Below are positions 1-64,000 of a stretch of 64,000 nt of DNA, piece after piece. Each line of letters begins with the position of its first letter. Positions within the stretch are counted from its first letter, which is position 1. The notes under the pieces are model-generated. The model saw nothing but the letters and a program-made list of their open reading frames with translations, had not been told where the DNA came from and did no database searches. The stretch covers positions 248,001 through 312,000 of the forward strand of contig NZ_JSFH01000009.1 of assembly GCF_000784835.1 (NCBI RefSeq), written 5' to 3'. The position numbers and the translations under genes were made by a program. The stretch comes from Thermotoga sp. Mc24. GTDB lineage: Bacteria > Thermotogota > Thermotogae > Thermotogales > Thermotogaceae.

Positions 1-1
1 A

Positions 2-1903
2 GAATTCAGATTCATTGGAAGCAACAACTACTACATGCACTACAAGAGCAACAGAATGATAGACAGTGTTCTGGAGAGTGCCAGAGACATGGGTATAAAG
101 GTCCTCAGAATCTGGGGTTTCCTCGACGGGGAGAGTTACTGCAGAGACAAGAACACCTACATGCATCCTGAGCCCGGTGTTTTCGGGGTGCCAGAAGGAA
201 TATCGAACGCCCAGAGCGGTTTCGAAAGACTCGACTACACAGTTGCGAAAGCGAAAGAACTCGGTATAAAACTTGTCATTGTTCTTGTGAACAACTGGGA
301 CGACTTCGGTGGAATGAACCAGTACGTGAGGTGGTTTGGAGGAACCCATCACGACGATTTCTACAGAGATGAGAAGATCAAAGAAGAGTACAAAAAGTAC
401 GTCTCCTTCCTCGTAAACCATGTCAATACCTACACGGGTGTTCCTTACAGGGAAGAGCCCACCATCATGGCATGGGAACTGGCAAACGAGCCCAGGTGTG
501 AAACGGACAAGTCTGGTAACACACTCGTTGAATGGGTAGAGGAGATGAGTGCTTACATAAAGAGTCTGGATCCAAACCACCTGGTTGCCGTGGGAGACGA
601 GGGATTCTTCAACAACTACGAAGGCTTCAAACCTTACGGTGGAGAGGCCGAGTGGGCCTACAACGGCTGGTCCGGTGTTGACTGGAAGAAGCTCCTTTCG
701 ATAGAGACGGTGGACTTCGGCACGTTCCACCTCTATCCGTCCCACTGGGGTGTCAGTCCAGAGAACTATGCCCAGTGGGGAGCGAAGTGGATAGAAGACC
801 ACATAAAGATCGCAAAAGAGATCGGAAAACCCGTTGTTCTGGAAGAATATGGAATTCCAAAGAGTGCGCCAGTTAACAGAACGGCCATCTACAGACTCTG
901 GAACGATCTGGTCTACGATCTCGGTGGAGATGGAGCGATGTTTTGGATGCTCGCGGGAATCGGGGAAGGCTGGGACAAGGATGAAAGGGGGTACTATCCG
1001 GACTACGACGGTTTCAGAATAGTGAACGACGACAGTCCAGAAGCGGAACTGATCAGAGAATACGCGAAGCTGTTCAACACAGGTGAAGACATAAGAGAAG
1101 ACACCTGCTCTTTCATCCTTCCAAAAGACGGCATGGAGATCAAAAAGACCGTGGAAGTGAGAGTTGGTGTTTTCGACTACAGCAACACGTTTGAAAAGTT
1201 GTCTGTCAAAGTCGAAGATCTGGTTTTTGAAAATGAGATAGAGCATCTCGGATACGGAATTTACGGCTTCGATCTCGACACAACCCGGATCCCGGATGGA
1301 GAACATGAAATGTTCCTTGAAGGCCACTTTCAGGGAAAGACGGTGAAAGACTCTATCAAAGCGAAAGTGGTGAACGAAGCGCGGTACGTGCTCGCAGAGG
1401 AGGTTGATTTTTCCTCTTCAGAGGAGGTGAAAAGCTGGTGGAACAGCGGAACCTGGCAGGCAGAGTTCGGGTCACCTGACATTGAATGGAACGGTGAGGT
1501 GGGAAATGGAGCACTGCAGCTGAACGTGAAACTGCCCGGAAAGAGCGACTGGGAAGAAGTGAGAGTAGCAAGGAAGTTCGAAAGACTCTCAGAATGTGAG
1601 ATCCTCGAGTACGACATCTACATTCCAAACGTCGAGGGACTCAAGGGAAGGTTGAGGCCGTACGCGGTTCTGAACCCCGGCTGGGTGAAGATAGGCCTCG
1701 ACATGAACAACGCGAACGTGGAAAGTGCGGAGATCATCACTTTCGGCGGAAAAGAGTACAGAAGATTCCATGTAAGAATTGAGTTCGACAGAACAGCGGG
1801 GGTGAAAGAACTTCACATAGGAATTGTCGGTGATCATCTGAGGTACGATGGACCGATTTTCATCGATAATGTGAGACTTTATAAAAGAACAGGAGGTATG
1901 TGA
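2..1903 (+). CDS. man5: Mannan endo-1,4-beta-mannosidase, GH5 with C-terminal CBM27 (5' end cut off)
   Basis: Secreted endo-mannanase that cuts beta-1,4-mannan or glucomannan into oligosaccharides for the adjacent transporter. The frame is open from base 2, upstream of the first ATG (35), and reads EFRFIGSNNYY into it, so the true start lies before the window. The GH5 acid/base is the Glu of ANEP (codon 488-490) and the nucleophile is the second Glu of VLEEYG (codon 845-847). A linker domain follows from about base 1100, and a CBM27-like mannan-binding module from about 1380 to the end. The arrangement matches T. maritima TM1227 (Man5), from memory. The gene ends 2 bases before the ATG of the next gene, whose Shine-Dalgarno lies inside it. 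Confidence 0.95.
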   Translation, partial: EFRFIGSNNYYMHYKSNRMIDSVLESARDMGIKVLRIWGFLDGESYCRDKNTYMHPEPGVFGVPEGISNAQSGFERLDYTVAKAKELGIKLVIVLVNNWDDFGGMNQYVRWFGGTHHDDFYRDEKIKEEYKKYVSFLVNHVNTYTGVPYREEPTIMAWELANEPRCETDKSGNTLVEWVEEMSAYIKSLDPNHLVAVGDEGFFNNYEGFKPYGGEAEWAYNGWSGVDWKKLLSIETVDFGTFHLYPSHWGVSPENYAQWGAKWIEDHIKIAKEIGKPVVLEEYGIPKSAPVNRTAIYRLWNDLVYDLGGDGAMFWMLAGIGEGWDKDERGYYPDYDGFRIVNDDSPEAELIREYAKLFNTGEDIREDTCSFILPKDGMEIKKTVEVRVGVFDYSNTFEKLSVKVEDLVFENEIEHLGYGIYGFDLDTTRIPDGEHEMFLEGHFQGKTVKDSIKAKVVNEARYVLAEEVDFSSSEEVKSWWNSGTWQAEFGSPDIEWNGEVGNGALQLNVKLPGKSDWEEVRVARKFERLSECEILEYDIYIPNVEGLKGRLRPYAVLNPGWVKIGLDMNNANVESAEIITFGGKEYRRFHVRIEFDRTAGVKELHIGIVGDHLRYDGPIFIDNVRLYKRTGGM

Positions 1904-1905
1904 AT

Positions 1906-3588
1906 ATGAAAAGATTTTTACTGGTATTCGTGGTTGTTTTTCTTTTCTCAAGTCTGTTCTCCCAAGTTTTAGAACGAAACGAAACTATGTACTATGGAGG
2001 TTCTCTGTGGTCTCCTCCTTCTAATTGGAATCCGTTCACTCCGTGGAATGCGGTACCAGGAACAACTGGACTTGTCTATGAAACAATGTTCTTTTACGAT
2101 CCACTCACTGGAAATTTTGATCCATGGCTTGCAGAAAAAGGTGAATGGTTAGACAGTAAGACTTACAGGGTTGTATTGAGAGAGGGTATATACTGGCATG
2201 ATAATGTTCCATTGACATCAGAAGACGTTCGATTTACTTTCGAAATAGCTAAGAAGTACAAGGGAATACATTACAGTAGTGTTTGGGAATGGCTTGATCA
2301 TATTGAAACACCCGACAACAGAACCGTCATTTTTGTGTTCAAAGATCCTCGATATCATGAATGGAATGAACTCCTCTATACACTTCCAATTGTTCCAAAA
2401 CATATTTGGGAAGGAAAAGATGAAACCACTATACTTCAATCATCAAATGAGTATCCATTGGGATCAGGTCCATATGCTGCTCACTCGTGGGACCAGAATA
2501 GAATGGTTTTCGAGCGTTTTGAGAACTGGTGGGGAACAAAAGTTATGGGTGTGAAACCTGCCCCGAAATACGTTGTCATAGTAAGAGTCCTCAGTAATAA
2601 CGTGGCGCTCGGTATGTTGATGAAAGGAGAACTGGACTTCAGTAATTTCATGCTCCCAGGTGTTCCTATTTTGAAAAAAGTGTATAATCTCAACACATGG
2701 TACGATGAACCACCGTATCACCTCTCATCAACAGTTGTTGGTCTTTTCCTCAATGCACGAAAATATCCTCTTAGCCTTCCCGAGTTCAGAAGAGCAATTG
2801 CTATGTCAATAAATGTAGATCCAATAGTTCAAAGAGTCTATGAAGGAGCCGTCTTAAAGGCAGATCCACTCGGTTTTCTTCCAAATTCTGTTTGGATGAA
2901 GTATTATCCAAAAGAAGTTGTAGAAAAGTATGGTTTCAAATACGATCCTGAAGAGGCGAAAAGTATCCTTGATAAGCTTGGATTCAGGGATGTAAACGGA
3001 GATGGTTTCAGAGAAACCCCAGATGGAAAACCCATTAAGTTCACCATAGAGTGTCCGTATGGATGGACCGACTGGATGCAGGCAATTCAGGTGATAGTAG
3101 ATCAACTCAAGGTGGTTGGAATAAACGCTGAACCATACTTTCCGGATTCTTCCAAATACTATGAAAACATGTATAAAGGAGAATTCGATATAGAAATGAA
3201 TGCCAATGGAACAGGTATAAGCAGCACTCCCTGGACATATTTCAACACAATTTTCTATCCTGATGCTTTAGAATCTGAATTCTCTTACACAGGAAATTAT
3301 GGAAGATACCAAAACCCCAAGGTCGAAAATTTACTCGAAGAACTCAACAGGACTCCACTTGACAACGTTGAGAAAATCACCGAACTCTGTGGAAAACTTG
3401 GAGAGATCCTTTTAAAAGATCTACCTTTCATCCCTCTCTGGTATGGAGCGATGGCGTTTATAACACAAGATAACGTTTGGACTAATTGGCCTAACGAACA
3501 TAATCCATATGCCTGGCCATGTGGTTGGGCCAACTGGTGGCAGACCGGTGCCTTGAAAATTCTATTTAATCTCAAACCGGCAAAATAA
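1906..3588 (+). CDS. Oligosaccharide-binding protein of a dipeptide-type ABC transporter (SBP family 5), first paralogue
   Basis: Periplasmic binding protein of the SBP_bac_5 (DppA/OppA-like) family. In Thermotoga this family often binds beta-oligosaccharides, and from memory this is ManD of T. maritima, a mannooligosaccharide binder. A signal peptide covers residues 1-20 (MKRFLLVF...FSQ). ATG 1906 is preferred over GTG 1900 because AGGAGGT at 1891-1897 gives 8-base spacing. It is closely similar along its length to the protein at 5873-7546, sharing the motif WSPPSNWNPFTPWNAV. Its base composition is visibly lower in GC than that paralogue (25/60 G+C in line 2281 against 31/60 in line 6241), so it may have been acquired or diverged under different codon pressure. 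There is no permease of its own; it probably shares the one at 7601-11365. Confidence 0.9.
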   Translation: MKRFLLVFVVVFLFSSLFSQVLERNETMYYGGSLWSPPSNWNPFTPWNAVPGTTGLVYETMFFYDPLTGNFDPWLAEKGEWLDSKTYRVVLREGIYWHDNVPLTSEDVRFTFEIAKKYKGIHYSSVWEWLDHIETPDNRTVIFVFKDPRYHEWNELLYTLPIVPKHIWEGKDETTILQSSNEYPLGSGPYAAHSWDQNRMVFERFENWWGTKVMGVKPAPKYVVIVRVLSNNVALGMLMKGELDFSNFMLPGVPILKKVYNLNTWYDEPPYHLSSTVVGLFLNARKYPLSLPEFRRAIAMSINVDPIVQRVYEGAVLKADPLGFLPNSVWMKYYPKEVVEKYGFKYDPEEAKSILDKLGFRDVNGDGFRETPDGKPIKFTIECPYGWTDWMQAIQVIVDQLKVVGINAEPYFPDSSKYYENMYKGEFDIEMNANGTGISSTPWTYFNTIFYPDALESEFSYTGNYGRYQNPKVENLLEELNRTPLDNVEKITELCGKLGEILLKDLPFIPLWYGAMAFITQDNVWTNWPNEHNPYAWPCGWANWWQTGALKILFNLKPAK

Positions 3589-3594
3589 ATTTTC

Positions 3595-3614
3595 CCCCAC
3601 CCTCTTGGGTGGGG
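3595..3614 (+). terminator. GC-rich hairpin after binding-protein gene
   Basis: A perfect 8-bp stem (CCCCACCC / GGGTGGGG) with TCTT loop starts 6 bases after the stop codon. No U-tract follows (CTCTAAATC), so it is more likely a partial terminator or an mRNA-stabilising stem within the operon than a full stop. Confidence 0.7.
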
Positions 3615-3640
3615 CTCTAAATCTAAGGAGGGAAGCATGG

Positions 3641-4621
3641 ATGAAAGTGTTTACGGAGAAAATTCCAAACATTCCCTGGGAAGAAAGGCCGGAAGGCTAC
3701 ACTGGTCCTGTGTGGAGATACAGCAAAAACCCGATAATTGGAAGAAACCCGGTTCCAAAGGGAGCAAGAGTCTTCAACTCCGCAGTTGTACCGTACAACG
3801 GAGAGTTTGTGGGGGTGTTCAGGATCGATCACAAGAACACAAGGCCCTTCCTTCACTTCGGAAGGAGTAAAGACGGAATAAACTGGGAAATAGAGCCAGA
3901 AGAGATACAGTGGGTGGATGTGAATGGAGAACCGTTCCAGCCGAGTTACGCTTACGATCCAAGGGTAGTGAAGATAGAGGATACTTACTACATAACCTTC
4001 TGTACAGACGACCACGGCCCCACGATTGGAGTGGGCATGACCAAGGATTTCAAAACATTCGTTCGACTTCCGAACGCTTACGTTCCATTCAACAGAAACG
4101 GAGTTCTCTTCCCAAGGAAGATAAATGGGAAATATGTGATGCTCAACAGACCGAGCGACAACGGTCACACCCCGTTTGGAGACATATTTCTCAGTGAAAG
4201 CCCCGATATGATACACTGGGGTAACCACAGGTTCGTCTTGGGAAGAAGCAGTTACAACTGGTGGGAGAATCTGAAAATAGGAGCGGGACCGTATCCAATA
4301 GAAACCAGCGAAGGATGGCTGCTCATATACCACGGTGTGACACTCACCTGCAACGGCTACGTGTACAGTTTTGGAGCAGCTCTCCTCGATCTCGACGATC
4401 CCAGCAAGGTTCTCTACAGGTCGAGGTACTATCTTCTGACGCCGGAAGAAGAGTACGAAACGGTGGGCTTCGTTCCAAACGTTGTCTTTCCGTGTGCCGC
4501 GCTCTGCGACGCCGACACAGGAAGAGTTGCAATATACTACGGTGCGGCAGACACCCACGTGGCCCTTGCATTTGGATACATCGACGAGATCGTGGATTTT
4601 GTGAAAAGAAATTCTATGTGA
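3641..4621 (+). CDS. GH130 beta-mannoside phosphorylase/hydrolase
   Basis: Cytoplasmic five-bladed beta-propeller enzyme of family GH130, which mostly phosphorolyses beta-1,4-mannosides (mannosyl-glucose or mannooligosaccharides) to mannose-1-phosphate. The protein has 326 residues and no signal peptide. Family-like motifs are NPIIGRNPVP near the N-terminus, YAYDPRVVK (conserved catalytic Asp), NRPSDNGHTPFGDI and LIYHGVT. The start is ATG 3641, because AAGGAGG at 3625-3631 gives 9-base spacing; ATG 3637 is in another frame. The place between a mannan-binding protein and a mannan-type repressor supports a mannooligosaccharide substrate. It corresponds to T. maritima TM1225, from memory. Exact chain-length preference cannot be read from the sequence. 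Confidence 0.85.
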   Translation: MKVFTEKIPNIPWEERPEGYTGPVWRYSKNPIIGRNPVPKGARVFNSAVVPYNGEFVGVFRIDHKNTRPFLHFGRSKDGINWEIEPEEIQWVDVNGEPFQPSYAYDPRVVKIEDTYYITFCTDDHGPTIGVGMTKDFKTFVRLPNAYVPFNRNGVLFPRKINGKYVMLNRPSDNGHTPFGDIFLSESPDMIHWGNHRFVLGRSSYNWWENLKIGAGPYPIETSEGWLLIYHGVTLTCNGYVYSFGAALLDLDDPSKVLYRSRYYLLTPEEEYETVGFVPNVVFPCAALCDADTGRVAIYYGAADTHVALAFGYIDEIVDFVKRNSM

Positions 4622-4634
4622 AGGAAGTGAGAAC

Positions 4635-5741
4635 TTGCCGAAATCGGTGAGAGCAGAAAACATATCGAGGATTCTGAAACGAATAATGAAATCACCCGTG
4701 TCGCGTGTGGAACTCGCGGAAGAACTCGGTCTCACCAAGACCACAGTCGGTGAGATCGTAAAGATTTTCCTGGAGAAGAAGATCATCGTTGAAGAGAAAG
4801 ATTCTCCGAAGGGGGTGGGAAGACCCACAAAATCTTTGAAAATTTCGTCGAATTGCGCTCATGTTCTCGGTATAGAGGTGACGAGGGACGAAATAGCCGC
4901 CTGTCTCATAGATGCCAGTATGAACATTCTCGCACATGAAGCACATCCTTTTCCATCTCAAAGTGATAGAGAGGAAACATTGAATGTCATGTACAGAATC
5001 ATAGATCGTGTAAAAGATATGATGGAAAAACTCGGTAACAAACTTTCAGCACTGACAGTGGCAGCCCCTGGACCGATAGATACTGAAAGAGGCATCATCA
5101 TAGATCCGAGAAACTTTCCACTTTCTCAGATTCCTCTGGCGAGCCTTTTGAGAGAGAAGTATGGCATCGAAGTCTGGGTGGAAAACGACGCGGACATGGG
5201 AGCCGTAGGAGAAAAGTGGTATACAAAGCGGGATGATTCTTTCGCCTGGATTCTGACGGGAAAGGGAATAGGAGCTGGCATCATCATCGATGGAGAACTC
5301 TATCGGGGAGAAAACGGATACGCTGGAGAGATCGGATACACCAGAGTTTTCAATGGAAACGAGTACGTCTTTCTGGAGGATATATGCAATGAAAATGTTG
5401 TTCTGGAGTACATTCGTTCTATGGGGTTCAGCTCTTTGACTGAAGCGAGAGATTCTGGTGATATTCGAGTGAGGAAGTACTTTGATGACATAGCGAGGTA
5501 TTTCAGTGTAGGCCTTTTGGATTTGATACACCTTTTCGGGATATCGAAGATCGTCATAGGAGGTTTTTTCAAAGAACTCGGTGAGAATTTTCTGGAAAAG
5601 ATCAAAATCGAAGTGGAAACACACCTTCTTTACAAACACAGTGTGGATATAAGCTTTTCGAAAGTACAGGAACCGGTGATCGCCTTTGGAGCAGCCGTAC
5701 ATGCACTGGAAAATTATCTCGAGAGAGTAACAACGAGTTAA
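4635..5741 (+). CDS. manR: ROK-family transcriptional repressor of the mannan genes
   Basis: DNA-binding sugar sensor. An N-terminal winged helix-turn-helix (residues 1-70, with VSRVELAEELGLTKTTVGEI) is followed by a ROK sugar-kinase-like domain with the glycine-rich motif GKGIGAGIIIDGELYRGENG and GYAGEIGY. The cysteine-rich zinc motif of many ROK proteins is not evident; only DICNEN is seen in that area. The start is TTG 4635, preceded by AAGGAAGTGA. It lies within the mannan cluster and just upstream of a promoter with an inverted repeat at 5804-5830, its likely operator. The name ManR is used for the T. maritima orthologue, from memory. Confidence 0.85.
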   Translation: MPKSVRAENISRILKRIMKSPVSRVELAEELGLTKTTVGEIVKIFLEKKIIVEEKDSPKGVGRPTKSLKISSNCAHVLGIEVTRDEIAACLIDASMNILAHEAHPFPSQSDREETLNVMYRIIDRVKDMMEKLGNKLSALTVAAPGPIDTERGIIIDPRNFPLSQIPLASLLREKYGIEVWVENDADMGAVGEKWYTKRDDSFAWILTGKGIGAGIIIDGELYRGENGYAGEIGYTRVFNGNEYVFLEDICNENVVLEYIRSMGFSSLTEARDSGDIRVRKYFDDIARYFSVGLLDLIHLFGISKIVIGGFFKELGENFLEKIKIEVETHLLYKHSVDISFSKVQEPVIAFGAAVHALENYLERVTTS

Positions 5742-5797
5742 AGAAAACTTGTTACAAATAATCGGAAATAAATCTCGATAATCCCGGGAGACTGGAT

Positions 5798-5830
5798 TTG
5801 GAATGTAAACATTTTCACTGTACATTTACA
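5798..5830 (+). promoter_or_regulatory. Promoter with overlapping inverted repeat, probable ManR operator
   Basis: -35 TTGGAA at 5798-5803, a 17-base spacer and -10 TACATT at 5821-5826. The inverted arms TGTAAA (5804-5809) and TTTACA (5825-5830) bracket the spacer and -10. It lies in the 131-base gap between the repressor gene and the second binding-protein gene. The position implies repression by occluding RNA polymerase; assignment to the ROK repressor is inferred from adjacency. Confidence 0.6.
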
Positions 5831-5872
5831 CGTGGAAATAATGATCTCATACTCTTTTAAGGGGGTGTTTCT

Positions 5873-7546
5873 ATGAAAAGGTTTTTAGTCGTTCTCGTTC
5901 TGATTCTGGCACTGGTTTCGGTTTTCGGACAGAGCTTCGAGAGAAACAAAACGCTCTACTGGGGTGGAGCGCTGTGGTCTCCTCCATCCAACTGGAACCC
6001 GTTCACGCCGTGGAACGCGGTTGCGGGAACCATCGGTCTTGTCTATGAACCCCTGTTTCTCTACGATCCCCTGAACGACAAGTTCGAACCGTGGCTTGCA
6101 GAAAAAGGAGAATGGGCCAGTGACAACGAATACGTACTCACGCTCAGAAAGGGTCTCAGATGGCAGGACGGAGTTCCTCTCACGGCGGACGATGTGGTTT
6201 TCACCTTCGAAATCGCCAAGAAGTACACTGGTATCAGCTACAGCCCGGTATGGAATTGGCTCGACAGAATCGAAAGGGTCGATGAACGAACGCTGAAGTT
6301 CATCTTCTCCGACCCAAGGTACCAGGAATGGAAACAGATGCTTATCAACACACCGATTGTGCCGAAACACATCTGGGAAAACAAAACAGAGGAAGAAGTC
6401 CTTCAGGCAGCCAACGAGTACCCTGTGGGATCTGGTCCATACTATGTTGAAAGCTGGGCAGACGACAGATGTGTCTTCAAGAAGAACGAGAACTGGTGGG
6501 GAATCAGAGAACTCGGTTACAACCCCAAACCTGAAAGGATTGTTGAATTGAGAGTTCTCAGCAACAACGTCGCAGTGGGAATGCTCATGAAAGGAGAACT
6601 CGACTGGAGCAACTTCTTCCTGCCAGGTGTTCCCGTTCTGAAGAAAGCGTACGGAATCGTCACCTGGTACGAAAACGCTCCTTACATGCTTCCGGCAAAC
6701 ACTGCAGGAATCTTCGTCAACGTGAACAAGTATCCTCTCAGCATACCTGAATTCAGAAGAGCAATGGCTTATGCTATCAATCCTGAAAAGATCGTCACCA
6801 GAGCTTACGAGAACATGGTAACGGCCGCCAATCCCGCTGGAATCCTGCCGCTTCCCGGTTATATGAAGTACTACCCAAAAGACGTCGTTGATATGTACGG
6901 ATTCAAGTACGATCCAGAGATGGCAAAGAAGATCCTTGACGAGCTTGGTTTCAAAGATGTGAACAAGGATGGATTCAGAGAAGACCCGAACGGAAAACCG
7001 TTCAAGCTCACCATCGAGTGTCCGTATGGATGGACCGACTGGATGGTTTCTATCCAGTCCATTGCAGAGGATCTTGTGAAAGTTGGAATCAACGTCGAAC
7101 CCAAGTACCCCGACTACTCCAAGTACGCAGACGACCTTTACGGTGGAAAATTCGATCTCATACTCAACAACTTCGTAACCGGTGTTTCTGCTACCATCTG
7201 GTCCTACTTCAACGGTGTGTTCTATCCGGATGCAGCAGAGTCTGAATACTCCTACTCCGGAAACTTCGGAAAGTACGCCAATCCTGAGGTCGAATCACTT
7301 CTCGACGAACTCAACAGAAGCAAAGACGATGCTAAAATTAAAGAAGTAGTAGCCAAGTTGTCAGAGATACTGCTCAAGGATCTGCCGTTCATTCCACTTT
7401 GGTACAACGGTGCATGGTTCCAGGCTTCCAAAGCTGTCTGGACTAACTGGCCAACGGAAAAGAATCCGTACGCTGTGCCGATAGGCTGGAACGGCTGGTG
7501 GCAGCTCACAGGAATCAAGACACTCTTTGGCATCGAAGCAAAGTAA
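5873..7546 (+). CDS. Oligosaccharide-binding protein of a dipeptide-type ABC transporter (SBP family 5), second paralogue
   Basis: Periplasmic SBP_bac_5 binding protein of 557 residues with signal peptide MKRFLVVLVLILALVSVFGQ. It directly precedes the permease and ATPase genes, so it is the cognate receptor of that transporter; the T. maritima orthologue (ManE, TM1223, from memory) binds mannooligosaccharides. Its closest relative in the window is the protein at 1906-3588, and the two look like an old duplication. ATG 5873 follows GGGGGTG. Transcription probably starts at the promoter at 5798-5826, and a GC-rich hairpin follows the stop. Confidence 0.92.
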   Translation: MKRFLVVLVLILALVSVFGQSFERNKTLYWGGALWSPPSNWNPFTPWNAVAGTIGLVYEPLFLYDPLNDKFEPWLAEKGEWASDNEYVLTLRKGLRWQDGVPLTADDVVFTFEIAKKYTGISYSPVWNWLDRIERVDERTLKFIFSDPRYQEWKQMLINTPIVPKHIWENKTEEEVLQAANEYPVGSGPYYVESWADDRCVFKKNENWWGIRELGYNPKPERIVELRVLSNNVAVGMLMKGELDWSNFFLPGVPVLKKAYGIVTWYENAPYMLPANTAGIFVNVNKYPLSIPEFRRAMAYAINPEKIVTRAYENMVTAANPAGILPLPGYMKYYPKDVVDMYGFKYDPEMAKKILDELGFKDVNKDGFREDPNGKPFKLTIECPYGWTDWMVSIQSIAEDLVKVGINVEPKYPDYSKYADDLYGGKFDLILNNFVTGVSATIWSYFNGVFYPDAAESEYSYSGNFGKYANPEVESLLDELNRSKDDAKIKEVVAKLSEILLKDLPFIPLWYNGAWFQASKAVWTNWPTEKNPYAVPIGWNGWWQLTGIKTLFGIEAK

Positions 7547-7554
7547 AATGATGA

Positions 7555-7574
7555 CCCCGCCCCTCGGGGCGGGG
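7555..7574 (+). terminator. GC-rich hairpin after binding-protein gene
   Basis: CCCCGCCCC (7555-7563) pairs with GGGGCGGGG (7566-7574); with the innermost pair open the stem is 8 bp with loop CTCG. CTTTAAAAAAG follows with only three Ts, so termination is probably partial. It separates the binding-protein gene from the permease genes. Confidence 0.7.
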
Positions 7575-7600
7575 CTTTAAAAAAGAAGGAGGTAGGAGTC

Positions 7601-8590
7601 TTGAGAAAATATCTTACAAAGAAGATCCTGATCTACATCCTGACCTTCTTTTTTGCCGTCACAATTGACTGGGCTATTCCTCGATTCATGCCAGGAAATC
7701 CTATCAATTTTCTGATCTCCAGGTTTGCAGGGCTTCCAGACTCTGTCAAGGTCCTTCAAAGCTACTTCACTCAGGCTTTTGGCCTCGACAAACCCCTCTG
7801 GGAGCAGTACATCAACTTCTGGAAAGCACTTTTCAGAGGAGATCTTGGTATAAGCATCTACATGTATCCTCAGCCCGTTGCGAGAGTGATTGCTCGTGCC
7901 TTACCTTACTCGCTGGTGGTGCTTCTTCCAGCTGTTCTTCTGAGTTTTGCGATAGGGAACAGGTTTGGAGCTTTCGTTGCGAGGAAGAAGAGACTCGATA
8001 ACTTTGCGCTGCCTGTTTTTTACACTCTGACAGCATCTCCTTATTTCTGGTTTGGTATCTTACTTGCCTGGATATTCGGTGTGGTTATATCTCTGTTTCC
8101 CCTCGCAGGTGCTTACAGCTTTGGAATAACACCCTCATTCTCCTGGAAGTTCATACTCGATTTTCTACACCACTGGGTACTTCCATTCGGTTCTCTGTTC
8201 CTCGTGATGCTCGGAGGCTGGGCAATAGGTATGAGAAACATGATCATCTACGAACTGGAAGCGAACTATTCCAGATACCTCGAGGCACTCGGATCTTCTC
8301 AGAGACTCATCAGAAGATACGCTTACAGGAACGCCATCCTACCACAGGTCACAGGTCTTGCCATCCAGCTCGGAACGGTGGTCGCGGGTGCTCTTACGAC
8401 GGAAATCGTCTTCTCCTACCCCGGTATAGGGTACATCCTCATGCAGGGGATTTTGAACCAGGATTATTTCCTGATTCAGGGGTGCTTTCTGTTCATCATC
8501 CTTGGGGTGCTTCTTGCCAACTTCCTCGTTGATATCTTCTATGTGATCATAGATCCCAGAATAAGAAAATCCTACTCGGGAGAGGTTTGA
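7601..8590 (+). CDS. ABC transporter permease, DppB/OppB type
   Basis: Inner-membrane permease with about six hydrophobic segments and the N-terminal DppB-type signature (IPRFMPGNPINFLISRF). The conserved cytoplasmic loop with the EAA-like region (YSRYLEALGSSQRLIRRYAYRNAILP) contacts the ATPases. The start is TTG 7601, with AAGGAGGT at 7586-7593. It pairs with the permease at 8596 to form the pore for mannooligo- or beta-glucooligosaccharides delivered by the upstream binding protein. The family name implies peptides, but the neighbours imply sugars. Confidence 0.9.
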   Translation: MRKYLTKKILIYILTFFFAVTIDWAIPRFMPGNPINFLISRFAGLPDSVKVLQSYFTQAFGLDKPLWEQYINFWKALFRGDLGISIYMYPQPVARVIARALPYSLVVLLPAVLLSFAIGNRFGAFVARKKRLDNFALPVFYTLTASPYFWFGILLAWIFGVVISLFPLAGAYSFGITPSFSWKFILDFLHHWVLPFGSLFLVMLGGWAIGMRNMIIYELEANYSRYLEALGSSQRLIRRYAYRNAILPQVTGLAIQLGTVVAGALTTEIVFSYPGIGYILMQGILNQDYFLIQGCFLFIILGVLLANFLVDIFYVIIDPRIRKSYSGEV

Positions 8591-8595
8591 TAGCC

Positions 8596-9444
8596 ATGAC
8601 GAGAAAAGAATTCGTCCATTTCTTCTTGAAGAATAAAAAGGTCATCTTTGCCATATGTGTGTACGCTGGGTTGATCATCCTGGCTCTGGTAGGACCCTAC
8701 CTTTCACCTTATAAAGATCCCCTTGCTTTTGTGGGACCTGGATATCAACCTCCGAGCAAAGAGCACTGGCTCGGGACCAACACTTTCGGTCAAGACATTT
8801 TCACCCAACTCGTCTACGGTCTCAGGAGTTCTCTGTTCGTTGGACTTCTTGGCGGAACCCTGGCAACGGCTATTGGGCTTCTTGTTGGTTTTGTTGCAGG
8901 ATACAAGGGTGGATGGTTTGACGAGCTTCTCATGATGTTCACGAATATTCTCATGGTCATACCAACGCTTGCACTACTCATCATCATCGCAGCGTACCTT
9001 CCTTACAGAGGTGTATTCATTGAGAGTGTAATCATTGGATTCACAGCCTGGCCCTGGACCGCGAGAGCTGTCAGGGCGCAGACTCTCTCCTTGAAAACGA
9101 GAGAATTCGTTGATCTCGCAAGAATCACTGCGAGAAAGCCTATGAAGATCATCTTCGGTGAGATCATGCCCAACATGATGTCCTACGTTTTCATGGTGTT
9201 TATTCTCCAGTTCGGCGGTGCCATTCTTGCAGCTACAGGACTCGACTTCATCGGTCTTGGTCCAACAAGGGGCATCTCACTGGGAATAATGATGCAACAA
9301 GCCACATTGTGGAACGCCATACAACTCGGTATGTGGTGGTGGGCTATCACTCCAGGGGCTGTGATCACGCTCATGGTTGCGACCCTCTACGTCATGAATG
9401 CGGGTCTTGACGAAGTCTTCAATCCTAAACTCAGGGAGATGTGA
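8596..9444 (+). CDS. ABC transporter permease, DppC/OppC type
   Basis: Second permease, with the typical DppC N-terminus (one membrane helix, then the WLGTNTFGQDIFTQLVYGLR motif) and the cytoplasmic loop ARITARKPMKIIFGEIMPN. ATG 8596 is chosen because GAGGT at 8582-8586 gives 9-base spacing; TTG 8587, which overlaps the previous stop, is the alternative. It is translationally coupled to its neighbours. Confidence 0.88.
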   Translation: MTRKEFVHFFLKNKKVIFAICVYAGLIILALVGPYLSPYKDPLAFVGPGYQPPSKEHWLGTNTFGQDIFTQLVYGLRSSLFVGLLGGTLATAIGLLVGFVAGYKGGWFDELLMMFTNILMVIPTLALLIIIAAYLPYRGVFIESVIIGFTAWPWTARAVRAQTLSLKTREFVDLARITARKPMKIIFGEIMPNMMSYVFMVFILQFGGAILAATGLDFIGLGPTRGISLGIMMQQATLWNAIQLGMWWWAITPGAVITLMVATLYVMNAGLDEVFNPKLREM

Positions 9445-10421
9445 TAGGTGTGGCGGAAGTGGTACTGAACGTTAAAGATCTGAAAATCTACTACAGAACC
9501 CTCTACGGCTATGTTAAGGCCGTCGATGGGGTGAGTTTCGATATAAAAAGAGGAGAAATTCTCGGAATTGCGGGTGAATCCGGCTGTGGAAAGTCCACTC
9601 TTGGAAACGGTTTGATCCTTTTGAAACCTCCCATGAAGTACATGGGAGGAGAAGCAATTCTCGACGGAAAAAACATCATGACACTCTCACCGAGGGAATT
9701 AAGAAAGATCAGATATGAGAGGATTTCCATAATTCCGCAGTACGCAATGGATGCGATGAATCCCACAAAAAAGATAAAACAGATCATCGACGATCTTCTT
9801 CACGAACACGGTGAAAGTTTTGAGCGGAGGAAGGATCTCATCGAAGAAAGACTTGAAATTGTCAATCTTGGAAAGAAGGTTCTCAACATGTATCCGATCG
9901 AGCTCTCTGGAGGAATGAAACAGAGAATGGTGATGGTGATCTCTACCTTGATGAACCCCAACGTTCTCATAGCAGACGAGATCACTTCGGCTCTGGATGT
10001 AAGCTCCCAGAGATCCGTTATACAGATGCTCTACGAGATGAGAGAAAGAAAAATCATGGGTTCCCTTGCCTTCATAACTCATGACCTTTCCGTGCTCTAT
10101 CAGATTGCAGACAAGGTGATGGTGCTCTACGCGGGAAGAGTAGCAGAAATCTCTCCAATGGCAGACATTGTTCAGGAACCCCTTCATCCTTACACCAAGA
10201 TGCTTCTTTCTTCACTTCCGAAGATAGGTGTCAGATATTCCCAGACGAAGCTCAAGGGAATTCCTGGCTATCCACCGAGTCTTCTCAACATAGGACCTGG
10301 TTGCAGATTCAGAGACAGATGCCCTTATGCATTCGAAAAGTGCGAGCAGGATCCTCCTGTGTTCGATGTGGATGGAAGAAAAGTCTCATGCTGGCTCTTT
10401 GAAAGAGGTGATGCAAATTGA
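9441..10421 (+). CDS. ABC transporter ATP-binding protein, DppD/OppD type
   Basis: Cytoplasmic ATPase of 326 residues: Walker A GESGCGKST (about residues 46-54), Q-loop region IPQYAMDAMNP, signature LSGGMKQR, Walker B VLIADEITSALD and H-switch ITHD. The C-terminus carries the oligopeptide-transporter cysteine cluster C-x5-C-x6-C (CRFRDRCPYAFEKC). The start is GTG 9441 with a 4-base GTGA overlap; GTG 9450 is possible. It works as a heterodimer with the next gene. Confidence 0.9.
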   Translation: MIGVAEVVLNVKDLKIYYRTLYGYVKAVDGVSFDIKRGEILGIAGESGCGKSTLGNGLILLKPPMKYMGGEAILDGKNIMTLSPRELRKIRYERISIIPQYAMDAMNPTKKIKQIIDDLLHEHGESFERRKDLIEERLEIVNLGKKVLNMYPIELSGGMKQRMVMVISTLMNPNVLIADEITSALDVSSQRSVIQMLYEMRERKIMGSLAFITHDLSVLYQIADKVMVLYAGRVAEISPMADIVQEPLHPYTKMLLSSLPKIGVRYSQTKLKGIPGYPPSLLNIGPGCRFRDRCPYAFEKCEQDPPVFDVDGRKVSCWLFERGDAN

Positions 10422-11365
10422 GTCTTCTGAAAGTTCAGAATTTGACGAAGGAATACCCTCTAGGTTTCTTCGGGAAGGAAAGGCTCAAAGCGGTTGATGA
10501 CGTTTCCTTTGAAATAGATCGATCCAGGATCGTATCTCTCATAGGAGAGAGTGGAAGTGGAAAGACCACCGTGGGTAAGCTCATTTTGAAACTCATAAAG
10601 CCAACGTCTGGGCAGATCCTGTTCGATGGAAAAGACATTTCCCAGATCAGAGAAAGGGATCTAAAGGAGTACTACAGAAAGGTCCAGGGGGTCTTTCAGG
10701 ATCCGTTCTCGTCCTTCAATCCCATATACAAAATAGACAGGGTATTGAACATGGTGTTCGAAGAGTTCTTCCCAGACATGCCAGCTTCTGAGAAGCGTTC
10801 CAGAATGGAAGAGGTTATCGCTTCTGTTGGAATGAACCCGCGGGAGATACTCGGAAAATATCCCCACCAGCTCAGTGGAGGACAGCTTCAGAGAATACTC
10901 ATCGCGAGAACGCTACTTCTAAACGTAGAACTTCTAATAGCCGATGAGATCATCAGCATGCTTGACGCTTCTACAAGGGTGGACATACTGAACCTTCTCG
11001 GTGATCTGCGTGAGAGAGGAATGTCCGTTATCTTTATCACCCACGACCTTTCTCTTGGATATTACATCAGTGATGAAACCTTCATTATGTACAGGGGTAA
11101 CATAGTAGAAATGGGAGACACCGAGAAGGTCTTTCACAACCCGATTCATCCTTATACTAAGATGCTCCTCGAATCCGTTCCAGAGATAGACAGAAAGTGG
11201 GATCTCAGCAAGAGATTCATCCCGGAACTCGTCGCTTCGTCTAGCGCACCGTGCAAGTACTACGACAGGTGCCCCATAAAAGATGAAAAGTGTCTCGTTC
11301 AAAAGCCAGAGATGGTAGAGGTAGAGGAGAACCATAAAGTACTCTGTTTGAAGGCAGGGGATTGA
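10418..11365 (+). CDS. ABC transporter ATP-binding protein, DppF/OppF type
   Basis: Partner ATPase of 315 residues: Walker A GESGSGKTT, signature LSGGQLQR, Walker B LLIADEIISMLD and switch ITHD. It has the same C-terminal cysteine cluster (CKYYDRCPIKDEKC). TTG 10418 overlaps the previous stop by 4 bases and is preceded by GAGGTGAT. It completes a binding protein-permease-permease-ATPase-ATPase transporter. Walker B has Ile where many transporters have Pro (DEI for DEP), as in its partner. Confidence 0.9.
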   Translation: MSLLKVQNLTKEYPLGFFGKERLKAVDDVSFEIDRSRIVSLIGESGSGKTTVGKLILKLIKPTSGQILFDGKDISQIRERDLKEYYRKVQGVFQDPFSSFNPIYKIDRVLNMVFEEFFPDMPASEKRSRMEEVIASVGMNPREILGKYPHQLSGGQLQRILIARTLLLNVELLIADEIISMLDASTRVDILNLLGDLRERGMSVIFITHDLSLGYYISDETFIMYRGNIVEMGDTEKVFHNPIHPYTKMLLESVPEIDRKWDLSKRFIPELVASSSAPCKYYDRCPIKDEKCLVQKPEMVEVEENHKVLCLKAGD

Positions 11366-11366
11366 A

Positions 11367-12353
11367 GTGGCCTCCATCAAAGATGTAGCAAAACTCGCTG
11401 GTGTTTCTATAGCAACCGTCTCACGCGTGATAAACGGTTACAACAACGTCTCGGAAGAGACGAGAAAAAGAGTAATCGACGCCATCAGAAAACTCAACTA
11501 TCACCCTGTGTACGCTGTGAAGGGTACTGTTTTAAAGAGAACCATCGGAGTTCTCGTTCCCAATTTCGGGGGCTTTCACTACAACGAGATATTGACGGGC
11601 ATAGAAAAAGAAGCGATAAAGAGAGACTTCACTCTCATGATTTCAACGACACTCCACAGGACCTCTGTGGAGCTGGAAAGGCTGGAGGTTTTCTTTGCAA
11701 AAAGGGTGGATGGTATCATAGTCTGCTCGTCAAAGAAGGACGAAGAACAACTCGAAAGATTGATAAAGAGCGCCATTCCAGTCGTTGTTGTGGATAGAGA
11801 AGAACCAGAGATCCGGATTGACAACGTTGGCATCGATAACTACGCCGCTGGAAGGATGTGTGCGAAGTACCTTCTGAGCAAGGGCCACAAGAAAGTTTTG
11901 CTTTTGAAGGGAAGAAAGGATATCTATTCTTTCTCTGACAGAGAAAGAGGCTTCATTGACTACAGCACGAGACACGGAATAGAGGTGAAAGTCACACCGT
12001 GCGGTTATTTCGCTGAACACGGTTACCACGCGGTGGAAAGGTACCTGAAAAAACACGGCGGGGATTTCACTGCGATCTTTGCAATAAACGACCTTTCGGC
12101 CTTTGGCGCGCTCAAGGCACTACACGATCTCGGTGTATCAGTTCCCGATGAAGTTTCTGTCATGGGATTCGACGACGACCCCATATCGAGCTACACTATT
12201 CCTCCACTCACCACGGTGAGGCAACCGAGGGAAGAGATGGGAAGAGTAGCCTTTGAGATTCTTTACGAGAGGCTTTCCGGAAAAAAAGGTGTTGCAAGAA
12301 GAGTCGTTCTGCCCATTGAGATCATCGAAAGAGAATCCGTGAAACAATTATAA
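11367..12353 (+). CDS. LacI-family transcriptional regulator
   Basis: 328 residues. The N-terminal LacI helix-turn-helix ([22 protein letters not shown]) and hinge are followed by a periplasmic-binding-protein-like effector domain ending in [24 protein letters not shown] 11367 starts one base after the ATPase stop, so it is the last gene of the transporter operon. From memory, the T. maritima orthologue (TM1218) is called CelR and is linked to beta-glucan genes, which would allow this transporter to answer to cello- as well as mannooligosaccharides. No clear LacI palindrome was found next to it. Confidence 0.88.
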
Positions 12354-12380
12354 AAGCCCCTCTGGAGAGGGGCTTTTTTA
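12352..12380. terminator. Bidirectional rho-independent terminator
   Basis: A perfect 11-bp stem (AAAAGCCCCTC / GAGGGGCTTTT) with loop TGGA is followed by TTATTTTT on the plus strand and flanked by AAAA on the other side. It serves the plus-strand sugar operon and the end of the convergent minus-strand Mbx operon. Confidence 0.9.
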
Positions 12381-14225
12381 TTTTTCCTTTCTCAGGTATA
12401 TGTCTATCCCTTTTGCTGCGGTGTATCCATCTGCAACACCGTGAATGATATCCGGTCCGTGAACGATATCTCCTCCTGCGAACAACCATTCCACGGAGGT
12501 CTGGTTGTACTCGTTTGTTTTGATCCTTCCTCTGACGAATTCGAGTTTGCTTCGTATTTCTTCGGGCAAGTAGGAATAATCCGGTGCCTGTCCAATCGCT
12601 TCTACAACCATGTCCGCTTCTACAAAGATTTGTTCCTTTTCGTCGAACTGTGGATTGAATTGCCCTTCATCGTCGAATACCCTGACGCATTTTTTGAATT
12701 TCACACCTTTTATCCTGTCGTTCTCTATCACGACTTCTATCGGCCCCCATCCCGGATTTATAACGATACCCTCTTCGAGAGCCTCTTCTATTTCTTCTAT
12801 GTCGGCTGGCATGTCTTCGAAACATCCTTCGAGTGAGAGCACTTGAACATTCACTTTACCGTACTCCATGAACTGGAGTCTTGCCATCGACCTGGAGATA
12901 TCCATCGCAACGTTTCCTCCACCGATGACTACGAACCTCTCTGGGACCGGTGGCTTTGGGCCGTCTTCTCTCAGATAGTCTCTTATTGTCTTGAGCAGAG
13001 GAAGTGCCTGCTTCACATCCGGATGATCGGTTCCCGGAACACCCGTTGACCTGCCAAGACCGAAGCCTGTTGCGAGGAAGACAACATCGTGCCTCTTTCT
13101 GATATCTTCGAAAGACACATCCTGACCGACTCTCGTGTTGAGTAGAATTCTCACCCCGAGAGCTTCGATGAATGCGATATCCTTGTCCAGCGCTTCATCA
13201 GGAAGTCGGTATTTTGGAATGCCATACCTCATCACACCACCGGGTCTTGATTCCGACTCATATATGGTAACATCGTATCCCATGGTGGCAAGAAAGTAGG
13301 CTGCGGTAAGTCCAGCAGGGCCCGATCCTATGATTCCCACACTCTTTCCTTTTCTTTCCGGTTTTATGTCCAGAATCTCTCCGTATCTCTCGAGGGGAAT
13401 GCTGTCCACTATGTACCTCTTCAGCCACTGAATTGCAACGGGTTCTCCCCTGATTCCCACAGAACAGGCGGTTTCACATCTGTGAGTACAGACTCTACCA
13501 CAGACCATTGAGAGGGGATTCGTTCTGTAGAGCCATCTCAGTCCTTCTTCTAGATTGTCCTCGTACACGGATTTTATGTACTGGGGTATATCCATGTGTT
13601 CGGGACAGGTGTAGGTACACACACCGCACTCCACACACCTGGCAGCTTCCTGCATGGCCTGTTCTCTGCTGTATCCTCTCACGATTTCGATGAAGGATTT
13701 GATTCTGATTTCTGGTGGTTCCACAGGCATTTCTATTCTTTCGAGATCGAGCAGTTCAGAGTTCTCATCCCTCACCCAGCCGATGGGTGCCTTTCCGAAT
13801 TCGTAGAGCCCCTTTTTTGCGTTTAATCCCTTGTCCGTTGGCATGAAGATGAAGTCTTCCGGATCTTCCGAGATGTGGATGTATTCCCTTGTCATCCTGA
13901 GTGAACCGGTTGTACAGATGTCAACGCAGAGCGCGCAGAAAGAACACCTGCCGTAATCTATGACGGGTCTTTGCGGAAGCTTTCCATCTTCTTGGGTGAG
14001 ATCCGGAACCCCTACCATGGTTATGGCATCGGTCGGACAGATCTTTACGCATGTACCACACCCTATGCATTTTCCCCAGTCGTTCACGTGGAATCCTCTG
14101 TACCTTTCCGAAGCTTCTCTTCTGGTTTTGTTTGGAACTTCTATTGTAACCGGTTTTCTAACGAGAAATTTCCATGCCTTCAGAGGAGCAAAGAAACCCT
14201 TTTCTGGTAACTTCTGGATTGCCAT
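12378..14225 (-). CDS. Fused ferredoxin (NuoI-like) and GltD-type NAD(P)H flavoprotein subunit of Mbx complex
   Basis: 615 residues. The N-terminal ferredoxin domain has two 4Fe-4S motifs (CIGCGTCVKICP and CSFCALCVDIC), as in NuoI/MbxN. A GltD-like half follows, with further cysteines (CVECGVCTYTCP, CGRVCTHRCETAC), a first dinucleotide motif GIIGSGPAGLTAAYF for FAD and a second VIGGGNVAMD for NAD(P)H. It would pass electrons between ferredoxin or NAD(P)H and the membrane complex. ATG 14225 is chosen over GTG 14234 because the latter lies within the Shine-Dalgarno GAGGGGTGA. It is the last gene of the operon, and its own reading frame is intact. Confidence 0.88.
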   Translation of the reverse strand: MAIQKLPEKGFFAPLKAWKFLVRKPVTIEVPNKTRREASERYRGFHVNDWGKCIGCGTCVKICPTDAITMVGVPDLTQEDGKLPQRPVIDYGRCSFCALCVDICTTGSLRMTREYIHISEDPEDFIFMPTDKGLNAKKGLYEFGKAPIGWVRDENSELLDLERIEMPVEPPEIRIKSFIEIVRGYSREQAMQEAARCVECGVCTYTCPEHMDIPQYIKSVYEDNLEEGLRWLYRTNPLSMVCGRVCTHRCETACSVGIRGEPVAIQWLKRYIVDSIPLERYGEILDIKPERKGKSVGIIGSGPAGLTAAYFLATMGYDVTIYESESRPGGVMRYGIPKYRLPDEALDKDIAFIEALGVRILLNTRVGQDVSFEDIRKRHDVVFLATGFGLGRSTGVPGTDHPDVKQALPLLKTIRDYLREDGPKPPVPERFVVIGGGNVAMDISRSMARLQFMEYGKVNVQVLSLEGCFEDMPADIEEIEEALEEGIVINPGWGPIEVVIENDRIKGVKFKKCVRVFDDEGQFNPQFDEKEQIFVEADMVVEAIGQAPDYSYLPEEIRSKLEFVRGRIKTNEYNQTSVEWLFAGGDIVHGPDIIHGVADGYTAAKGIDIYLRKEK

Positions 14226-14237
14226 CTTTCTCACCCC

Positions 14238-15344
14238 TCATCTGTCTATTTCGGGTGCACAAACGTCCATCGTGGCGAGCCAGATGGGGACGTCTTCTAT
14301 CCTCGTTCCTGGGAGGTACTTTTCTATTCCGTAGAGTCCCTGAGGATAAGAAGCTCCCCTCACCGCCACTCTGTAGGGTTTATTCTTTCCATCAGAAACG
14401 ACGAAGAATCCGTATTCGCCTCTCGTCGATTCCACATGCACGTAAGCCATACCCTTTGGAACGATTCTTCTGAGACCGTTCCCACGACCGATAGGAACGT
14501 TCACTCTGTCAACCTGTGGCATCTTCTCCAGAGCCTGTCTGATGATTTTTATACTCTGAGGTATCTCTTTGAACTTCAGATAGACCCTGCTGAAAGCGTC
14601 TCCGTCTGTTGCCGTTGGAACCTCAAACTCCACTCTGTCGTAGAACAGGTAAGGATCCACCTTTCTTATATCGTACTCCACGCCGGTGGCTCTCAAACCA
14701 ACCCCGGTGACTCCCATCTCCATTGCCTGTTCTCTGGTCAAAATGAGTCTCCCCCTGAGCCTCGAATGGACGATCCTATTCTTGAAGACCAGATTTTCAT
14801 AATCGGGCAGCCTTGACTCTATGTAGTCAAGTGTCTTCCAGATCATATCCTCTATTTTTGGTGTCATGTTCTTTCTCACACCGCCGGGAATGATGTACAT
14901 ATGGTACACTCTTGCACCGCACAGCGCCTCGAATATATCGAGAATCCTGTCCCTGTCCGCGACACCCCAGTAAGATGCCGTGTACAGTCCGAGGGGGCCT
15001 CCTATCCCCCCAACGGTCCAGATATGGTTCGCTATCCTTGCAAGTTCCAGAACAATCATTCGTATCCACTGGGCCCTTTCTGGAACTTTGACTTTCGCTA
15101 TCTTTTCGATTGCTATAGCGTAGCATATTTCGTTTATGTCTGGTTCGGGAACACAGATTCTCGGTATGAGCGAGATGTTAGAATACCAGTAACGCCTTTC
15201 CATGAGTTTTTCAAATCCTCTGTGAAGAAATCCTGGCACTGGTCTTGCTTTCTTCACAACATCTCCTTCCACGTACATATGAACCGAGAAATTTCCGTGC
15301 ATTCCCGGGTGATTCGGTCCGAAAAAGAGTTTCGTTTTACCCAT
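14238..15344 (-). CDS. mbxL: NuoD/MbxL-like large subunit of membrane-bound oxidoreductase
   Basis: 368-residue relative of the NuoD / NiFe-hydrogenase large subunit. The N-terminus reads FGPNHPGMHG. In place of the two CxxC pairs that bind NiFe, only single cysteines remain: RICVPEPD near residue 65 and DVCAPEIDR at the C-terminus. This resembles Mbx/Mbs-type rather than hydrogenase subunits, so hydrogen production is unlikely. ATG 15344 follows GAGGTGA and overlaps the preceding gene by 8 bases. The frame is intact. Confidence 0.88.
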   Translation of the reverse strand: MGKTKLFFGPNHPGMHGNFSVHMYVEGDVVKKARPVPGFLHRGFEKLMERRYWYSNISLIPRICVPEPDINEICYAIAIEKIAKVKVPERAQWIRMIVLELARIANHIWTVGGIGGPLGLYTASYWGVADRDRILDIFEALCGARVYHMYIIPGGVRKNMTPKIEDMIWKTLDYIESRLPDYENLVFKNRIVHSRLRGRLILTREQAMEMGVTGVGLRATGVEYDIRKVDPYLFYDRVEFEVPTATDGDAFSRVYLKFKEIPQSIKIIRQALEKMPQVDRVNVPIGRGNGLRRIVPKGMAYVHVESTRGEYGFFVVSDGKNKPYRVAVRGASYPQGLYGIEKYLPGTRIEDVPIWLATMDVCAPEIDR

Positions 15345-15864
15345 TGATCTCACCTCTGAATATCTTTTTCGCCTCGTCTATCACGTCTTTCTGGTACTCC
15401 CTCCCAGGGAATTTTCTTCTGGAGTACTCAAGAGGATCGAAATCCTTTCTGAGGGGTGGTTTGTCGTCCCAGAGTTCTAAGAAGAGCGGCTTCATATCCT
15501 TGTTTCCAGAGAACTTCACGCCGAAGAACTCATGGATTTCTCTCTCGTAGAACCTCGCAACAGGCCATATTTCCTTCACTGTTACGAACTGCGGATTGTT
15601 TCTGTCTATCCTCGTTGTAACGATGAATTTTCCGCCGTCTTTCCACGAGAAGGGAATGTACACCAGCTCGAACTGACTGTCCTCGATCCAGTCTATGCAG
15701 GTCTTCAAAGAGAGGTGTGAATAGCCGAGAGATTTCAAAGTTTCCAGCACGAGAATAACTCTATCCGGTGCGACGGACAGCTTCACTTCTCTTTCGTCTA
15801 TTTCTTCGACCTCTGGCCGGAAAACTTCCAGAGTTTTCAACGCATTATTCATGGAATTCGTCAT
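15337..15864 (-). CDS. mbxK: NuoC/MbxK-like 30-kDa subunit
   Basis: 175-residue NuoC-family structural subunit of the peripheral arm. It has the family motif region WPVARFYEREIHEFFGVKF and the C-terminal LWDDKPPLRKDF. ATG 15864 is preferred over ATG 15870 and 15852 because GGAGGTG lies 7 bases upstream. It overlaps the end of the NuoB-like gene by 20 bases. The frame is intact. Confidence 0.87.
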   Translation of the reverse strand: MTNSMNNALKTLEVFRPEVEEIDEREVKLSVAPDRVILVLETLKSLGYSHLSLKTCIDWIEDSQFELVYIPFSWKDGGKFIVTTRIDRNNPQFVTVKEIWPVARFYEREIHEFFGVKFSGNKDMKPLFLELWDDKPPLRKDFDPLEYSRRKFPGREYQKDVIDEAKKIFRGEING

Positions 15865-16380
15865 GTACATACACCTCCCCGAGGGAGCGGATCTGATTCT
15901 GCTTGTACCACTCGTAATTCTCTCTGTACCTTTTCCAGCCGTCCGCTTCTCCTTTTCTGATCTTCTCCATCAGGTAGTTGAAAGCCTCAAGAATCGCTTC
16001 TGGCCTTGGCATGCAACCGGCTATATACACATCAACGGGTATGTAGTAGTCGAGCCTGTTCACGGTTGCGTAGGAGTCGAAGTATATACCGCCGTTTATA
16101 GTGCAGCTTCCAAAACCCACAACGTACTTTGAATCGGGCATCTGTTCGTACGTGTATATCACTCTCCTGAGGGTCTTTGTGTCCAGATATCCTGTGATGA
16201 GAAGGATATCAGCCTGCCTCGGCGTCGCCATGGGAGCTATACCGAACTTTCCATGTCGAATCTCGAGGTCATGGAAGGTGGTAGCTCAACGGCACCGCAT
16301 CCGGTACAGTAGTGGAGCATCCATATGGAGCGTGATCTGAGATTGTCTGCTATTTTTTCCCAGATGCTTCTTTCTTTCAT
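15845..16380 (-). pseudogene. mbxJ: NuoB/MbxJ-like iron-sulfur subunit, broken by a 1-base frameshift
   Basis: Starts at ATG 16380 behind a strong GAGGAGGTGAT site and reads MKERSIWEKI...HYCTGCGAVELPPSMTSRFDME. The frame then hits TAG at 16239-16237. The family sequence resumes one frame away at about 16231 (MATPRQADILLITGY...). Restoring one base near 16244-16250 (AAAGTTCGG on the minus strand) gives a single 178-residue protein. The cysteines expected to bind cluster N2 are split: two (CTGC) before the break and two (FGSC, AGCMP) after it, so neither half could work alone. A sequencing error cannot be excluded. Confidence 0.85.
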
Positions 16381-16392
16381 CGGATCACCTCC

Positions 16393-17274
16393 TCAGAGTG
16401 TCAAACCGAGCACCACAAGGAGTGCGTTCAAGAAAGCGAGTCCAAGAGGAACACCCCAGTAGAACTTCAGCATCTGTTCTATTCTGAACCTCGGAAGAAC
16501 AGAAGAGATGAGAACTGCTACGACCCAGACGGTCACGAATTTCACGAGGAACCAGCCGAGGCTTCCACCACCGAGGAATACGTTCACAAAGAGAGAGATC
16601 TCAACGAACAGTGAGAAGTCGTACATTATCTGAAGAAGACCGAGGTACTTTCCGGACAATTCCACCATGGGACCGGAGGCTATTTCAGCGAGAGCGATAG
16701 CGATGTCAAAGGGTTTTTTTCCAATCATTCCGATGAGTGAAATGAACACCACAATCGCTCCAAGGGGCATACTGAACAGATTCCATTTATCTCCTTGAAG
16801 GGTTATCAACTGGTGTATCGACGCGGTTTTGTAATTGAATATGACGGATGCCATAACGATCAGGAACGGTAGTTCGTAGCCGAGCATCTGTGTGAGCGCC
16901 CTGCTTATACCTATGGAAGCCCAAGGGTTTCCGCTTCCCACCATTCCCATCGCCATGCCGAGGGCACTAACGGTGAACAGGTACGTGATCACGAAGAAGT
17001 TATCTGTATTCGGGAACGTAGTCCACTTTAAGGAGCCAAGAGGCATGAGCATAGCTGTCGCGATAGATCCCCCAAGCGCCATCAGGACTCCAAAATCAAA
17101 GATCCATCCATTGCTAAAGGGATGTTTCGACAGTGCCTTGAAGACATCTATGAAGTTCTGGTACCAGGGAGGCCCTATTCTCCTCTGGACCCTTGCGACT
17201 ATTTTTCTTGCGATTCCCTCAAGAGATAGAACGAGAAAGAAGGCAAGAACGAGGTTAAACAGCGCTTTTATCAT
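16393..17274 (-). CDS. mbxM: NuoH/MbxM-like membrane subunit
   Basis: 293-residue polytopic protein with about eight hydrophobic segments that links the peripheral arm to the antiporter-like subunits. Family motifs are ARVQRRIGPPWYQNFID near residue 27 and KKPFDIAIALAEIASGPMVELSGK. The latter loop usually carries several acidic residues in NuoH (PFD...AEQE); here only the last Glu is clear. ATG 17274 follows GGTGGTGAG. The frame is intact. Confidence 0.88.
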   Translation of the reverse strand: MIKALFNLVLAFFLVLSLEGIARKIVARVQRRIGPPWYQNFIDVFKALSKHPFSNGWIFDFGVLMALGGSIATAMLMPLGSLKWTTFPNTDNFFVITYLFTVSALGMAMGMVGSGNPWASIGISRALTQMLGYELPFLIVMASVIFNYKTASIHQLITLQGDKWNLFSMPLGAIVVFISLIGMIGKKPFDIAIALAEIASGPMVELSGKYLGLLQIMYDFSLFVEISLFVNVFLGGGSLGWFLVKFVTVWVVAVLISSVLPRFRIEQMLKFYWGVPLGLAFLNALLVVLGLTL

Positions 17275-17278
17275 CTTC

Positions 17279-17728
17279 TCACCACCTCACCCAGAATACA
17301 AGAAGTAGAGTCACGACAACCCAGAAAGTGTAAGCCGAGGAGGAAGGTTCGAAGAACCAGTTGTGTATCCATTCTCCGGCGTCGTGGAACAGTTTTCCGA
17401 ACATTTTGAGGAGTTTCTCCCACGATGGATGTTTTTCATACATTCTTTCGAAACCCGCGTAGAATTTCGTGTTGTAGTGATAGAGATCTGGATTGTATAT
17501 GAACTCTCCGCTTGTGTAGATGTTGATGGGCGTTCCCTCCTCCCTGTGAGGTGCCAGAAGATCCACCTTCCTTGGCCTTGGGAAGAGAGAGTAAAGGATG
17601 TAGGCAACAATGAAGCCCACAAGAAATAGACCAAAGACGAGCACGGGATTCCAGCTTCCCGCGAATCCCTTCACAAGCCAGTTCTCCGGATCAGATATTT
17701 TGAAGGAAGGCGTGACATTCAAATCCAC
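17279..17728 (-). pseudogene. C-terminal part of MbxH' antiporter-like subunit, out of frame with its gene
   Basis: 150 codons from a possible GTG 17728 (VDLNVTPSF...) with two hydrophobic segments (residues about 23-45 and the last 20) around a hydrophilic stretch with an amphipathic region (KLLKMFGKLFHDAGEWIHNWF). Read with one A removed from the A7 run at 17740-17734, it joins the upstream ORF smoothly (...PFPILQTIEKIRVDLNVTPSF...) to give one 627-residue MbxH'/NuoL-like protein whose end would be the lateral helix. No convincing Shine-Dalgarno precedes GTG 17728, so independent translation is doubtful. Confidence 0.7.
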
Positions 17729-19163
17729 TCTGATTTTTTTCGATCGTCTGGAGGATGGGGAAGGGCCACACACCAAGAAAGAAACTGATGAGAACAAGAA
17801 GAACCATGGGTGTCAGCATCACAGCGGGGGCCTCTTTAACGTCCCTGTACTTTCTAGGAAGCTGTCCCAGAAACACCCCTGCGAGTGGCCTGAAGACATA
17901 AAGGAAAGATCCTATCGATCCAAAGAAAGTCAAGAAAGCTGTTATGAACATACCTTTCCTGACCAGTGCCTGATAGATCATCCACTTCGATATGAAACCG
18001 CTCATTGGAGGAATTCCGGCAAGAGAGATGATGGAAAAGAGATAAGCGAGGAAAGTAACAGGCATTTTGTGGATCAGACCACCCATTTCGCTGATCTTCT
18101 GTGTCTTTGTTCTGTAGATGACCGCAGCGAAAGCCATGAATATAACCGCAGAGGCAACGGCGTGGTTGAAAATATGAAACATTCCTCCTTCGAAACCCAG
18201 TGGATCCATGGTGCCGATTCCTATCAGGATGTATCCTCCGTTCGCAACCGAGGAATAAGCCATGAGAATCTTCATATCATCCTGCTTTATCGCCATGAGC
18301 GTTCCTATTACAATCGACACGTTTCCAAGAACGATGAGAATGTAGTTTGGAAGAGGAATTCCTGAATAAACGGTGGCTTCTGAGAAGACTTTCAAGGAAG
18401 GTATAACGGAGAGAACGAGTAAAAAGATGTAGTTTCCGAGTTTGATGAACTGTCCGGAAAGTACTGAAGAAAACGCATTTGGTGCAAGACCATGAGTTTC
18501 TCTAAGCCAGATGTGTAGTGGAAATATACCACTTTTCGCTATACCAGCTGCACTCAAAAGCAAAAAAAAAACGGCTATTTTGAAACCTATCGAAGTGTCA
18601 TTGAGCATACCCTGTGCTATGCCGTGTATGCTCAGTGTTCCATACCTTTGATACGCGAGGAACGCTCCATAGATGAAAGCGTACGTTCCCACAGCGTTCA
18701 TGACCGCGTACACAACAACTGCTCTTCGCGCTCCTTTCTTCTCCATGGGAACGATCAGTAGTGAAGAGAGGACTGCTACTTCCCAGAAGATGTAAAGTGC
18801 GATGAGGTCAGCAGCCATGAAAACACCGAGTGATCCCGCCGTTACCATGAGCAGGAACATATTGTAGCTTGCCCGATACTTTTGAGTCTCGAGCCACTTC
18901 GTAGAAAAGAGCATCACAGATACAATCACCAGAAGACTGACAAAAGAGAAATAAAAAGATACGTTTGTCCATTCGAACTGGATATTTAAACCGAACAGAT
19001 CCAACTTCTCAAAAGTGCTCACCTTCAATGTGAAGATGTACAGAATGGTGAAAAGCCCTGCCAGAAAATTCAGAAACGCTCCTGTTTTCAAGCTTATCTT
19101 CGAGACGAAGTAGATGAAAACGGAAAGTGTGAGGAGAACTAATGGTAGAAGACCCATTGCCAC
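17691..19163 (-). CDS. MbxH'/NuoL-like antiporter subunit (truncated at an A7 tract)
   Basis: Proton/sodium-translocating antiporter-like subunit (NuoL/M/N, MrpD family) with about 14 hydrophobic segments. The core motif has charged membrane residues (ALYIFWEVAVLSSLLI; AKSGIFPLHIWLRETHGLAP; ILMAYSSVANGGYI). GTG 19163 has GGGAGGG 7 bases upstream and follows the previous stop by 1 base. After ...WPFPILQTIEK the frame runs past an A7 run into NQSGFECHAFLQNI and stops, while the expected C-terminal lateral helix lies in another frame at 17279-17728. The combined span is 3n+1, so loss of one A would restore a full-length gene. Confidence 0.85.
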   Translation of the reverse strand: MAMGLLPLVLLTLSVFIYFVSKISLKTGAFLNFLAGLFTILYIFTLKVSTFEKLDLFGLNIQFEWTNVSFYFSFVSLLVIVSVMLFSTKWLETQKYRASYNMFLLMVTAGSLGVFMAADLIALYIFWEVAVLSSLLIVPMEKKGARRAVVVYAVMNAVGTYAFIYGAFLAYQRYGTLSIHGIAQGMLNDTSIGFKIAVFFLLLSAAGIAKSGIFPLHIWLRETHGLAPNAFSSVLSGQFIKLGNYIFLLVLSVIPSLKVFSEATVYSGIPLPNYILIVLGNVSIVIGTLMAIKQDDMKILMAYSSVANGGYILIGIGTMDPLGFEGGMFHIFNHAVASAVIFMAFAAVIYRTKTQKISEMGGLIHKMPVTFLAYLFSIISLAGIPPMSGFISKWMIYQALVRKGMFITAFLTFFGSIGSFLYVFRPLAGVFLGQLPRKYRDVKEAPAVMLTPMVLLVLISFFLGVWPFPILQTIEKNQSGFECHAFLQNI

Positions 19164-19164
19164 G

Positions 19165-20565
19165 TCACATCCCTCCCTTCACCGCAGAAAAGACACCACT
19201 CACATAGCTTCCTGTATCCAGAAGGGCTTTTGCCATCTTTTGTGTTCCTTCAAGAAACATATCAGGGTCCAGAAAGACGACAACTAGAAGGATCGCAAGG
19301 GCAAAGGAGAACAACTCGATCGTGAGAGGTACTTTCGATTTTTCCCCAACGGTTTCTTCTTCGAACCAGAGTTTCACGTTCCATCTGATCACATATCCAA
19401 CCTCGATGACCGTTGTGATGAGAAGCACAGCCGGAAACAGGAAATCTTTCTCTGAGAAAGCTTCCATAATCATTCTGATTTTGCTCTGAAAGCCTGCGAA
19501 CATCGGAAATCCCACCAGAGAAAACGTGGCCATGCTGAAAGAAATTCCAATCAATTTGTGTTTTCTGAAAACTCCATTCAGATCTCTGTATCTGTGAATC
19601 AGAAAACCTGCCACGAGAAAGATCACGAACTTTGCTATAACATCGTTCGTGAGATGAAAATACGCAAGATTCAAGGCATTTTCCGTTCCCTTAGATATCA
19701 TCGCAGTCACAACTCCGGTTTGCGCGACGCTCGAATAAGCGAAAGCCCTCAACAGTCTGGACTCTCTGAGTGCCGCCATCCCACCGGTCAGGATCGTAAC
19801 GAGGGAGAGGACGTACAGAGTGTTCAATCCACTGCCGTGAAATACCGTTCCAAAGAGTCTTCCGAGCATGTAAAGAACAGCGAACGAAACGGCCGTTCCG
19901 AGAACGATTGAAGAGATCTCGTTTCCACCGTAAACTCCAGGGACCCATCCGTTCAGCGGGAACAGTTTCGCCTCAACTCCAAGACCGATCGTGTAAAGCA
20001 TAGTCACCGCAAGTAGAGAGCTTCCAGAAAGTCCCACCATCGCGATGTGAGCCATATTCAAACTTCCCACAGCGCTGTAAGCAAAGATCGTCGCCAGAAG
20101 ATAGAACGATCCACCAACACCGCCGAGTATCAGGTATTTGTAAGCGTTGTAGAAGTTTTCTCTCTTCGCAGCTATCGTGACCGCTGTTATCGTGATTATT
20201 TCCATGAGGACGAACGAGTTGAAGAGATCTCCCATCAGAACGAATCCATTCGTGGCCCCTAGAAGGAGCATGAGAGAGGTTTCGTATCCTTTCTTTGTTT
20301 CCACTGGCAGAAACGAAACCATTAAAAAGATGAGGTTCACAATCAGAACAGCGTAAAAACTAGCATCGTCCAGAACGAGGTTTATACCAAACGGCGGTTT
20401 CCAGTTTCCCAAGGCATGAATCTCCACGACGCCCGGAAACCACTCGCTGAGAACTACGATCACGTTGAACAGAGTCACCAGCGAGAACAGAACCCCCAAC
20501 GTCTTTTTCCAGAAGAGCGAGATGAAGGCCGTGAGGAGTGGTACAGCCACGAGCAGACTTATCAT
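19165..20565 (-). CDS. mbxH: MbxH/MrpD-like antiporter subunit
   Basis: 466 residues, about 14 membrane segments and the NuoN/MrpD pattern. Acidic and lysine residues within helices are visible in LFNSFVLMEIITITAVT, VEAKLFPLNGWVPGVYGG and LLRAFAYSSVAQTGVV. It is the ion channel of the Mrp-like module, coupled to electron transfer by the NuoH-like subunit. ATG 20565 follows GGGAGTG and overlaps the upstream stop by 4 bases. The frame is intact. Confidence 0.9.
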   Translation of the reverse strand: MISLLVAVPLLTAFISLFWKKTLGVLFSLVTLFNVIVVLSEWFPGVVEIHALGNWKPPFGINLVLDDASFYAVLIVNLIFLMVSFLPVETKKGYETSLMLLLGATNGFVLMGDLFNSFVLMEIITITAVTIAAKRENFYNAYKYLILGGVGGSFYLLATIFAYSAVGSLNMAHIAMVGLSGSSLLAVTMLYTIGLGVEAKLFPLNGWVPGVYGGNEISSIVLGTAVSFAVLYMLGRLFGTVFHGSGLNTLYVLSLVTILTGGMAALRESRLLRAFAYSSVAQTGVVTAMISKGTENALNLAYFHLTNDVIAKFVIFLVAGFLIHRYRDLNGVFRKHKLIGISFSMATFSLVGFPMFAGFQSKIRMIMEAFSEKDFLFPAVLLITTVIEVGYVIRWNVKLWFEEETVGEKSKVPLTIELFSFALAILLVVVFLDPDMFLEGTQKMAKALLDTGSYVSGVFSAVKGGM

Positions 20566-20900
20566 TCTTTCACTCCCTTCATCTCTTCGAGATCAAGTGA
20601 GGAGTGTCTTTCTTTGATCCGAACGAGAAGAGAAGCTCCGAGTGCCAGCACACCAACACCTATGACGATCGCTGTGAGAACGAGAGCTTGTGGTAGAGGG
20701 TCAACGAAGTTCAGCGAGAAGTTTGTGACTTTATCCGTGTATATGGGAGCGTTTCCTTCCTTGTAACCAAGCGCTATTACGAACAGGTTAACAGCCGTAT
20801 CGATAATTGTGAGTGAGACAAGATGTTTGAAGAGATTCTTCTGCGTAAGCAAGCCGTAAATTCCTATTCCCACGAGAAGAATGGATATCACGTAGATCAT
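20562..20900 (-). CDS. mbxG: MbxG/MrpC (NuoK-like) subunit
   Basis: 112 residues with three hydrophobic helices, typical of MrpC/NuoK. The motif DPLPQALVLTAIVIGVGVLAL is the MrpC signature helix. It overlaps the next gene by 4 bases and is part of the Mrp-type membrane arm. Confidence 0.9.
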   Translation of the reverse strand: MIYVISILLVGIGIYGLLTQKNLFKHLVSLTIIDTAVNLFVIALGYKEGNAPIYTDKVTNFSLNFVDPLPQALVLTAIVIGVGVLALGASLLVRIKERHSSLDLEEMKGVKE

Positions 20901-20906
20901 CTCGTA

Positions 20907-21500
20907 TCACTCTCCCTCTCGGTGTATCTCTGATATGACTCCGGAGAGTTCCGAGCCGACTTTGAGACCGATGATGATGTAAACAACGGGAACTACACCG
21001 GCACTGAAGAGATCTCCTACTCTTCCTGTAGACAGAAAGTTGTAAAGGAAAGCACCGCCGGTGATCAGACCAATCAATCCCACAAGAACGTAGAGAGCAC
21101 CCATCAATCCTTCGAGGAGCTTTGCTCTTCCTTCGTTCAATGTGAATTCTTCGTTTGAGAGATATAAAAGCAGAATCGCTGCGGCTATGACGGTACCTCC
21201 GGGAAATCCGCCAGCAGGTGAGAGATGGCCGTGAACAAACATGTAAACACCGAACATCAGGATCAAAGGCAAAAGGATGCCTGTACTCACCTTGAGAATG
21301 AGATTTGGCTCTCTTCCGTATTTCATCCTCCTGCTTCCTCGAAGGATCGTTCCCACACCGATTGCAGCAGCAAGAAGCATAGTCACTTCTCCCAAAGTGT
21401 CGAAAGATCTGTAGTTGACAACGATCGACGTCACCACGTTGACACTTCCATCTTCTAAGTTCGATTCGCCGTATATTCTTCTTTCAGAAGGTACCTGCAA
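20907..21500 (-). CDS. mbxF: MbxF (MrpA-C-terminal/MrpB-like) subunit, N-terminus lost behind an in-frame stop
   Basis: The core reads VNVVTSIVVNYRSFDTLGE (the MbhE/MrpA C-terminal type motif) fused to an MrpB-type domain (FVHGHLSPAGGFPGGTVIAA). The listed start, TTG 21500, is only the first possible start after an in-frame TGA at 21515-21513. The same frame continues upstream to ATG 21671 with a membrane helix, so the ancestral gene probably ran 21671 to 20907. The Shine-Dalgarno before TTG 21500 is weak (AAAGGA, short spacing). Confidence 0.8.
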   Translation of the reverse strand: MQVPSERRIYGESNLEDGSVNVVTSIVVNYRSFDTLGEVTMLLAAAIGVGTILRGSRRMKYGREPNLILKVSTGILLPLILMFGVYMFVHGHLSPAGGFPGGTVIAAAILLLYLSNEEFTLNEGRAKLLEGLMGALYVLVGLIGLITGGAFLYNFLSTGRVGDLFSAGVVPVVYIIIGLKVGSELSGVISEIHREGE

Positions 21501-21512
21501 GTTTCCTTTGAT

Positions 21513-21671
21513 TCATTTTCTTGAATCAACGGTGCTTACATCCTTCGCCAGGTAATGAACGGAGACTCTTCTGGAGAGATCGATCTTTCCAAATGGTTCC
21601 AAAGTGGTGATGAATGAAAGCATCACGTAGACGAACGCGACCGATATCAAAATGGCGAAAAATCTTCTCAT
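21513..21671 (-). pseudogene. N-terminal fragment of mbxF, ends at in-frame TGA
   Basis: 52 codons from ATG 21671, which overlaps the mbxD stop (ATGA). The fragment is MRRFFAILISVAFVYVML (one membrane helix), then a hydrophilic stretch SRRVSVHYLAKDVSTVDSRK and TGA. It is in the same frame as the following MbxF ORF, with only a 4-codon gap between the TGA and TTG 21500. MbhE-type proteins usually have this helix joined to the VNVVTxIVxxYRxFDTLGE motif, so this looks like the detached start of mbxF rather than a separate small gene. A natural split cannot be ruled out. Confidence 0.65.
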
Positions 21672-21910
21672 TTTTCATCATCCTTTCCCGTTTTGAAGAG
21701 TGTGATGAGAAGGACAGCCGTTGTGAGACCCGCGCCAACCGAAGCTTCCGTTATGGCAACATCTGGAGCTTTCATGATGATGAAGAGAAACACCGAAAGA
21801 AGACTAAGCGATGAGAGTGCTATGACGCTGTCCAGAATTTTTCTCGCTTCAACCGCGAAGAAGGCAGCAATCAGCATCATTCCTCCAGTCAGCCATATCA
21901 GCAGGTTCAT
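21668..21910 (-). CDS. mbxD: MbxD, small Mrp-type subunit
   Basis: 80 residues, three short hydrophobic segments and the motif APDVAITEASVGAGLTTAVL, characteristic of the MrpA-derived MbhD/MbxD subunit. ATG 21910 overlaps the upstream stop by 4 bases. The frame is intact. Confidence 0.88.
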   Translation of the reverse strand: MNLLIWLTGGMMLIAAFFAVEARKILDSVIALSSLSLLSVFLFIIMKAPDVAITEASVGAGLTTAVLLITLFKTGKDDEK

Positions 21911-22230
21911 CTTTCATCACCACCTTTGTATTCGTCGATAACCGTGCACTCACACGGTTTCACACCCGAAAGATAGGAAGCTCTGGCCAGCACAGAGCTT
22001 CCAACAGGATTTGTAAGGGCGATGAACGTGATGATAACGATGGCTTTCAGAAGAAATTCCGGTTTTGCGATACCGATTCCCAGTACAGTTGAGAAGGTTC
22101 CGAGAGTCGTGGCCTTGGTACCCGCCTGAAGTCTGTTGTAAACGTCAGACATTCCGAAAACACCGAGGCCTCCGAGAAAGTTAAAAAACGCCCCTATCGC
22201 TATCAGTACCTCTCCGATAACCTCGTTCAT
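21907..22230 (-). CDS. mbxC: MbxC/MrpG-like antiporter subunit
   Basis: 107 residues, three helices and the MrpG motif FGMSDVYNRLQAGTKATTLG. It is a membrane subunit of the Na+/H+ antiporter module. Overlapping ATGA junctions on both sides indicate translational coupling. The frame is intact. Confidence 0.9.
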   Translation of the reverse strand: MNEVIGEVLIAIGAFFNFLGGLGVFGMSDVYNRLQAGTKATTLGTFSTVLGIGIAKPEFLLKAIVIITFIALTNPVGSSVLARASYLSGVKPCECTVIDEYKGGDER

Positions 22231-22475
22231 TTTCTCCCCTCCAGATAACGGGATACGATGATCGTTTCCAGAAAAGAAAGAAGGGCGTAAACAAGGGCGA
22301 TATCCATATAAATCGCTCTGTCGAAAACGTAAGCAAGGAAGACTATGAGGCCTGTTAGCATAACATTCATCGTGTCGAGAGCTGCCACCCTGTCAGAGGA
22401 AGTGGGACCTATTATTACCCTGATGAATGAAAGCAGAACACCGGCTCCAACGAGAACGAAGAACAAGAGACTCAT
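22227..22475 (-). CDS. mbxB: MbxB/MrpF-like antiporter subunit
   Basis: 82 residues, three helices and the MrpF motif IIGPTSSDRVAALDTMNVM with a conserved helix-3 DIALVYALLSFLETI. It overlaps the preceding mrpE-like gene by 4 bases. The frame is intact. Confidence 0.9.
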   Translation of the reverse strand: MSLLFFVLVGAGVLLSFIRVIIGPTSSDRVAALDTMNVMLTGLIVFLAYVFDRAIYMDIALVYALLSFLETIIVSRYLEGRK

Positions 22476-22939
22476 TCGAACACCCCCTTGACGAGTCTCT
22501 TGAACTTTCCAGAAATGTGTCTTTCTTTCTCTTTAGTGGATTTCACTTCGATCCAGTGGACAAAGATCCTGTCGTCTTTCACATCCACACTGAGTGTTTC
22601 AGGAGTGAGGGTTATGCTGTTGGCAAGAAAGAGACGAGAAGCGTCTTTTTTCAGATTTGTTTTTACTTCAACAAAGCCCGGTTTGAGCGGAAGGCGTGGA
22701 TTCAAGACCCTTAAGGCAACATCGATGTTGGCTTTCACCATCTCTATGATGAAGATGGGAAGGAACATCACCACCTACCTGACGATCCTCAGAGGTAGTT
22801 TCGCATCGAATCTGATACCGTGGTACTTTCGAAAAATCAAAGACACAGCCAGAGAAACCACAATTCCTGCGAGCAGTTCCGAGTAGGAAAATCTGGTGAT
22901 CACAAGCTATAATATCAAACTTGTCAGAAAAACGCTCAC
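22472..22939 (-). pseudogene. mbxA: MbxA/MrpE-like subunit, interrupted by two in-frame TAG codons
   Basis: First gene of the Mbx operon. GTG 22939 follows a strong GAGGAGGTGTGAAGA site and opens MSVFLTSLIL, then TAG at 22909-22907 (codon 11). The frame continues LVITRFSYSELLAGIVVSL... to a second TAG at 22777-22775 (codon 55), then VVMFLPIFIIEMVKANIDVA and the diagnostic MrpE motif ANSITLTPETLSVDV. Both TAGs could come from TGG (Trp) by one G-to-A change. The part after the second stop (22774-22472) is an open 100-codon ORF but lacks the first two helices. Read through, the protein has normal MrpE length, about 155 residues. Confidence 0.85.
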
Positions 22940-22996
22940 TCTTCACACCTCCTCGGGATTGAAAGAGAAAGTTTTCACAATCACAACACAAGAGTA

Positions 22997-23025
22997 ATTC
23001 TACTCTTTCGAATCGTTAATGTAAA
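22997..23025 (-). promoter_or_regulatory. Promoter of the Mbx operon
   Basis: On the minus strand, -35 TTTACA (23025-23020), a 17-base spacer and -10 TAGAAT (23002-22997), about 60 bases before GTG 22939. The promoter looks intact although several genes it serves are broken. Confidence 0.65.
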
Positions 23026-23072
23026 CCTAATTAGTAGAAATAAAAATTAGCTTTGAAGAAAACCAAGATAAA

Positions 23073-23097
23073 AATTTAGACCGAAATAGTCTAAATT
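23073..23097. repeat. Perfect 9-bp inverted repeat
   Basis: AATTTAGAC (23073-23081) and GTCTAAATT (23089-23097) with a 7-base spacer CGAAATA. It lies about 50 bases upstream of the Mbx -35 and 98 bases upstream of the galactoside regulator -35. It could be an operator for an unidentified regulator. Confidence 0.5.
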
Positions 23098-23194
23098 ATG
23101 TAAATGAAACACAGAAATATCTATTTTCTGGTTATAAAAGGCGATCTCAAGAAATTATTTAGAAATAACATCGAAAATCTCCTCTGGATATCGT

Positions 23195-23230
23195 TTGACA
23201 TCACGGTAACTTTCACGGTAACGTTTACGT
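23195..23230 (+). promoter_or_regulatory. Promoter of the galactoside regulator with tandem operator half-sites
   Basis: -35 TTGACA at 23195-23200 is followed by TCACGGTAAC at 23201-23210 and again at 23213-23222 (exact 10-base direct repeat, 12-base period). The second copy is part of an imperfect LacI-type palindrome GGTAAC/GTTTAC at 23217-23228. The -10 is poor. The position implies autoregulation; the same half-site (TCACGGTA) recurs at 24393-24400. Confidence 0.6.
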
Positions 23231-23273
23231 AGAATAAGATTTCTGATTTTGTGATTCTGACATCTGGGGGTTT

Positions 23274-24281
23274 ATGACCGTGAAAAAAAAGTATGTGACA
23301 ATTAGGGACATTGCAGAAAGGGCAGGAGTTTCAATAAACACCGTTTCAAGGGCACTCAACAACAAACCCGACATCAGTGAAGAAACCAGAAGAAAGATAC
23401 TGAAAATTGCTCTAGAGCTCGGATACGTGAAAAATGCCACCGCTTCCTCTTTGAGGAGCAAGCGAACGAACATCGTGGGGGTCATCATAGCCGACAGTGC
23501 CAATCCGTTCTATGCGGAGGTCTTGAAGGGAATAGAAGCCGCCTCAAGAAAGTACGGCTATCAGATCATGCTCATGAACACCGAAAGAATCTACGAAAAT
23601 GAAGAGAAGGCTATAGAGGTGCTTCTCCAGAGAAGAGTCGATGGCCTTCTCATAACGCCTGTTCAAGACAGATCAGACGACATAAGAGTTTTAATTGAAA
23701 GAAAGGTTCCCTTCGTTATAGTCGGCAGACACTTCGAAGAGTTAGAAGTGGATGAGATCCACAGTGATGAGGTGAAGGGAGGGTATCTCGCAACCAGACA
23801 TCTCATAGAAAGAGGAAGAAAAAATATCCTCATGATCAGCGGGTATCTGTTCAAATCAGCTGCCTACATGCGACTTGAAGGATATAGAAAGGCCCTGAAA
23901 GAGTACGGAATTCCATTCAGAGAAGAAATGATCATTGAAACAGACATCGATATAGAGAGTGGATATCAAGCGATGCGGGAAGCCATTAAAAAGGGACTTG
24001 AGTTTGATGCGGTCTTCTGCTATAACGACTTACTCGCTTTCGGTGCAATGAAGGCCTTGAAAGAGCGTGGGTATCGTATACCGGAAGATGTTGCTGTTGT
24101 TGGCTATGATGATATTGTTTATTCTTCTTTTGTCTGTCCATCTCTGACAACGGTGAGGATAAAGAAGTTCGAAATGGGTTTTGAAGCGTTTAGAATGCTT
24201 CTTCAAAGATTGAAAGGACGAAGAAAGAAAAGAAAACGAGTAATCTTGGACGTGGAGCTTGTTGTGAGGGAAAGTAGTTAG
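23274..24281 (+). CDS. galR: LacI-family regulator of the galactoside operon
   Basis: 335 residues. The LacI-type HTH (IRDIAERAGVSINTVSRALNN) and hinge (NATASSLRSKRTN) are followed by a sugar-binding domain ending in VVGYDDIVYSSFVCPSLTTVR. The start is ATG 23274 after GGGGG. Operator-like sites sharing TCACGGTA lie before this gene and before the transporter gene, both overlapping promoters. Placed at the head of the galactose genes, it is the probable repressor, corresponding to T. maritima TM1200 (GalR, from memory). Confidence 0.85.
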   Translation: MTVKKKYVTIRDIAERAGVSINTVSRALNNKPDISEETRRKILKIALELGYVKNATASSLRSKRTNIVGVIIADSANPFYAEVLKGIEAASRKYGYQIMLMNTERIYENEEKAIEVLLQRRVDGLLITPVQDRSDDIRVLIERKVPFVIVGRHFEELEVDEIHSDEVKGGYLATRHLIERGRKNILMISGYLFKSAAYMRLEGYRKALKEYGIPFREEMIIETDIDIESGYQAMREAIKKGLEFDAVFCYNDLLAFGAMKALKERGYRIPEDVAVVGYDDIVYSSFVCPSLTTVRIKKFEMGFEAFRMLLQRLKGRRKKRKRVILDVELVVRESS

Positions 24282-24374
24282 TCTTTTTTGATGATTTCAG
24301 GTGATTATTTCGAATTAGAAGGATTTATTTGTGACTAATTTTTTCTTTCTCCTTTCTTCAACCTTTTCTTATTC

Positions 24375-24404
24375 TTGACTTTACGTGAACGTTCACGGTA
24401 TCAT
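24375..24404 (+). promoter_or_regulatory. Promoter of the galactoside operon with a LacI-type operator in the spacer
   Basis: -35 TTGACT (24375-24380) and -10 TATCAT (24399-24404), 18 bases apart. The spacer contains a perfect 14-base palindrome CGTGAACGTTCACG (24384-24397), a classic LacI/GalR operator with a central CG. Binding there would exclude RNA polymerase. Confidence 0.8.
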
Positions 24405-24446
24405 TCAAGTGGCAAAGCCAGATACTCTGTTGGGGAGGGTGGTACT

Positions 24447-25673
24447 ATGAAATTCAGGTTTTTCCTTGTAACACTTCTTGTAGTTTTGAGTGTTTTCGTA
24501 CTGGCCAAAGAAAAGATTGTAGTGAACTCCTACATTTCAGACCCAGCTCCGAGAATAGTCTTTGCCGAACTCGTTAAGATGTTCGAAGAGAAGCACCCTG
24601 AGTATGATGTGGTTGTCAACACGTTCCCACACGAGGACTTCAAAACACTCCTCAGAACCTGGTTGAATTCAGACGAAGCCCCAGATGTTGTTACATGGTT
24701 TGCAGGAGAAAGAATGAGGTACTTCGCCAGCAAAGGATTGCTCGAATCAATGGATAACATCTTCGCTCCTCAGACTTTCGAAGATTACTTCCCTGCATCT
24801 TTCAGAAGCGCATGTGAATATGATGGAAAAATCTATTTCATTCCTCAGAGTTGGTACTGGTGGGGAGTGTACTACAGGAAGTCTGTTTTTGAAAAATACG
24901 GAATAACACCACCAAGAACATGGGACGAATTCTTGAAGGTTTGTGAAACACTCAAAGAGAATGGGATCACTCCAATAACCATTGGAACAAAGTATCTCTG
25001 GCCTGCAGCAGGATGGTTCGATTATCTTGATCTCAGAGTGAATGGCCTCGATTTCCATTTGAAACTCACGGCCGGTGAGATTCCTTACACCGATTCCAGA
25101 GTCAAAAAGGTGTTCGAGTACTGGAAACAACTCGTTGAAAAAGGTTATTTCCTAGAAAATCACTCTTCATACACGTGGCAGGAGGCGGCAGCTTTCCTCT
25201 TCAGAGGGGAAGCAGGAATGTATCTCATCGGTCAATTCATAAAAGACGTTGCACCAGCTTCTGTGAAAGATGATCTCGATTTCTTCAGATTCCCGGTTAT
25301 AAACCCCGAAATCGGTCTGTACGAAGAAACGCCAATAGATGGATTCATGATACCGGCAAAAGCCAAAAACAAAGAAGGAGCGAAGGTGTTCCTCAGATTC
25401 ATTTCTGAAAAGGATATTCAAGAGTACTTCGCAGCAAAACTTGGAAGACTTGCAGCGAACAAGAACGCAAAACCAGCTGATGAACATGCTGCGAAGGGAC
25501 TGAAGATGATCCTCGAGTCAAATGGAGTAGCTCAGTTCTACGACAGGGACACGAACCCGGAAATGGCAACAGCTGGCATGAACGGTTTTGTCGAGTTCAT
25601 GATCTATCCTGAAAAGCTCGACCAGATCTTGGAAAATCTCGAGAAAGAAAGACAGAGAATATTCGGAAAATAA
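24447..25673 (+). CDS. Sugar-binding protein of a MalE-type ABC transporter (SBP family 1)
   Basis: 408-residue periplasmic receptor with signal peptide MKFRFFLVTLLVVLSVFVLA. The SBP_bac_1 fold is seen from SYISDPAPRIVFAELVKMFEEKHPEYDVVV, the mid motif WYWWGVYYRKSVFEKYGITPP and the C-terminal AKNKEGAKVFLRFI. ATG 24447 follows GGGAGGG; the longer TTG-initiated frame from 24375 starts in the promoter. Its place in the galactose operon suggests galactosides such as lactose or galactooligosaccharides, though the ligand cannot be read. It belongs to a different family from the dipeptide-type transporter whose ATPase remnant lies downstream. Confidence 0.88.
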   Translation: MKFRFFLVTLLVVLSVFVLAKEKIVVNSYISDPAPRIVFAELVKMFEEKHPEYDVVVNTFPHEDFKTLLRTWLNSDEAPDVVTWFAGERMRYFASKGLLESMDNIFAPQTFEDYFPASFRSACEYDGKIYFIPQSWYWWGVYYRKSVFEKYGITPPRTWDEFLKVCETLKENGITPITIGTKYLWPAAGWFDYLDLRVNGLDFHLKLTAGEIPYTDSRVKKVFEYWKQLVEKGYFLENHSSYTWQEAAAFLFRGEAGMYLIGQFIKDVAPASVKDDLDFFRFPVINPEIGLYEETPIDGFMIPAKAKNKEGAKVFLRFISEKDIQEYFAAKLGRLAANKNAKPADEHAAKGLKMILESNGVAQFYDRDTNPEMATAGMNGFVEFMIYPEKLDQILENLEKERQRIFGK

Positions 25674-25678
25674 CCTTG

Positions 25679-25700
25679 TGAGCGGGGCCTCCCCCGCTCA
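25679..25700 (+). terminator. GC-rich hairpin after binding-protein gene
   Basis: TGAGCGGGG (25679-25687) pairs perfectly with CCCCGCTCA (25692-25700), a 9-bp stem with loop CCTC, 6 bases after the stop. TTGTTGAG follows with no U-run. It is the third such hairpin placed between a binding-protein gene and the gene that follows it. Confidence 0.7.
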
Positions 25701-25728
25701 TTGTTGAGAATCAAGGGAGGAGAGCTTT

Positions 25729-26610
25729 GTGACGAAGAAAAAGTGGTGGGTTCCATACGTGTTCCTGGCATTACCTCTTGTTCTTTATTTCATATGGGTT
25801 ATATTTCCCATATTTCAAACCATAGTGTTGAGCTTCACCAACTGGGACAGTGTCAGTCCTACCTTCAGATTCGTCGGATGTGAAAACTACAAACAACTTT
25901 TCAATGATCAATACTTTTGGCTATCCCTGAAAAACAACATAAAATGGCTCGTCTCATTCGTTGCAATCGCTATTCCACTCGGTCTTGGGATGGCGATGTT
26001 GCTGGATCAAAAATTTCCAGGGAACAAGGTTTTCAAAACGTTCATTTATTTACCGATGACTTTGTCTTTTGTCGTGATTGGTCAGATATGGTCGTGGATT
26101 TTAGAGCCAAGAAATGGGGTTTTGAACGAATTCCTGAGAGCGATAGGGCTTGATAGTCTTTCGAAACCATGGTTGAGCGATCCGAAAATTGTTACTTGGG
26201 CGTTGATAATGGCAGCGCTCTGGAGGCAGATAGCGTACGCGATGGTGTTGTTCTTGGCAGGGCTAAAAAATGTTTCAACAGAGCTTGTGGAGGCTGCATA
26301 CGTTGATGGAGCGAACTCGTGGCAGAGATTCTGGTACGTCATCCTTCCAGCTTTGAGACCGGCGATGGTGATAGCGGTGACCGTGAATATAATCGATTCT
26401 CTGAGGGCTTTTGACATAGTCTATGTGATGACCAGAGGTGGCCCTTTCTACTCATCTAGCGTGATGGCCAATTACATGTACATACAATCCTTCCACAACT
26501 ACAGGATGGGTTATGGATCTGCGATAGCTGTCATACAATTTCTCATAACACTCGGATTCATAATAATCTATCTACTTTACACACTCAAAAAGGAGGAAGA
26601 AATCGCATGA
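25729..26610 (+). CDS. ABC sugar permease, MalF type
   Basis: 293 residues with six hydrophobic segments. N-terminal PYVFLALPLVLYFIWVIFPI and the cytoplasmic EAA loop VEAAYVDGANSWQRFWYVILP identify the MalF/UgpA family. GTG 25729 follows AAGGGAGGAG. It partners the next permease. No ATPase of the MalK type is in the window, so it presumably uses a shared MsmK/MalK-like ATPase encoded elsewhere. GC is lower than in the flanking galactosidase gene. Confidence 0.88.
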   Translation: MTKKKWWVPYVFLALPLVLYFIWVIFPIFQTIVLSFTNWDSVSPTFRFVGCENYKQLFNDQYFWLSLKNNIKWLVSFVAIAIPLGLGMAMLLDQKFPGNKVFKTFIYLPMTLSFVVIGQIWSWILEPRNGVLNEFLRAIGLDSLSKPWLSDPKIVTWALIMAALWRQIAYAMVLFLAGLKNVSTELVEAAYVDGANSWQRFWYVILPALRPAMVIAVTVNIIDSLRAFDIVYVMTRGGPFYSSSVMANYMYIQSFHNYRMGYGSAIAVIQFLITLGFIIIYLLYTLKKEEEIA

Positions 26611-27443
26611 ACAAGAAGAAAATCTTCAAAGCCATACTTTTTTACGGCTTGGGAATGTTACTTGTTATGATATGGATGCTCCCTTTTGTGATTTCTGTTT
26701 TCACATCACTAAAATCAATGGATGAGGTTTTGTTAGGAATAAAGTGGTGGCTTCCTCCTAAGAAACCAACTTTTGAGAACTACGCTATAGCATGGAGAGA
26801 AGCCAACATGGAAAGGTATTTCTTGAACACCCTTATTATCACTGGATTTTCCGTGGTAGGGGCCCTCTTTGTTTCGAGTTTGAGTGCTTTTGCTCTTTCG
26901 TGGTACGAGTTCAAACTCAAAAAGCCTCTGCTTATAATGTTCGTTTCCGGTATGCTGATACCGTTCCAAATGCTTATGATACCGGTTTACAGCTTTTCTG
27001 TAAATACAGGTCTTTACAATACTTACTGGGGTGTGATTCTCTTTCACATAGCTTTCCAAACCGGTTTCTGTACCTTCTTTCTGAGAAATTTCATGGTAAC
27101 GATCCCCAAGAGTCTTTTCGAAGCAGCGAAGATCGATGGAGCAGGAGATTTTCTCATATACAGGAAAATCATCATGCCTCTTGTTGTTCCAGCTCTTGCA
27201 GCGCTTGGTATTCTTGAATTTACTTGGATATGGAACGATTATCTCTGGTCTCTTGTTCTCATACAGAGCGATTCGTTGAAGCCTGTTACACTTGGATTGA
27301 CAACGCTTCAAGGACAGTGGGTGACGAGCTGGAATGTTATAGCTGCTGGTGCCAATTTAGCCGCTCTGGTGCCAATAATTGTCTTCTTGATCTTCCAGCG
27401 TTACTTCATAGAGGGTCTAACCCTTGGAAGTGTGAAAGGATAA
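26607..27443 (+). CDS. ABC sugar permease, MalG type
   Basis: 278 residues and six helices. The EAA loop EAAKIDGAGDFLIYRKIIMP and C-terminal FQRYFIEGLTLGSVKG are typical of the MalG/UgpE family. ATG 26607 overlaps the previous stop by 4 bases. GC is low (22/60 in line 26641) against 35/60 in the adjoining GH42 gene (line 27661), consistent with a separate origin for the transporter cassette. Confidence 0.88.
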   Translation: MNKKKIFKAILFYGLGMLLVMIWMLPFVISVFTSLKSMDEVLLGIKWWLPPKKPTFENYAIAWREANMERYFLNTLIITGFSVVGALFVSSLSAFALSWYEFKLKKPLLIMFVSGMLIPFQMLMIPVYSFSVNTGLYNTYWGVILFHIAFQTGFCTFFLRNFMVTIPKSLFEAAKIDGAGDFLIYRKIIMPLVVPALAALGILEFTWIWNDYLWSLVLIQSDSLKPVTLGLTTLQGQWVTSWNVIAAGANLAALVPIIVFLIFQRYFIEGLTLGSVKG

Positions 27444-27461
27444 CAAAAAGGGGTGTTTCGG

Positions 27462-29411
27462 ATGCTAGGGGTTTGTTACTATCCTGAACACTGGGGAATA
27501 GAGAAAGTGGAAGAAGATTTCAAAAGGATGAAAGAGCTCGGAATGGAGTACGTGAGGATTGGGGAGTTCGCCTGGAGCAGGATAGAACCTGAGCGTGGAA
27601 AGTTCAACTGGGACTGGCTCGACAAAACCCTGGAACTGGCTGAGAAAATGGGGCTCAAGATCGTGCTGGGAACGCCCACCGCTACACCTCCGAAATGGCT
27701 CATCGATGAACATCCGGAGATCCTTCCCGTTGATAAAGATGGCAGGATGAAAAATTTTGGTTCCAGAAGACATTACTGTTTCTCTAGCCCTGTCTATAGA
27801 GAGGAAGTGAAAAGAATCGTTACTATCATAGCGAAAAGGTACGGGAAACACCCGGCGGTTGTCGGCTGGCAGACGGACAACGAGTACGGCTGTCACGATA
27901 CAGTGAGGTGCTACTGTCCGAGGTGCAAAAAAGCCTTCCAAAAATGGCTGGAAAGAAAGTACGAGGGCGACATAAAGAAATTGAATGAAGCGTGGGGAAC
28001 AGTGTTCTGGAGCCAGGAGTATCGATCCTTCAACGAAATAGAGCTTCCGAATCTCACCCCTGCCGACCCGAATCCGTCGCATCTTCTCGATTACTACAGG
28101 TTCGCTTCCGACCAGGTGGTGGAATTCAACAGGATTCAGGTGGAGATCATAAGGGAGTATTCGCCGGAAAGATTCATCACACACAATTTCATGTCCGGTT
28201 TCACAGATTTTGATCATTACAAACTCTCGAAAGACCTGGATTTCGCGACCTGGGACAATTACCCGCTCGGACACACCCTCGTTTTTCTGAGAATGAAGGG
28301 TGAGACAAAAAATCCGTTCGACAGAGTGGGACACCCGGACATCATCTCATTCTCGCACGATCTGTACCGGGGAGTGGGCAGAGGAAGATTCTGGGTGATG
28401 GAACAGCAAGCAGGACCTGTGAACTGGGCTCTTTACAATCTCTGGCCTGCCAAAGGAGCAGTGAGACTCTGGACCTGGCAGGCGTTCGCACATGGCGCAG
28501 AAGTGGTCTCCTACTTCAGATGGAGGCAGGCACCTTTTGCGCAGGAGCAGATGCACTCTGGACTTCTGGCACCGGATTCAGCACCTTTCCCTGGGTACCA
28601 CGAGGTAAAGCAGGTTTTCGAAGAGCTAAAAAACATCGATATCAAAGAGCCGGTAAAGAGTGAAGTGGCGCTTGTCTTCGATTACGAAACGGCGTGGGTC
28701 TTCTCCATACAACCGCACGGCAAAGGGGTGAACTACCTCGATCTTGTCTTCAGATTCTACAGTGCCCTCAGAAGACTTGGTCTGAACGTGGATATAGTAG
28801 CTCCCGGATCTTCACTGGATGGATACAAAATGGTCGTTGTTCCAAGCCTTGCCATTGTGAGGGAAGAGGTTCTGGACATGTTCAAAAGATACGGCGGTCT
28901 TCTCGTATTTGGCCCAAGAAGCGGAAGCAAAACAGAGACATTCCAGATACCACCAGAAATGCCTCCGGGTCTTCTCAAGGAGCTCATACCCGTTGAAGTG
29001 AGACAGGTTGAAAGTCTTGGAGATAACGTTGAAACGCTTGTCTGGAGCGGTAAGGAATATCCTGTCTCGATATGGAGAGAGGATGTGGACCCCACCATCA
29101 CGGAAGTTATTGCAAGATTCAAAGATGGTTTTGGAGCCATCTTCCGGAAAGATAACGTGTTTTACCTTTCTTTCTGGCCCGACAGAGAATTTCTTGTAGA
29201 TTTCTTTGAGAAATTCTCAAAAGAAGTGGGAATTGAAATAAAAAGACTGCCAGAAGGAGTACGCATTCAAAGGAGAGGTGAATATGTTTTCGCTTTCAAT
29301 TTCACCTCTGAGGAGGTAGATTTAGAAATACCAGCGAAGGTTCAGATAGTTCTAGGAGATCAAAAGATTCCTCCCTACGGACTGCTGCTGTGGAAGGAAA
29401 CCGAACACTGA
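27462..29411 (+). CDS. Beta-galactosidase, GH42
   Basis: 649-residue cytoplasmic GH42 enzyme hydrolysing short beta-galactosides. It opens MLGVCYYPEHWG. The acid/base is Glu in QTDNEYGCHD and the nucleophile is Glu in RFWVMEQQ. A possible structural zinc site is CHDTVRCYCPRCKKAF. ATG 27462 has AAAAGGGG 8 bases upstream; GTG 27453 is less likely. It matches T. maritima TM1195, from memory. After the nucleophile the sequence reads EQQAGPVNWALYN, where I recall Pro rather than Ala and Leu in T. maritima. The frame is intact, but the relaxed residues may matter given the decayed genes downstream. Confidence 0.92.
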   Translation: MLGVCYYPEHWGIEKVEEDFKRMKELGMEYVRIGEFAWSRIEPERGKFNWDWLDKTLELAEKMGLKIVLGTPTATPPKWLIDEHPEILPVDKDGRMKNFGSRRHYCFSSPVYREEVKRIVTIIAKRYGKHPAVVGWQTDNEYGCHDTVRCYCPRCKKAFQKWLERKYEGDIKKLNEAWGTVFWSQEYRSFNEIELPNLTPADPNPSHLLDYYRFASDQVVEFNRIQVEIIREYSPERFITHNFMSGFTDFDHYKLSKDLDFATWDNYPLGHTLVFLRMKGETKNPFDRVGHPDIISFSHDLYRGVGRGRFWVMEQQAGPVNWALYNLWPAKGAVRLWTWQAFAHGAEVVSYFRWRQAPFAQEQMHSGLLAPDSAPFPGYHEVKQVFEELKNIDIKEPVKSEVALVFDYETAWVFSIQPHGKGVNYLDLVFRFYSALRRLGLNVDIVAPGSSLDGYKMVVVPSLAIVREEVLDMFKRYGGLLVFGPRSGSKTETFQIPPEMPPGLLKELIPVEVRQVESLGDNVETLVWSGKEYPVSIWREDVDPTITEVIARFKDGFGAIFRKDNVFYLSFWPDREFLVDFFEKFSKEVGIEIKRLPEGVRIQRRGEYVFAFNFTSEEVDLEIPAKVQIVLGDQKIPPYGLLLWKETEH

Positions 29412-29425
29412 GGGGTATCCAGTAG

Positions 29426-33555
<4,130 letters not shown>

Positions 33556-33670
33556 TTCCTCCCTCCAAGAAGGAAGATCTGGTGTTCAAAGTGAAGGGAT
33601 TAAAGAAGGGTGAACATCTGATACATACGAATCTGAACACAAGAAAAACCATCTATGTGAGGTGATCTGT

Positions 33671-35329
33671 GTGGAAATATTCGGAAAAACCTTCAGAGAG
33701 GGAAGATTCGTTCTTGAAGAGAAAAACTTCACGGTTGAATTCGCGGTGGAGAAGATACACCTTGGCTGGAAGATCTCCGGCAGGGTGAAGGGAGATCCGG
33801 GAAGGCTTGAGGTTCTTCGAACGGAAGCACCGGAAAAGCTACTTGTGAACAACTGGCAGTCCTGGGGACCGTGCAGGGTGGTAGATGCCTCCTCTTTCAA
33901 ACCACCTGAGATAGATCCGAACTGGAGATACACCGCTTCGGTGGTGCCTGATGTACTTGAAAGGAACCTCCAGAGCGAATATTTCGTGGCTGAAGAAGGA
34001 AGGGTGTACGGCTTTTTGAGCTCGAAAATTGCTCATCCTTTCTTCGCTGTGGAAGATGGGGAACTTGTGGCTTATCTTGAATACTTCGATGTCGAGTTCG
34101 ACGAATTTGTCCCTCTTGAACCTCTTGTTGTACTCGAAGATCCCAACACTTCCCTTCTTCTAGAAAAATACGCGGAACTTGTTGGAATGGAGAACAATGC
34201 AAGAGTTCCAAAACACACACCCACTGGATGGTGCAGCTGGTATCACTATTTCCTCGATCTCACCTGGGAAGAAACCATCAAGAATCTGGAACTTGCGAAG
34301 AGTTTCCCGTTCGAAGTTTTCCAGATAGACGACGCTTACGAAAAGGACATAGGCGACTGGCTCGTAACAAAAGGAGACTTTCCATCAGTGGAAGAGATGG
34401 CAAAAGTTATAGAGGAAAACGGATTCATCCCGGGTATATGGACCGCCCCGTTCAGCGTTTCTGAAACTTCCGATGTATTCAACGAACATCCGGACTGGGT
34501 TGTGAAAGAAAACGGAAAGCCAAAGATGGCTTACAGAAACTGGAACAAAAAGATATACGCCCTCGATCTTTCGAACGATGAGGTTCTGAACTGGCTCTTC
34601 AATCTCTTCGCATCTTTGAGAAGGATGGGCTACAGATACTTCAAGATCGACTTTCTCTTCGCGGGTGCTGTTCCAGGAGAGAGAAAAGAGAGCATGACAC
34701 CGATTCAGGCGTTTAGAAAAGGAATGGAGACGATCAGAAAAGCGGTGGGAGAAGATTCTTTCATTCTCGGATGCGGTTCTCCCCTTTTTCCCGCGGTGGG
34801 ATACGTCGACGGCATGAGGATAGGACCTGATACCACACCGTTTTGGGGAGAACATATAGAAGACAACGGAGCTCCCGCTGCAAAATGGGCGCTGAGAAAC
34901 ACCGTAACAAGGTACTTCATGCACGACAGACTGTGGCTGAACGACCCTGATTGTCTGATACTGAGAGAGGAGAAAACGGATCTTACACCAGAAGAAAGAG
35001 AACTCTACTCGTACACATGTGGGGTACTCGACAACATGATCATAGAAAGCGATGATCTCTCGCTCGTCAAGGATCACGGAAAAAAGGTTTTGAGCGAAAC
35101 ACTCGAACTCCTCGGTGGAAAACCACGGGTTCAAAACATCATGTCGGAGGATCTGAGATACGAGATCGTCTCGTCTGGTACTCTCTCAGGAAACGTCAAG
35201 ATCGTGGTCGATCTAAACAGCAGGGAGTACCACCTGGAAAAAGAAGGAAAGTCCTCCTTGAGAAAAAGAATAGTCAAAAAAGAAGACGGGAGAAACTTCT
35301 ACTTTTACGAAGAGGGTGAAAGAGAATGA
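33671..35329 (+). CDS. galA: Alpha-galactosidase, GH36
   Basis: 552 residues, the length of the well-studied T. maritima GalA (TM1192). It releases galactose from raffinose-type or galactomannan oligosaccharides in the cytoplasm. The nucleophile is Asp in [10 protein letters not shown] and the acid/base is Asp in [11 protein letters not shown]. Further substrate-site motifs are WCSWYHYF and [17 protein letters not shown] 33671 is chosen over GTG 33662 because GAGGTGATC lies just before it. It starts 6 bases after the restored lacZ stop and overlaps galT. The frame is intact. Confidence 0.95.
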
Positions 35330-36282
35330 TGGAACTCAGGTACAATCCGCTCACAGATGAATGGGTAATCGTTTCGGCGGCCACACAGAAAAGGCCGGTG
35401 CAGCCATCGAAAACTGAGTGTCCCATCTGTGTTGGAGGCCTCGAACTTCCCGAAGAGTACGACCTTGTCACTTTCGAGAACAGATATCCCTCTCTGAAAA
35501 AAGATCCACCTCCTGTGGACTGGAAAGAAAAGGGACCTTTCAGGAAAGAAGAGTCCCGAGGTGTCTGTGAGGTGGTCGTCTACACCTCGGATCACAACAC
35601 AGCCCTTCCTGGCATGCCTTTGAAGCAGATAGGAAAGCTCGTTGAGATGTGGGTGGACAGAACAAGGGACCTTTCTCAGCACACCTTTGTGAAATATATC
35701 TTTATCTTCGAAAACCGTGGAAAAGAAGTCGGTGCCTCCCTTCCACACCCACACGGTCAAATATACGCGTTTCCCTTCCTTCCAAAGAGAATAGAAGTGA
35801 AGATGAGTGCGATGAGGAAATGGTATGAAGAGAAAAGGGAGTGCCCTATCTGTGAGATCTTGGAGAACGAAGGAGAGGAGAGAAAGGTTTACGAGACGAA
35901 GTATTTCCTCGCTCTCGTTCCTTTCTATGCACGCTTCCCGTACGAGGTGCATATCTATCCAAAGAGGCACGTGAGCACTCTTCTGGAGTTCTCGAAGGAA
36001 GAAAAGAAAGAGTTCGCAAAAGTTCTCAAGGTGGTGACTGCAAAGTACGACAAACTATTTGATCAGGAATTCCCCTATATGATGATGTTCTTCCAGGCAC
36101 CTTTCAACGGAGAGGATGTGTCTCACTTTTTCCACTTCCACGTGGAGTTCAATCCACCGAAGCGAGACAAAGATAAACTGAAGTGGATGGCAAGCGTTGA
36201 GACGGGTACATGGGCGTTCATAAACCCTGTCGTTCCCGAAGAAGCAGCGAAACAGCTCAGAGAGACGGAGGTGGAGATATGA
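35326..36282 (+). CDS. galT: Galactose-1-phosphate uridylyltransferase
   Basis: 318-residue HIT-superfamily Leloir enzyme converting galactose-1-phosphate and UDP-glucose to UDP-galactose and glucose-1-phosphate. The active-site histidine motif is [13 protein letters not shown], with metal-site cysteine pairs CPIC near residues 27 and 180. ATG 35326 overlaps the galA stop (ATGA). It is coupled to galK downstream. No galE is in the window. Confidence 0.93.
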
Positions 36283-37331
36283 AAGTGAAGGCACCAGGAA
36301 GAATAAACATCATCGGGGAGCATACTGACTACAACGACGGTTACGTTCTGCCGTTTGCGGTGAACAGGTACGTGTTTCTCTCGATCGAAGGCTCAGATAG
36401 ATTCATCTTCCACTCAGAGAACATGAACGAAACGGTGGAGATGGAAAGGATAGAAAAACTCAACAAATGGACGGATTACATCTCGGGGGTCATTGCTTCT
36501 TTTGAGAAAAGAGGCTACAGGATGTCTCCTGTTAAAATCTCCGTTTCTTCCAATCTTCCCATGGGAGCGGGTCTTTCCAGTTCCGCTGCTCTCGAGGTGG
36601 CAAGCGCTTACGCGATTTCAGAGTACTTAGGTTTCAACGTTCCAAAACTTGAACTCGTGAAGATTGCTCGTGAAGCCGAAGTGGAGTTCGTGGGAGTCAG
36701 GTGTGGCATCATGGATCAGTTCACTTCCGCTTTTGGAAGGAAAGACCACGCGATCTTTCTGGATACGATGACTCTCGAGTACGAGTACGTTCCTTTGAAA
36801 CTGAAGGGTTACGAGATCAACCTCGTCGATTCGAATGTGAAACACGCACTCTCCTCTTCTGAGTACAACAAAAGAAGACAGGAGTGTGAAGAGGTACTGA
36901 AGGTGCTTGGGAAAAAGAGCTTTCGAGAAGTGACAAAAGAAGATCTCGAAAAGCTTTCAGGCACTCTGAGAAAGCGGACCCGGCACGTGATCGAAGAAAA
37001 CGAAAGGGTTCTAAAGAGCGTTCAGGCTTTGAAAGAAGGAGATTTTGAAACCCTTGGAAAACTGCTCTTTTCCTCTCATGAGAGTCTCAAAGACCTGTAC
37101 GAAGTTTCCTGTGAGGAAACGGATTTCATCGTGGATTATTTGAGAGGAAAAGAAGGTATCCTCGGCGCGAGGATGGTCGGCGGCGGATTCGGTGGAGGAG
37201 TTATCGTTCTTTCGAAGAAAGGGGCTTTTGGGAAAGTAAAAGAAGAGCTGGCAGAGTCTTATAGGAAGCGTTTTGGAATAGATCTCACCTTCCACGAAAT
37301 AGAGAGTTCAGACGGTGTTCAAAAAATCTAA
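36279..37331 (+). CDS. galK: Galactokinase
   Basis: 350-residue GHMP kinase phosphorylating galactose released by the upstream galactosidases. GHMP motifs: GRINIIGEHTDYNDGYVLP, ATP loop PMGAGLSSSAALE and C-terminal GARMVGGGFGGG; catalytic Asp in CGIMDQF. ATG 36279 overlaps galT by 4 bases; the upstream part of the open frame lies inside galT. It is the last gene of the operon and is followed by a terminator. Confidence 0.95.
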   Translation: MKVKAPGRINIIGEHTDYNDGYVLPFAVNRYVFLSIEGSDRFIFHSENMNETVEMERIEKLNKWTDYISGVIASFEKRGYRMSPVKISVSSNLPMGAGLSSSAALEVASAYAISEYLGFNVPKLELVKIAREAEVEFVGVRCGIMDQFTSAFGRKDHAIFLDTMTLEYEYVPLKLKGYEINLVDSNVKHALSSSEYNKRRQECEEVLKVLGKKSFREVTKEDLEKLSGTLRKRTRHVIEENERVLKSVQALKEGDFETLGKLLFSSHESLKDLYEVSCEETDFIVDYLRGKEGILGARMVGGGFGGGVIVLSKKGAFGKVKEELAESYRKRFGIDLTFHEIESSDGVQKI

Positions 37332-37354
37332 GGGGGCCATGAGCTCCCTTTTTT
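37330..37354 (+). terminator. Terminator of the galactoside operon
   Basis: Stem AAGGGGGC / GCTCCCTT (8 bp, one G-T pair) with loop CATGA, followed by TTTTG. It begins at the last bases of the galK stop codon. Confidence 0.8.
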
Positions 37355-37410
37355 GTTAAAATGAAGTTGGTATTTCCAGGTTCAGGGGGGGGTCTGCGAT
37401 CTTTGTTTAT

Positions 37411-38961
37411 TTGAAATACTATTTTCCATCCATAATGGTGGCGACCGCTCTGTTCATTTTGATATTCTTCATCTTCTTCTACGCTGTGAACGTGGAAGGA
37501 TATCTGATCGAATCGTGGACAGCTGTGAGTGAATCCGGAGAAACAGGAACCCTGGGGTCCACGTTTGACAGAATGTTTTCACAGCCTTCCACAATCTTCC
37601 TCACCACCAGAATTGGAAGATCTGAACTACCATATCAGGACAGGTTGTACCTCTATATTCCACAGATGTACCGCTCTTATCTTGCTGTCTATGTCAATGG
37701 TGTGAAAAAAGGAAGTTGTGGTTTTGCAGAGAAAAGGGCCGGCTACTTCTGGAATCAACCAGTGATATTCGAACTTCCCGACGATTTCAATGAGATCACC
37801 TTAGAGGTGAGCGGTCTTTATAGAATTGGAACGGGTTCTGGTGTGTACATCATCCCATACCTGGAGACGAAAAAATACAGATTACTTTCGTTCATGACCA
37901 GGGTGATGATCCCACTGGCTATAGGTATGGCGCTTTCCATAGGGGTAGTACTGATTCTTTTATCAACGTCTCTTTCTTCTTCAGATGAGAGAAAATCTTA
38001 CATTTACTTTGGAATGGCGGGTCTTCTTGCGGCCATCTGGTTGTTTGATTTGATCGACTACTCAAATATGGGATCTGTGGCTTTTCTGCTTTTCTTCAGA
38101 AAAACTGCGGTCAGTTCCGCGTATCTGGGGTTTTACTTTCTTGTGAAAGGTTTTTCGAAGATGTACAACAATAAAAACGGATTTTTTGATAGATTGATTC
38201 TCTTTCTCGATGTTTCAGCTGCTGTTGTGTTCTGGCTGGCACCTGATCTGATCACCATGGAAAAGTTCATAAGCACAGTGGCGATTGTGCTTTTTGTGAA
38301 CGCTTTTTATTTTGTCTTCCAACTTCCAGAGATTCAATCTAAAGTTCTGGTGAGTTCTATTTTGTTTTTCATGACCTGCGTCGTGCACGATGGACTTGTA
38401 ATAGGCTTTGGAATAGATAATTTGAAACTTCTCTCCAACTACGGAATAGTATCCATGTTCATCGGTTTCACGTATGTTTTGGTTATCCATTACAGAGATA
38501 TATTGACTCGACTCACCATTACTCACACGAAAAGTCTCACAGATCCTCTCACGGGAGCCTACAATCGAGGAATCCTTGCAGAGCTTCAGTTCAGTGGGGA
38601 CGAAACTTTTGTTTATGTAGATCTGGACAACTTCAAAAAGATCAACGATACCCACGGACACGAAATCGGTGACGAGATTTTGAAGACCCTCGTTCAAACA
38701 ATAAGGAAGAATGTGAGGCAATCTGATGTCGTTGTGAGAATGGGAGGAGACGAATTTCTCGTGATACTGAGAGGATGCAAGCCGGAGAAAGCACAGGAAA
38801 TCTTCCAGAAGATACTGATTGAATTCAAAAACAGCCATCCTCTTCAGTCGGAGTTTTCCTACGGTGTGGTTCTCTTTAAAGAAACTCTTGAAAAAACACT
38901 GAGAGAAGCCGATGAATTGATGTACAGGATGAAGGATGTTAAGAAGGGGACATTGAAATAA
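37411..38961 (+). CDS. Membrane diguanylate cyclase with 7TMR-DISM-like sensor
   Basis: 516 residues. N-terminal helix, extracytoplasmic beta-rich domain (about 30-150, LYLYIPQMYRSYLAVYVNG), then about seven hydrophobic segments (165-365) resembling 7TMR-DISM receptors, and a GGDEF domain with DPLTGAYNRG, FVYVDLDNFKKINDTHGH and the active motif RMGGDEF. It predicts c-di-GMP synthesis in response to an outside signal. No RxxD inhibition site is clear before GGDEF. The start is uncertain: TTG 37411 has no close Shine-Dalgarno, the only G-rich stretch being G8 at 37385-37392. Confidence 0.8.
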   Translation: MKYYFPSIMVATALFILIFFIFFYAVNVEGYLIESWTAVSESGETGTLGSTFDRMFSQPSTIFLTTRIGRSELPYQDRLYLYIPQMYRSYLAVYVNGVKKGSCGFAEKRAGYFWNQPVIFELPDDFNEITLEVSGLYRIGTGSGVYIIPYLETKKYRLLSFMTRVMIPLAIGMALSIGVVLILLSTSLSSSDERKSYIYFGMAGLLAAIWLFDLIDYSNMGSVAFLLFFRKTAVSSAYLGFYFLVKGFSKMYNNKNGFFDRLILFLDVSAAVVFWLAPDLITMEKFISTVAIVLFVNAFYFVFQLPEIQSKVLVSSILFFMTCVVHDGLVIGFGIDNLKLLSNYGIVSMFIGFTYVLVIHYRDILTRLTITHTKSLTDPLTGAYNRGILAELQFSGDETFVYVDLDNFKKINDTHGHEIGDEILKTLVQTIRKNVRQSDVVVRMGGDEFLVILRGCKPEKAQEIFQKILIEFKNSHPLQSEFSYGVVLFKETLEKTLREADELMYRMKDVKKGTLK

Positions 38962-38966
38962 AAAAA

Positions 38967-39042
38967 TGGCTCCGGCGGCAGGACTCGAACCTGCAACCAC
39001 CTGGTTAACAGCCAGGCGCTCTACCGATTGAGCTACGCCGGA
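38967..39042 (-). tRNA. tRNA-Asn (anticodon GTT), CCA encoded
   Basis: 76-base cloverleaf on the minus strand. The acceptor TCCGGCG pairs with CGCCGGA; discriminator G and encoded CCA end at 38967. D-arm has GCTCAATCGGTAGAGC, anticodon stem CCTGG/CCAGG holds loop CTGTTAA with anticodon GTT, and T-arm has GGTTCGAGTCC. Followed by T7 on the minus strand. Confidence 0.97.
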
Positions 39043-39055
39043 ACCTCCAGGGATA

Positions 39056-39084
39056 ATTGTACTACATACTCTCTCGAATTTCAA
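39056..39084 (-). promoter_or_regulatory. Promoter of tRNA-Asn
   Basis: On the minus strand, -35 TTGAAA (39084-39079), a 17-base spacer and -10 TACAAT (39061-39056), 13 bases before the tRNA 5' end. Confidence 0.75.
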
Positions 39085-39131
39085 GTGGGATTGATGGTAA
39101 AATGAATGAAAAAATTGAAAAAAGGTTGATA

Positions 39132-40142
39132 TCAGGCCCCGATGACTATTTTTCTTACCGGTTTTGGAAGGATCCGTGCCAGTTTCAGCAAAATTTCCAT
39201 GAACATTAAAGAAAACATCACCATGATAGTCACCCAGCACCACTTGGGAAGATCAACAAAAGAGTCGAGAAACACGTAGAACATCCATTGAAACGGCATG
39301 TGAATCATGAAAAGAAGGAAAGAATACCTTCCCATCCTTTTCAAAAAAGGCAGATTAACTTTTTCAGCTAGCCAGGTTAACACTTCTATACTGTAGATTC
39401 CCAAAAACACTCCTGTGAGAGAAAACTGATCGATTCCCAGGAGTGTATGAAATTTTCCGTACGCGTTCCAATACTCCAGAGATCCGATCACAAAGAAAAA
39501 GACATATAGGAACAAAAACAACTTCCTTGGTTTTCTCTTCTTTCTCTCGGCAGCGTCTTTGTATCCTATCAAAAATGGAAAAAGCCAGTGAACAGGATTG
39601 AGATAAGTGATCAACGCACCTTCTATGGGAGGAAGGAGTCTGTCCTTCGTGAGAAACCAGAAACTCACGAAGGAAGAGTTAACAACAACTCCGGCGAAGG
39701 AAACCGGCAGAATCTTCCTCGGATCTTTTATGAAAATCGATATCAGCAGCAGAATCATTACAACCAGTACGAAATAGTACTGCCACGATCCTGTGAAAGA
39801 AAAGATAGTGATCAGATATTTTTTGAGTATTGAATCGTCAACGCTGAAAACCCTCTTTGTCACCCAAACGTTTGTGTATTTTCCATTTAACAACATATAA
39901 ACAAGGAAAGAAAGAGAAGCCCAGAAGAGATAGAAGTGAAAGAAGGTAGAAGCCTTACGAATAATCCTCAAAGGGTTCTTTTTCACCCTTCCCTGTGAAT
40001 AACCAAACAGATATACGAAAACAAAGACAGAAGGGCTCACGAATCTGAGCAGAGGAACGAGAAAGGTGAGGTCTCTGTACACCCCAACGATGGCGTGTCC
40101 CGTTAAAACGAACAGAATCAAAAGTCCTCTCAACGACTCCAA
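39132..40142 (-). CDS. Acyltransferase family 3 membrane protein
   Basis: 336 residues, about ten hydrophobic segments. The N-terminal motif LESLRGLLILFVLTGHAIVG contains the conserved Arg and His of acyltransferase family 3 (NodX/OafA type), which O-acylates surface polysaccharides. TTG 40142 is preferred because GAGGTGA lies 5 bases upstream; GTG 40151 sits inside that site. It stands alone on the minus strand, divergent from the next gene by 43 bases. The substrate is unknown. Confidence 0.8.
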   Translation of the reverse strand: MESLRGLLILFVLTGHAIVGVYRDLTFLVPLLRFVSPSVFVFVYLFGYSQGRVKKNPLRIIRKASTFFHFYLFWASLSFLVYMLLNGKYTNVWVTKRVFSVDDSILKKYLITIFSFTGSWQYYFVLVVMILLLISIFIKDPRKILPVSFAGVVVNSSFVSFWFLTKDRLLPPIEGALITYLNPVHWLFPFLIGYKDAAERKKRKPRKLFLFLYVFFFVIGSLEYWNAYGKFHTLLGIDQFSLTGVFLGIYSIEVLTWLAEKVNLPFLKRMGRYSFLLFMIHMPFQWMFYVFLDSFVDLPKWCWVTIMVMFSLMFMEILLKLARILPKPVRKIVIGA

Positions 40143-40185
40143 GTTTCTCACCTCTGATAAAATAGTATCGAAAGGAGTGAAGAAC

Positions 40186-41151
40186 TTGAAGAACCAACAC
40201 TTTGCCCTGCTGTATCTTGTTCTGTTTCTAGTACTCGCGAAACTTTCCCCTTTTATTATAACCGCCCTGATAATGGGGCTGTATCTTTCGATAATTATCG
40301 ATTACATTGCACGCTTTTTGGGGGTATTCATAAAAAAACCGCGTGTTCTTCCTCGCGTGATATCGAACGTTCTGGTTTTCCTCACGATAGCTTACTCAGC
40401 TGTCAATTTCTTTCCGGTGATCGTAAGAGAAGCGCAGAAGGTTTTTTCTGAGATAGACAGAATAAGATCGGGTTTGGAGAACATCGACATACCCGGATGG
40501 TTGTCTTCCGTATTGAACAACATCAGCACATCCTTCTCGGAAGGAGCGCTCTCGTTTGTGAACAAAATCATAGGCTACGTTCCTTCTTTCGTAACGGCTG
40601 CAATACTCATAGTGATCACCGCTTTTATCGTGTCTTCATTGAAGAGACTCATAAGAAAAAATGTACACTACCTGTTTCCCACGAATCCCAGTGATGGTAG
40701 AGAGTTCCTGAAGACTACTTACACCGAGTTCGAAAGGTTCGTGGGTGGTCAGGTGCTCGTTGCAATATTCGTTGGTCTGTTCGTTGGCTTCGGTGCTTTC
40801 ATTTTCAAAATACCGAGTGCGTTCTTTCTGGGAATGCTTGCTTTCGTGACGGATTTTGTCCCGTACCTTGGAGTGGTGATATCTGCTATTCCTCTTCTAA
40901 TGCTCGCCTTCTCCGTTCATGGCCTGAGCGGTCTTCTCATAGGAACGATCATCCTCGTCGCAGCGAATCAACTGGAAATGTGGGTGCTCGCTCCAAAGAT
41001 ACAGAGTAACACCTTGAATGTTCACTGGTTCATTATTCTGATCACGATTCTCATTCTCGGCGATCTTTTCAGTTTTGGTGGCGTTCTAATTGCGCTTCCG
41101 TTTCTGATATTCCTGAAAAACTTCTGGAAGCAGTACGTGATGGGAGGCTGA
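40186..41151 (+). CDS. AI-2E family membrane protein
   Basis: 321-residue polytopic protein of the AI-2E/UPF0118 family. It has two N-terminal hydrophobic segments, a middle soluble stretch (SEIDRIRSGLENIDIPGWLSS), then the conserved PYLGVVISAIPLLMLA and the C-terminal LAPKIQSNTLNVHWF family motif. Members transport AI-2 or act as Na+/H+ antiporters, so the substrate is open. TTG 40186 is chosen with AAAGGAGTGA upstream; GTG 40177 lies within that site. Confidence 0.82.
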   Translation: MKNQHFALLYLVLFLVLAKLSPFIITALIMGLYLSIIIDYIARFLGVFIKKPRVLPRVISNVLVFLTIAYSAVNFFPVIVREAQKVFSEIDRIRSGLENIDIPGWLSSVLNNISTSFSEGALSFVNKIIGYVPSFVTAAILIVITAFIVSSLKRLIRKNVHYLFPTNPSDGREFLKTTYTEFERFVGGQVLVAIFVGLFVGFGAFIFKIPSAFFLGMLAFVTDFVPYLGVVISAIPLLMLAFSVHGLSGLLIGTIILVAANQLEMWVLAPKIQSNTLNVHWFIILITILILGDLFSFGGVLIALPFLIFLKNFWKQYVMGG

Positions 41152-41155
41152 GACA

Positions 41156-41362
41156 ATGCCCACTTACACATTCAGATGCAAGAAATGTGGAGAAGAATAC
41201 ACAGTGTTCACCTCTTACAGCAAAATAGACGAGTTGAGATGTTCTAAGTGTAACTCAAAGGAGAAGGAAAGAGTGTACAGGAAGATTTCCTTCTCCGTTC
41301 AGGGTGGTTCCTCTTCCTCCTCATGTGGTGGAAGCTGTGGAGGGTGTTCGGGCTGTAGCTAA
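41156..41362 (+). CDS. FmdB-like zinc-ribbon protein
   Basis: 68 residues: MPTYTFRCKKCGEEYTVF and LRCSKCNSKEKERVYRK form a CxxC...CxxC zinc ribbon of the FmdB/CxxC_CXXC_SSSS type. It ends in a Ser/Gly/Cys-rich tail (SSSSCGGSCGGCSGCS). It starts 5 bases after the permease and ends overlapping the convergent mgsA stop by 4 bases. Possible regulatory or metal-handling role; not known. Confidence 0.8.
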   Translation: MPTYTFRCKKCGEEYTVFTSYSKIDELRCSKCNSKEKERVYRKISFSVQGGSSSSSCGGSCGGCSGCS

Positions 41363-41856
41363 ATATCCTCTTCACCCTCTACTACTTTTCTGATTCTTTT
41401 TTCCAGTTCTTCTTCGTAATCTATCTGAATCTTCTCGTACACATCGTTCATGAGCGGTGAGGAGATCAAAAAGTCCGCTGTGGATCTTGTGATGGCAACG
41501 GGGAGGTTGTACACCGTGGCTATTCTGATGAGTGCTTTCACATCCACATCGTGTGCCTGTGGTTCCAAAGGATCCCAGAAGAATATGAGCACGTCTATCT
41601 TTCCTTCGGCGATCATCGCACCGATCTGCTGATCTCCACCGAGAGGCCCGCTTTTCAGTCGGTGTACTTTGAGACCGAGTTTTTCCTGAAGGAGAGCACC
41701 GGTTGTGCCCGTAGCGTAAAGCTCGTGTTTGGAGAGCGTTCCAAGGTTGAAACTCACCCATTCAAGAAGATCTCTCTTTCTCCTATCGTGAGCGATGAGA
41801 GCGATCCTTTTCTTTTTATCCATGAATATCTTGTACCTTCTTGGTCTGTCAGACAT
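41359..41856 (-). CDS. mgsA: Methylglyoxal synthase
   Basis: 165 residues. It converts dihydroxyacetone phosphate to methylglyoxal and phosphate, a bypass of lower glycolysis under phosphate limitation. Catalytic motifs: IALIAHDRRK (His/Asp), TGTTGALL (phosphate binding), SGPLGGDQQIG (catalytic Asp) and FFWDPLEPQAHDVD. ATG 41856 follows GGAGGAG and overlaps the upstream gene by 8 bases. Confidence 0.95.
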   Translation of the reverse strand: MSDRPRRYKIFMDKKKRIALIAHDRRKRDLLEWVSFNLGTLSKHELYATGTTGALLQEKLGLKVHRLKSGPLGGDQQIGAMIAEGKIDVLIFFWDPLEPQAHDVDVKALIRIATVYNLPVAITRSTADFLISSPLMNDVYEKIQIDYEEELEKRIRKVVEGEEDI

Positions 41857-43780
41857 TCTCTCTCCTCCTCTTTTTGCTGAATTTATTCATGTACATTCTT
41901 TCATCTGCGATCTTCAGGAGTTCTTCTATGCTTTCTCCGTCGTCGGGAAACACGCTGATACCATAACTGAAATTCACAGAAAACAACTCCCCATCCACCG
42001 AAACAGGCTCTCTAAAGTGCTCTTCCATTCTTTTCATGAGAATTTCTGCTCCTGCTCGATCCGTTTCAGGGAGTATGATACCGAATTCATCACCCCCGAT
42101 TCTACCAACTACATCCGATTTTCTCAGAAGTGAGGTGAGTCTATTTACAAACTCCTTCAAAACCCGATCTCCAACCAAGTGGCCCTTTGAATCGTTTATA
42201 CGCTTGAAATCGTCAAGATCGATGAAGACGAAGGAGAGTTTTCTGCTGTACCTTTTTGAAAGGTTGATGAGGTAAGCGAGTCTGCTTTCGAACGCTTCTC
42301 GATTGTACACACCCGTTAAGGAATCGCGTTCTGCAAGCCAGAGGATCCTTTCCTCTCCCTTCAATTTCCAGTAGATGAGTTCCAAGTGGTTTTTCAAGAG
42401 TCTGGTCATCTCAAAAAGTCTCTCATCGGCTTTTCTACAGCCAACGATAAGCACGGCGAAGATTTCCGTTTCATACTCAAGAGGAATTCTCAACATTCCG
42501 TTTTCACAATCTATGTCTTCTGGTATCTTAGGTAGAATCTCTTCGAAAGAACCGTTGAGAGAGGCTGTCAGAACGAAATTCCCGTTCTTTTTTTCGTATA
42601 GAGCCACACTCTTTGAACCGAATACTTCGCCGAGTGGAGAAAGATACTGTCTGAACACGAAATCGTTCCATCCGAGCGATAAAAGATTCTTTGAAAGATC
42701 CAAGAGAAGCTGATAGAATTTTTTGTCTTTTTCCAGAGATGTGAGATTTTCTTTCAACTCGGTGATGTCAAGACCAGTTACCATTACTCTATTTTCTTCG
42801 AGGGGTATGAACACCCATCTTATGATTCTTCCATCTATTCTACCTTCGTGCACCATTTTTTCTTTGAACGATCTTTCAAAAATTTCGTGAGGAAAACTTC
42901 CGGAGAACATGTCGAACCAGTTTTTGTTCAGAAGGTGTTCTCTGTTCACTCCCAGAAGTTTACAGCCTGTTTCGTTCACATCTTCAATCGTTCCATCTTC
43001 TCTCAGGATGACGCTCAAAACGGGAGTGTTGTTGAAATAAGCGAGGAATCTTTTTCTTTCTCTTCTGATCTGGTCCTCTATTTTCTTTATATCATCGATG
43101 GGACGAGCGATCTCTTGAATCATAGCGAGTTTCTTTCCTTCATATACTGGAATCAACTTGCTTTCACATATAACGGTTCTCCCATCCTTTGAAAGAAATT
43201 CTCTTTCCAGACTCTTTATCCCATCGTGTGAGAAATTCTCGATTTGAAACAAAAATCTTTCTTCAACTGAACCGGAGATCTCCTCTATGGTTTTTCCGAG
43301 AAGGTCAGTACGGGTGTACCCCAGGAACTTCTCGACGGCTTGATTCACTTCAACAATCTTTCCAGATGGATCGTAGTAGATCACCATGTCGTTGTTTTCT
43401 TCGAAGAGTCCTTTGAACATCAGGATTAATCTCTTCAGTTTTAAAAGTACCCTAGAAATTCCAATCAAAATCAGGAGGGAACCGAACACGTAAAATATCG
43501 ATTTAACGGGATAGAACAAAGGCGGATAAACAAAGAAAAATTCCAGAAAATTTATCAGCGCTCCAAAAAACAGAGAAGCGCTTCCGAAAAGAACCACATA
43601 CGATCCCGTCAGGGAAAACAGGGCGTTCAGCAAGAAAGATCCGAGAAGAAAAAGAACTCTGGGAAGGACAATTTCCCAGTGAGTCGCTAAGTGAATTTTA
43701 AGAGGGGTGCCGATCAAGAAAGAATAAATGATCAGAAGGGCGGTGCCCGCGAGGAGCACCTGCCAGACGAGTTTTTTCAT
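41849..43780 (-). CDS. PAS-PAS-GGDEF diguanylate cyclase, membrane-anchored
   Basis: 643 residues. Four hydrophobic segments (1-125), PAS domain 1 (about 150-260, DMVIYYDPSGKIVEVNQA), PAS domain 2 (about 265-385, LSVILREDGTIEDVNETG), a GAF-like region (about 395-500), then GGDEF with RDSLTGVYNREAF, FVFIDLDDFKRINDSKGH and RIGGDEF. Active-site residues are complete. ATG 43780 overlaps the preceding reductase stop (ATGA), linking it with the redox enzyme upstream and mgsA downstream. Confidence 0.88.
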   Translation of the reverse strand: MKKLVWQVLLAGTALLIIYSFLIGTPLKIHLATHWEIVLPRVLFLLGSFLLNALFSLTGSYVVLFGSASLFFGALINFLEFFFVYPPLFYPVKSIFYVFGSLLILIGISRVLLKLKRLILMFKGLFEENNDMVIYYDPSGKIVEVNQAVEKFLGYTRTDLLGKTIEEISGSVEERFLFQIENFSHDGIKSLEREFLSKDGRTVICESKLIPVYEGKKLAMIQEIARPIDDIKKIEDQIRRERKRFLAYFNNTPVLSVILREDGTIEDVNETGCKLLGVNREHLLNKNWFDMFSGSFPHEIFERSFKEKMVHEGRIDGRIIRWVFIPLEENRVMVTGLDITELKENLTSLEKDKKFYQLLLDLSKNLLSLGWNDFVFRQYLSPLGEVFGSKSVALYEKKNGNFVLTASLNGSFEEILPKIPEDIDCENGMLRIPLEYETEIFAVLIVGCRKADERLFEMTRLLKNHLELIYWKLKGEERILWLAERDSLTGVYNREAFESRLAYLINLSKRYSRKLSFVFIDLDDFKRINDSKGHLVGDRVLKEFVNRLTSLLRKSDVVGRIGGDEFGIILPETDRAGAEILMKRMEEHFREPVSVDGELFSVNFSYGISVFPDDGESIEELLKIADERMYMNKFSKKRRRENV

Positions 43781-44916
43781 TTGACCCCTACCAGCTCCTT
43801 GTGGACTTTTTTCAAAAGGTTCGGTATGTCGAGCTTTTGCGGACACTTACTGAGGCATTCACCACATTCAACACAGAAGGAAGCGGCGGATTTTTGACTC
43901 TCGAACCATCTGTACGTTCCTCTTCCACCTTCCCAATCTTCGAACATGATGGTTTCGTTGTACAGACGGAAGTTTCCGGGTATATCCACACCGTTCGGAC
44001 ACGGCATACAGTATCCACACTGAGTACAGTTTATCACAGCGAAAGATTCGAGGGTTCTTCTTATCTCTTCTATCATCTTCATGTCTTCGTCTGTGAGATT
44101 GCCGGGAGTGATCTTGCTCATGATCTCTATGTTTTGTTTCACCTGTTCGAGGGTGCTCATTCCACTCAGTATGGTGGAAACTTCCGGGTGATGTCCAAGC
44201 CATCTAAAACTCAGTTCCACTGGAGACCAGTTTCTGTTGTATTTCCTTAGAATTTTCATGACCTTCTCTGGAAGTCTCGCGAGCTTTCCACCTTTGAGCG
44301 GTTCCATGATCACAACGGCAAGTCCTTTTGATCCAGCGTATTTCAATCCTCTCAGCCCTGCCTGGTAGTTCACGTCCATGTAGTTGAGCTGTATCTGACA
44401 GAAGTCCCAGTCGTACCCATCGACGATTTCTTTAAAAACTGGATAGCCGTCGTGGAACGAAAAGCCCGCGAATCTTATCTTTCCATTTGCTTTCGCTTTC
44501 TCGAAGAAATCAAAGAATCTCAGATTCCTGATTTTTTCCCATCTTTCTTTGTTCAGAGCGTGCATGAGGTACATATCAACGTGATCCGTCTGGAGCTTCT
44601 CCAGCTGTTCATCAAGGATCTTCTCGAAATCTTCGTGTTTTTCCACTTTCCAGACGGGAGACTTGGTTGCAAGGAACACCCTCTCGCGGTATCCGTCTTT
44701 CAGTGCTTTCCCCACGATTCTTTCACTGTTTCCTCCGTGGTAAGGATAGGCAGTGTCAACGTAGTTCACGCCGTGATCGATGGCGTACCGGATCATTTCG
44801 ATGGCTTTCTCTTCATCGATATTCGAGTGATCCTCTCCAATAACGGGAAGTCGCATGGCTCCAAAACCAAGGAGCGACGTCTTCACTCCGGTTTTTCCGA
44901 AATCCCTGTACTGCAT
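43777..44916 (-). CDS. Aldo/keto reductase with C-terminal 4Fe-4S domain
   Basis: 379 residues. The AKR barrel (1-280) has GFGAMRLP, catalytic Asp-Tyr in VDTAYPYHGG, Lys in LATKSP and His in YLMHAL. A ferredoxin-like region follows, CTQCGYCMPCPNGVDIP and CVECGECLSKCPQKLDIP (two 4Fe-4S motifs). Such reductases probably take electrons from ferredoxin or pass them on; the substrate is unknown. ATG 44916 has AAGGAGGTG upstream. It diverges from smc. Confidence 0.9.
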   Translation of the reverse strand: MQYRDFGKTGVKTSLLGFGAMRLPVIGEDHSNIDEEKAIEMIRYAIDHGVNYVDTAYPYHGGNSERIVGKALKDGYRERVFLATKSPVWKVEKHEDFEKILDEQLEKLQTDHVDMYLMHALNKERWEKIRNLRFFDFFEKAKANGKIRFAGFSFHDGYPVFKEIVDGYDWDFCQIQLNYMDVNYQAGLRGLKYAGSKGLAVVIMEPLKGGKLARLPEKVMKILRKYNRNWSPVELSFRWLGHHPEVSTILSGMSTLEQVKQNIEIMSKITPGNLTDEDMKMIEEIRRTLESFAVINCTQCGYCMPCPNGVDIPGNFRLYNETIMFEDWEGGRGTYRWFESQKSAASFCVECGECLSKCPQKLDIPNLLKKVHKELVGVK

Positions 44917-44940
44917 ATTTTCACCTCCTTGCAGTTATCA

Positions 44941-44966
44941 ATTTTATCACTCTATGATGATAAAAT
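44941..44966. promoter_or_regulatory. Divergent promoter between reductase operon and smc
   Basis: Inverted repeat TTTTATCA (44942-44949) / TGATAAAA (44958-44965) places an extended -10 (TGATAAAAT) on each strand: TAAAAT at 44961-44966 (plus) and 44946-44941 (minus). No strong -35 was found for either. Confidence 0.55.
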
Positions 44967-44989
44967 CTAACGTGTGGGAGGGGATCGGT

Positions 44990-47900
44990 TTGAGACTGAA
45001 AAAACTATACTTAAAGGGTTTTAAATCCTTTGGAAGACCTTCCCTGATAGGTTTCTCCGATCGTGTAACCGCTATCGTTGGCCCCAACGGTAGTGGAAAA
45101 TCTAACATCATAGATGCTATAAAATGGGTGTTCGGTGAACAGTCGAAGAAAGAGCTCCGCGCGAGTGAAAAGTTCGATATGATCTTTGCGGGATCAGAGA
45201 ACCTTCCACCCGCTGGTTCTGCCTACGTGGAACTCGTCTTTGAAGAGAACGGAGAAGAAATAACCGTGGCCCGTGAATTGAAGAGAACAGGAGAGAACAC
45301 TTACTACCTCAACGGAAACCCGGTCAGATTGAAAGACATCAGAGATCGCTTTGCAGGTACCGGTCTTGGAGTGGACTTCTACTCCATTGTGGGACAGGGA
45401 CAGATAGATAGAATTGTTAATGCCTCTCCAGAAGAATTGAGGTTGCTGCTGGAAGAGGCTGCAGGGGTTTCCATATACAGGGAGAAGAAAAAGGAAACAG
45501 AGATGAACCTCGAAAGAACGAAGGTGAACCTCGACAGAGTGAAAGACGTTCTGTTCGAGCGTGAAAGGCAGATGAAATCTCTCTACCTCAAGGCCAAGCG
45601 TGCTGAAAGGTTCAGGGAATACACTGCTCAGATTGAAGAACTTCAAAGAATCTACTACGGAAACGCTTTGAAGAGAGAAAGGAAAAAACTGGAATTCTAC
45701 CAGGAAGAAGAGAAGAAGACAAACGAGAAAATAAAGAATATCCAGAAAGAACTGGTGGAACTGGAGACGAAGTGGAGTACTCTGAGAAGTGAGTTCGGAG
45801 AGATGGACCAGGAGATAGAACGTTACACGAAGCTCCTCGAGGATTATAAAAAAAGACAGAATGATCTTGTGGAGATGAAAGGATTCTACTCTTCAAAGCT
45901 CGCAGACAGTGAAAACAAGTACGTGGAGTTATCCACCAGGCTCGACGAGCTGGAAAAGCGAAGAGAAGAGCACAAAAGACGTCTTGAAGAAATGGAGTAC
46001 ATATTCAAGGGAGTGACAGGAGAATACGAGAAAAAGGCAAAAGAACTCGAAGCGTTCGAAAAAGAAAAAGAAAATCTTCTCTCAAGATTCAGTGAGAAAG
46101 AGAAAGAATTTCTGAAAGTCAGGGACGAGATCTCCAGGTTAGAAAAGCAGATACTCAAACTGGAGAGCGAGCTTTTGAGGATAGGAGAAACACTCGAGGA
46201 CCTCGAAAAGAGAAGAAAAATAACGGAAAACCAGATACTGACAAGGAGAAGAGAACTCGAAGATAAGAAGAGCGAATTCAAAGAAATATCAAAGCGTGTG
46301 GAAGAATTCGATGAGAAAGAAAGAAAATTGACAGAAGAATTGAACACTGTTCGTGAGAGATTGGAAGAGGTCGAGAAAGAAATCAGAAAAATCACCTCGG
46401 AAATAGACGTGAAGGAGAGAAGACTGAGAGAGATCCTGTTCGAAAAAGAAATGATCGAGCGTGACATGAGAGAGTACAAGGGATTCTCACGGGCCGTGAG
46501 AGCAGTTTTCGAGGAAAAGGAGCGCTTTCCCGGACTCGTTGATGTAGTCTCGAACCTGATAGAGGTGGATGAAAAGTACTCCCTCGCTGTGAGTGTACTT
46601 CTCGGTGGGATGGCTCAGAACATCGTGGTGAGAAACGTAGATACAGCGAAGGCGATCGTGGAGTTTCTGAAGCGGAACGAAGCAGGAAGAGTGACGATAC
46701 TTCCACTCGATCTGATAGACGGTTCTTTCAACAGGATATCCGGACTGGAAAAAGAGAAAGGGTTTGTGGGGTACGCCGTTGACTTGGTGAAACTTCCTTC
46801 AGATCTCGAGGTTCTTGGAGGATTTCTCTTTGGGAATTCCGTAGTGGTGGAAACACTCGACGATGCGATCAGGATGAAGAAAGAATACCAGCTGAACACC
46901 AGAATCGCTACCCTCGATGGTGAACTCATAAGCGGAAGAGGGGCTATAACAGGAGGAAAGGAAGAAAGATCGATCAACGTGTTTGAAAGACACATAAAAC
47001 TGAAGCATCTGGAGCAGGAAATGGAAGAAACAGAGAGACAAATCGCAGAAAATAGGGATGAACTGGCCAGTCTGAAGACAGAACAGGAAAACCTGCGAAA
47101 CCAGGAAACGCTCGTCCAGAGGGAGCTGTTCGAACTCTCCAGGAAATCGTCTTCGACCAAGACTGTTCTGTCCGAGATCCTGAGAACCATCAATCAGCTT
47201 CAAGAAGAAGTGGAAAATCTGGAGAAGCTCCTGGTTGAGTACAGAGCAAAAGAAGAAGGACTGAACGCGAGAAGAGAAAAGATCTTCGAGGAAATCGACG
47301 AACTGAAACAGAACAGAGAAGACCTTCAAAAATCGTTGGCCGAATACTCCGAAGAACTCGAGAAAGAAAAGAGGATCCTCGATGAACTCAACGAAAAGAT
47401 TTTCACACTCAGAGCAGAGGTTGGAAATCTCCTGGAAACAAAAGATCGATACGAAAAGGAAATGCGAGACACAAGAAAAACGATAGAACGAATTGCTCGG
47501 GAAACGGAAGACATAAAGTTGCAGATGACGAGCCTTGAAGAGGAAATGGAAAACTACAGAAAGTTCATAAGAGAACACGAAAGAGAAATCGAGCACTTGA
47601 AGAAAGAAATGGACAATGTGTTCGAAGCCATGAAACTCCACAGATCAGGTAAAGAAGAGAAGATGCGAGAACTTCAAGAAGTGGAAAACAGAATGAACGA
47701 ACTGAAGGAAGAAAAGGAAGGACTGAGAAACCACCTCCATCAGATAGATCTGGCTCTCCAGGAGACCAGGTTAAAGATAGCGAATCTTCTGGAGGAGTTT
47801 TCCGGAAACGAAGAAGATGTAGAGGAACTCGGTGAGGAAAAGCTCGAGGAGATCTATAGACAGATAAAAGATTTGGAAAACAAAATAAAGTACCTCGGCC

Positions 47901-48502
47901 CCGTCGATCTCACGGCGATAGACGAGTACGAAAAACTCCGCGAAGAGTACGAAGAAATACTGAAACAGAAAGAAGATCTCGAGGAAGCGAAACGAAAACT
48001 CGAAGAGATCATAGAAAAAACGGATCGAGAAGCAGAGAGTTTACTCTTCGACGTTTACCAGAGAGTGAACGAAAGCTTCAACAGGTTCATTTCTCTTCTC
48101 TTCTTCGGTGGTGAGGGAAGGCTCAACATCGTTTCTGAAGCCAAAAGTATTCTCGACGCGGGTTTTGAAATATCCATAAGAAAACCGGGAAGAAGAGATC
48201 AGAAACTGAGCCTTCTTTCGGGTGGTGAGAAGGCGCTCGTGGGATTGGCTCTGCTTTTCGCCCTCATGGAGATAAAACCGAGCCCCTTCTACGTGCTCGA
48301 CGAGGTTGATTCTCCTCTCGATGACTACAACGCTGAAAGATTCAAGAGGCTCCTCAAAGAGAACTCGAAGCACACCCAGTTCATCGTGATCACGCACAAT
48401 AAAATCGTGATGGAAGCTGCCGATCTTCTACATGGGGTGACCATGGTAAACGGTGTGTCGGCCATCGTTCCGGTAGAAGTGGAGAAAATACTGGAGGTGT
48501 AA
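44990..48502 (+). CDS. smc: Chromosome segregation protein SMC
   Basis: 1170 residues, the length I recall for T. maritima SMC. N-terminal Walker A GPNGSGKSN (about 32-40), long coiled coil (about 160-480), hinge (about 480-660, FPGLVDVVSNLIEVDEKY and GGMAQNIVV), returning coiled coil (to about 1010), then signature LSGGEKALVG and Walker B FYVLDEVDSPLDDYN. It organises and segregates DNA as a homodimer with ScpA/B, neither of which is seen here. TTG 44990 is preceded by GGGAGGGGATC; the longer upstream frame overlaps the divergent promoter and is not coding. Confidence 0.97.
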   Translation: MRLKKLYLKGFKSFGRPSLIGFSDRVTAIVGPNGSGKSNIIDAIKWVFGEQSKKELRASEKFDMIFAGSENLPPAGSAYVELVFEENGEEITVARELKRTGENTYYLNGNPVRLKDIRDRFAGTGLGVDFYSIVGQGQIDRIVNASPEELRLLLEEAAGVSIYREKKKETEMNLERTKVNLDRVKDVLFERERQMKSLYLKAKRAERFREYTAQIEELQRIYYGNALKRERKKLEFYQEEEKKTNEKIKNIQKELVELETKWSTLRSEFGEMDQEIERYTKLLEDYKKRQNDLVEMKGFYSSKLADSENKYVELSTRLDELEKRREEHKRRLEEMEYIFKGVTGEYEKKAKELEAFEKEKENLLSRFSEKEKEFLKVRDEISRLEKQILKLESELLRIGETLEDLEKRRKITENQILTRRRELEDKKSEFKEISKRVEEFDEKERKLTEELNTVRERLEEVEKEIRKITSEIDVKERRLREILFEKEMIERDMREYKGFSRAVRAVFEEKERFPGLVDVVSNLIEVDEKYSLAVSVLLGGMAQNIVVRNVDTAKAIVEFLKRNEAGRVTILPLDLIDGSFNRISGLEKEKGFVGYAVDLVKLPSDLEVLGGFLFGNSVVVETLDDAIRMKKEYQLNTRIATLDGELISGRGAITGGKEERSINVFERHIKLKHLEQEMEETERQIAENRDELASLKTEQENLRNQETLVQRELFELSRKSSSTKTVLSEILRTINQLQEEVENLEKLLVEYRAKEEGLNARREKIFEEIDELKQNREDLQKSLAEYSEELEKEKRILDELNEKIFTLRAEVGNLLETKDRYEKEMRDTRKTIERIARETEDIKLQMTSLEEEMENYRKFIREHEREIEHLKKEMDNVFEAMKLHRSGKEEKMRELQEVENRMNELKEEKEGLRNHLHQIDLALQETRLKIANLLEEFSGNEEDVEELGEEKLEEIYRQIKDLENKIKYLGPVDLTAIDEYEKLREEYEEILKQKEDLEEAKRKLEEIIEKTDREAESLLFDVYQRVNESFNRFISLLFFGGEGRLNIVSEAKSILDAGFEISIRKPGRRDQKLSLLSGGEKALVGLALLFALMEIKPSPFYVLDEVDSPLDDYNAERFKRLLKENSKHTQFIVITHNKIVMEAADLLHGVTMVNGVSAIVPVEVEKILEV

Positions 48503-48504
48503 AG

Positions 48505-49044
48505 GTGAAGTTCTACGAAGAGAGAATCGAGAGCAAAAGAGTCTTCGAAGGAAAGATGATAAGTGTGAGGGTAGACCATGTGAGGCTTCCAGATGGCAAA
48601 GTGTCCACCCGTGAAGTGGTGGATCATCCCGGTGCTGTGGTGATCGTTCCTGTGCTCGGTGAGAAGATTCTTTTCGTTGAACAGTACAGGTATCCAATCG
48701 AGCAGGTCCTTCTGGAGCTTCCCGCGGGAAAGATGGATCCCGCAGAGTCTCCTGAAGAGTGTGCAGAAAGAGAGCTCGAGGAGGAAACTGGCTACAGGGC
48801 GAAGAAGCTTTCTTATCTCGGAAAGATCTTCACCACGCCGGGTTTCACCACGGAAGTGATACACATATTCGCTGCCGAAGACCTGGAAAAGACCACTCAG
48901 AACACAGATCCGGATGAGTTCATTGAAGTTAAGGAATTACACATCGAAGAGGTACTTTCTCTGCTCAGGAACGCGGAGATAGAAGATTCCAAAACCATCT
49001 GTGCGCTAACACGGTTTTTCTTTGCGAAAGGAGTGATTCGATGA
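48505..49044 (+). CDS. Nudix hydrolase, probable ADP-ribose pyrophosphatase
   Basis: 179 residues. A complete Nudix box lies within residues 76-98 (G-x5-E-x7-RELEEETG), with the N-terminal half typical of ADP-ribose pyrophosphatases (VDHPGAVVIVPVL, FVEQYRYPIEQVLLELPAG). It clears ADP-ribose or related nucleoside diphosphates. GTG 48505, GGAGGTG upstream, 2 bases after smc; overlaps the next gene by 4 bases. Confidence 0.9.
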   Translation: MKFYEERIESKRVFEGKMISVRVDHVRLPDGKVSTREVVDHPGAVVIVPVLGEKILFVEQYRYPIEQVLLELPAGKMDPAESPEECAERELEEETGYRAKKLSYLGKIFTTPGFTTEVIHIFAAEDLEKTTQNTDPDEFIEVKELHIEEVLSLLRNAEIEDSKTICALTRFFFAKGVIR

Positions 49045-49634
49045 AGGTGATCGTGAACGGTGAGGAGATAGTCGTTGAAGGGGTCCAGACTTTGGGAGAA
49101 CTTCTCAATCGAGTGAGAGAAAACAAAGAGAATCTCGTTGTGAAAAGAATAGTTATAGACCAAGAAGAACAGCCTCTCTCCAGACTGGAAGACTTGAAGC
49201 AGATGGAAATAAACGAGGAAATGGAAATCGAACTGGAACTCTCTCCATTGAGGGATTTTCTCCTCGAAACAATTGAAGAGGTGCTCAGGTACATAGAACG
49301 GGTGAAACCTCTCCTTAGTAAGGTGGCAGACGCAGTTGTTGCTGGAACCACAGAGGGATACAGGAGTATAAACGATCTCGCCGAAGGACTGAACGCGATG
49401 GAGAACGTTCGTATGAACACCGTAAGAATCACCGGGATCAATTCGAAAGAACTCGGACTGAAAGTTGAAGAGGAGAACCTGGTTCGTATCCTCACAGACT
49501 TTGTGAACGCTCTTCAAAGTAAAGATCTGGTGAAAATAGCGGATCTTATAGATGGGGAGCTCAAGGACGTCTTTGGATACTATGAAGAGTTCTTCAGAAG
49601 AGTTGAAGAGTTGCTTCAGAAAGAACCGTCCTGA
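49041..49634 (+). CDS. Uncharacterised protein, possibly flagellum-related
   Basis: Not recognised. 197 residues, mostly helical and acidic. The N-terminal 65 residues look like a small beta-grasp domain (MKVIVNGEEIVVEGVQTLGE, ubiquitin/ThiS-like pattern without a GG tail). The rest is helical (LRDFLLETIEEVLRYIERVKP; VRILTDFVNALQSKDLVKIADLIDGEL). No signal peptide or membrane segment. ATG 49041 overlaps the Nudix stop, and fliS begins 12 bases after its end, which suggests but does not prove a link to flagellar assembly. Confidence 0.7.
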   Translation: MKVIVNGEEIVVEGVQTLGELLNRVRENKENLVVKRIVIDQEEQPLSRLEDLKQMEINEEMEIELELSPLRDFLLETIEEVLRYIERVKPLLSKVADAVVAGTTEGYRSINDLAEGLNAMENVRMNTVRITGINSKELGLKVEEENLVRILTDFVNALQSKDLVKIADLIDGELKDVFGYYEEFFRRVEELLQKEPS

Positions 49635-49645
49635 GAGGTGAAAAG

Positions 49646-50059
49646 ATGAAGGAAAACACCTATCTTGAAAAGATGGTGATGACCGCAAGTCCCGCTAAGC
49701 TCGTTCAGATGCTCTACGAGAAGGCGATAGAAGTTTTGAAAGAGGCCGAGAATTTGTTGGCCGATAAAAAATTCGTTGAGTTCAACGAGAAAGTGACGAG
49801 GGCACAGGACATCATCACCGAGCTCAACCTTTCCCTCGACATGGAAAAGGGTGGGACGATCGCACAGAACCTGAGAGCCCTTTACAACTACATGTTCCAG
49901 AGGCTTGTTGAGGGGAACGTGAAAAAAGATGTGGAAAAAATCAAGGAAGTTCGTGGAATGCTCGAAGAACTGCTCGAAGTTTGGAAAGAAGCCGTGAAGA
50001 AGGCGGGAAACGTGACTCCTCCCGAAAAAAAGCAAGGGGGGTTGAATCTCATGGGGTGA
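49646..50059 (+). CDS. fliS: Flagellar export chaperone FliS
   Basis: 137 residues, helical bundle. Family motifs are YLEKMVMTASPAKLVQMLYEKAI near the N-terminus and ISL-like region ELNLSLDMEKGGTIAQNLRALYNYM. It binds the C-terminus of flagellin and prevents premature polymerisation. ATG 49646 follows GAGAGGTG. Flagellin and fliD are not in the window. Confidence 0.92.
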   Translation: MKENTYLEKMVMTASPAKLVQMLYEKAIEVLKEAENLLADKKFVEFNEKVTRAQDIITELNLSLDMEKGGTIAQNLRALYNYMFQRLVEGNVKKDVEKIKEVRGMLEELLEVWKEAVKKAGNVTPPEKKQGGLNLMG

Positions 50060-50895
50060 CCATAAAGAAAGCGAGTGAAGTTTCTGTGATAGATCTTGTG
50101 AACCTCGTGAATGAGATTTTCAGGGATTATGCGGTACCCGTGAACTGGGATGTTTACAACTTCAACCTCGATGTGAGAGAAAATTCGATCTCTCTTGACG
50201 ATTCTTTCGTGTTTTTTGAAGATGGAGTTCCGGTGGGATTCATCCTCCTATGCATAAGGAAAGACAGAGGTAGAATAGACTCCATGGGAGTGATCAAACC
50301 GAAAAGAGGAACAGGCCTCGCAGATATGATCTTGAAGCATGCGCTGGAACATCTCATGTGGAAAGGTGTAAAGAGCGTTGTTCTCGAAGTTGTAGCGGAT
50401 GATCAAAGAGCGGTTCGATTTTACGAGAAGAATGGTTTCAAAAAGAAAAGGGAGCTCTACAGTTATTTCTTTGACAGGAGGATAGATGGAACGGGTACGG
50501 TGAAGTTCTTCGAAACGGACGAGAAAAGGATCCATATGTACGCCCTCAAGGCGAGAACGGATTTTAAAAGAAACCCGAACTGGCAAAGGGAGTGTACCAC
50601 TCTCCTTCTTGCGGATGGGCGATATCGAATGGAGAGAGCAAGCTGGAGAGAGGGAGAAGGGTACCTGGTCTGGGGTGAGACTTCCCAGAGTGTCTACATA
50701 GTGGACGCTTTTGCCCTGCGTGGAAGCATGGACGAGTTCATCAGAGAGTGTGTGGATCATATACAAAAAGAGAGCGGAAAAACTACTGTGACATGCACAG
50801 CAGTGCCCGAAGATGATCCTCTTTCTCGTTCATTCGAAATGAATGGCTTCCAGAGAGTTCTCGTACAGTACGAAATGGAGTTGAAATTGAGTTGA
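50056..50895 (+). CDS. GNAT-family N-acetyltransferase, two-domain
   Basis: 279 residues. The first GNAT domain (about 1-140) has the acetyl-CoA region MGVIKPKRGTGLADMILKHA and RAVRFYEKNGFKKKREL. The second half (about 165-279) repeats the fold weakly and ends DPLSRSFEMNGFQRVLVQYEM. GTG 50056 overlaps the fliS stop (GTGA); the ORF could extend upstream only through fliS. The acceptor substrate is unknown. Confidence 0.82.
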   Translation: MTIKKASEVSVIDLVNLVNEIFRDYAVPVNWDVYNFNLDVRENSISLDDSFVFFEDGVPVGFILLCIRKDRGRIDSMGVIKPKRGTGLADMILKHALEHLMWKGVKSVVLEVVADDQRAVRFYEKNGFKKKRELYSYFFDRRIDGTGTVKFFETDEKRIHMYALKARTDFKRNPNWQRECTTLLLADGRYRMERASWREGEGYLVWGETSQSVYIVDAFALRGSMDEFIRECVDHIQKESGKTTVTCTAVPEDDPLSRSFEMNGFQRVLVQYEMELKLS

Positions 50896-51569
50896 AAAAA
50901 GGAGTTCTATTCGATTTAGACGGGACGATTTTGGATTTTGAAAAGAGCGAAGATCAGGCTCTGAAAAGAACGTTCTTGAAGTACGGAATTCCTCTCACCG
51001 AGGAACAGGTGTTTTTGTACAGAGAAATAAACAGAAAGTGGTGGAGGTTACTCGCAGAAGGCAAGGTATCGAAAGACGTCGTTGTTATAGCCAGGTTCGA
51101 AGAATTTCTGAAAACGCTGGACCTTCCGCTGGATCTGGGAGAGGTTGCAAAAGATTACCTGGAGTTTCTCTCTGAAGAGGCCTATTTCCTTCTAGGTGCA
51201 GAAGAATTCCTCGAAAAGCTGAAGAAGAAAGATCTCCGAATGGCTGTTGTGACGAACGGAGTCAAATTCGTTCAGGAGAAAAGAAGCAGGAAACTGAGAC
51301 TCGATAGATTCTTCGATTTCGTTCTCACTTCCGAAGAAGCGGGAGTTGAAAAACCAGATCCTCGCATTTTCTGGATGGCACTCGAGAGAATGAAATTGAA
51401 AAAAGAAGAAGTCCTCTACGTGGGGGACGACCTCAACAGTGATCTCGAGGGTGCCAGGAGCACCGGAATAGATTTCGTACTCTTCTCACCTGAAGGTGAT
51501 TCCTCTGGAGATTTCCCGGTTGCAAGAAATTTCGAAGAACTGGGGAAGATCGTAGAAGAGTTTCTATGA
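50892..51569 (+). CDS. HAD-superfamily phosphatase
   Basis: 225 residues. HAD motif I LFDLDGTILD, helical cap (about 15-90), motif II VVTNG, motif III Lys in EKPDPRIFWMAL and motif IV YVGDDLNSDLEGA. It resembles YjjG-type 5'-nucleotidases. TTG 50892 overlaps the previous stop by 4 bases. It is the last gene of the smc-nudix-fliS run. Confidence 0.88.
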   Translation: MKKGVLFDLDGTILDFEKSEDQALKRTFLKYGIPLTEEQVFLYREINRKWWRLLAEGKVSKDVVVIARFEEFLKTLDLPLDLGEVAKDYLEFLSEEAYFLLGAEEFLEKLKKKDLRMAVVTNGVKFVQEKRSRKLRLDRFFDFVLTSEEAGVEKPDPRIFWMALERMKLKKEEVLYVGDDLNSDLEGARSTGIDFVLFSPEGDSSGDFPVARNFEELGKIVEEFL

Positions 51570-51587
51570 GATTCGTAAAGTAAAAAA

Positions 51588-51605
51588 CCCCGCCGGGTGG
51601 CGGGG
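51588..51605 (-). terminator. Terminator downstream of hcp
   Basis: CCCCGCC / GGCGGGG 7-bp stem with a 4-base loop. On the minus strand it is followed by TTTTTTA, so it terminates the hcp transcript. It may also end the plus-strand HAD operon. Confidence 0.8.
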
Positions 51606-51609
51606 AAAA

Positions 51610-51651
51610 TCATACCTTCAGTATTTCTTTTCATACCTTCAGTATTTCTTT
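51610..51651. repeat. 21-bp perfect tandem duplication at the hcp stop codon
   Basis: 51610-51630 and 51631-51651 are identical. On the minus strand each copy encodes KEILKV plus TGA, so the coding end and stop of hcp are duplicated head to tail without changing the protein. Confidence 0.95.
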
Positions 51652-52926
51652 TATGTCCTTTTCCGGTTCCGAGATCGTCTTCAATCCGAACTCTGCGGTG
51701 AGTACTTTCAGAATGTCCTCGTTCACCCACGCGGGAAGAACGGGTCCAACGTATATGTTCTTCAGACCGAGCGCGAGAAGTGTCCACAGGATCGCAACTG
51801 CCTTCTGTTCCATCCAGGTGAGAACGAGCGTGAGAGGAAGATCTGTGACTTCCACACCGAAAACTTTCGCGAGTGCTTGGGCGATTTCTATCGCCACGAT
51901 CGTGTCGTTACACTGTCCCACATCGATGAGTCTCGGAATGCCTTCTATGTCTCCAAGATCGAGGTCGTTTATCCTGAACTTCCCACATGCGAGTGTGATC
52001 ACAACGGTTTCCTTAGGGAGTTTCTGAACGAACTCTCTGTAGTACTCGTTCCTCTTGAACGGTACATCGCATCCTCCTACGACGAGGAAGTGTTTTATCT
52101 TCCCAGCCTCCACGAGTTCTTTTATTCTGTCTGCAAGAGAGACCACTGCGGACGTGGAAAATCCTGTTCTGAGTTTGTAACTTCCCGGCTTTTCTTCAAG
52201 ATCTGGCAAGCTCTTTGCCTTCTCTATCACCTCGGTGTAGTCGTATCCATCTATGTGTTTCACACCGGGGAGTCTTGCGATGCTTGTTGTGAACATCCTG
52301 TCTCTGTACGATTCAGAGGGAATCAAGACACAGTTTGAAGTTCCCAGGATGGCAACGGGGTACTCTGCGAACAGCTTTCTTTGATCGTACCAGGCTTTTC
52401 CTAAGTTCCCCACGAGATTCTTGTACTTTCTCAGACCGGGGTATCCGTGCGCTGGGAGCATCTCGGAGTGTGTGTAAACGTAGACGTTTGTTCCTTCGAC
52501 CTGTTTCAGGAGTTCTTCGAGGGCTTTCAGGTTGTGACCTGTCACGATGATTCCCTTTCCTTTCTTCGTTCCAGTTTCCACCTCGACAGGAGTGGGTTCT
52601 CCGTAAGTTTCGATGTGTGCCTTCTTCAGAAGCTGCATCGCTCTCAGATTCATTCGGCCCGCCTCGAGTGCGTACTCCACAAAGGACTGTGCGTCGAAAT
52701 TTACGTTGGTGAGAGTACTGTAGAGTGCTTCATCGAGGAAACCTGCGATCTCGGGATCATCGTAACCGAGTTCTCTCGCGTGGTAGTAGTAGGCGGAGAT
52801 CCCTTTTATGGCAAAGACGAGGTTGTCTTGGAGCCTTGCAACCGTCGGACTCTTTCCACAAACACCGTACTCTGTACAACCAGTACCATTCGCAGCCTGT
52901 GAACACTGATAACAGAACATCTGCAT
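51631..52926 (-). CDS. hcp: Hybrid cluster protein (hydroxylamine reductase)
   Basis: 431 residues, the short class without the extra N-terminal helical domain. N-terminal cluster cysteines [19 protein letters not shown]. Hybrid-cluster ligands are likely in [18 protein letters not shown] and DVGQCND. It reduces hydroxylamine or nitric oxide and protects against nitrosative or oxidative stress. ATG 52926 follows AGGAGGG. It diverges from a Crp/Fnr gene with a palindrome between them, the usual HcpR-type arrangement. Confidence 0.93.
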
Positions 52927-52990
52927 GCTTTTCCCTCCTTTTTCTGGGTTTTCCACCATGAAGTATAATTAGGTTGGGATAATCCTGTCT

Positions 52991-53004
52991 GTAACAATTG
53001 TTAC
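52991..53004. promoter_or_regulatory. Palindromic operator in the hcp / Crp-family intergenic region
   Basis: Perfect 14-base palindrome GTAACAATTGTTAC, the size and two-fold symmetry of a Crp/Fnr site. It lies 12 bases before the regulator ATG and 65 bases before hcp. A TATAAT (52964-52969) on the plus strand lies upstream of it, so binding would block the regulator transcript and could activate hcp. Confidence 0.65.
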
Positions 53005-53015
53005 GAGGTGAGAGA

Positions 53016-53621
53016 ATGGATCTGAAAAAACTGCTCCCATGTGGGAGAATAATCGTGTTCAAAAAAGGTGAAATCGTGAAATACCAGGATGAACCGATAG
53101 AAGACGTGCTTGTTCTCTTGGAAGGAACTTTGAAAACGGAACATGTCTCCGAAAACGGAAGAACCCTTGAGATCGATGAAATAAAACCCGTTCAGATCAT
53201 CGCATCTGGTTTCATCTTCTCCAGCGAACCTAGATTCCCGGTGAACGTGGTGGCAGGAGAGGATTCAAAGATCCTCTCAATACCAAAAGAGGTTTTTCTC
53301 GATCTTCTGATGAAAGACAAAGAGCTTCTTCTTTTCTTTTTGAAAGACGTATCGGAACACTTCAGGGTAGTTTCTGAGAAGCTCTTTTTCCTCACCATGA
53401 AGACGCTCAGAGAAAAAGTGTTGAACTTCCTGGTGCATCACATGAACGAAGAGAGAGAATTGATACTCCCTGTCACCTTAGAAGAGCTCTCCAGACTTTT
53501 TGGTTGTGCCAGACCGGCGCTTTCGAGGGTCTTTCAGGAACTGGAGAGGGAAGGATACATAGAGAAACATGGAAGAAGGATAAAGGTTCTCAAAGATCCT
53601 CTCGAACATGATAGAATCTAA
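53016..53621 (+). CDS. Crp/Fnr-family transcriptional regulator
   Basis: 201 residues. cNMP-binding-like beta barrel (about 10-120, ILVL...LEGTLKTEHVSENGRTLEID) and a C-terminal winged HTH (LPVTLEELSRLFGCARPALSRVFQELEREGYI). The Arg/Ser of the cAMP pocket is not evident, so another signal such as NO or redox is likely. There is only one cysteine near the start (LLPCGR), so no Fnr-type FeS cluster. ATG 53016 follows GAGGTG. The position opposite hcp suggests an HcpR role. Confidence 0.82.
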   Translation: MDLKKLLPCGRIIVFKKGEIVKYQDEPIEDVLVLLEGTLKTEHVSENGRTLEIDEIKPVQIIASGFIFSSEPRFPVNVVAGEDSKILSIPKEVFLDLLMKDKELLLFFLKDVSEHFRVVSEKLFFLTMKTLREKVLNFLVHHMNEERELILPVTLEELSRLFGCARPALSRVFQELEREGYIEKHGRRIKVLKDPLEHDRI

Positions 53622-53638
53622 ACAGAACAGGGAAGAGG

Positions 53639-54736
53639 GTGATAGGGATCAGGGGGATTGTTCTTTTCTTTCTGATTTTATCGATTTCGATTTTTTCTCA
53701 ACCCCTTCGGATAGCCCTCGATGAGGACTACGCACCATTTTCTTTTTACGATGAAAACGGAAATCTTATCGGGATCTCCGTCGATTTCTGGAAGCTCTTT
53801 TCAGAAAAAACCGGTGTAGAAGTTGAGCTCGTGCCTGTGAAGTGGTACAAGGCGCAGGAATTGTTGACTGAAGGAAAGGTTGACGCGATCGATCAGATCT
53901 TTAAAACCCTCGAGAGAGAAGAAAACCTTTCTTTTTCCAGACCTGTCTTCGTAATGAATTCCTGTGTATTCTTCAGAAAAGCCCTTCCCATAAGAGATTT
54001 TTCGGACCTGTCCTCTTACGTTGTCGGCGCTCTCAAGGGAGAAGGTGTTGTGGAAACTCTTCGCAAGAAAAATCCGGATGTGGAGTTCGAGTTCTTCGAC
54101 GATTATTCCTCCATTGTGAAGGCGTTGAAAGAGAGAAAGATATCGGTTTTCCTAGGTGATGATATAGTGGCAAGGTACTACCTTTCAAAGGGTGATCTCC
54201 TTTCTGAATTCCGAACTCTTCATCTTGAGACGAATTATCTCCATGTTGCTGTTTTGAAGGGTAACGAAAGTATCCTGTCGCTTATAAATTCTGGACTGAG
54301 CCGTATTTCCGAAAGAGAAAGAAATGAAATCATCAGAAACTATATACCGCTTGTCTTTGTGACACCTCCGTGGTTCTTGAGGGTAGTCTTTTATGGAATC
54401 GCAGCTTTCCTGGTAGTTTTTGGCATTGCCCTGACGTTCATCTATTTGTTGAGAAGAAAAGTTGAGGAAAGAACCCTTCAGCTGAAAGAGGCAAACGAAG
54501 AGTTGAAAGCCCAGAACGAAGAGATAGAAGCCCTCTATCAGGAGGTCTTTGCGAACCAGGAAGAACTCGAGAAGCTCTACGGTGAGATCAGAGAGCTCAA
54601 CGAGAGGTTCAGAGAATCGGTGAGGAGAATGGCCAAACTGGTTTTCATCGAAGACAAATCCAGGTTCTCTTTCGAAATGGGGCAAATCGTGAAATACCTT
54701 CTGAACGCAAAAAAAATTGAGAGTAATTCTCGATGA
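53639..54736 (+). CDS. Periplasmic-receptor half of an HD-GYP signalling protein (split at an A8 tract)
   Basis: 365 residues. Signal/anchor GIVLFFLILSISIFS, SBP_bac_3-type periplasmic domain (about 20-240, LRIALDEDYAPFSFYDENGN), membrane helix (about 248-270), then a coiled coil (EERTLQLKEANEELKAQNEEI) and the start of a GAF-like domain. The frame ends ...[10 protein letters not shown]. With one A removed from A8 at 54709-54716, it reads [13 protein letters not shown] and joins the HD-GYP ORF as one 618-residue receptor. GTG 53639 is preceded by AGGGAAGAG. Confidence 0.75.
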   Translation: MIGIRGIVLFFLILSISIFSQPLRIALDEDYAPFSFYDENGNLIGISVDFWKLFSEKTGVEVELVPVKWYKAQELLTEGKVDAIDQIFKTLEREENLSFSRPVFVMNSCVFFRKALPIRDFSDLSSYVVGALKGEGVVETLRKKNPDVEFEFFDDYSSIVKALKERKISVFLGDDIVARYYLSKGDLLSEFRTLHLETNYLHVAVLKGNESILSLINSGLSRISERERNEIIRNYIPLVFVTPPWFLRVVFYGIAAFLVVFGIALTFIYLLRRKVEERTLQLKEANEELKAQNEEIEALYQEVFANQEELEKLYGEIRELNERFRESVRRMAKLVFIEDKSRFSFEMGQIVKYLLNAKKIESNSR

Positions 54737-55496
54737 TCGTATACTTGAGAAAGTCGAAGGGACGGTATTTGAAATATCTCATTCAGGCGAAAAACACGGT
54801 TACATTGTGCTGGAAGACGACCTCAGCGAAGATGAAAAAGGAGTTCTCAAGTCGCTTCTAACCATCATTTCTGCCATATACACGTACAGAAAGTTGATAA
54901 GCAGAGAAAGGAAACTCTACAAAGACATTGTGAAAACTTGGGTGAAAGCACTGGAGTATTACGACTATTACACGAAAGGGCATTCAGAAGAGGTGGCCTA
55001 TTACGCTGTTGAGATCGGAAAGATGTTTGACTTGGGCGATGAAAAGCTGGAAAAACTCTACTGGGCAGGCCTTCTACACGACATTGGAAAGATCTACGTA
55101 CCCCAGGTTGTTTTGAACAAAACGAGCAAGCTTGATGAACATGAATTCGAACTGATAAAGATACATCCCGTCAAGGGATGCGAGCTGGTCAAGGAAATCG
55201 ACGGCTTTGAGGATATTGCAATCTGGATAAGGCATCACCACGAAAGATGGGACGGAAAAGGGTACCCGGACGGTCTCAAAGGCGAAGAAATACCCTTCGA
55301 AGCCCGTGTTCTGTGTGTGGCGGATTCCTACCAGGCGATGAGAAGCAATAGACCCTACAAGAGAGAAAAAAGTGTCGAAGAATCGATTCAAGAGCTGAGA
55401 AGAAATGCGGGGCGACAGTTCGATTCTGCTATCGTGGAGAAATTCATAGAGTTCTTGGAAGGGGGAGGAGACCTTGGAACTGGGCATCGGGGATAA
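54717..55496 (+). CDS. HD-GYP domain protein, probable c-di-GMP phosphodiesterase half
   Basis: 259 residues from TTG 54717, which lies inside the previous ORF. Residues 1-60 look like the second half of a GAF-like domain ([21 protein letters not shown]). The HD-GYP domain follows, with [27 protein letters not shown]...[21 protein letters not shown] and [12 protein letters not shown]. No Shine-Dalgarno precedes TTG 54717, so it is probably the back half of the receptor above. Degradation of c-di-GMP is inferred from the family. Confidence 0.8.
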
Positions 55497-56187
55497 GAAA
55501 GCACTCGTTCTTGCGGCGAGCAGGGGTATTGGAAGAGCCGTGGCGAACGCTCTGAGTCAGGAAGGAGCGGAAGTTACCATCTGTGCGAGAAATGAAGAGC
55601 TTCTGAAAAGAAGTGGACACGGATACGTCGTCTGCGATCTCAGAAAGGATCTCAATCCGTTGTTCAAAAAGGTGAAAGAGGTGGACATTCTCGTTCTGAA
55701 CACAGGAGGGCCAAAGGCAGGGTTCTTCGATGAACTTATGGATGAGGATTTCAAAGAAGCGATCGACAGCCTCTTTTTGAACATGATCAAAATCGTGAGA
55801 AACTATCTTCCAGCGATGAAAAAGAAGGGCTGGGGAAGGATCGTGGCCATCACCTCTTTTTCCGTGGTCTCACCGATAGAGAATCTCTACACATCCAATT
55901 CCGCGAGGATGGCCCTCACTGGATTTCTAAAAACACTCTCTTTCGAAGTGGCACCGTACGGTATCACGGTGAACTGTGTGGCACCAGGCTGGACGGAGAC
56001 GGAGAGGGTGAAAGAACTTCTCGATGAGGGAAAGAGAAGGCAGGTGGAATCTCATATTCCCATGAAAAGAATGGCGAAACCTGAAGAGATAGCCAGTGTT
56101 GTGGTGTTCCTCTGTTCCGAAAAGGCCTCTTACTTAACAGGACAGACCATCGTCGTAGATGGCGGGCTTTCCAAATTTCCACTATAA
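55474..56187 (+). CDS. Short-chain dehydrogenase/reductase, atypical active site
   Basis: 237 residues. Rossmann motif [17 protein letters not shown] in place of NNAG, and the C-terminal [14 protein letters not shown]. Annotated in relatives as FabG-like. The classical Tyr-x3-Lys is absent: after SVVSPIENL comes YTSNSARMA, which aligns with the Ser-Asn-x-x-Arg variant of the family, so 3-oxoacyl-ACP reductase activity is uncertain. TTG 55474 follows GGAGGAG and overlaps the HD-GYP gene by 23 bases. Confidence 0.82.
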
Positions 56188-56194
56188 GGAAAAT

Positions 56195-56212
56195 GAGGGG
56201 CAGAAGCCCCTC
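56195..56212. terminator. Convergent terminator between SDR and glycogen phosphorylase genes
   Basis: GAGGGGC / GCCCCTC 7-bp stem with AGAA loop between two convergent genes. On the minus strand it is followed by ATTTTCC, so it mainly serves the phosphorylase gene; the plus side lacks a U-run. Confidence 0.65.
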
Positions 56213-56213
56213 G

Positions 56214-58682
56214 TCAGAGAACCTTTTTCCAGACAATCGGTATCTCGGGGAGGAACTTGATGGGAAGTCTGGGATGGTACGGTATCACTCTCACCGCGTA
56301 GAACCAACCGGGAGATCCAAGGTGACCGAGAACTCCATTGTTGTAAGTGTAAACAAATAGATCGTTCTTTTTCCTGTACCTTCTGATGTGTATCACTTTC
56401 CACACTTCAAGATCTTCCATTCCCTCTCCTCTTCCAGCCATAAGTTCGACCAACACATCATCAGGGGTGAGATCTCCCAGCCTCACAGTTACTTCCACAC
56501 TTTTTGAATCTTCAAGAACAACGCGTTCTATGGATACATTTTCCCAGTTCTTGAGGATCCTTTCTTTCCAAGCACCGATTTTTTCGACGTTTTCTCTCCT
56601 CTCCAGCCATTCCCTGTTCAAAAGTCCCTTTATGTAGAATTTTTCCGTGTACTCTTTGAGCATTCGAGTGGTGCTGAATTTTGGAGCCACGCTCTTTATG
56701 CTTTCTTTCATCATGAGAACCCACTTTTCTCTATTTTCGTAGTAGGTAGGAATTATTTCGTTTTCGAGAAGTTCGTACAGGGCTTCAGCGTCCTTTGGAT
56801 CATCCACTTCTGTTTCTGGAAGCACGCTTTCATCGCCTATCACCCATCCGTTTCTGCCGTTATATCCCTCAACCCACCAGCCATCGTACACGCTCGCGTT
56901 CAGAACACCGTTCGCTGCGGCTTTCATTCCGCTTGTTCCACTCGCTTCCATGGGTCTTCTTGGATTGTTCAACCACACATCAACACCAGACACCATGAGT
57001 CGAGCCATTCCGATGTCGTAATTTTCAAGTACGATGATTTTGTTCTTGAAATCAGGCATCTGTGAAACTTTGTAGATCCTTCTGAGAAATTCCTTTCCAC
57101 CCTCGTCCCTCGGGTGGGCCTTTCCAGCGTACACAATGTAAACCGGCCTTTCGGGATTATTGACAATTCTCTTGAGTCTTTCCAGGTTACTGAAAAGAAG
57201 AACCGCCCTCTTGTAAGTTGCGAACCTTCTGGCAAATCCTATGATGAGTGCGTTTTCGCTGATCTCCGGCAGTGGCTCGTCGATTCCGAGTCTTTCGTTT
57301 CTTCTTTTAATGGACTCTCTTATGTAATCTATGAATCGCTTCTTTGCATTCAGATGCGCTTCCCAGAGTTCTTCATCGGGTATTCTGTCAACTCCGTACC
57401 ATATTCCTTCGAGATCAGTGTGCTCCCTCCAGATTCTTCCGAGGTACCTGTCGAACAGTTTTCTCATCTCACGGTTGATCCAAGTTCCCATGTGAACACC
57501 ATTCGTGATGCCTTCAATGGGGATCTCCTCCACCGGAACTCCCTTCCAGACATTTTTGAACATCCTTCTCGATACGTCAGCGTGAAGTTTGCTCACTCCG
57601 TTTATAAAGGAGGAGGTTCTCAAAGCAAGATACGTCATGTTGAAATTTCCGTCTTCGTCTCTTCCAAGGTTCATAAGCAGTTCTTTGGATTCGAATCCTT
57701 CGAAGAACTTTGTCAGCTTCTTTTCCACGAAATCGAACGGGAACCTGTCGTGACCTGCGGGGACGGGGGTGTGTGTCGTGAAAACTGTGGTCTGTCTGAC
57801 GATCTCAAGGGCCTCGGTGAAGGAATATCCTTCTTCCATGTAGCTCTTTATCCTTTCGAGGGATGAAAAAGCGGGATGACCTTCGTTCAGGTGGATGACT
57901 CCAGGTTTTATCTTGAGAGTCTTCAGGAGTTTCATTCCACCAATGCCGAGCAGAATTTCCTGGGAAACTCTCACATCAGGCTCGGGATTGTAGAGATAGT
58001 CGCAGATCTTTCTGAATCTATCCTCGTTTTCCTCGAAGTCAGTGTCGAGAAGATACAGTTTCACCCTTCCGACCTGTACCTCGAACACACGCGCTTTTAC
58101 AGTATCGTTGTCTATGGGTACTTCTACGATCACCTGGTTTCCGTCTTCATCCCTGAGAGGTTTCATCGGGAGTTCTTCGATGTCGTATTCTGGAAAGATC
58201 TCGATCTGTCTTCCGTCACTGTCTATCTGTTGAGTGAAATACCCGTGTTTGTAAAGAAGACCTACGGCTATGAGAGGAAGGCCAAGATCACTGGCTGATT
58301 TGAGGTGGTCTCCGGCAAGGATACCGAGTCCTCCGGAGTAGATCGGAAGTGCTTTCGTCAGTCCGTATTCCATACACATGTAAACTATCTTTTCGTCCCA
58401 TTCGGGATAGTTCACGTTGAACCAGGTGTCTTCCCTTTCCATGTAGTCTGTGAATCTCTCGAGCGTCAGTTCGTAGAGAGCGATGAAGTCCTCGTCTTTC
58501 GATAGTTCTTCCAGTCTTTCCTTTGAGACTTCTCTCAGTATTTTGACGGGATTTCTGTGTTCCTCCCACTTTTCTGAATCGATCATTCTCCAGAGCCTCT
58601 GAGCAGGTCTGGACCAGCTCCACCAGAGGTTGTAGGCAAGGCTCTCGAGCTCTTTCAGGTTCTCGGGAAGTTTCTCCAGCAC
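56214..58682 (-). CDS. glgP: Alpha-glucan (glycogen/maltodextrin) phosphorylase
   Basis: 822 residues, GT35 of the AgpA type with an N-terminal DUF3417-like start (LEKLPENLKELESLAYNLWWSWSRP). Releases glucose-1-phosphate from glycogen or maltodextrins. Motifs: YSGGLGILAGDHLKSASDLG, HLNEGHPAF, THTPVPAGHDRF and the pyridoxal-phosphate region EASGTSGMKAAANG. GTG 58682 is preceded by GGAGGAG; the longer frame to 58748 overlaps the promoter. Single-gene transcription unit. Confidence 0.93.
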   Translation of the reverse strand: MLEKLPENLKELESLAYNLWWSWSRPAQRLWRMIDSEKWEEHRNPVKILREVSKERLEELSKDEDFIALYELTLERFTDYMEREDTWFNVNYPEWDEKIVYMCMEYGLTKALPIYSGGLGILAGDHLKSASDLGLPLIAVGLLYKHGYFTQQIDSDGRQIEIFPEYDIEELPMKPLRDEDGNQVIVEVPIDNDTVKARVFEVQVGRVKLYLLDTDFEENEDRFRKICDYLYNPEPDVRVSQEILLGIGGMKLLKTLKIKPGVIHLNEGHPAFSSLERIKSYMEEGYSFTEALEIVRQTTVFTTHTPVPAGHDRFPFDFVEKKLTKFFEGFESKELLMNLGRDEDGNFNMTYLALRTSSFINGVSKLHADVSRRMFKNVWKGVPVEEIPIEGITNGVHMGTWINREMRKLFDRYLGRIWREHTDLEGIWYGVDRIPDEELWEAHLNAKKRFIDYIRESIKRRNERLGIDEPLPEISENALIIGFARRFATYKRAVLLFSNLERLKRIVNNPERPVYIVYAGKAHPRDEGGKEFLRRIYKVSQMPDFKNKIIVLENYDIGMARLMVSGVDVWLNNPRRPMEASGTSGMKAAANGVLNASVYDGWWVEGYNGRNGWVIGDESVLPETEVDDPKDAEALYELLENEIIPTYYENREKWVLMMKESIKSVAPKFSTTRMLKEYTEKFYIKGLLNREWLERRENVEKIGAWKERILKNWENVSIERVVLEDSKSVEVTVRLGDLTPDDVLVELMAGRGEGMEDLEVWKVIHIRRYRKKNDLFVYTYNNGVLGHLGSPGWFYAVRVIPYHPRLPIKFLPEIPIVWKKVL

Positions 58683-58719
58683 AATTTCTCCTCCTCTCAG
58701 AGAGGTTTCTTTCAGAAGT

Positions 58720-58748
58720 ATTCTACGTTGATTATAAGATGGTGTCAA
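58720..58748 (-). promoter_or_regulatory. Promoter of glgP
   Basis: On the minus strand, consensus -35 TTGACA (58748-58743), a 17-base spacer and -10 TAGAAT (58725-58720), about 40 bases before GTG 58682. Confidence 0.85.
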
Positions 58749-58842
58749 TTAAAAAATATTTCTGTAAACCAGAACATAGACATGATTAATGAAAGGAAAT
58801 CTGAAAAGGACAGACTCCTCAGGGGAGGGTGATGAAGAAAAT

Positions 58843-59415
58843 TCAGAACCCAGCCACTTCGTAGAGTTTGTAGGCTATCTCGTGTGTTCTCTTCTTCAGT
58901 TCCTCGAAGTTTCCACGGAAGATTTTCCACAGGATCTTTGTCGTGTAGAGAAGAGAGAATCTGGAAAGCATGTTTCTGAGCTCTTCCGTGTTTTCGCTTG
59001 GAACTTTCACCATTATTCTGTCAAGCCACTCCTCATAAACACCGATGTGCAGTGAAGAACCTTCTGTTTCGTCTATGAGAGAATTTATAGAGTGAACCAA
59101 ATCGTAGAGATGGAAGTACTTTGTGAGCTGAGAGATGAGTTTTTTGTCCACGTCCCAGTTGAGTTCCGCAGGAACCGGTTCATAATAAGAAAAAAAGACC
59201 ACACCATTTGGAAAATCCGCCGATGAGATCTCGAGTTCCCTTTCCATGAAAGCCTTGTTGTCGTAGTAACTCATCATAAAAACTGGCACCTTTTTCATCA
59301 AGAGCTTCAAATCCTCGGGATGAACCTTCAAGCTTCCGATCTTCATGTTCAGATTGAGTGAAACCTTCTGTGGTTTTACAAAGAAATCGAGACCCTTGTG
59401 AACTATGTGTGTCAT
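58843..59415 (-). CDS. Uncharacterised protein linked to hemW
   Basis: Not recognised. 190 residues, no signal peptide, mixed alpha/beta: strand-rich start (IVHKGLDFFVKPQKVSLNLNMKIG), then a helical C-terminus (EELRNMLSRFSLLYTTKILWKIF). ATG 59415 overlaps the hemW stop (ATGA) and has GGAGGGCGGGAG upstream, so the two are translationally coupled. Last gene of the oxidoreductase-hemW operon. The 90 bases to the glgP promoter hold no further gene. Confidence 0.7.
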   Translation of the reverse strand: MTHIVHKGLDFFVKPQKVSLNLNMKIGSLKVHPEDLKLLMKKVPVFMMSYYDNKAFMERELEISSADFPNGVVFFSYYEPVPAELNWDVDKKLISQLTKYFHLYDLVHSINSLIDETEGSSLHIGVYEEWLDRIMVKVPSENTEELRNMLSRFSLLYTTKILWKIFRGNFEELKKRTHEIAYKLYEVAGF

Positions 59416-60536
59416 CTCCCGCCCTCCCTGTACCATTCGATGAGATCAGAGAGTATCTTCTTTGAGAGGTTCATACCATCCTCGCTCAGAAAAATTTTAC
59501 CATTTTTCACTTCCACATAACAAGGATATTTTTTTTGTAACTTTTCCAGCAAGGGAAGGAGGATTCTCACCCGGTTTAACTCTACTCCCTCCTTTATCCT
59601 CAAACCCATGAAGACGGTCTCCAGTGCTTCCTCTTCTTCTGTGTTTTCATGCACGTATTCGTAAGGTAGTTCTCCTCTGGTGATTTTTTCCTCGTACTCT
59701 TTGAGATCAGAGACATTCACGTATCGAAGCCTTCCGATGTGTCCACCCGCGGAAACACCGAGTCCCAGATAGTTTTCATTTCTCCAGTAGAAGATGTTGT
59801 GAAGAGATTCCTTCTCTGGCTTGGCAAAATTTGAGATCTCGTATCTGACGAATCCCCGTTCTTTCAGAAATTCGACGAAAAGGTCGTGTCTCCTTTCCAC
59901 ATCGTCTTCTTCGGGGAGTTCTACAAGACCTTTCTGAATGAGATCGAAGAGTTTTGTTCTTTCGTCTACCTCGAGGAAGTAGATCGAAACGTGCTGAGGA
60001 GGAAATTCTTCAAGGAAACGAAAGTTCTTCTCCAGTGTGATGTCGGTCTCACTGGGAAGTCCAAGGATGAAATCGAAGTTCACGTTTTCGAACCGCTCTA
60101 GGATTATCTTTGCTTTTTTCTTGAGAGTTTCTTCGTTGTAGAGCCTTCCAGTGTTCTTCAGCACAGTGTCGTCGCAGGCCTGAACACCGAGGCTGATTCT
60201 GTTGATTCCAATTTGTTTGTAGATCTTCAGTTTTTCTGGTTCAACGGACTCCGGATTGACTTCGATGGTTATTTCAATTGGTGTGAAACTTCTGGAGACT
60301 CTCTCCAGTTTTTCCAGAACCATTCCCAAAAAAGAAGGAGAGACGACCGAAGGAGTCCCTCCACCGAAGTAGGCGGTTTTTATCTCGCTTTCCCTGAGTA
60401 CTTCTTCGTAGAGATCGATCTCTTTCAGGAGACAAGAGAAATACTCGTCGAATTTTTCAGAAACAACGGAGTAGAAGTCGCAGTACACACACTTGCTCTT
60501 GCAAAAGGGAACATGGACGTAAACAGCGAGTTTCAT
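59412..60536 (-). CDS. hemW: HemW-like radical SAM protein
   Basis: 374 residues. Radical SAM motif [12 protein letters not shown] (CxxxCxxC) near residue 12, then [23 protein letters not shown] and the HemW C-terminal domain ([14 protein letters not shown]). Such proteins are heme chaperones rather than true coproporphyrinogen oxidases. HemN-specific N-terminal extension is absent. ATG 60536 overlaps the upstream stop by 4 bases. Confidence 0.88.
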
Positions 60537-61381
60537 GACTTTTTGCTTTCGATCAACTCCTTCAGTCTTTCAAAATTCACTTCGTACTCATAGAGAGGTG
60601 TTTTGTCACCTTTTCTTGCGAGTTCCTCGAAGGTCTCTTTGTTTTTGTTCACATAGAATATTCCAAGTGGGAGTTTCTCATCTTCTATAGCTCTTTTGAA
60701 GGCGAGTTCTCTATCTGTGGGATCGTGGTCTTTCAGGTAATATGTGTTCTCTTTGTACCATTCGTACGTGTTCAGCTTGTTGAAAGTGACGCACGGCTGG
60801 AAGATATCCACGAGGGCGTACCCTTTGTGCCTTATCGCTTCTTTCAAGATGTCTTTTGTGAACTCCATATCTCCTATGAAAGTCCTTGCAACGAAGGAAG
60901 CATCGAGTGCTATAGCAACAGCTAAAGGATTAAACGGTTCCAGGATCACACCGTCCACCTGTACGGGTGTTTTGAAGCCTTTCAGACTCGTGGGAGAGGC
61001 CTGTCCCTTTGTGAGACCGTAAACCTGATTGTCGTGGACTATGTTCACAATATCCGGGTTTCTTCTGATCGTGTGTATGAAGTGGTTTCCACCTTCACCG
61101 TACATACATCCATCTCCACTTTCTGCGATCACAAGGAGGTTCGGATTCGCCACCTTTATCGCCGTCGCTGCGGGAAGTGCTCTTCCGTGAAGTCCGTTGA
61201 ACATGTTAACACCAACGTACTGGGGCATCTTCGCTGCCTGACCTATACCTGATACAATGACCACCTGTCGTGGATCGACGTTCAGTTCCTCCAGTGCCTT
61301 CATGAGAGCGGTTCTTATTCCGAAGTTTCCACACCCTGGACACCAAGCAATATCCTTGCTTATGTATTCATCCAGCCTCAT
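60533..61381 (-). CDS. korB: 2-oxoacid:ferredoxin oxidoreductase, beta subunit
   Basis: 282 residues. Thiamine-diphosphate-binding subunit: CPGCGNFGI cluster/active motif, [12 protein letters not shown], and the ThDP-Mg motif [13 protein letters not shown]...[14 protein letters not shown]. It decarboxylates 2-oxoglutarate or a related 2-oxoacid to the acyl-CoA, reducing ferredoxin. There are too few cysteines for an internal 2x4Fe-4S ferredoxin domain. ATG 61381 directly abuts the alpha subunit stop. Confidence 0.9.
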
Positions 61382-63058
61382 TCACAACACCTCCGCTATT
61401 TTCTCTTTCAACTCTTCGACGGAAAACTGAAGGCCACTGTACTTGAGAATTCTATCCTTTATGTGGAAACCCGTCACCTGGCGGATCAGATTCGCGAATT
61501 GCCCTGTCGCATTTCCTTCCACTGCCACAACTTTTTCGGCCTTTTCGAAGTACCTCGAGACGGACTCATCGATTGGCCAGACCTGAGAAAAATGAAGGAG
61601 CGCCACTCCATTGAGATCTTCTATCGCTTCCTTTATCGGTTCCAGAGTGGAACCCCAGGCCACCAGAAGAACCCGGTAGTTTTCATCACCGATCAGTTTT
61701 GGTTCTACAAGTTCTTTTTTCAAAGCTTCTCCTTTTCTGAGCCTCTTGTTGACCATTCTCACACGGGTATCGAAATCTTCAGTTATGTGACCGAATTCAT
61801 CGTGCTCGTCGCTGTCGACCTTCACAAGACCCTCACCGTATCCGGGAATTCCTCTTGGAGAGATACCATCTTCGGTGATAACGTACCTGATGTAGTCTCT
61901 TGTTGTTTTTATGAAGTGTTTTTCCACCTTCAATTCGTCCAAATCAAAACCAGGAAGGTTGTAATACGAGTCAACAAGATACTGATCCGTCAGCACAAAG
62001 ACCGGCACCTGGTATTTGTCAGCAACGTTGAAGGCTTTCTGTGTCAGATAGAACGCTTCTTCCACGTTTCCGGGAGCATAAATGACCCTTGGAAAATCTC
62101 CGTGTCCAGCGTACAGAGCCAGGTTCAAATCTCCCTGCTCCGTTCTTGTGGGAAGACCGGTCGCGGGTCCAGGTCTCTGTGCCAGATGAATCACAGCGGG
62201 TGATTCTATCATTCCGGCAAGACTGAGGGCTTCTTCCATGAGGGCAAAGCCTCCACCCGATGTGGTGACAAGACCTCTCGCACCGGCATACCACGCTCCG
62301 ATGATCATGTTCATGGCGGCGATTTCGTCTTCTGCCTGTTCCACCACTATTCCGAAGTTGTTCTTGTGTTGGGAAAGAAAAACAAGTACGGAAGTGGAGG
62401 GAGACATGGGGTAGGAGGAGACAAAATTACAGCCTCCAGCGATCGCTCCGAGTCCCACAGCCTCTGCTCCATTCAGAAGAACCTCATTCTTTATCGATGA
62501 ATCTTTTTCAACGTCGAATTCGATTTTCTGAGAGAGTTCTTGACCTTTCTTGTATCCTTCCAGCGCAGCGCGGATGTTGTCGTTCACGATGTCTTCACCT
62601 TTACTGCTGAACTGTCTGGTGATCTGGTCTTTCAGAGCGGATTCATCGGCGCCGAGCAGTCCAGAGAGAAAACCTATGGCAACTGAATTCGCGTATATGC
62701 TCTTTCCAATCTGTTTTGCTATGTTCAGGAAAGGTACCACGATTTTTTCTCCGGGTGATTCTTTGATGAACTCTTCCTCTCCGATGACCAGTGTTTTTTC
62801 CGTGATACGATTCTTCAGCCTTTCTGTGGCCCCCTTTCCCAGGGGTATGAGCACGTCTATTCTGTCAACGAAGGAACGAACCCTTCTCGATGAAACCCGG
62901 ATCTCCGTGGTGTTGTTTCCTCCTCTCACTCTCGACATGTACTCTTTGGTGGCAAACACATGGAATCCGGAGTCTTTTAAAACCCGTGTTAGGACGTTCT
63001 CGACTGTCTGTATTCCCTGTCCCGCTTCCCCACTCAAGACAATGCTCACATCTTTCAT
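61382..63058 (-). CDS. korA: 2-oxoacid:ferredoxin oxidoreductase, fused gamma-alpha subunit
   Basis: 558 residues. The gamma domain is at the N-terminus (about 1-180, VSIVLSGEAGQGIQT, MSRVRGGNNTTEIRVSS). The alpha domain follows (about 190-558, GAEAVGLGAIAGGCNFVSSYPMSPST, VVEQAEDEIAAMNM, TTSGGGFALMEEALSLAG). It partners korB. Whether the acid is 2-oxoglutarate, pyruvate or a branched-chain acid is not decided by sequence. Overlaps the upstream GGDEF gene by 4 bases. Confidence 0.9.
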   Translation of the reverse strand: MKDVSIVLSGEAGQGIQTVENVLTRVLKDSGFHVFATKEYMSRVRGGNNTTEIRVSSRRVRSFVDRIDVLIPLGKGATERLKNRITEKTLVIGEEEFIKESPGEKIVVPFLNIAKQIGKSIYANSVAIGFLSGLLGADESALKDQITRQFSSKGEDIVNDNIRAALEGYKKGQELSQKIEFDVEKDSSIKNEVLLNGAEAVGLGAIAGGCNFVSSYPMSPSTSVLVFLSQHKNNFGIVVEQAEDEIAAMNMIIGAWYAGARGLVTTSGGGFALMEEALSLAGMIESPAVIHLAQRPGPATGLPTRTEQGDLNLALYAGHGDFPRVIYAPGNVEEAFYLTQKAFNVADKYQVPVFVLTDQYLVDSYYNLPGFDLDELKVEKHFIKTTRDYIRYVITEDGISPRGIPGYGEGLVKVDSDEHDEFGHITEDFDTRVRMVNKRLRKGEALKKELVEPKLIGDENYRVLLVAWGSTLEPIKEAIEDLNGVALLHFSQVWPIDESVSRYFEKAEKVVAVEGNATGQFANLIRQVTGFHIKDRILKYSGLQFSVEELKEKIAEVL

Positions 63059-64000
63059 TCTGAACCACCTCTCTTTTTGAACTTGTTTTTGTAGAGGAGA
63101 TCGTCTGCTCTCGAGAGCACTCTTTCTATCGGTATGAAACCGTCTATCTCTTCATAACCAACGGAGAATTCTATGTTGAAGGGCAAGTCTACATTTTTAA
63201 GGTTTTCTTCTACCCTTTTCAGAACACCGGCAGCGTTCTCTTTGGTGCTATCGACGAGCACCAGGAGAAACTCATCGCCACCGTATCTGAAAACAAGATC
63301 TGACTCCCGAATGGTTCTCTTAAGGACTTTGACAAATTCAATGAGTGCTTTGTCACCCATCAAATGTCCGTAAGTGTCGTTTATCATTTTCAAACCATCT
63401 ACATCCATGATCACCAGAATGGACTTCTTCTGGTTTCGCCTGAGCCACGCCATGTGAGAGAATATCCACTCGTTGAAGTAGTGCCTTGAATAAGCTTCGG
63501 TTAGGGGATCTTTCAGTGCGAGTTCGCGGTACTTCTGGTGAAGATGATATTCCCTCAGGTAGAGAGACACCACTTCCGCAAACGTATTGAGAACGCCAAA
63601 GAATGAAGGTGCTATGTTTTCATTCGACAGAAAAACCATGTGGTAAGAAGGTATGTTTTCATCCTTCAGATTCACGATGATGTAATGAGCACCTTCTTTC
63701 TCCAGTTTTTCTATTTTTTCTGTCTCTTCTCGGGATTTTCCAAAATCGAATTCCGGTATCTTCTCCATACCCATATGAAATACGGGGATGTCCCCTTCGA
63801 ATACGATTCCCCCTGTGAAAACATTACTCGCTTCTACGATCTTCTGCAGGGCCTCTTTGAGAAATTCTTCGGCTGAGATGGGTTTTCTGAAAAGGAGCAA
63901 GAGGGTGAATATGGTGCTCATGATCTTTTGAAGTTGCTGTTCGTTTGTCAGAGTTTTTCTCATGAGAAGATAGGTGCTCGTAAGGTTTCCAAGTGATTTC
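63055..64000 (-). CDS. GGDEF diguanylate cyclase (5' end beyond window)
   Basis: Frame open to the window edge: upstream of ATG 63963 it still reads SLGNLTSTYLL, so the start is outside. Visible part: GAF-like sensory region (about 25-150 from ATG 63963, EASNVFTGGIVFEGDIPVFHM), then GGDEF with KDPLTEAYSRHYF, VIMDVDGLKMINDTYGH and RYGGDEF. Third GGDEF protein in the window; it is coupled to korA through an ATGA overlap. Confidence 0.85.
   Translation of the reverse strand, partial: KSLGNLTSTYLLMRKTLTNEQQLQKIMSTIFTLLLLFRKPISAEEFLKEALQKIVEASNVFTGGIVFEGDIPVFHMGMEKIPEFDFGKSREETEKIEKLEKEGAHYIIVNLKDENIPSYHMVFLSNENIAPSFFGVLNTFAEVVSLYLREYHLHQKYRELALKDPLTEAYSRHYFNEWIFSHMAWLRRNQKKSILVIMDVDGLKMINDTYGHLMGDKALIEFVKVLKRTIRESDLVFRYGGDEFLLVLVDSTKENAAGVLKRVEENLKNVDLPFNIEFSVGYEEIDGFIPIERVLSRADDLLYKNKFKKRGGSE

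Follow-up and report, generated by a model that had tools for sequence, protein, structure and literature searches.

The window, by which we mean the whole 64-kb stretch of DNA analysed here, belongs to a genome of 1.82 Mb in 12 contigs and carries a cluster, running in one direction, of a LacI-family gene, an ABC transporter, GH42 and GH2 beta-galactosidases, an alpha-galactosidase, galT and galK. The genes of the cluster and the features of its two promoters, O1 and O2 being the upstream and downstream candidate operator of each, are listed below.

23195..23200, + strand: -35-like TTGACA of the galR promoter, read from the sequence; TTGAC is kept in 6/6 Thermotoga-genus galR/ganE promoters
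23204..23217, + strand: candidate operator O1 of the galR promoter, CGGTAACTTTCACG, with the off-consensus centre CT
23216..23229, + strand: candidate operator O2 of the galR promoter, CGGTAACGTTTACG, an imperfect palindrome with central CG
23219..23224, + strand: candidate -10 TAACGT of galR, inside O2, read from the sequence; spacer about 17-18 bp
23230-23235 and 23236-23241, + strand: alternative galR -10 candidates, TAGAAT and TAAGAT, respectively
23274..24281, + strand: galR, LacI-family repressor, 335 aa (Pfam LacI HTH and sugar-binding domains; near-relative genes 80-95% identical)
24375..24380, + strand: -35 TTGACT of the transporter promoter (promoter scan)
24384..24397, + strand: candidate operator O1 of the transporter promoter, CGTGAACGTTCACG, a perfect 14-bp palindrome with central CG
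24396..24409, + strand: weak second candidate operator (O2) of the transporter promoter, CGGTATCATTCAAG, 12 bp downstream of O1 and around the -10 box; recovered by the genome search with 2 mismatches
24399..24404, + strand: -10 TATCAT of the transporter promoter (promoter scan)
24447..25673, + strand: ABC transporter solute-binding protein (SBP_bac_1, NCBIfam)
25729..26610, + strand: ABC permease 1
26607..27443, + strand: ABC permease 2
27453..29411, + strand: lacA, GH42 beta-galactosidase (Glyco_hydro_42)
30406..33555, + strand: lacZ, GH2 beta-galactosidase (NCBIfam LacZ-type models)
33662..35329, + strand: galA, alpha-galactosidase (GalA_N/Melibiase)
35326..36282, + strand: galT (GalP_UDP_transf)
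36282..37331, + strand: galK (galactokinase domains)

The product of 23274-24281 scored above the cut-offs for PF00356 and PF00532/PF13377, which places it in the LacI/GalR family, and its 80-95% identity to proteins of near relatives together with its gene linkage point to a Thermotogales GalR orthologue, an assignment made by identity and neighbourhood. In the relatives, galR is linked with lacA, lacZ, galA, galT and galK in various sets, and alignment with them suggests that translation perhaps starts at a GTG at 23280. By predicted gene content and regulator identity, the regulator and cluster match the published Thermotogales GalR regulon. In T. maritima, this regulon comprises 15 genes in two operons that are up on galactose, with the genes of both transporters, ganEFG included, and lacA and ganA rising 8- to 20-fold and galT, galK and galR about 4-fold (PMC3750489). 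The likeness, within the text portions of that paper covered here, extends to a LacI-family GalR, a transporter, beta-galactosidase and gal genes, autoregulation and induction by galactose, whereas the window differs in having no transporter/galactanase operon upstream of galR. Overlapping operators are not mentioned in those text portions and the word "tandem" is absent from the main text.

Between the two beta-galactosidase genes, at 29390-30394, lies a remnant ltpK-like gene (oligopeptide-type ABC ATPase), which is in three pieces and two frames with two in-frame stops here and forms a single open frame in the relative L035; no other gene of the second transporter to which the remnant belongs was seen from galR to galK in the window. 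Antiporter-type genes (Proton_antipo_M) occupy about 17691-22230 on the opposite strand, upstream of galR, and a second LacI-family regulator is found at 11370-12335, adjoining oligopeptide-type ABC ATPase genes.

Operator-like sites at the galR and transporter promoters

At the transporter promoter, TTGACT-N18-TATCAT, which was among three promoter-like hits with 10/12 matches in 22900-24500, the perfect palindrome fills positions 4-17 of the 18-bp spacer, as the first-pass annotation of this DNA had described. That annotation had also pointed to a 10-base tandem repeat with a 12-base period and to an imperfect palindrome by the regulator promoter, and both are present, the repeat as two copies of TCACGGTAAC (23201-23210 and 23213-23222) upstream of the LacI-family gene and the palindrome at 23216-23229. 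The perfect site at 24384-24397 and this imperfect one both have the form of a LacI-type operator, namely an even palindrome with central CG at a promoter, and 23204-23217 departs from it with CT at the centre. The repeat had been considered unlike a simple LacI site; although it is real, it is, as read from the sequence, two putative LacI-type operators that overlap, the centre of O2 standing 12 bp downstream of that of O1 with 2 bp common to both, and the transporter promoter has a weaker pair. The half-site that was said to be shared, TCACGGTA, is the junction formed by the right arm of O1 and the left arm of O2; it occurs three times on the + strand and never on the - strand of the 64 kb, in every case at the galR and transporter promoters.

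Both promoters share the register TTGAC[A/T]-N3-[14-bp operator]-G-TA, such that O1 of galR and the palindrome are placed alike relative to TTGACA and TTGACT, respectively, and across six galR/ganE promoters of the genus the gap between the -35-like element and the operator is 3 bases, or 2 in one relative (L039). Promoters of T. maritima are sigma-70-like with spacers centred on 17 bp, according to the portions of PMC3636130 covered. The -10 partner of the galR TTGACA is not a good one, and a promoter scan of 22900-24500 reported neither this TTGACA nor any of the three -10 candidates. In 9/10 transporter promoters, a strong operator is followed at a 12-bp step by a weaker one lying across the -10. 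The window's own transporter promoter reads TCAA after the -10, and a control on unrelated promoter-like sites found T[T/C/A]AC after the -10 in 0/14, a number too small to carry weight.

Counting alone does not set these features apart. The 64 kb contain 7 perfect 14-bp palindromes versus about 4 expected (64000/4^7), and exact 10-mer repeats of period 7-30 occur at 8 separate places in the window, the galR promoter included. As both are common in the window, the palindrome count or the tandem-repeat count alone was rejected as evidence; the case for operators rests on conservation.

Conservation of the paired sites and of the 12-bp step

The double operator was found in 6/6 genomes of the genus in which the galR/ganE promoter was recovered; the genus comprises seven genomes here, and in G041 the contig ends inside galR. 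Across the six, 28/37 columns of the element are invariant versus 10/49 upstream and 4/44 downstream, and a run of 21 consecutive invariant bases extends from the fifth base of O1 through O2. An overlapping LacI pair is expected to have a step of about 13 bp and to be conserved at orthologous promoters; here the step is 12 bp, is present at 6/6 promoters of the genus and recurs elsewhere.

The genes behind this element vary. In four genomes of the same genus (L035-L038) the double operator heads a transporter/galactanase operon, in which the solute-binding protein gene comes first, a GH53 galactanase gene is included (both domain-tested in L036) and galR closes the series; the 300 bp preceding galR contain no site reaching 10 matches. 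The window and L039 lack that operon here, the double operator lies directly before galR, and an Mrp antiporter/NADH dehydrogenase-type gene lies beyond the element on the other strand (in L039 by similarity). It looks like the operon was replaced or lost and its promoter left before galR. The regulatory element has been retained in front of genes that vary from lineage to lineage. Graded autoregulation, which the first-pass annotation had offered as a purpose of the repeat, does not follow because in relatives the double operator serves a galactanase/transporter operon, whose genes are among the strongly induced ones; in the four genomes the element drives structural genes and galR is last, and the proposal is thus unsupported. 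A search of the window's own genome with the L036 galactanase, run without a positive control, was empty, and the search with the L036 solute-binding protein yielded an 80% relative located on a different contig, which is taken to be a paralogous maltose-type transporter. In L039, 5516-6916 (reverse-complement coordinates) is a 69% relative of one of the window's antiporter-type genes.

Alignment of nine transporter-type promoters revealed that AACGTTCACGGTATCATT is invariant and the outer left arm variable. The alignment is without L035 and L040, the L035 site having been excluded because its -10 is gone. In L035, a perfect operator at 10677-10690 lies directly before lacA, and the -10, O2 and the usual transporter genes are gone. 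Beyond the genus, the 12-bp partner is also present in G029, whose GalR is 72% identical. In another genome (G024), three operator-like sites stand in a 12-bp series at L046 6524-6561 (reverse-complement coordinates), just upstream of a start codon and before a transporter operon that leads to galR-lacZ.

The spacing was examined in 41 regions at galR-type genes of the order by comparing the best pair score at each distance of 8-30 bp with those of 100 simulated sequences per region. The mean z was 3.62 at 12 bp, followed by 1.53 at 11 bp and 1.51 at 18 bp, values that are relative only because the motif weights were hand-set from sites of these families. The regions are not independent, given their shared ancestry, and several genomes are represented by two or three regions whose regulators are paralogous. 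The 12-bp score was reached by 0/100 simulations in 21/41 regions and by at least one simulation in 6 further regions; z at 12 bp was below 2 in 14/41, comprising regions of G008, G028, G027, G016, G013, G012, G007, G018, G021, G022 and G014 and second copies in G005, G008 and G024. According to the ORF table, 20/21 pairs lie at or upstream of a gene start, being intergenic or within an over-long 5' end of an open reading frame; the exception is G006, whose best pair falls inside galR and hence in coding sequence. The 12-bp score is ambiguous for the f2 genomes (Pseudothermotoga-like, the genus being guessed), as a single longer palindrome is another possible reading of their AACGATAACGTTATCGTT. 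With 60 decoy motifs made by permuting the arm, the maximum was 1.17 at 12 bp and 1.30 at any distance versus 2.31 for the real motif, which 0/60 matched.

To discount the two bases that a 12-bp pair has in common, a second test was limited to the non-shared bases of potential partners around 36 strong single sites. The mean z was 1.18 at -12 and 1.14 at +12, versus -0.53 to 0.45 at the other offsets to 40. When grouped (35 of the 36 sites, the second L049 site at 5221 being left out), the galR/ganE sites gave a z of 3.86 at -12 (n=6) and the transporter promoters 2.63 at +12 (n=10, one negative), and among the other sites (n=19) the top two offsets were -12 (0.96) and +12 (0.93), the next reaching 0.62. 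Part of the transporter signal at +12 could be ordinary promoter conservation, since the transporter O2 contains the -10 box.

Possible modes of GalR binding

From the sequence and the published regulon we infer GalR binding at this locus, its mode, the choice of the galR -10 and the effector in this organism. Both promoters probably are composite GalR operators, likeliest occupied by one dimer at a time in either of two registers. O1 would lie within the -35/-10 spacer, and O2, with its centre 12 bp further downstream, would overlie the -10 region, CACGGTA being the joined arms common to both. In the transporter promoter the perfect site would be O1, and O2 would be a weak one with TATCAT as its centre; at galR an O1 with an off-consensus centre would be paired with an O2 centred on CG. 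Whichever register it takes, a GalR dimer would sit on the spacer or the -10 and should therefore block RNA polymerase from the promoter, and galactose or a derivative would free GalR and thereby induce transporter-lacA-lacZ-galA-galT-galK as well as galR. Having two registers may raise local affinity and keep repression when one of them is weak. A single dimer in alternative registers appears likeliest because two recognition arms would crowd one stretch of the major groove, and it is favoured because two dimers are hard to fit, judging from the portions of PMC4052901 covered.

Two GalR dimers might instead occupy O1 and O2 together, cooperatively and in the manner of CodY, with the 12-bp step setting the contact between dimers, a reading to which we give a limited chance. 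The step does stand out across genera, as a protein-protein contact would demand, and the triple series of G024 is the best hint for co-occupancy; a fixed step could, however, also arise since the arms of a palindrome can be shared in few registers only. In the parts of the CodY study covered (PMC10415144), structures show cooperative double occupancy of overlapping palindromic sites that have a fixed step and sometimes stand three in series, but CodY is not a LacI-family protein, its 15-nt sites overlap by 6 nt, and readout is mostly of DNA shape. Known LacI-family complexes argue against the analogy, in that the overlap hits the specific contact zone and dimers that close cannot interact, as set out in the portions of PMC4052901 covered. 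That GalR dimers co-occupy strict 12-bp overlaps, sometimes three of them, in a cooperative mode structurally new to the LacI family is on balance unlikely; if true, a co-occupied composite element would do the work of distant operators and looping.

It also seems unlikely that each promoter has one functional operator (O1 at the transporter, O2 at galR), the other site being promoter sequence or a decayed duplicate. The strongest single site does differ between the two promoters, the second transporter site overlaps the -10 box, and little or no 12-bp partner is seen in 14/41 regions. However, the invariant run through O1 and O2 at galR/ganE persists in six genomes with changed flanks, and partners at 12 bp recur in other genera and families, including G029. 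Attribution of the sites to a different LacI-family regulator, such as that at 11370-12335, is quite improbable: operators of the family look alike, this second gene is 11 kb away, and a 97% identical relative of it in L035 stops about 385 bp ahead of the double operator, but published inference assigns both operons to GalR (PMC3750489, portions covered), and in G029 (L043) galR has overlapping sites in front of it and galT and galK behind it, in a 19.5-kb region in which such a second LacI gene was not found. Chance as the origin of palindrome and repeat draws on the similar counts of both features elsewhere in the window and is scarcely tenable, as conservation, promoter placement and the decoy controls contradict it for the two sites together. 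The single GalR dimer in alternative registers remains our preferred reading, and the sequence together with the published regulon context supports the initial proposal that these are matched LacI operators of the neighbouring regulator.

Overlapping LacI-family sites about 13 bp apart were described upstream of 110 operons in 2014, an example being E. coli GntR at gntKU (PMC4052901). In the portions of that work covered, the sites resemble those found here, being two palindromic LacI-type sites that overlap, favour a short step and occur at a minority of operons; the present pairs differ in their 12-bp step, in the CACGGTA common to both sites and in their position on the spacer and -10. The same portions describe such sites as hard to reconcile with known complexes. 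The regulon and the overlapping-operator arrangement are thus both already known, and recognition of overlapping pairs improves how the operators are read. A GalR from a thermophile, with two promoters that carry the conserved 12-bp pair and a naturally occurring triple in a relative, would be a convenient system for distinguishing exclusive from co-occupied registers in what is otherwise ordinary sugar-operon control.

Similar sites elsewhere in the genome

The first-pass annotation had suggested searching the genome for similar sites. Among the matches listed, GTGAACGTTCAC occurs exactly at one place in the window's own genome and CACGGTAACNTTNACG at two places, each within the galR promoter. 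The listed matches further include 8 places with a single mismatch to GTGAACGTTCAC and 10 with 1-2 mismatches to CACGGTAACNTTNACG, or 9 once the transporter promoter is set apart. All 17 further near matches among those listed lie inside open reading frames, one of them (L091) in a frame of 93 codons, below the 100-codon limit of the ORF table. No extra GalR target was accepted from these 17 and, as the next-best matches listed fall within reading frames, the galR and transporter promoters alone stand out as good at this stringency.

The E. coli gal and lac repressors use distant operators and DNA looping. The locus resembles these systems in placing a LacI-family repressor over galactoside genes and differs from them in that the 17 near matches listed are within open reading frames, weaker distant sites being possible. 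At 51610-51652 of the window, 22 bases are duplicated exactly in tandem with a period of 21.
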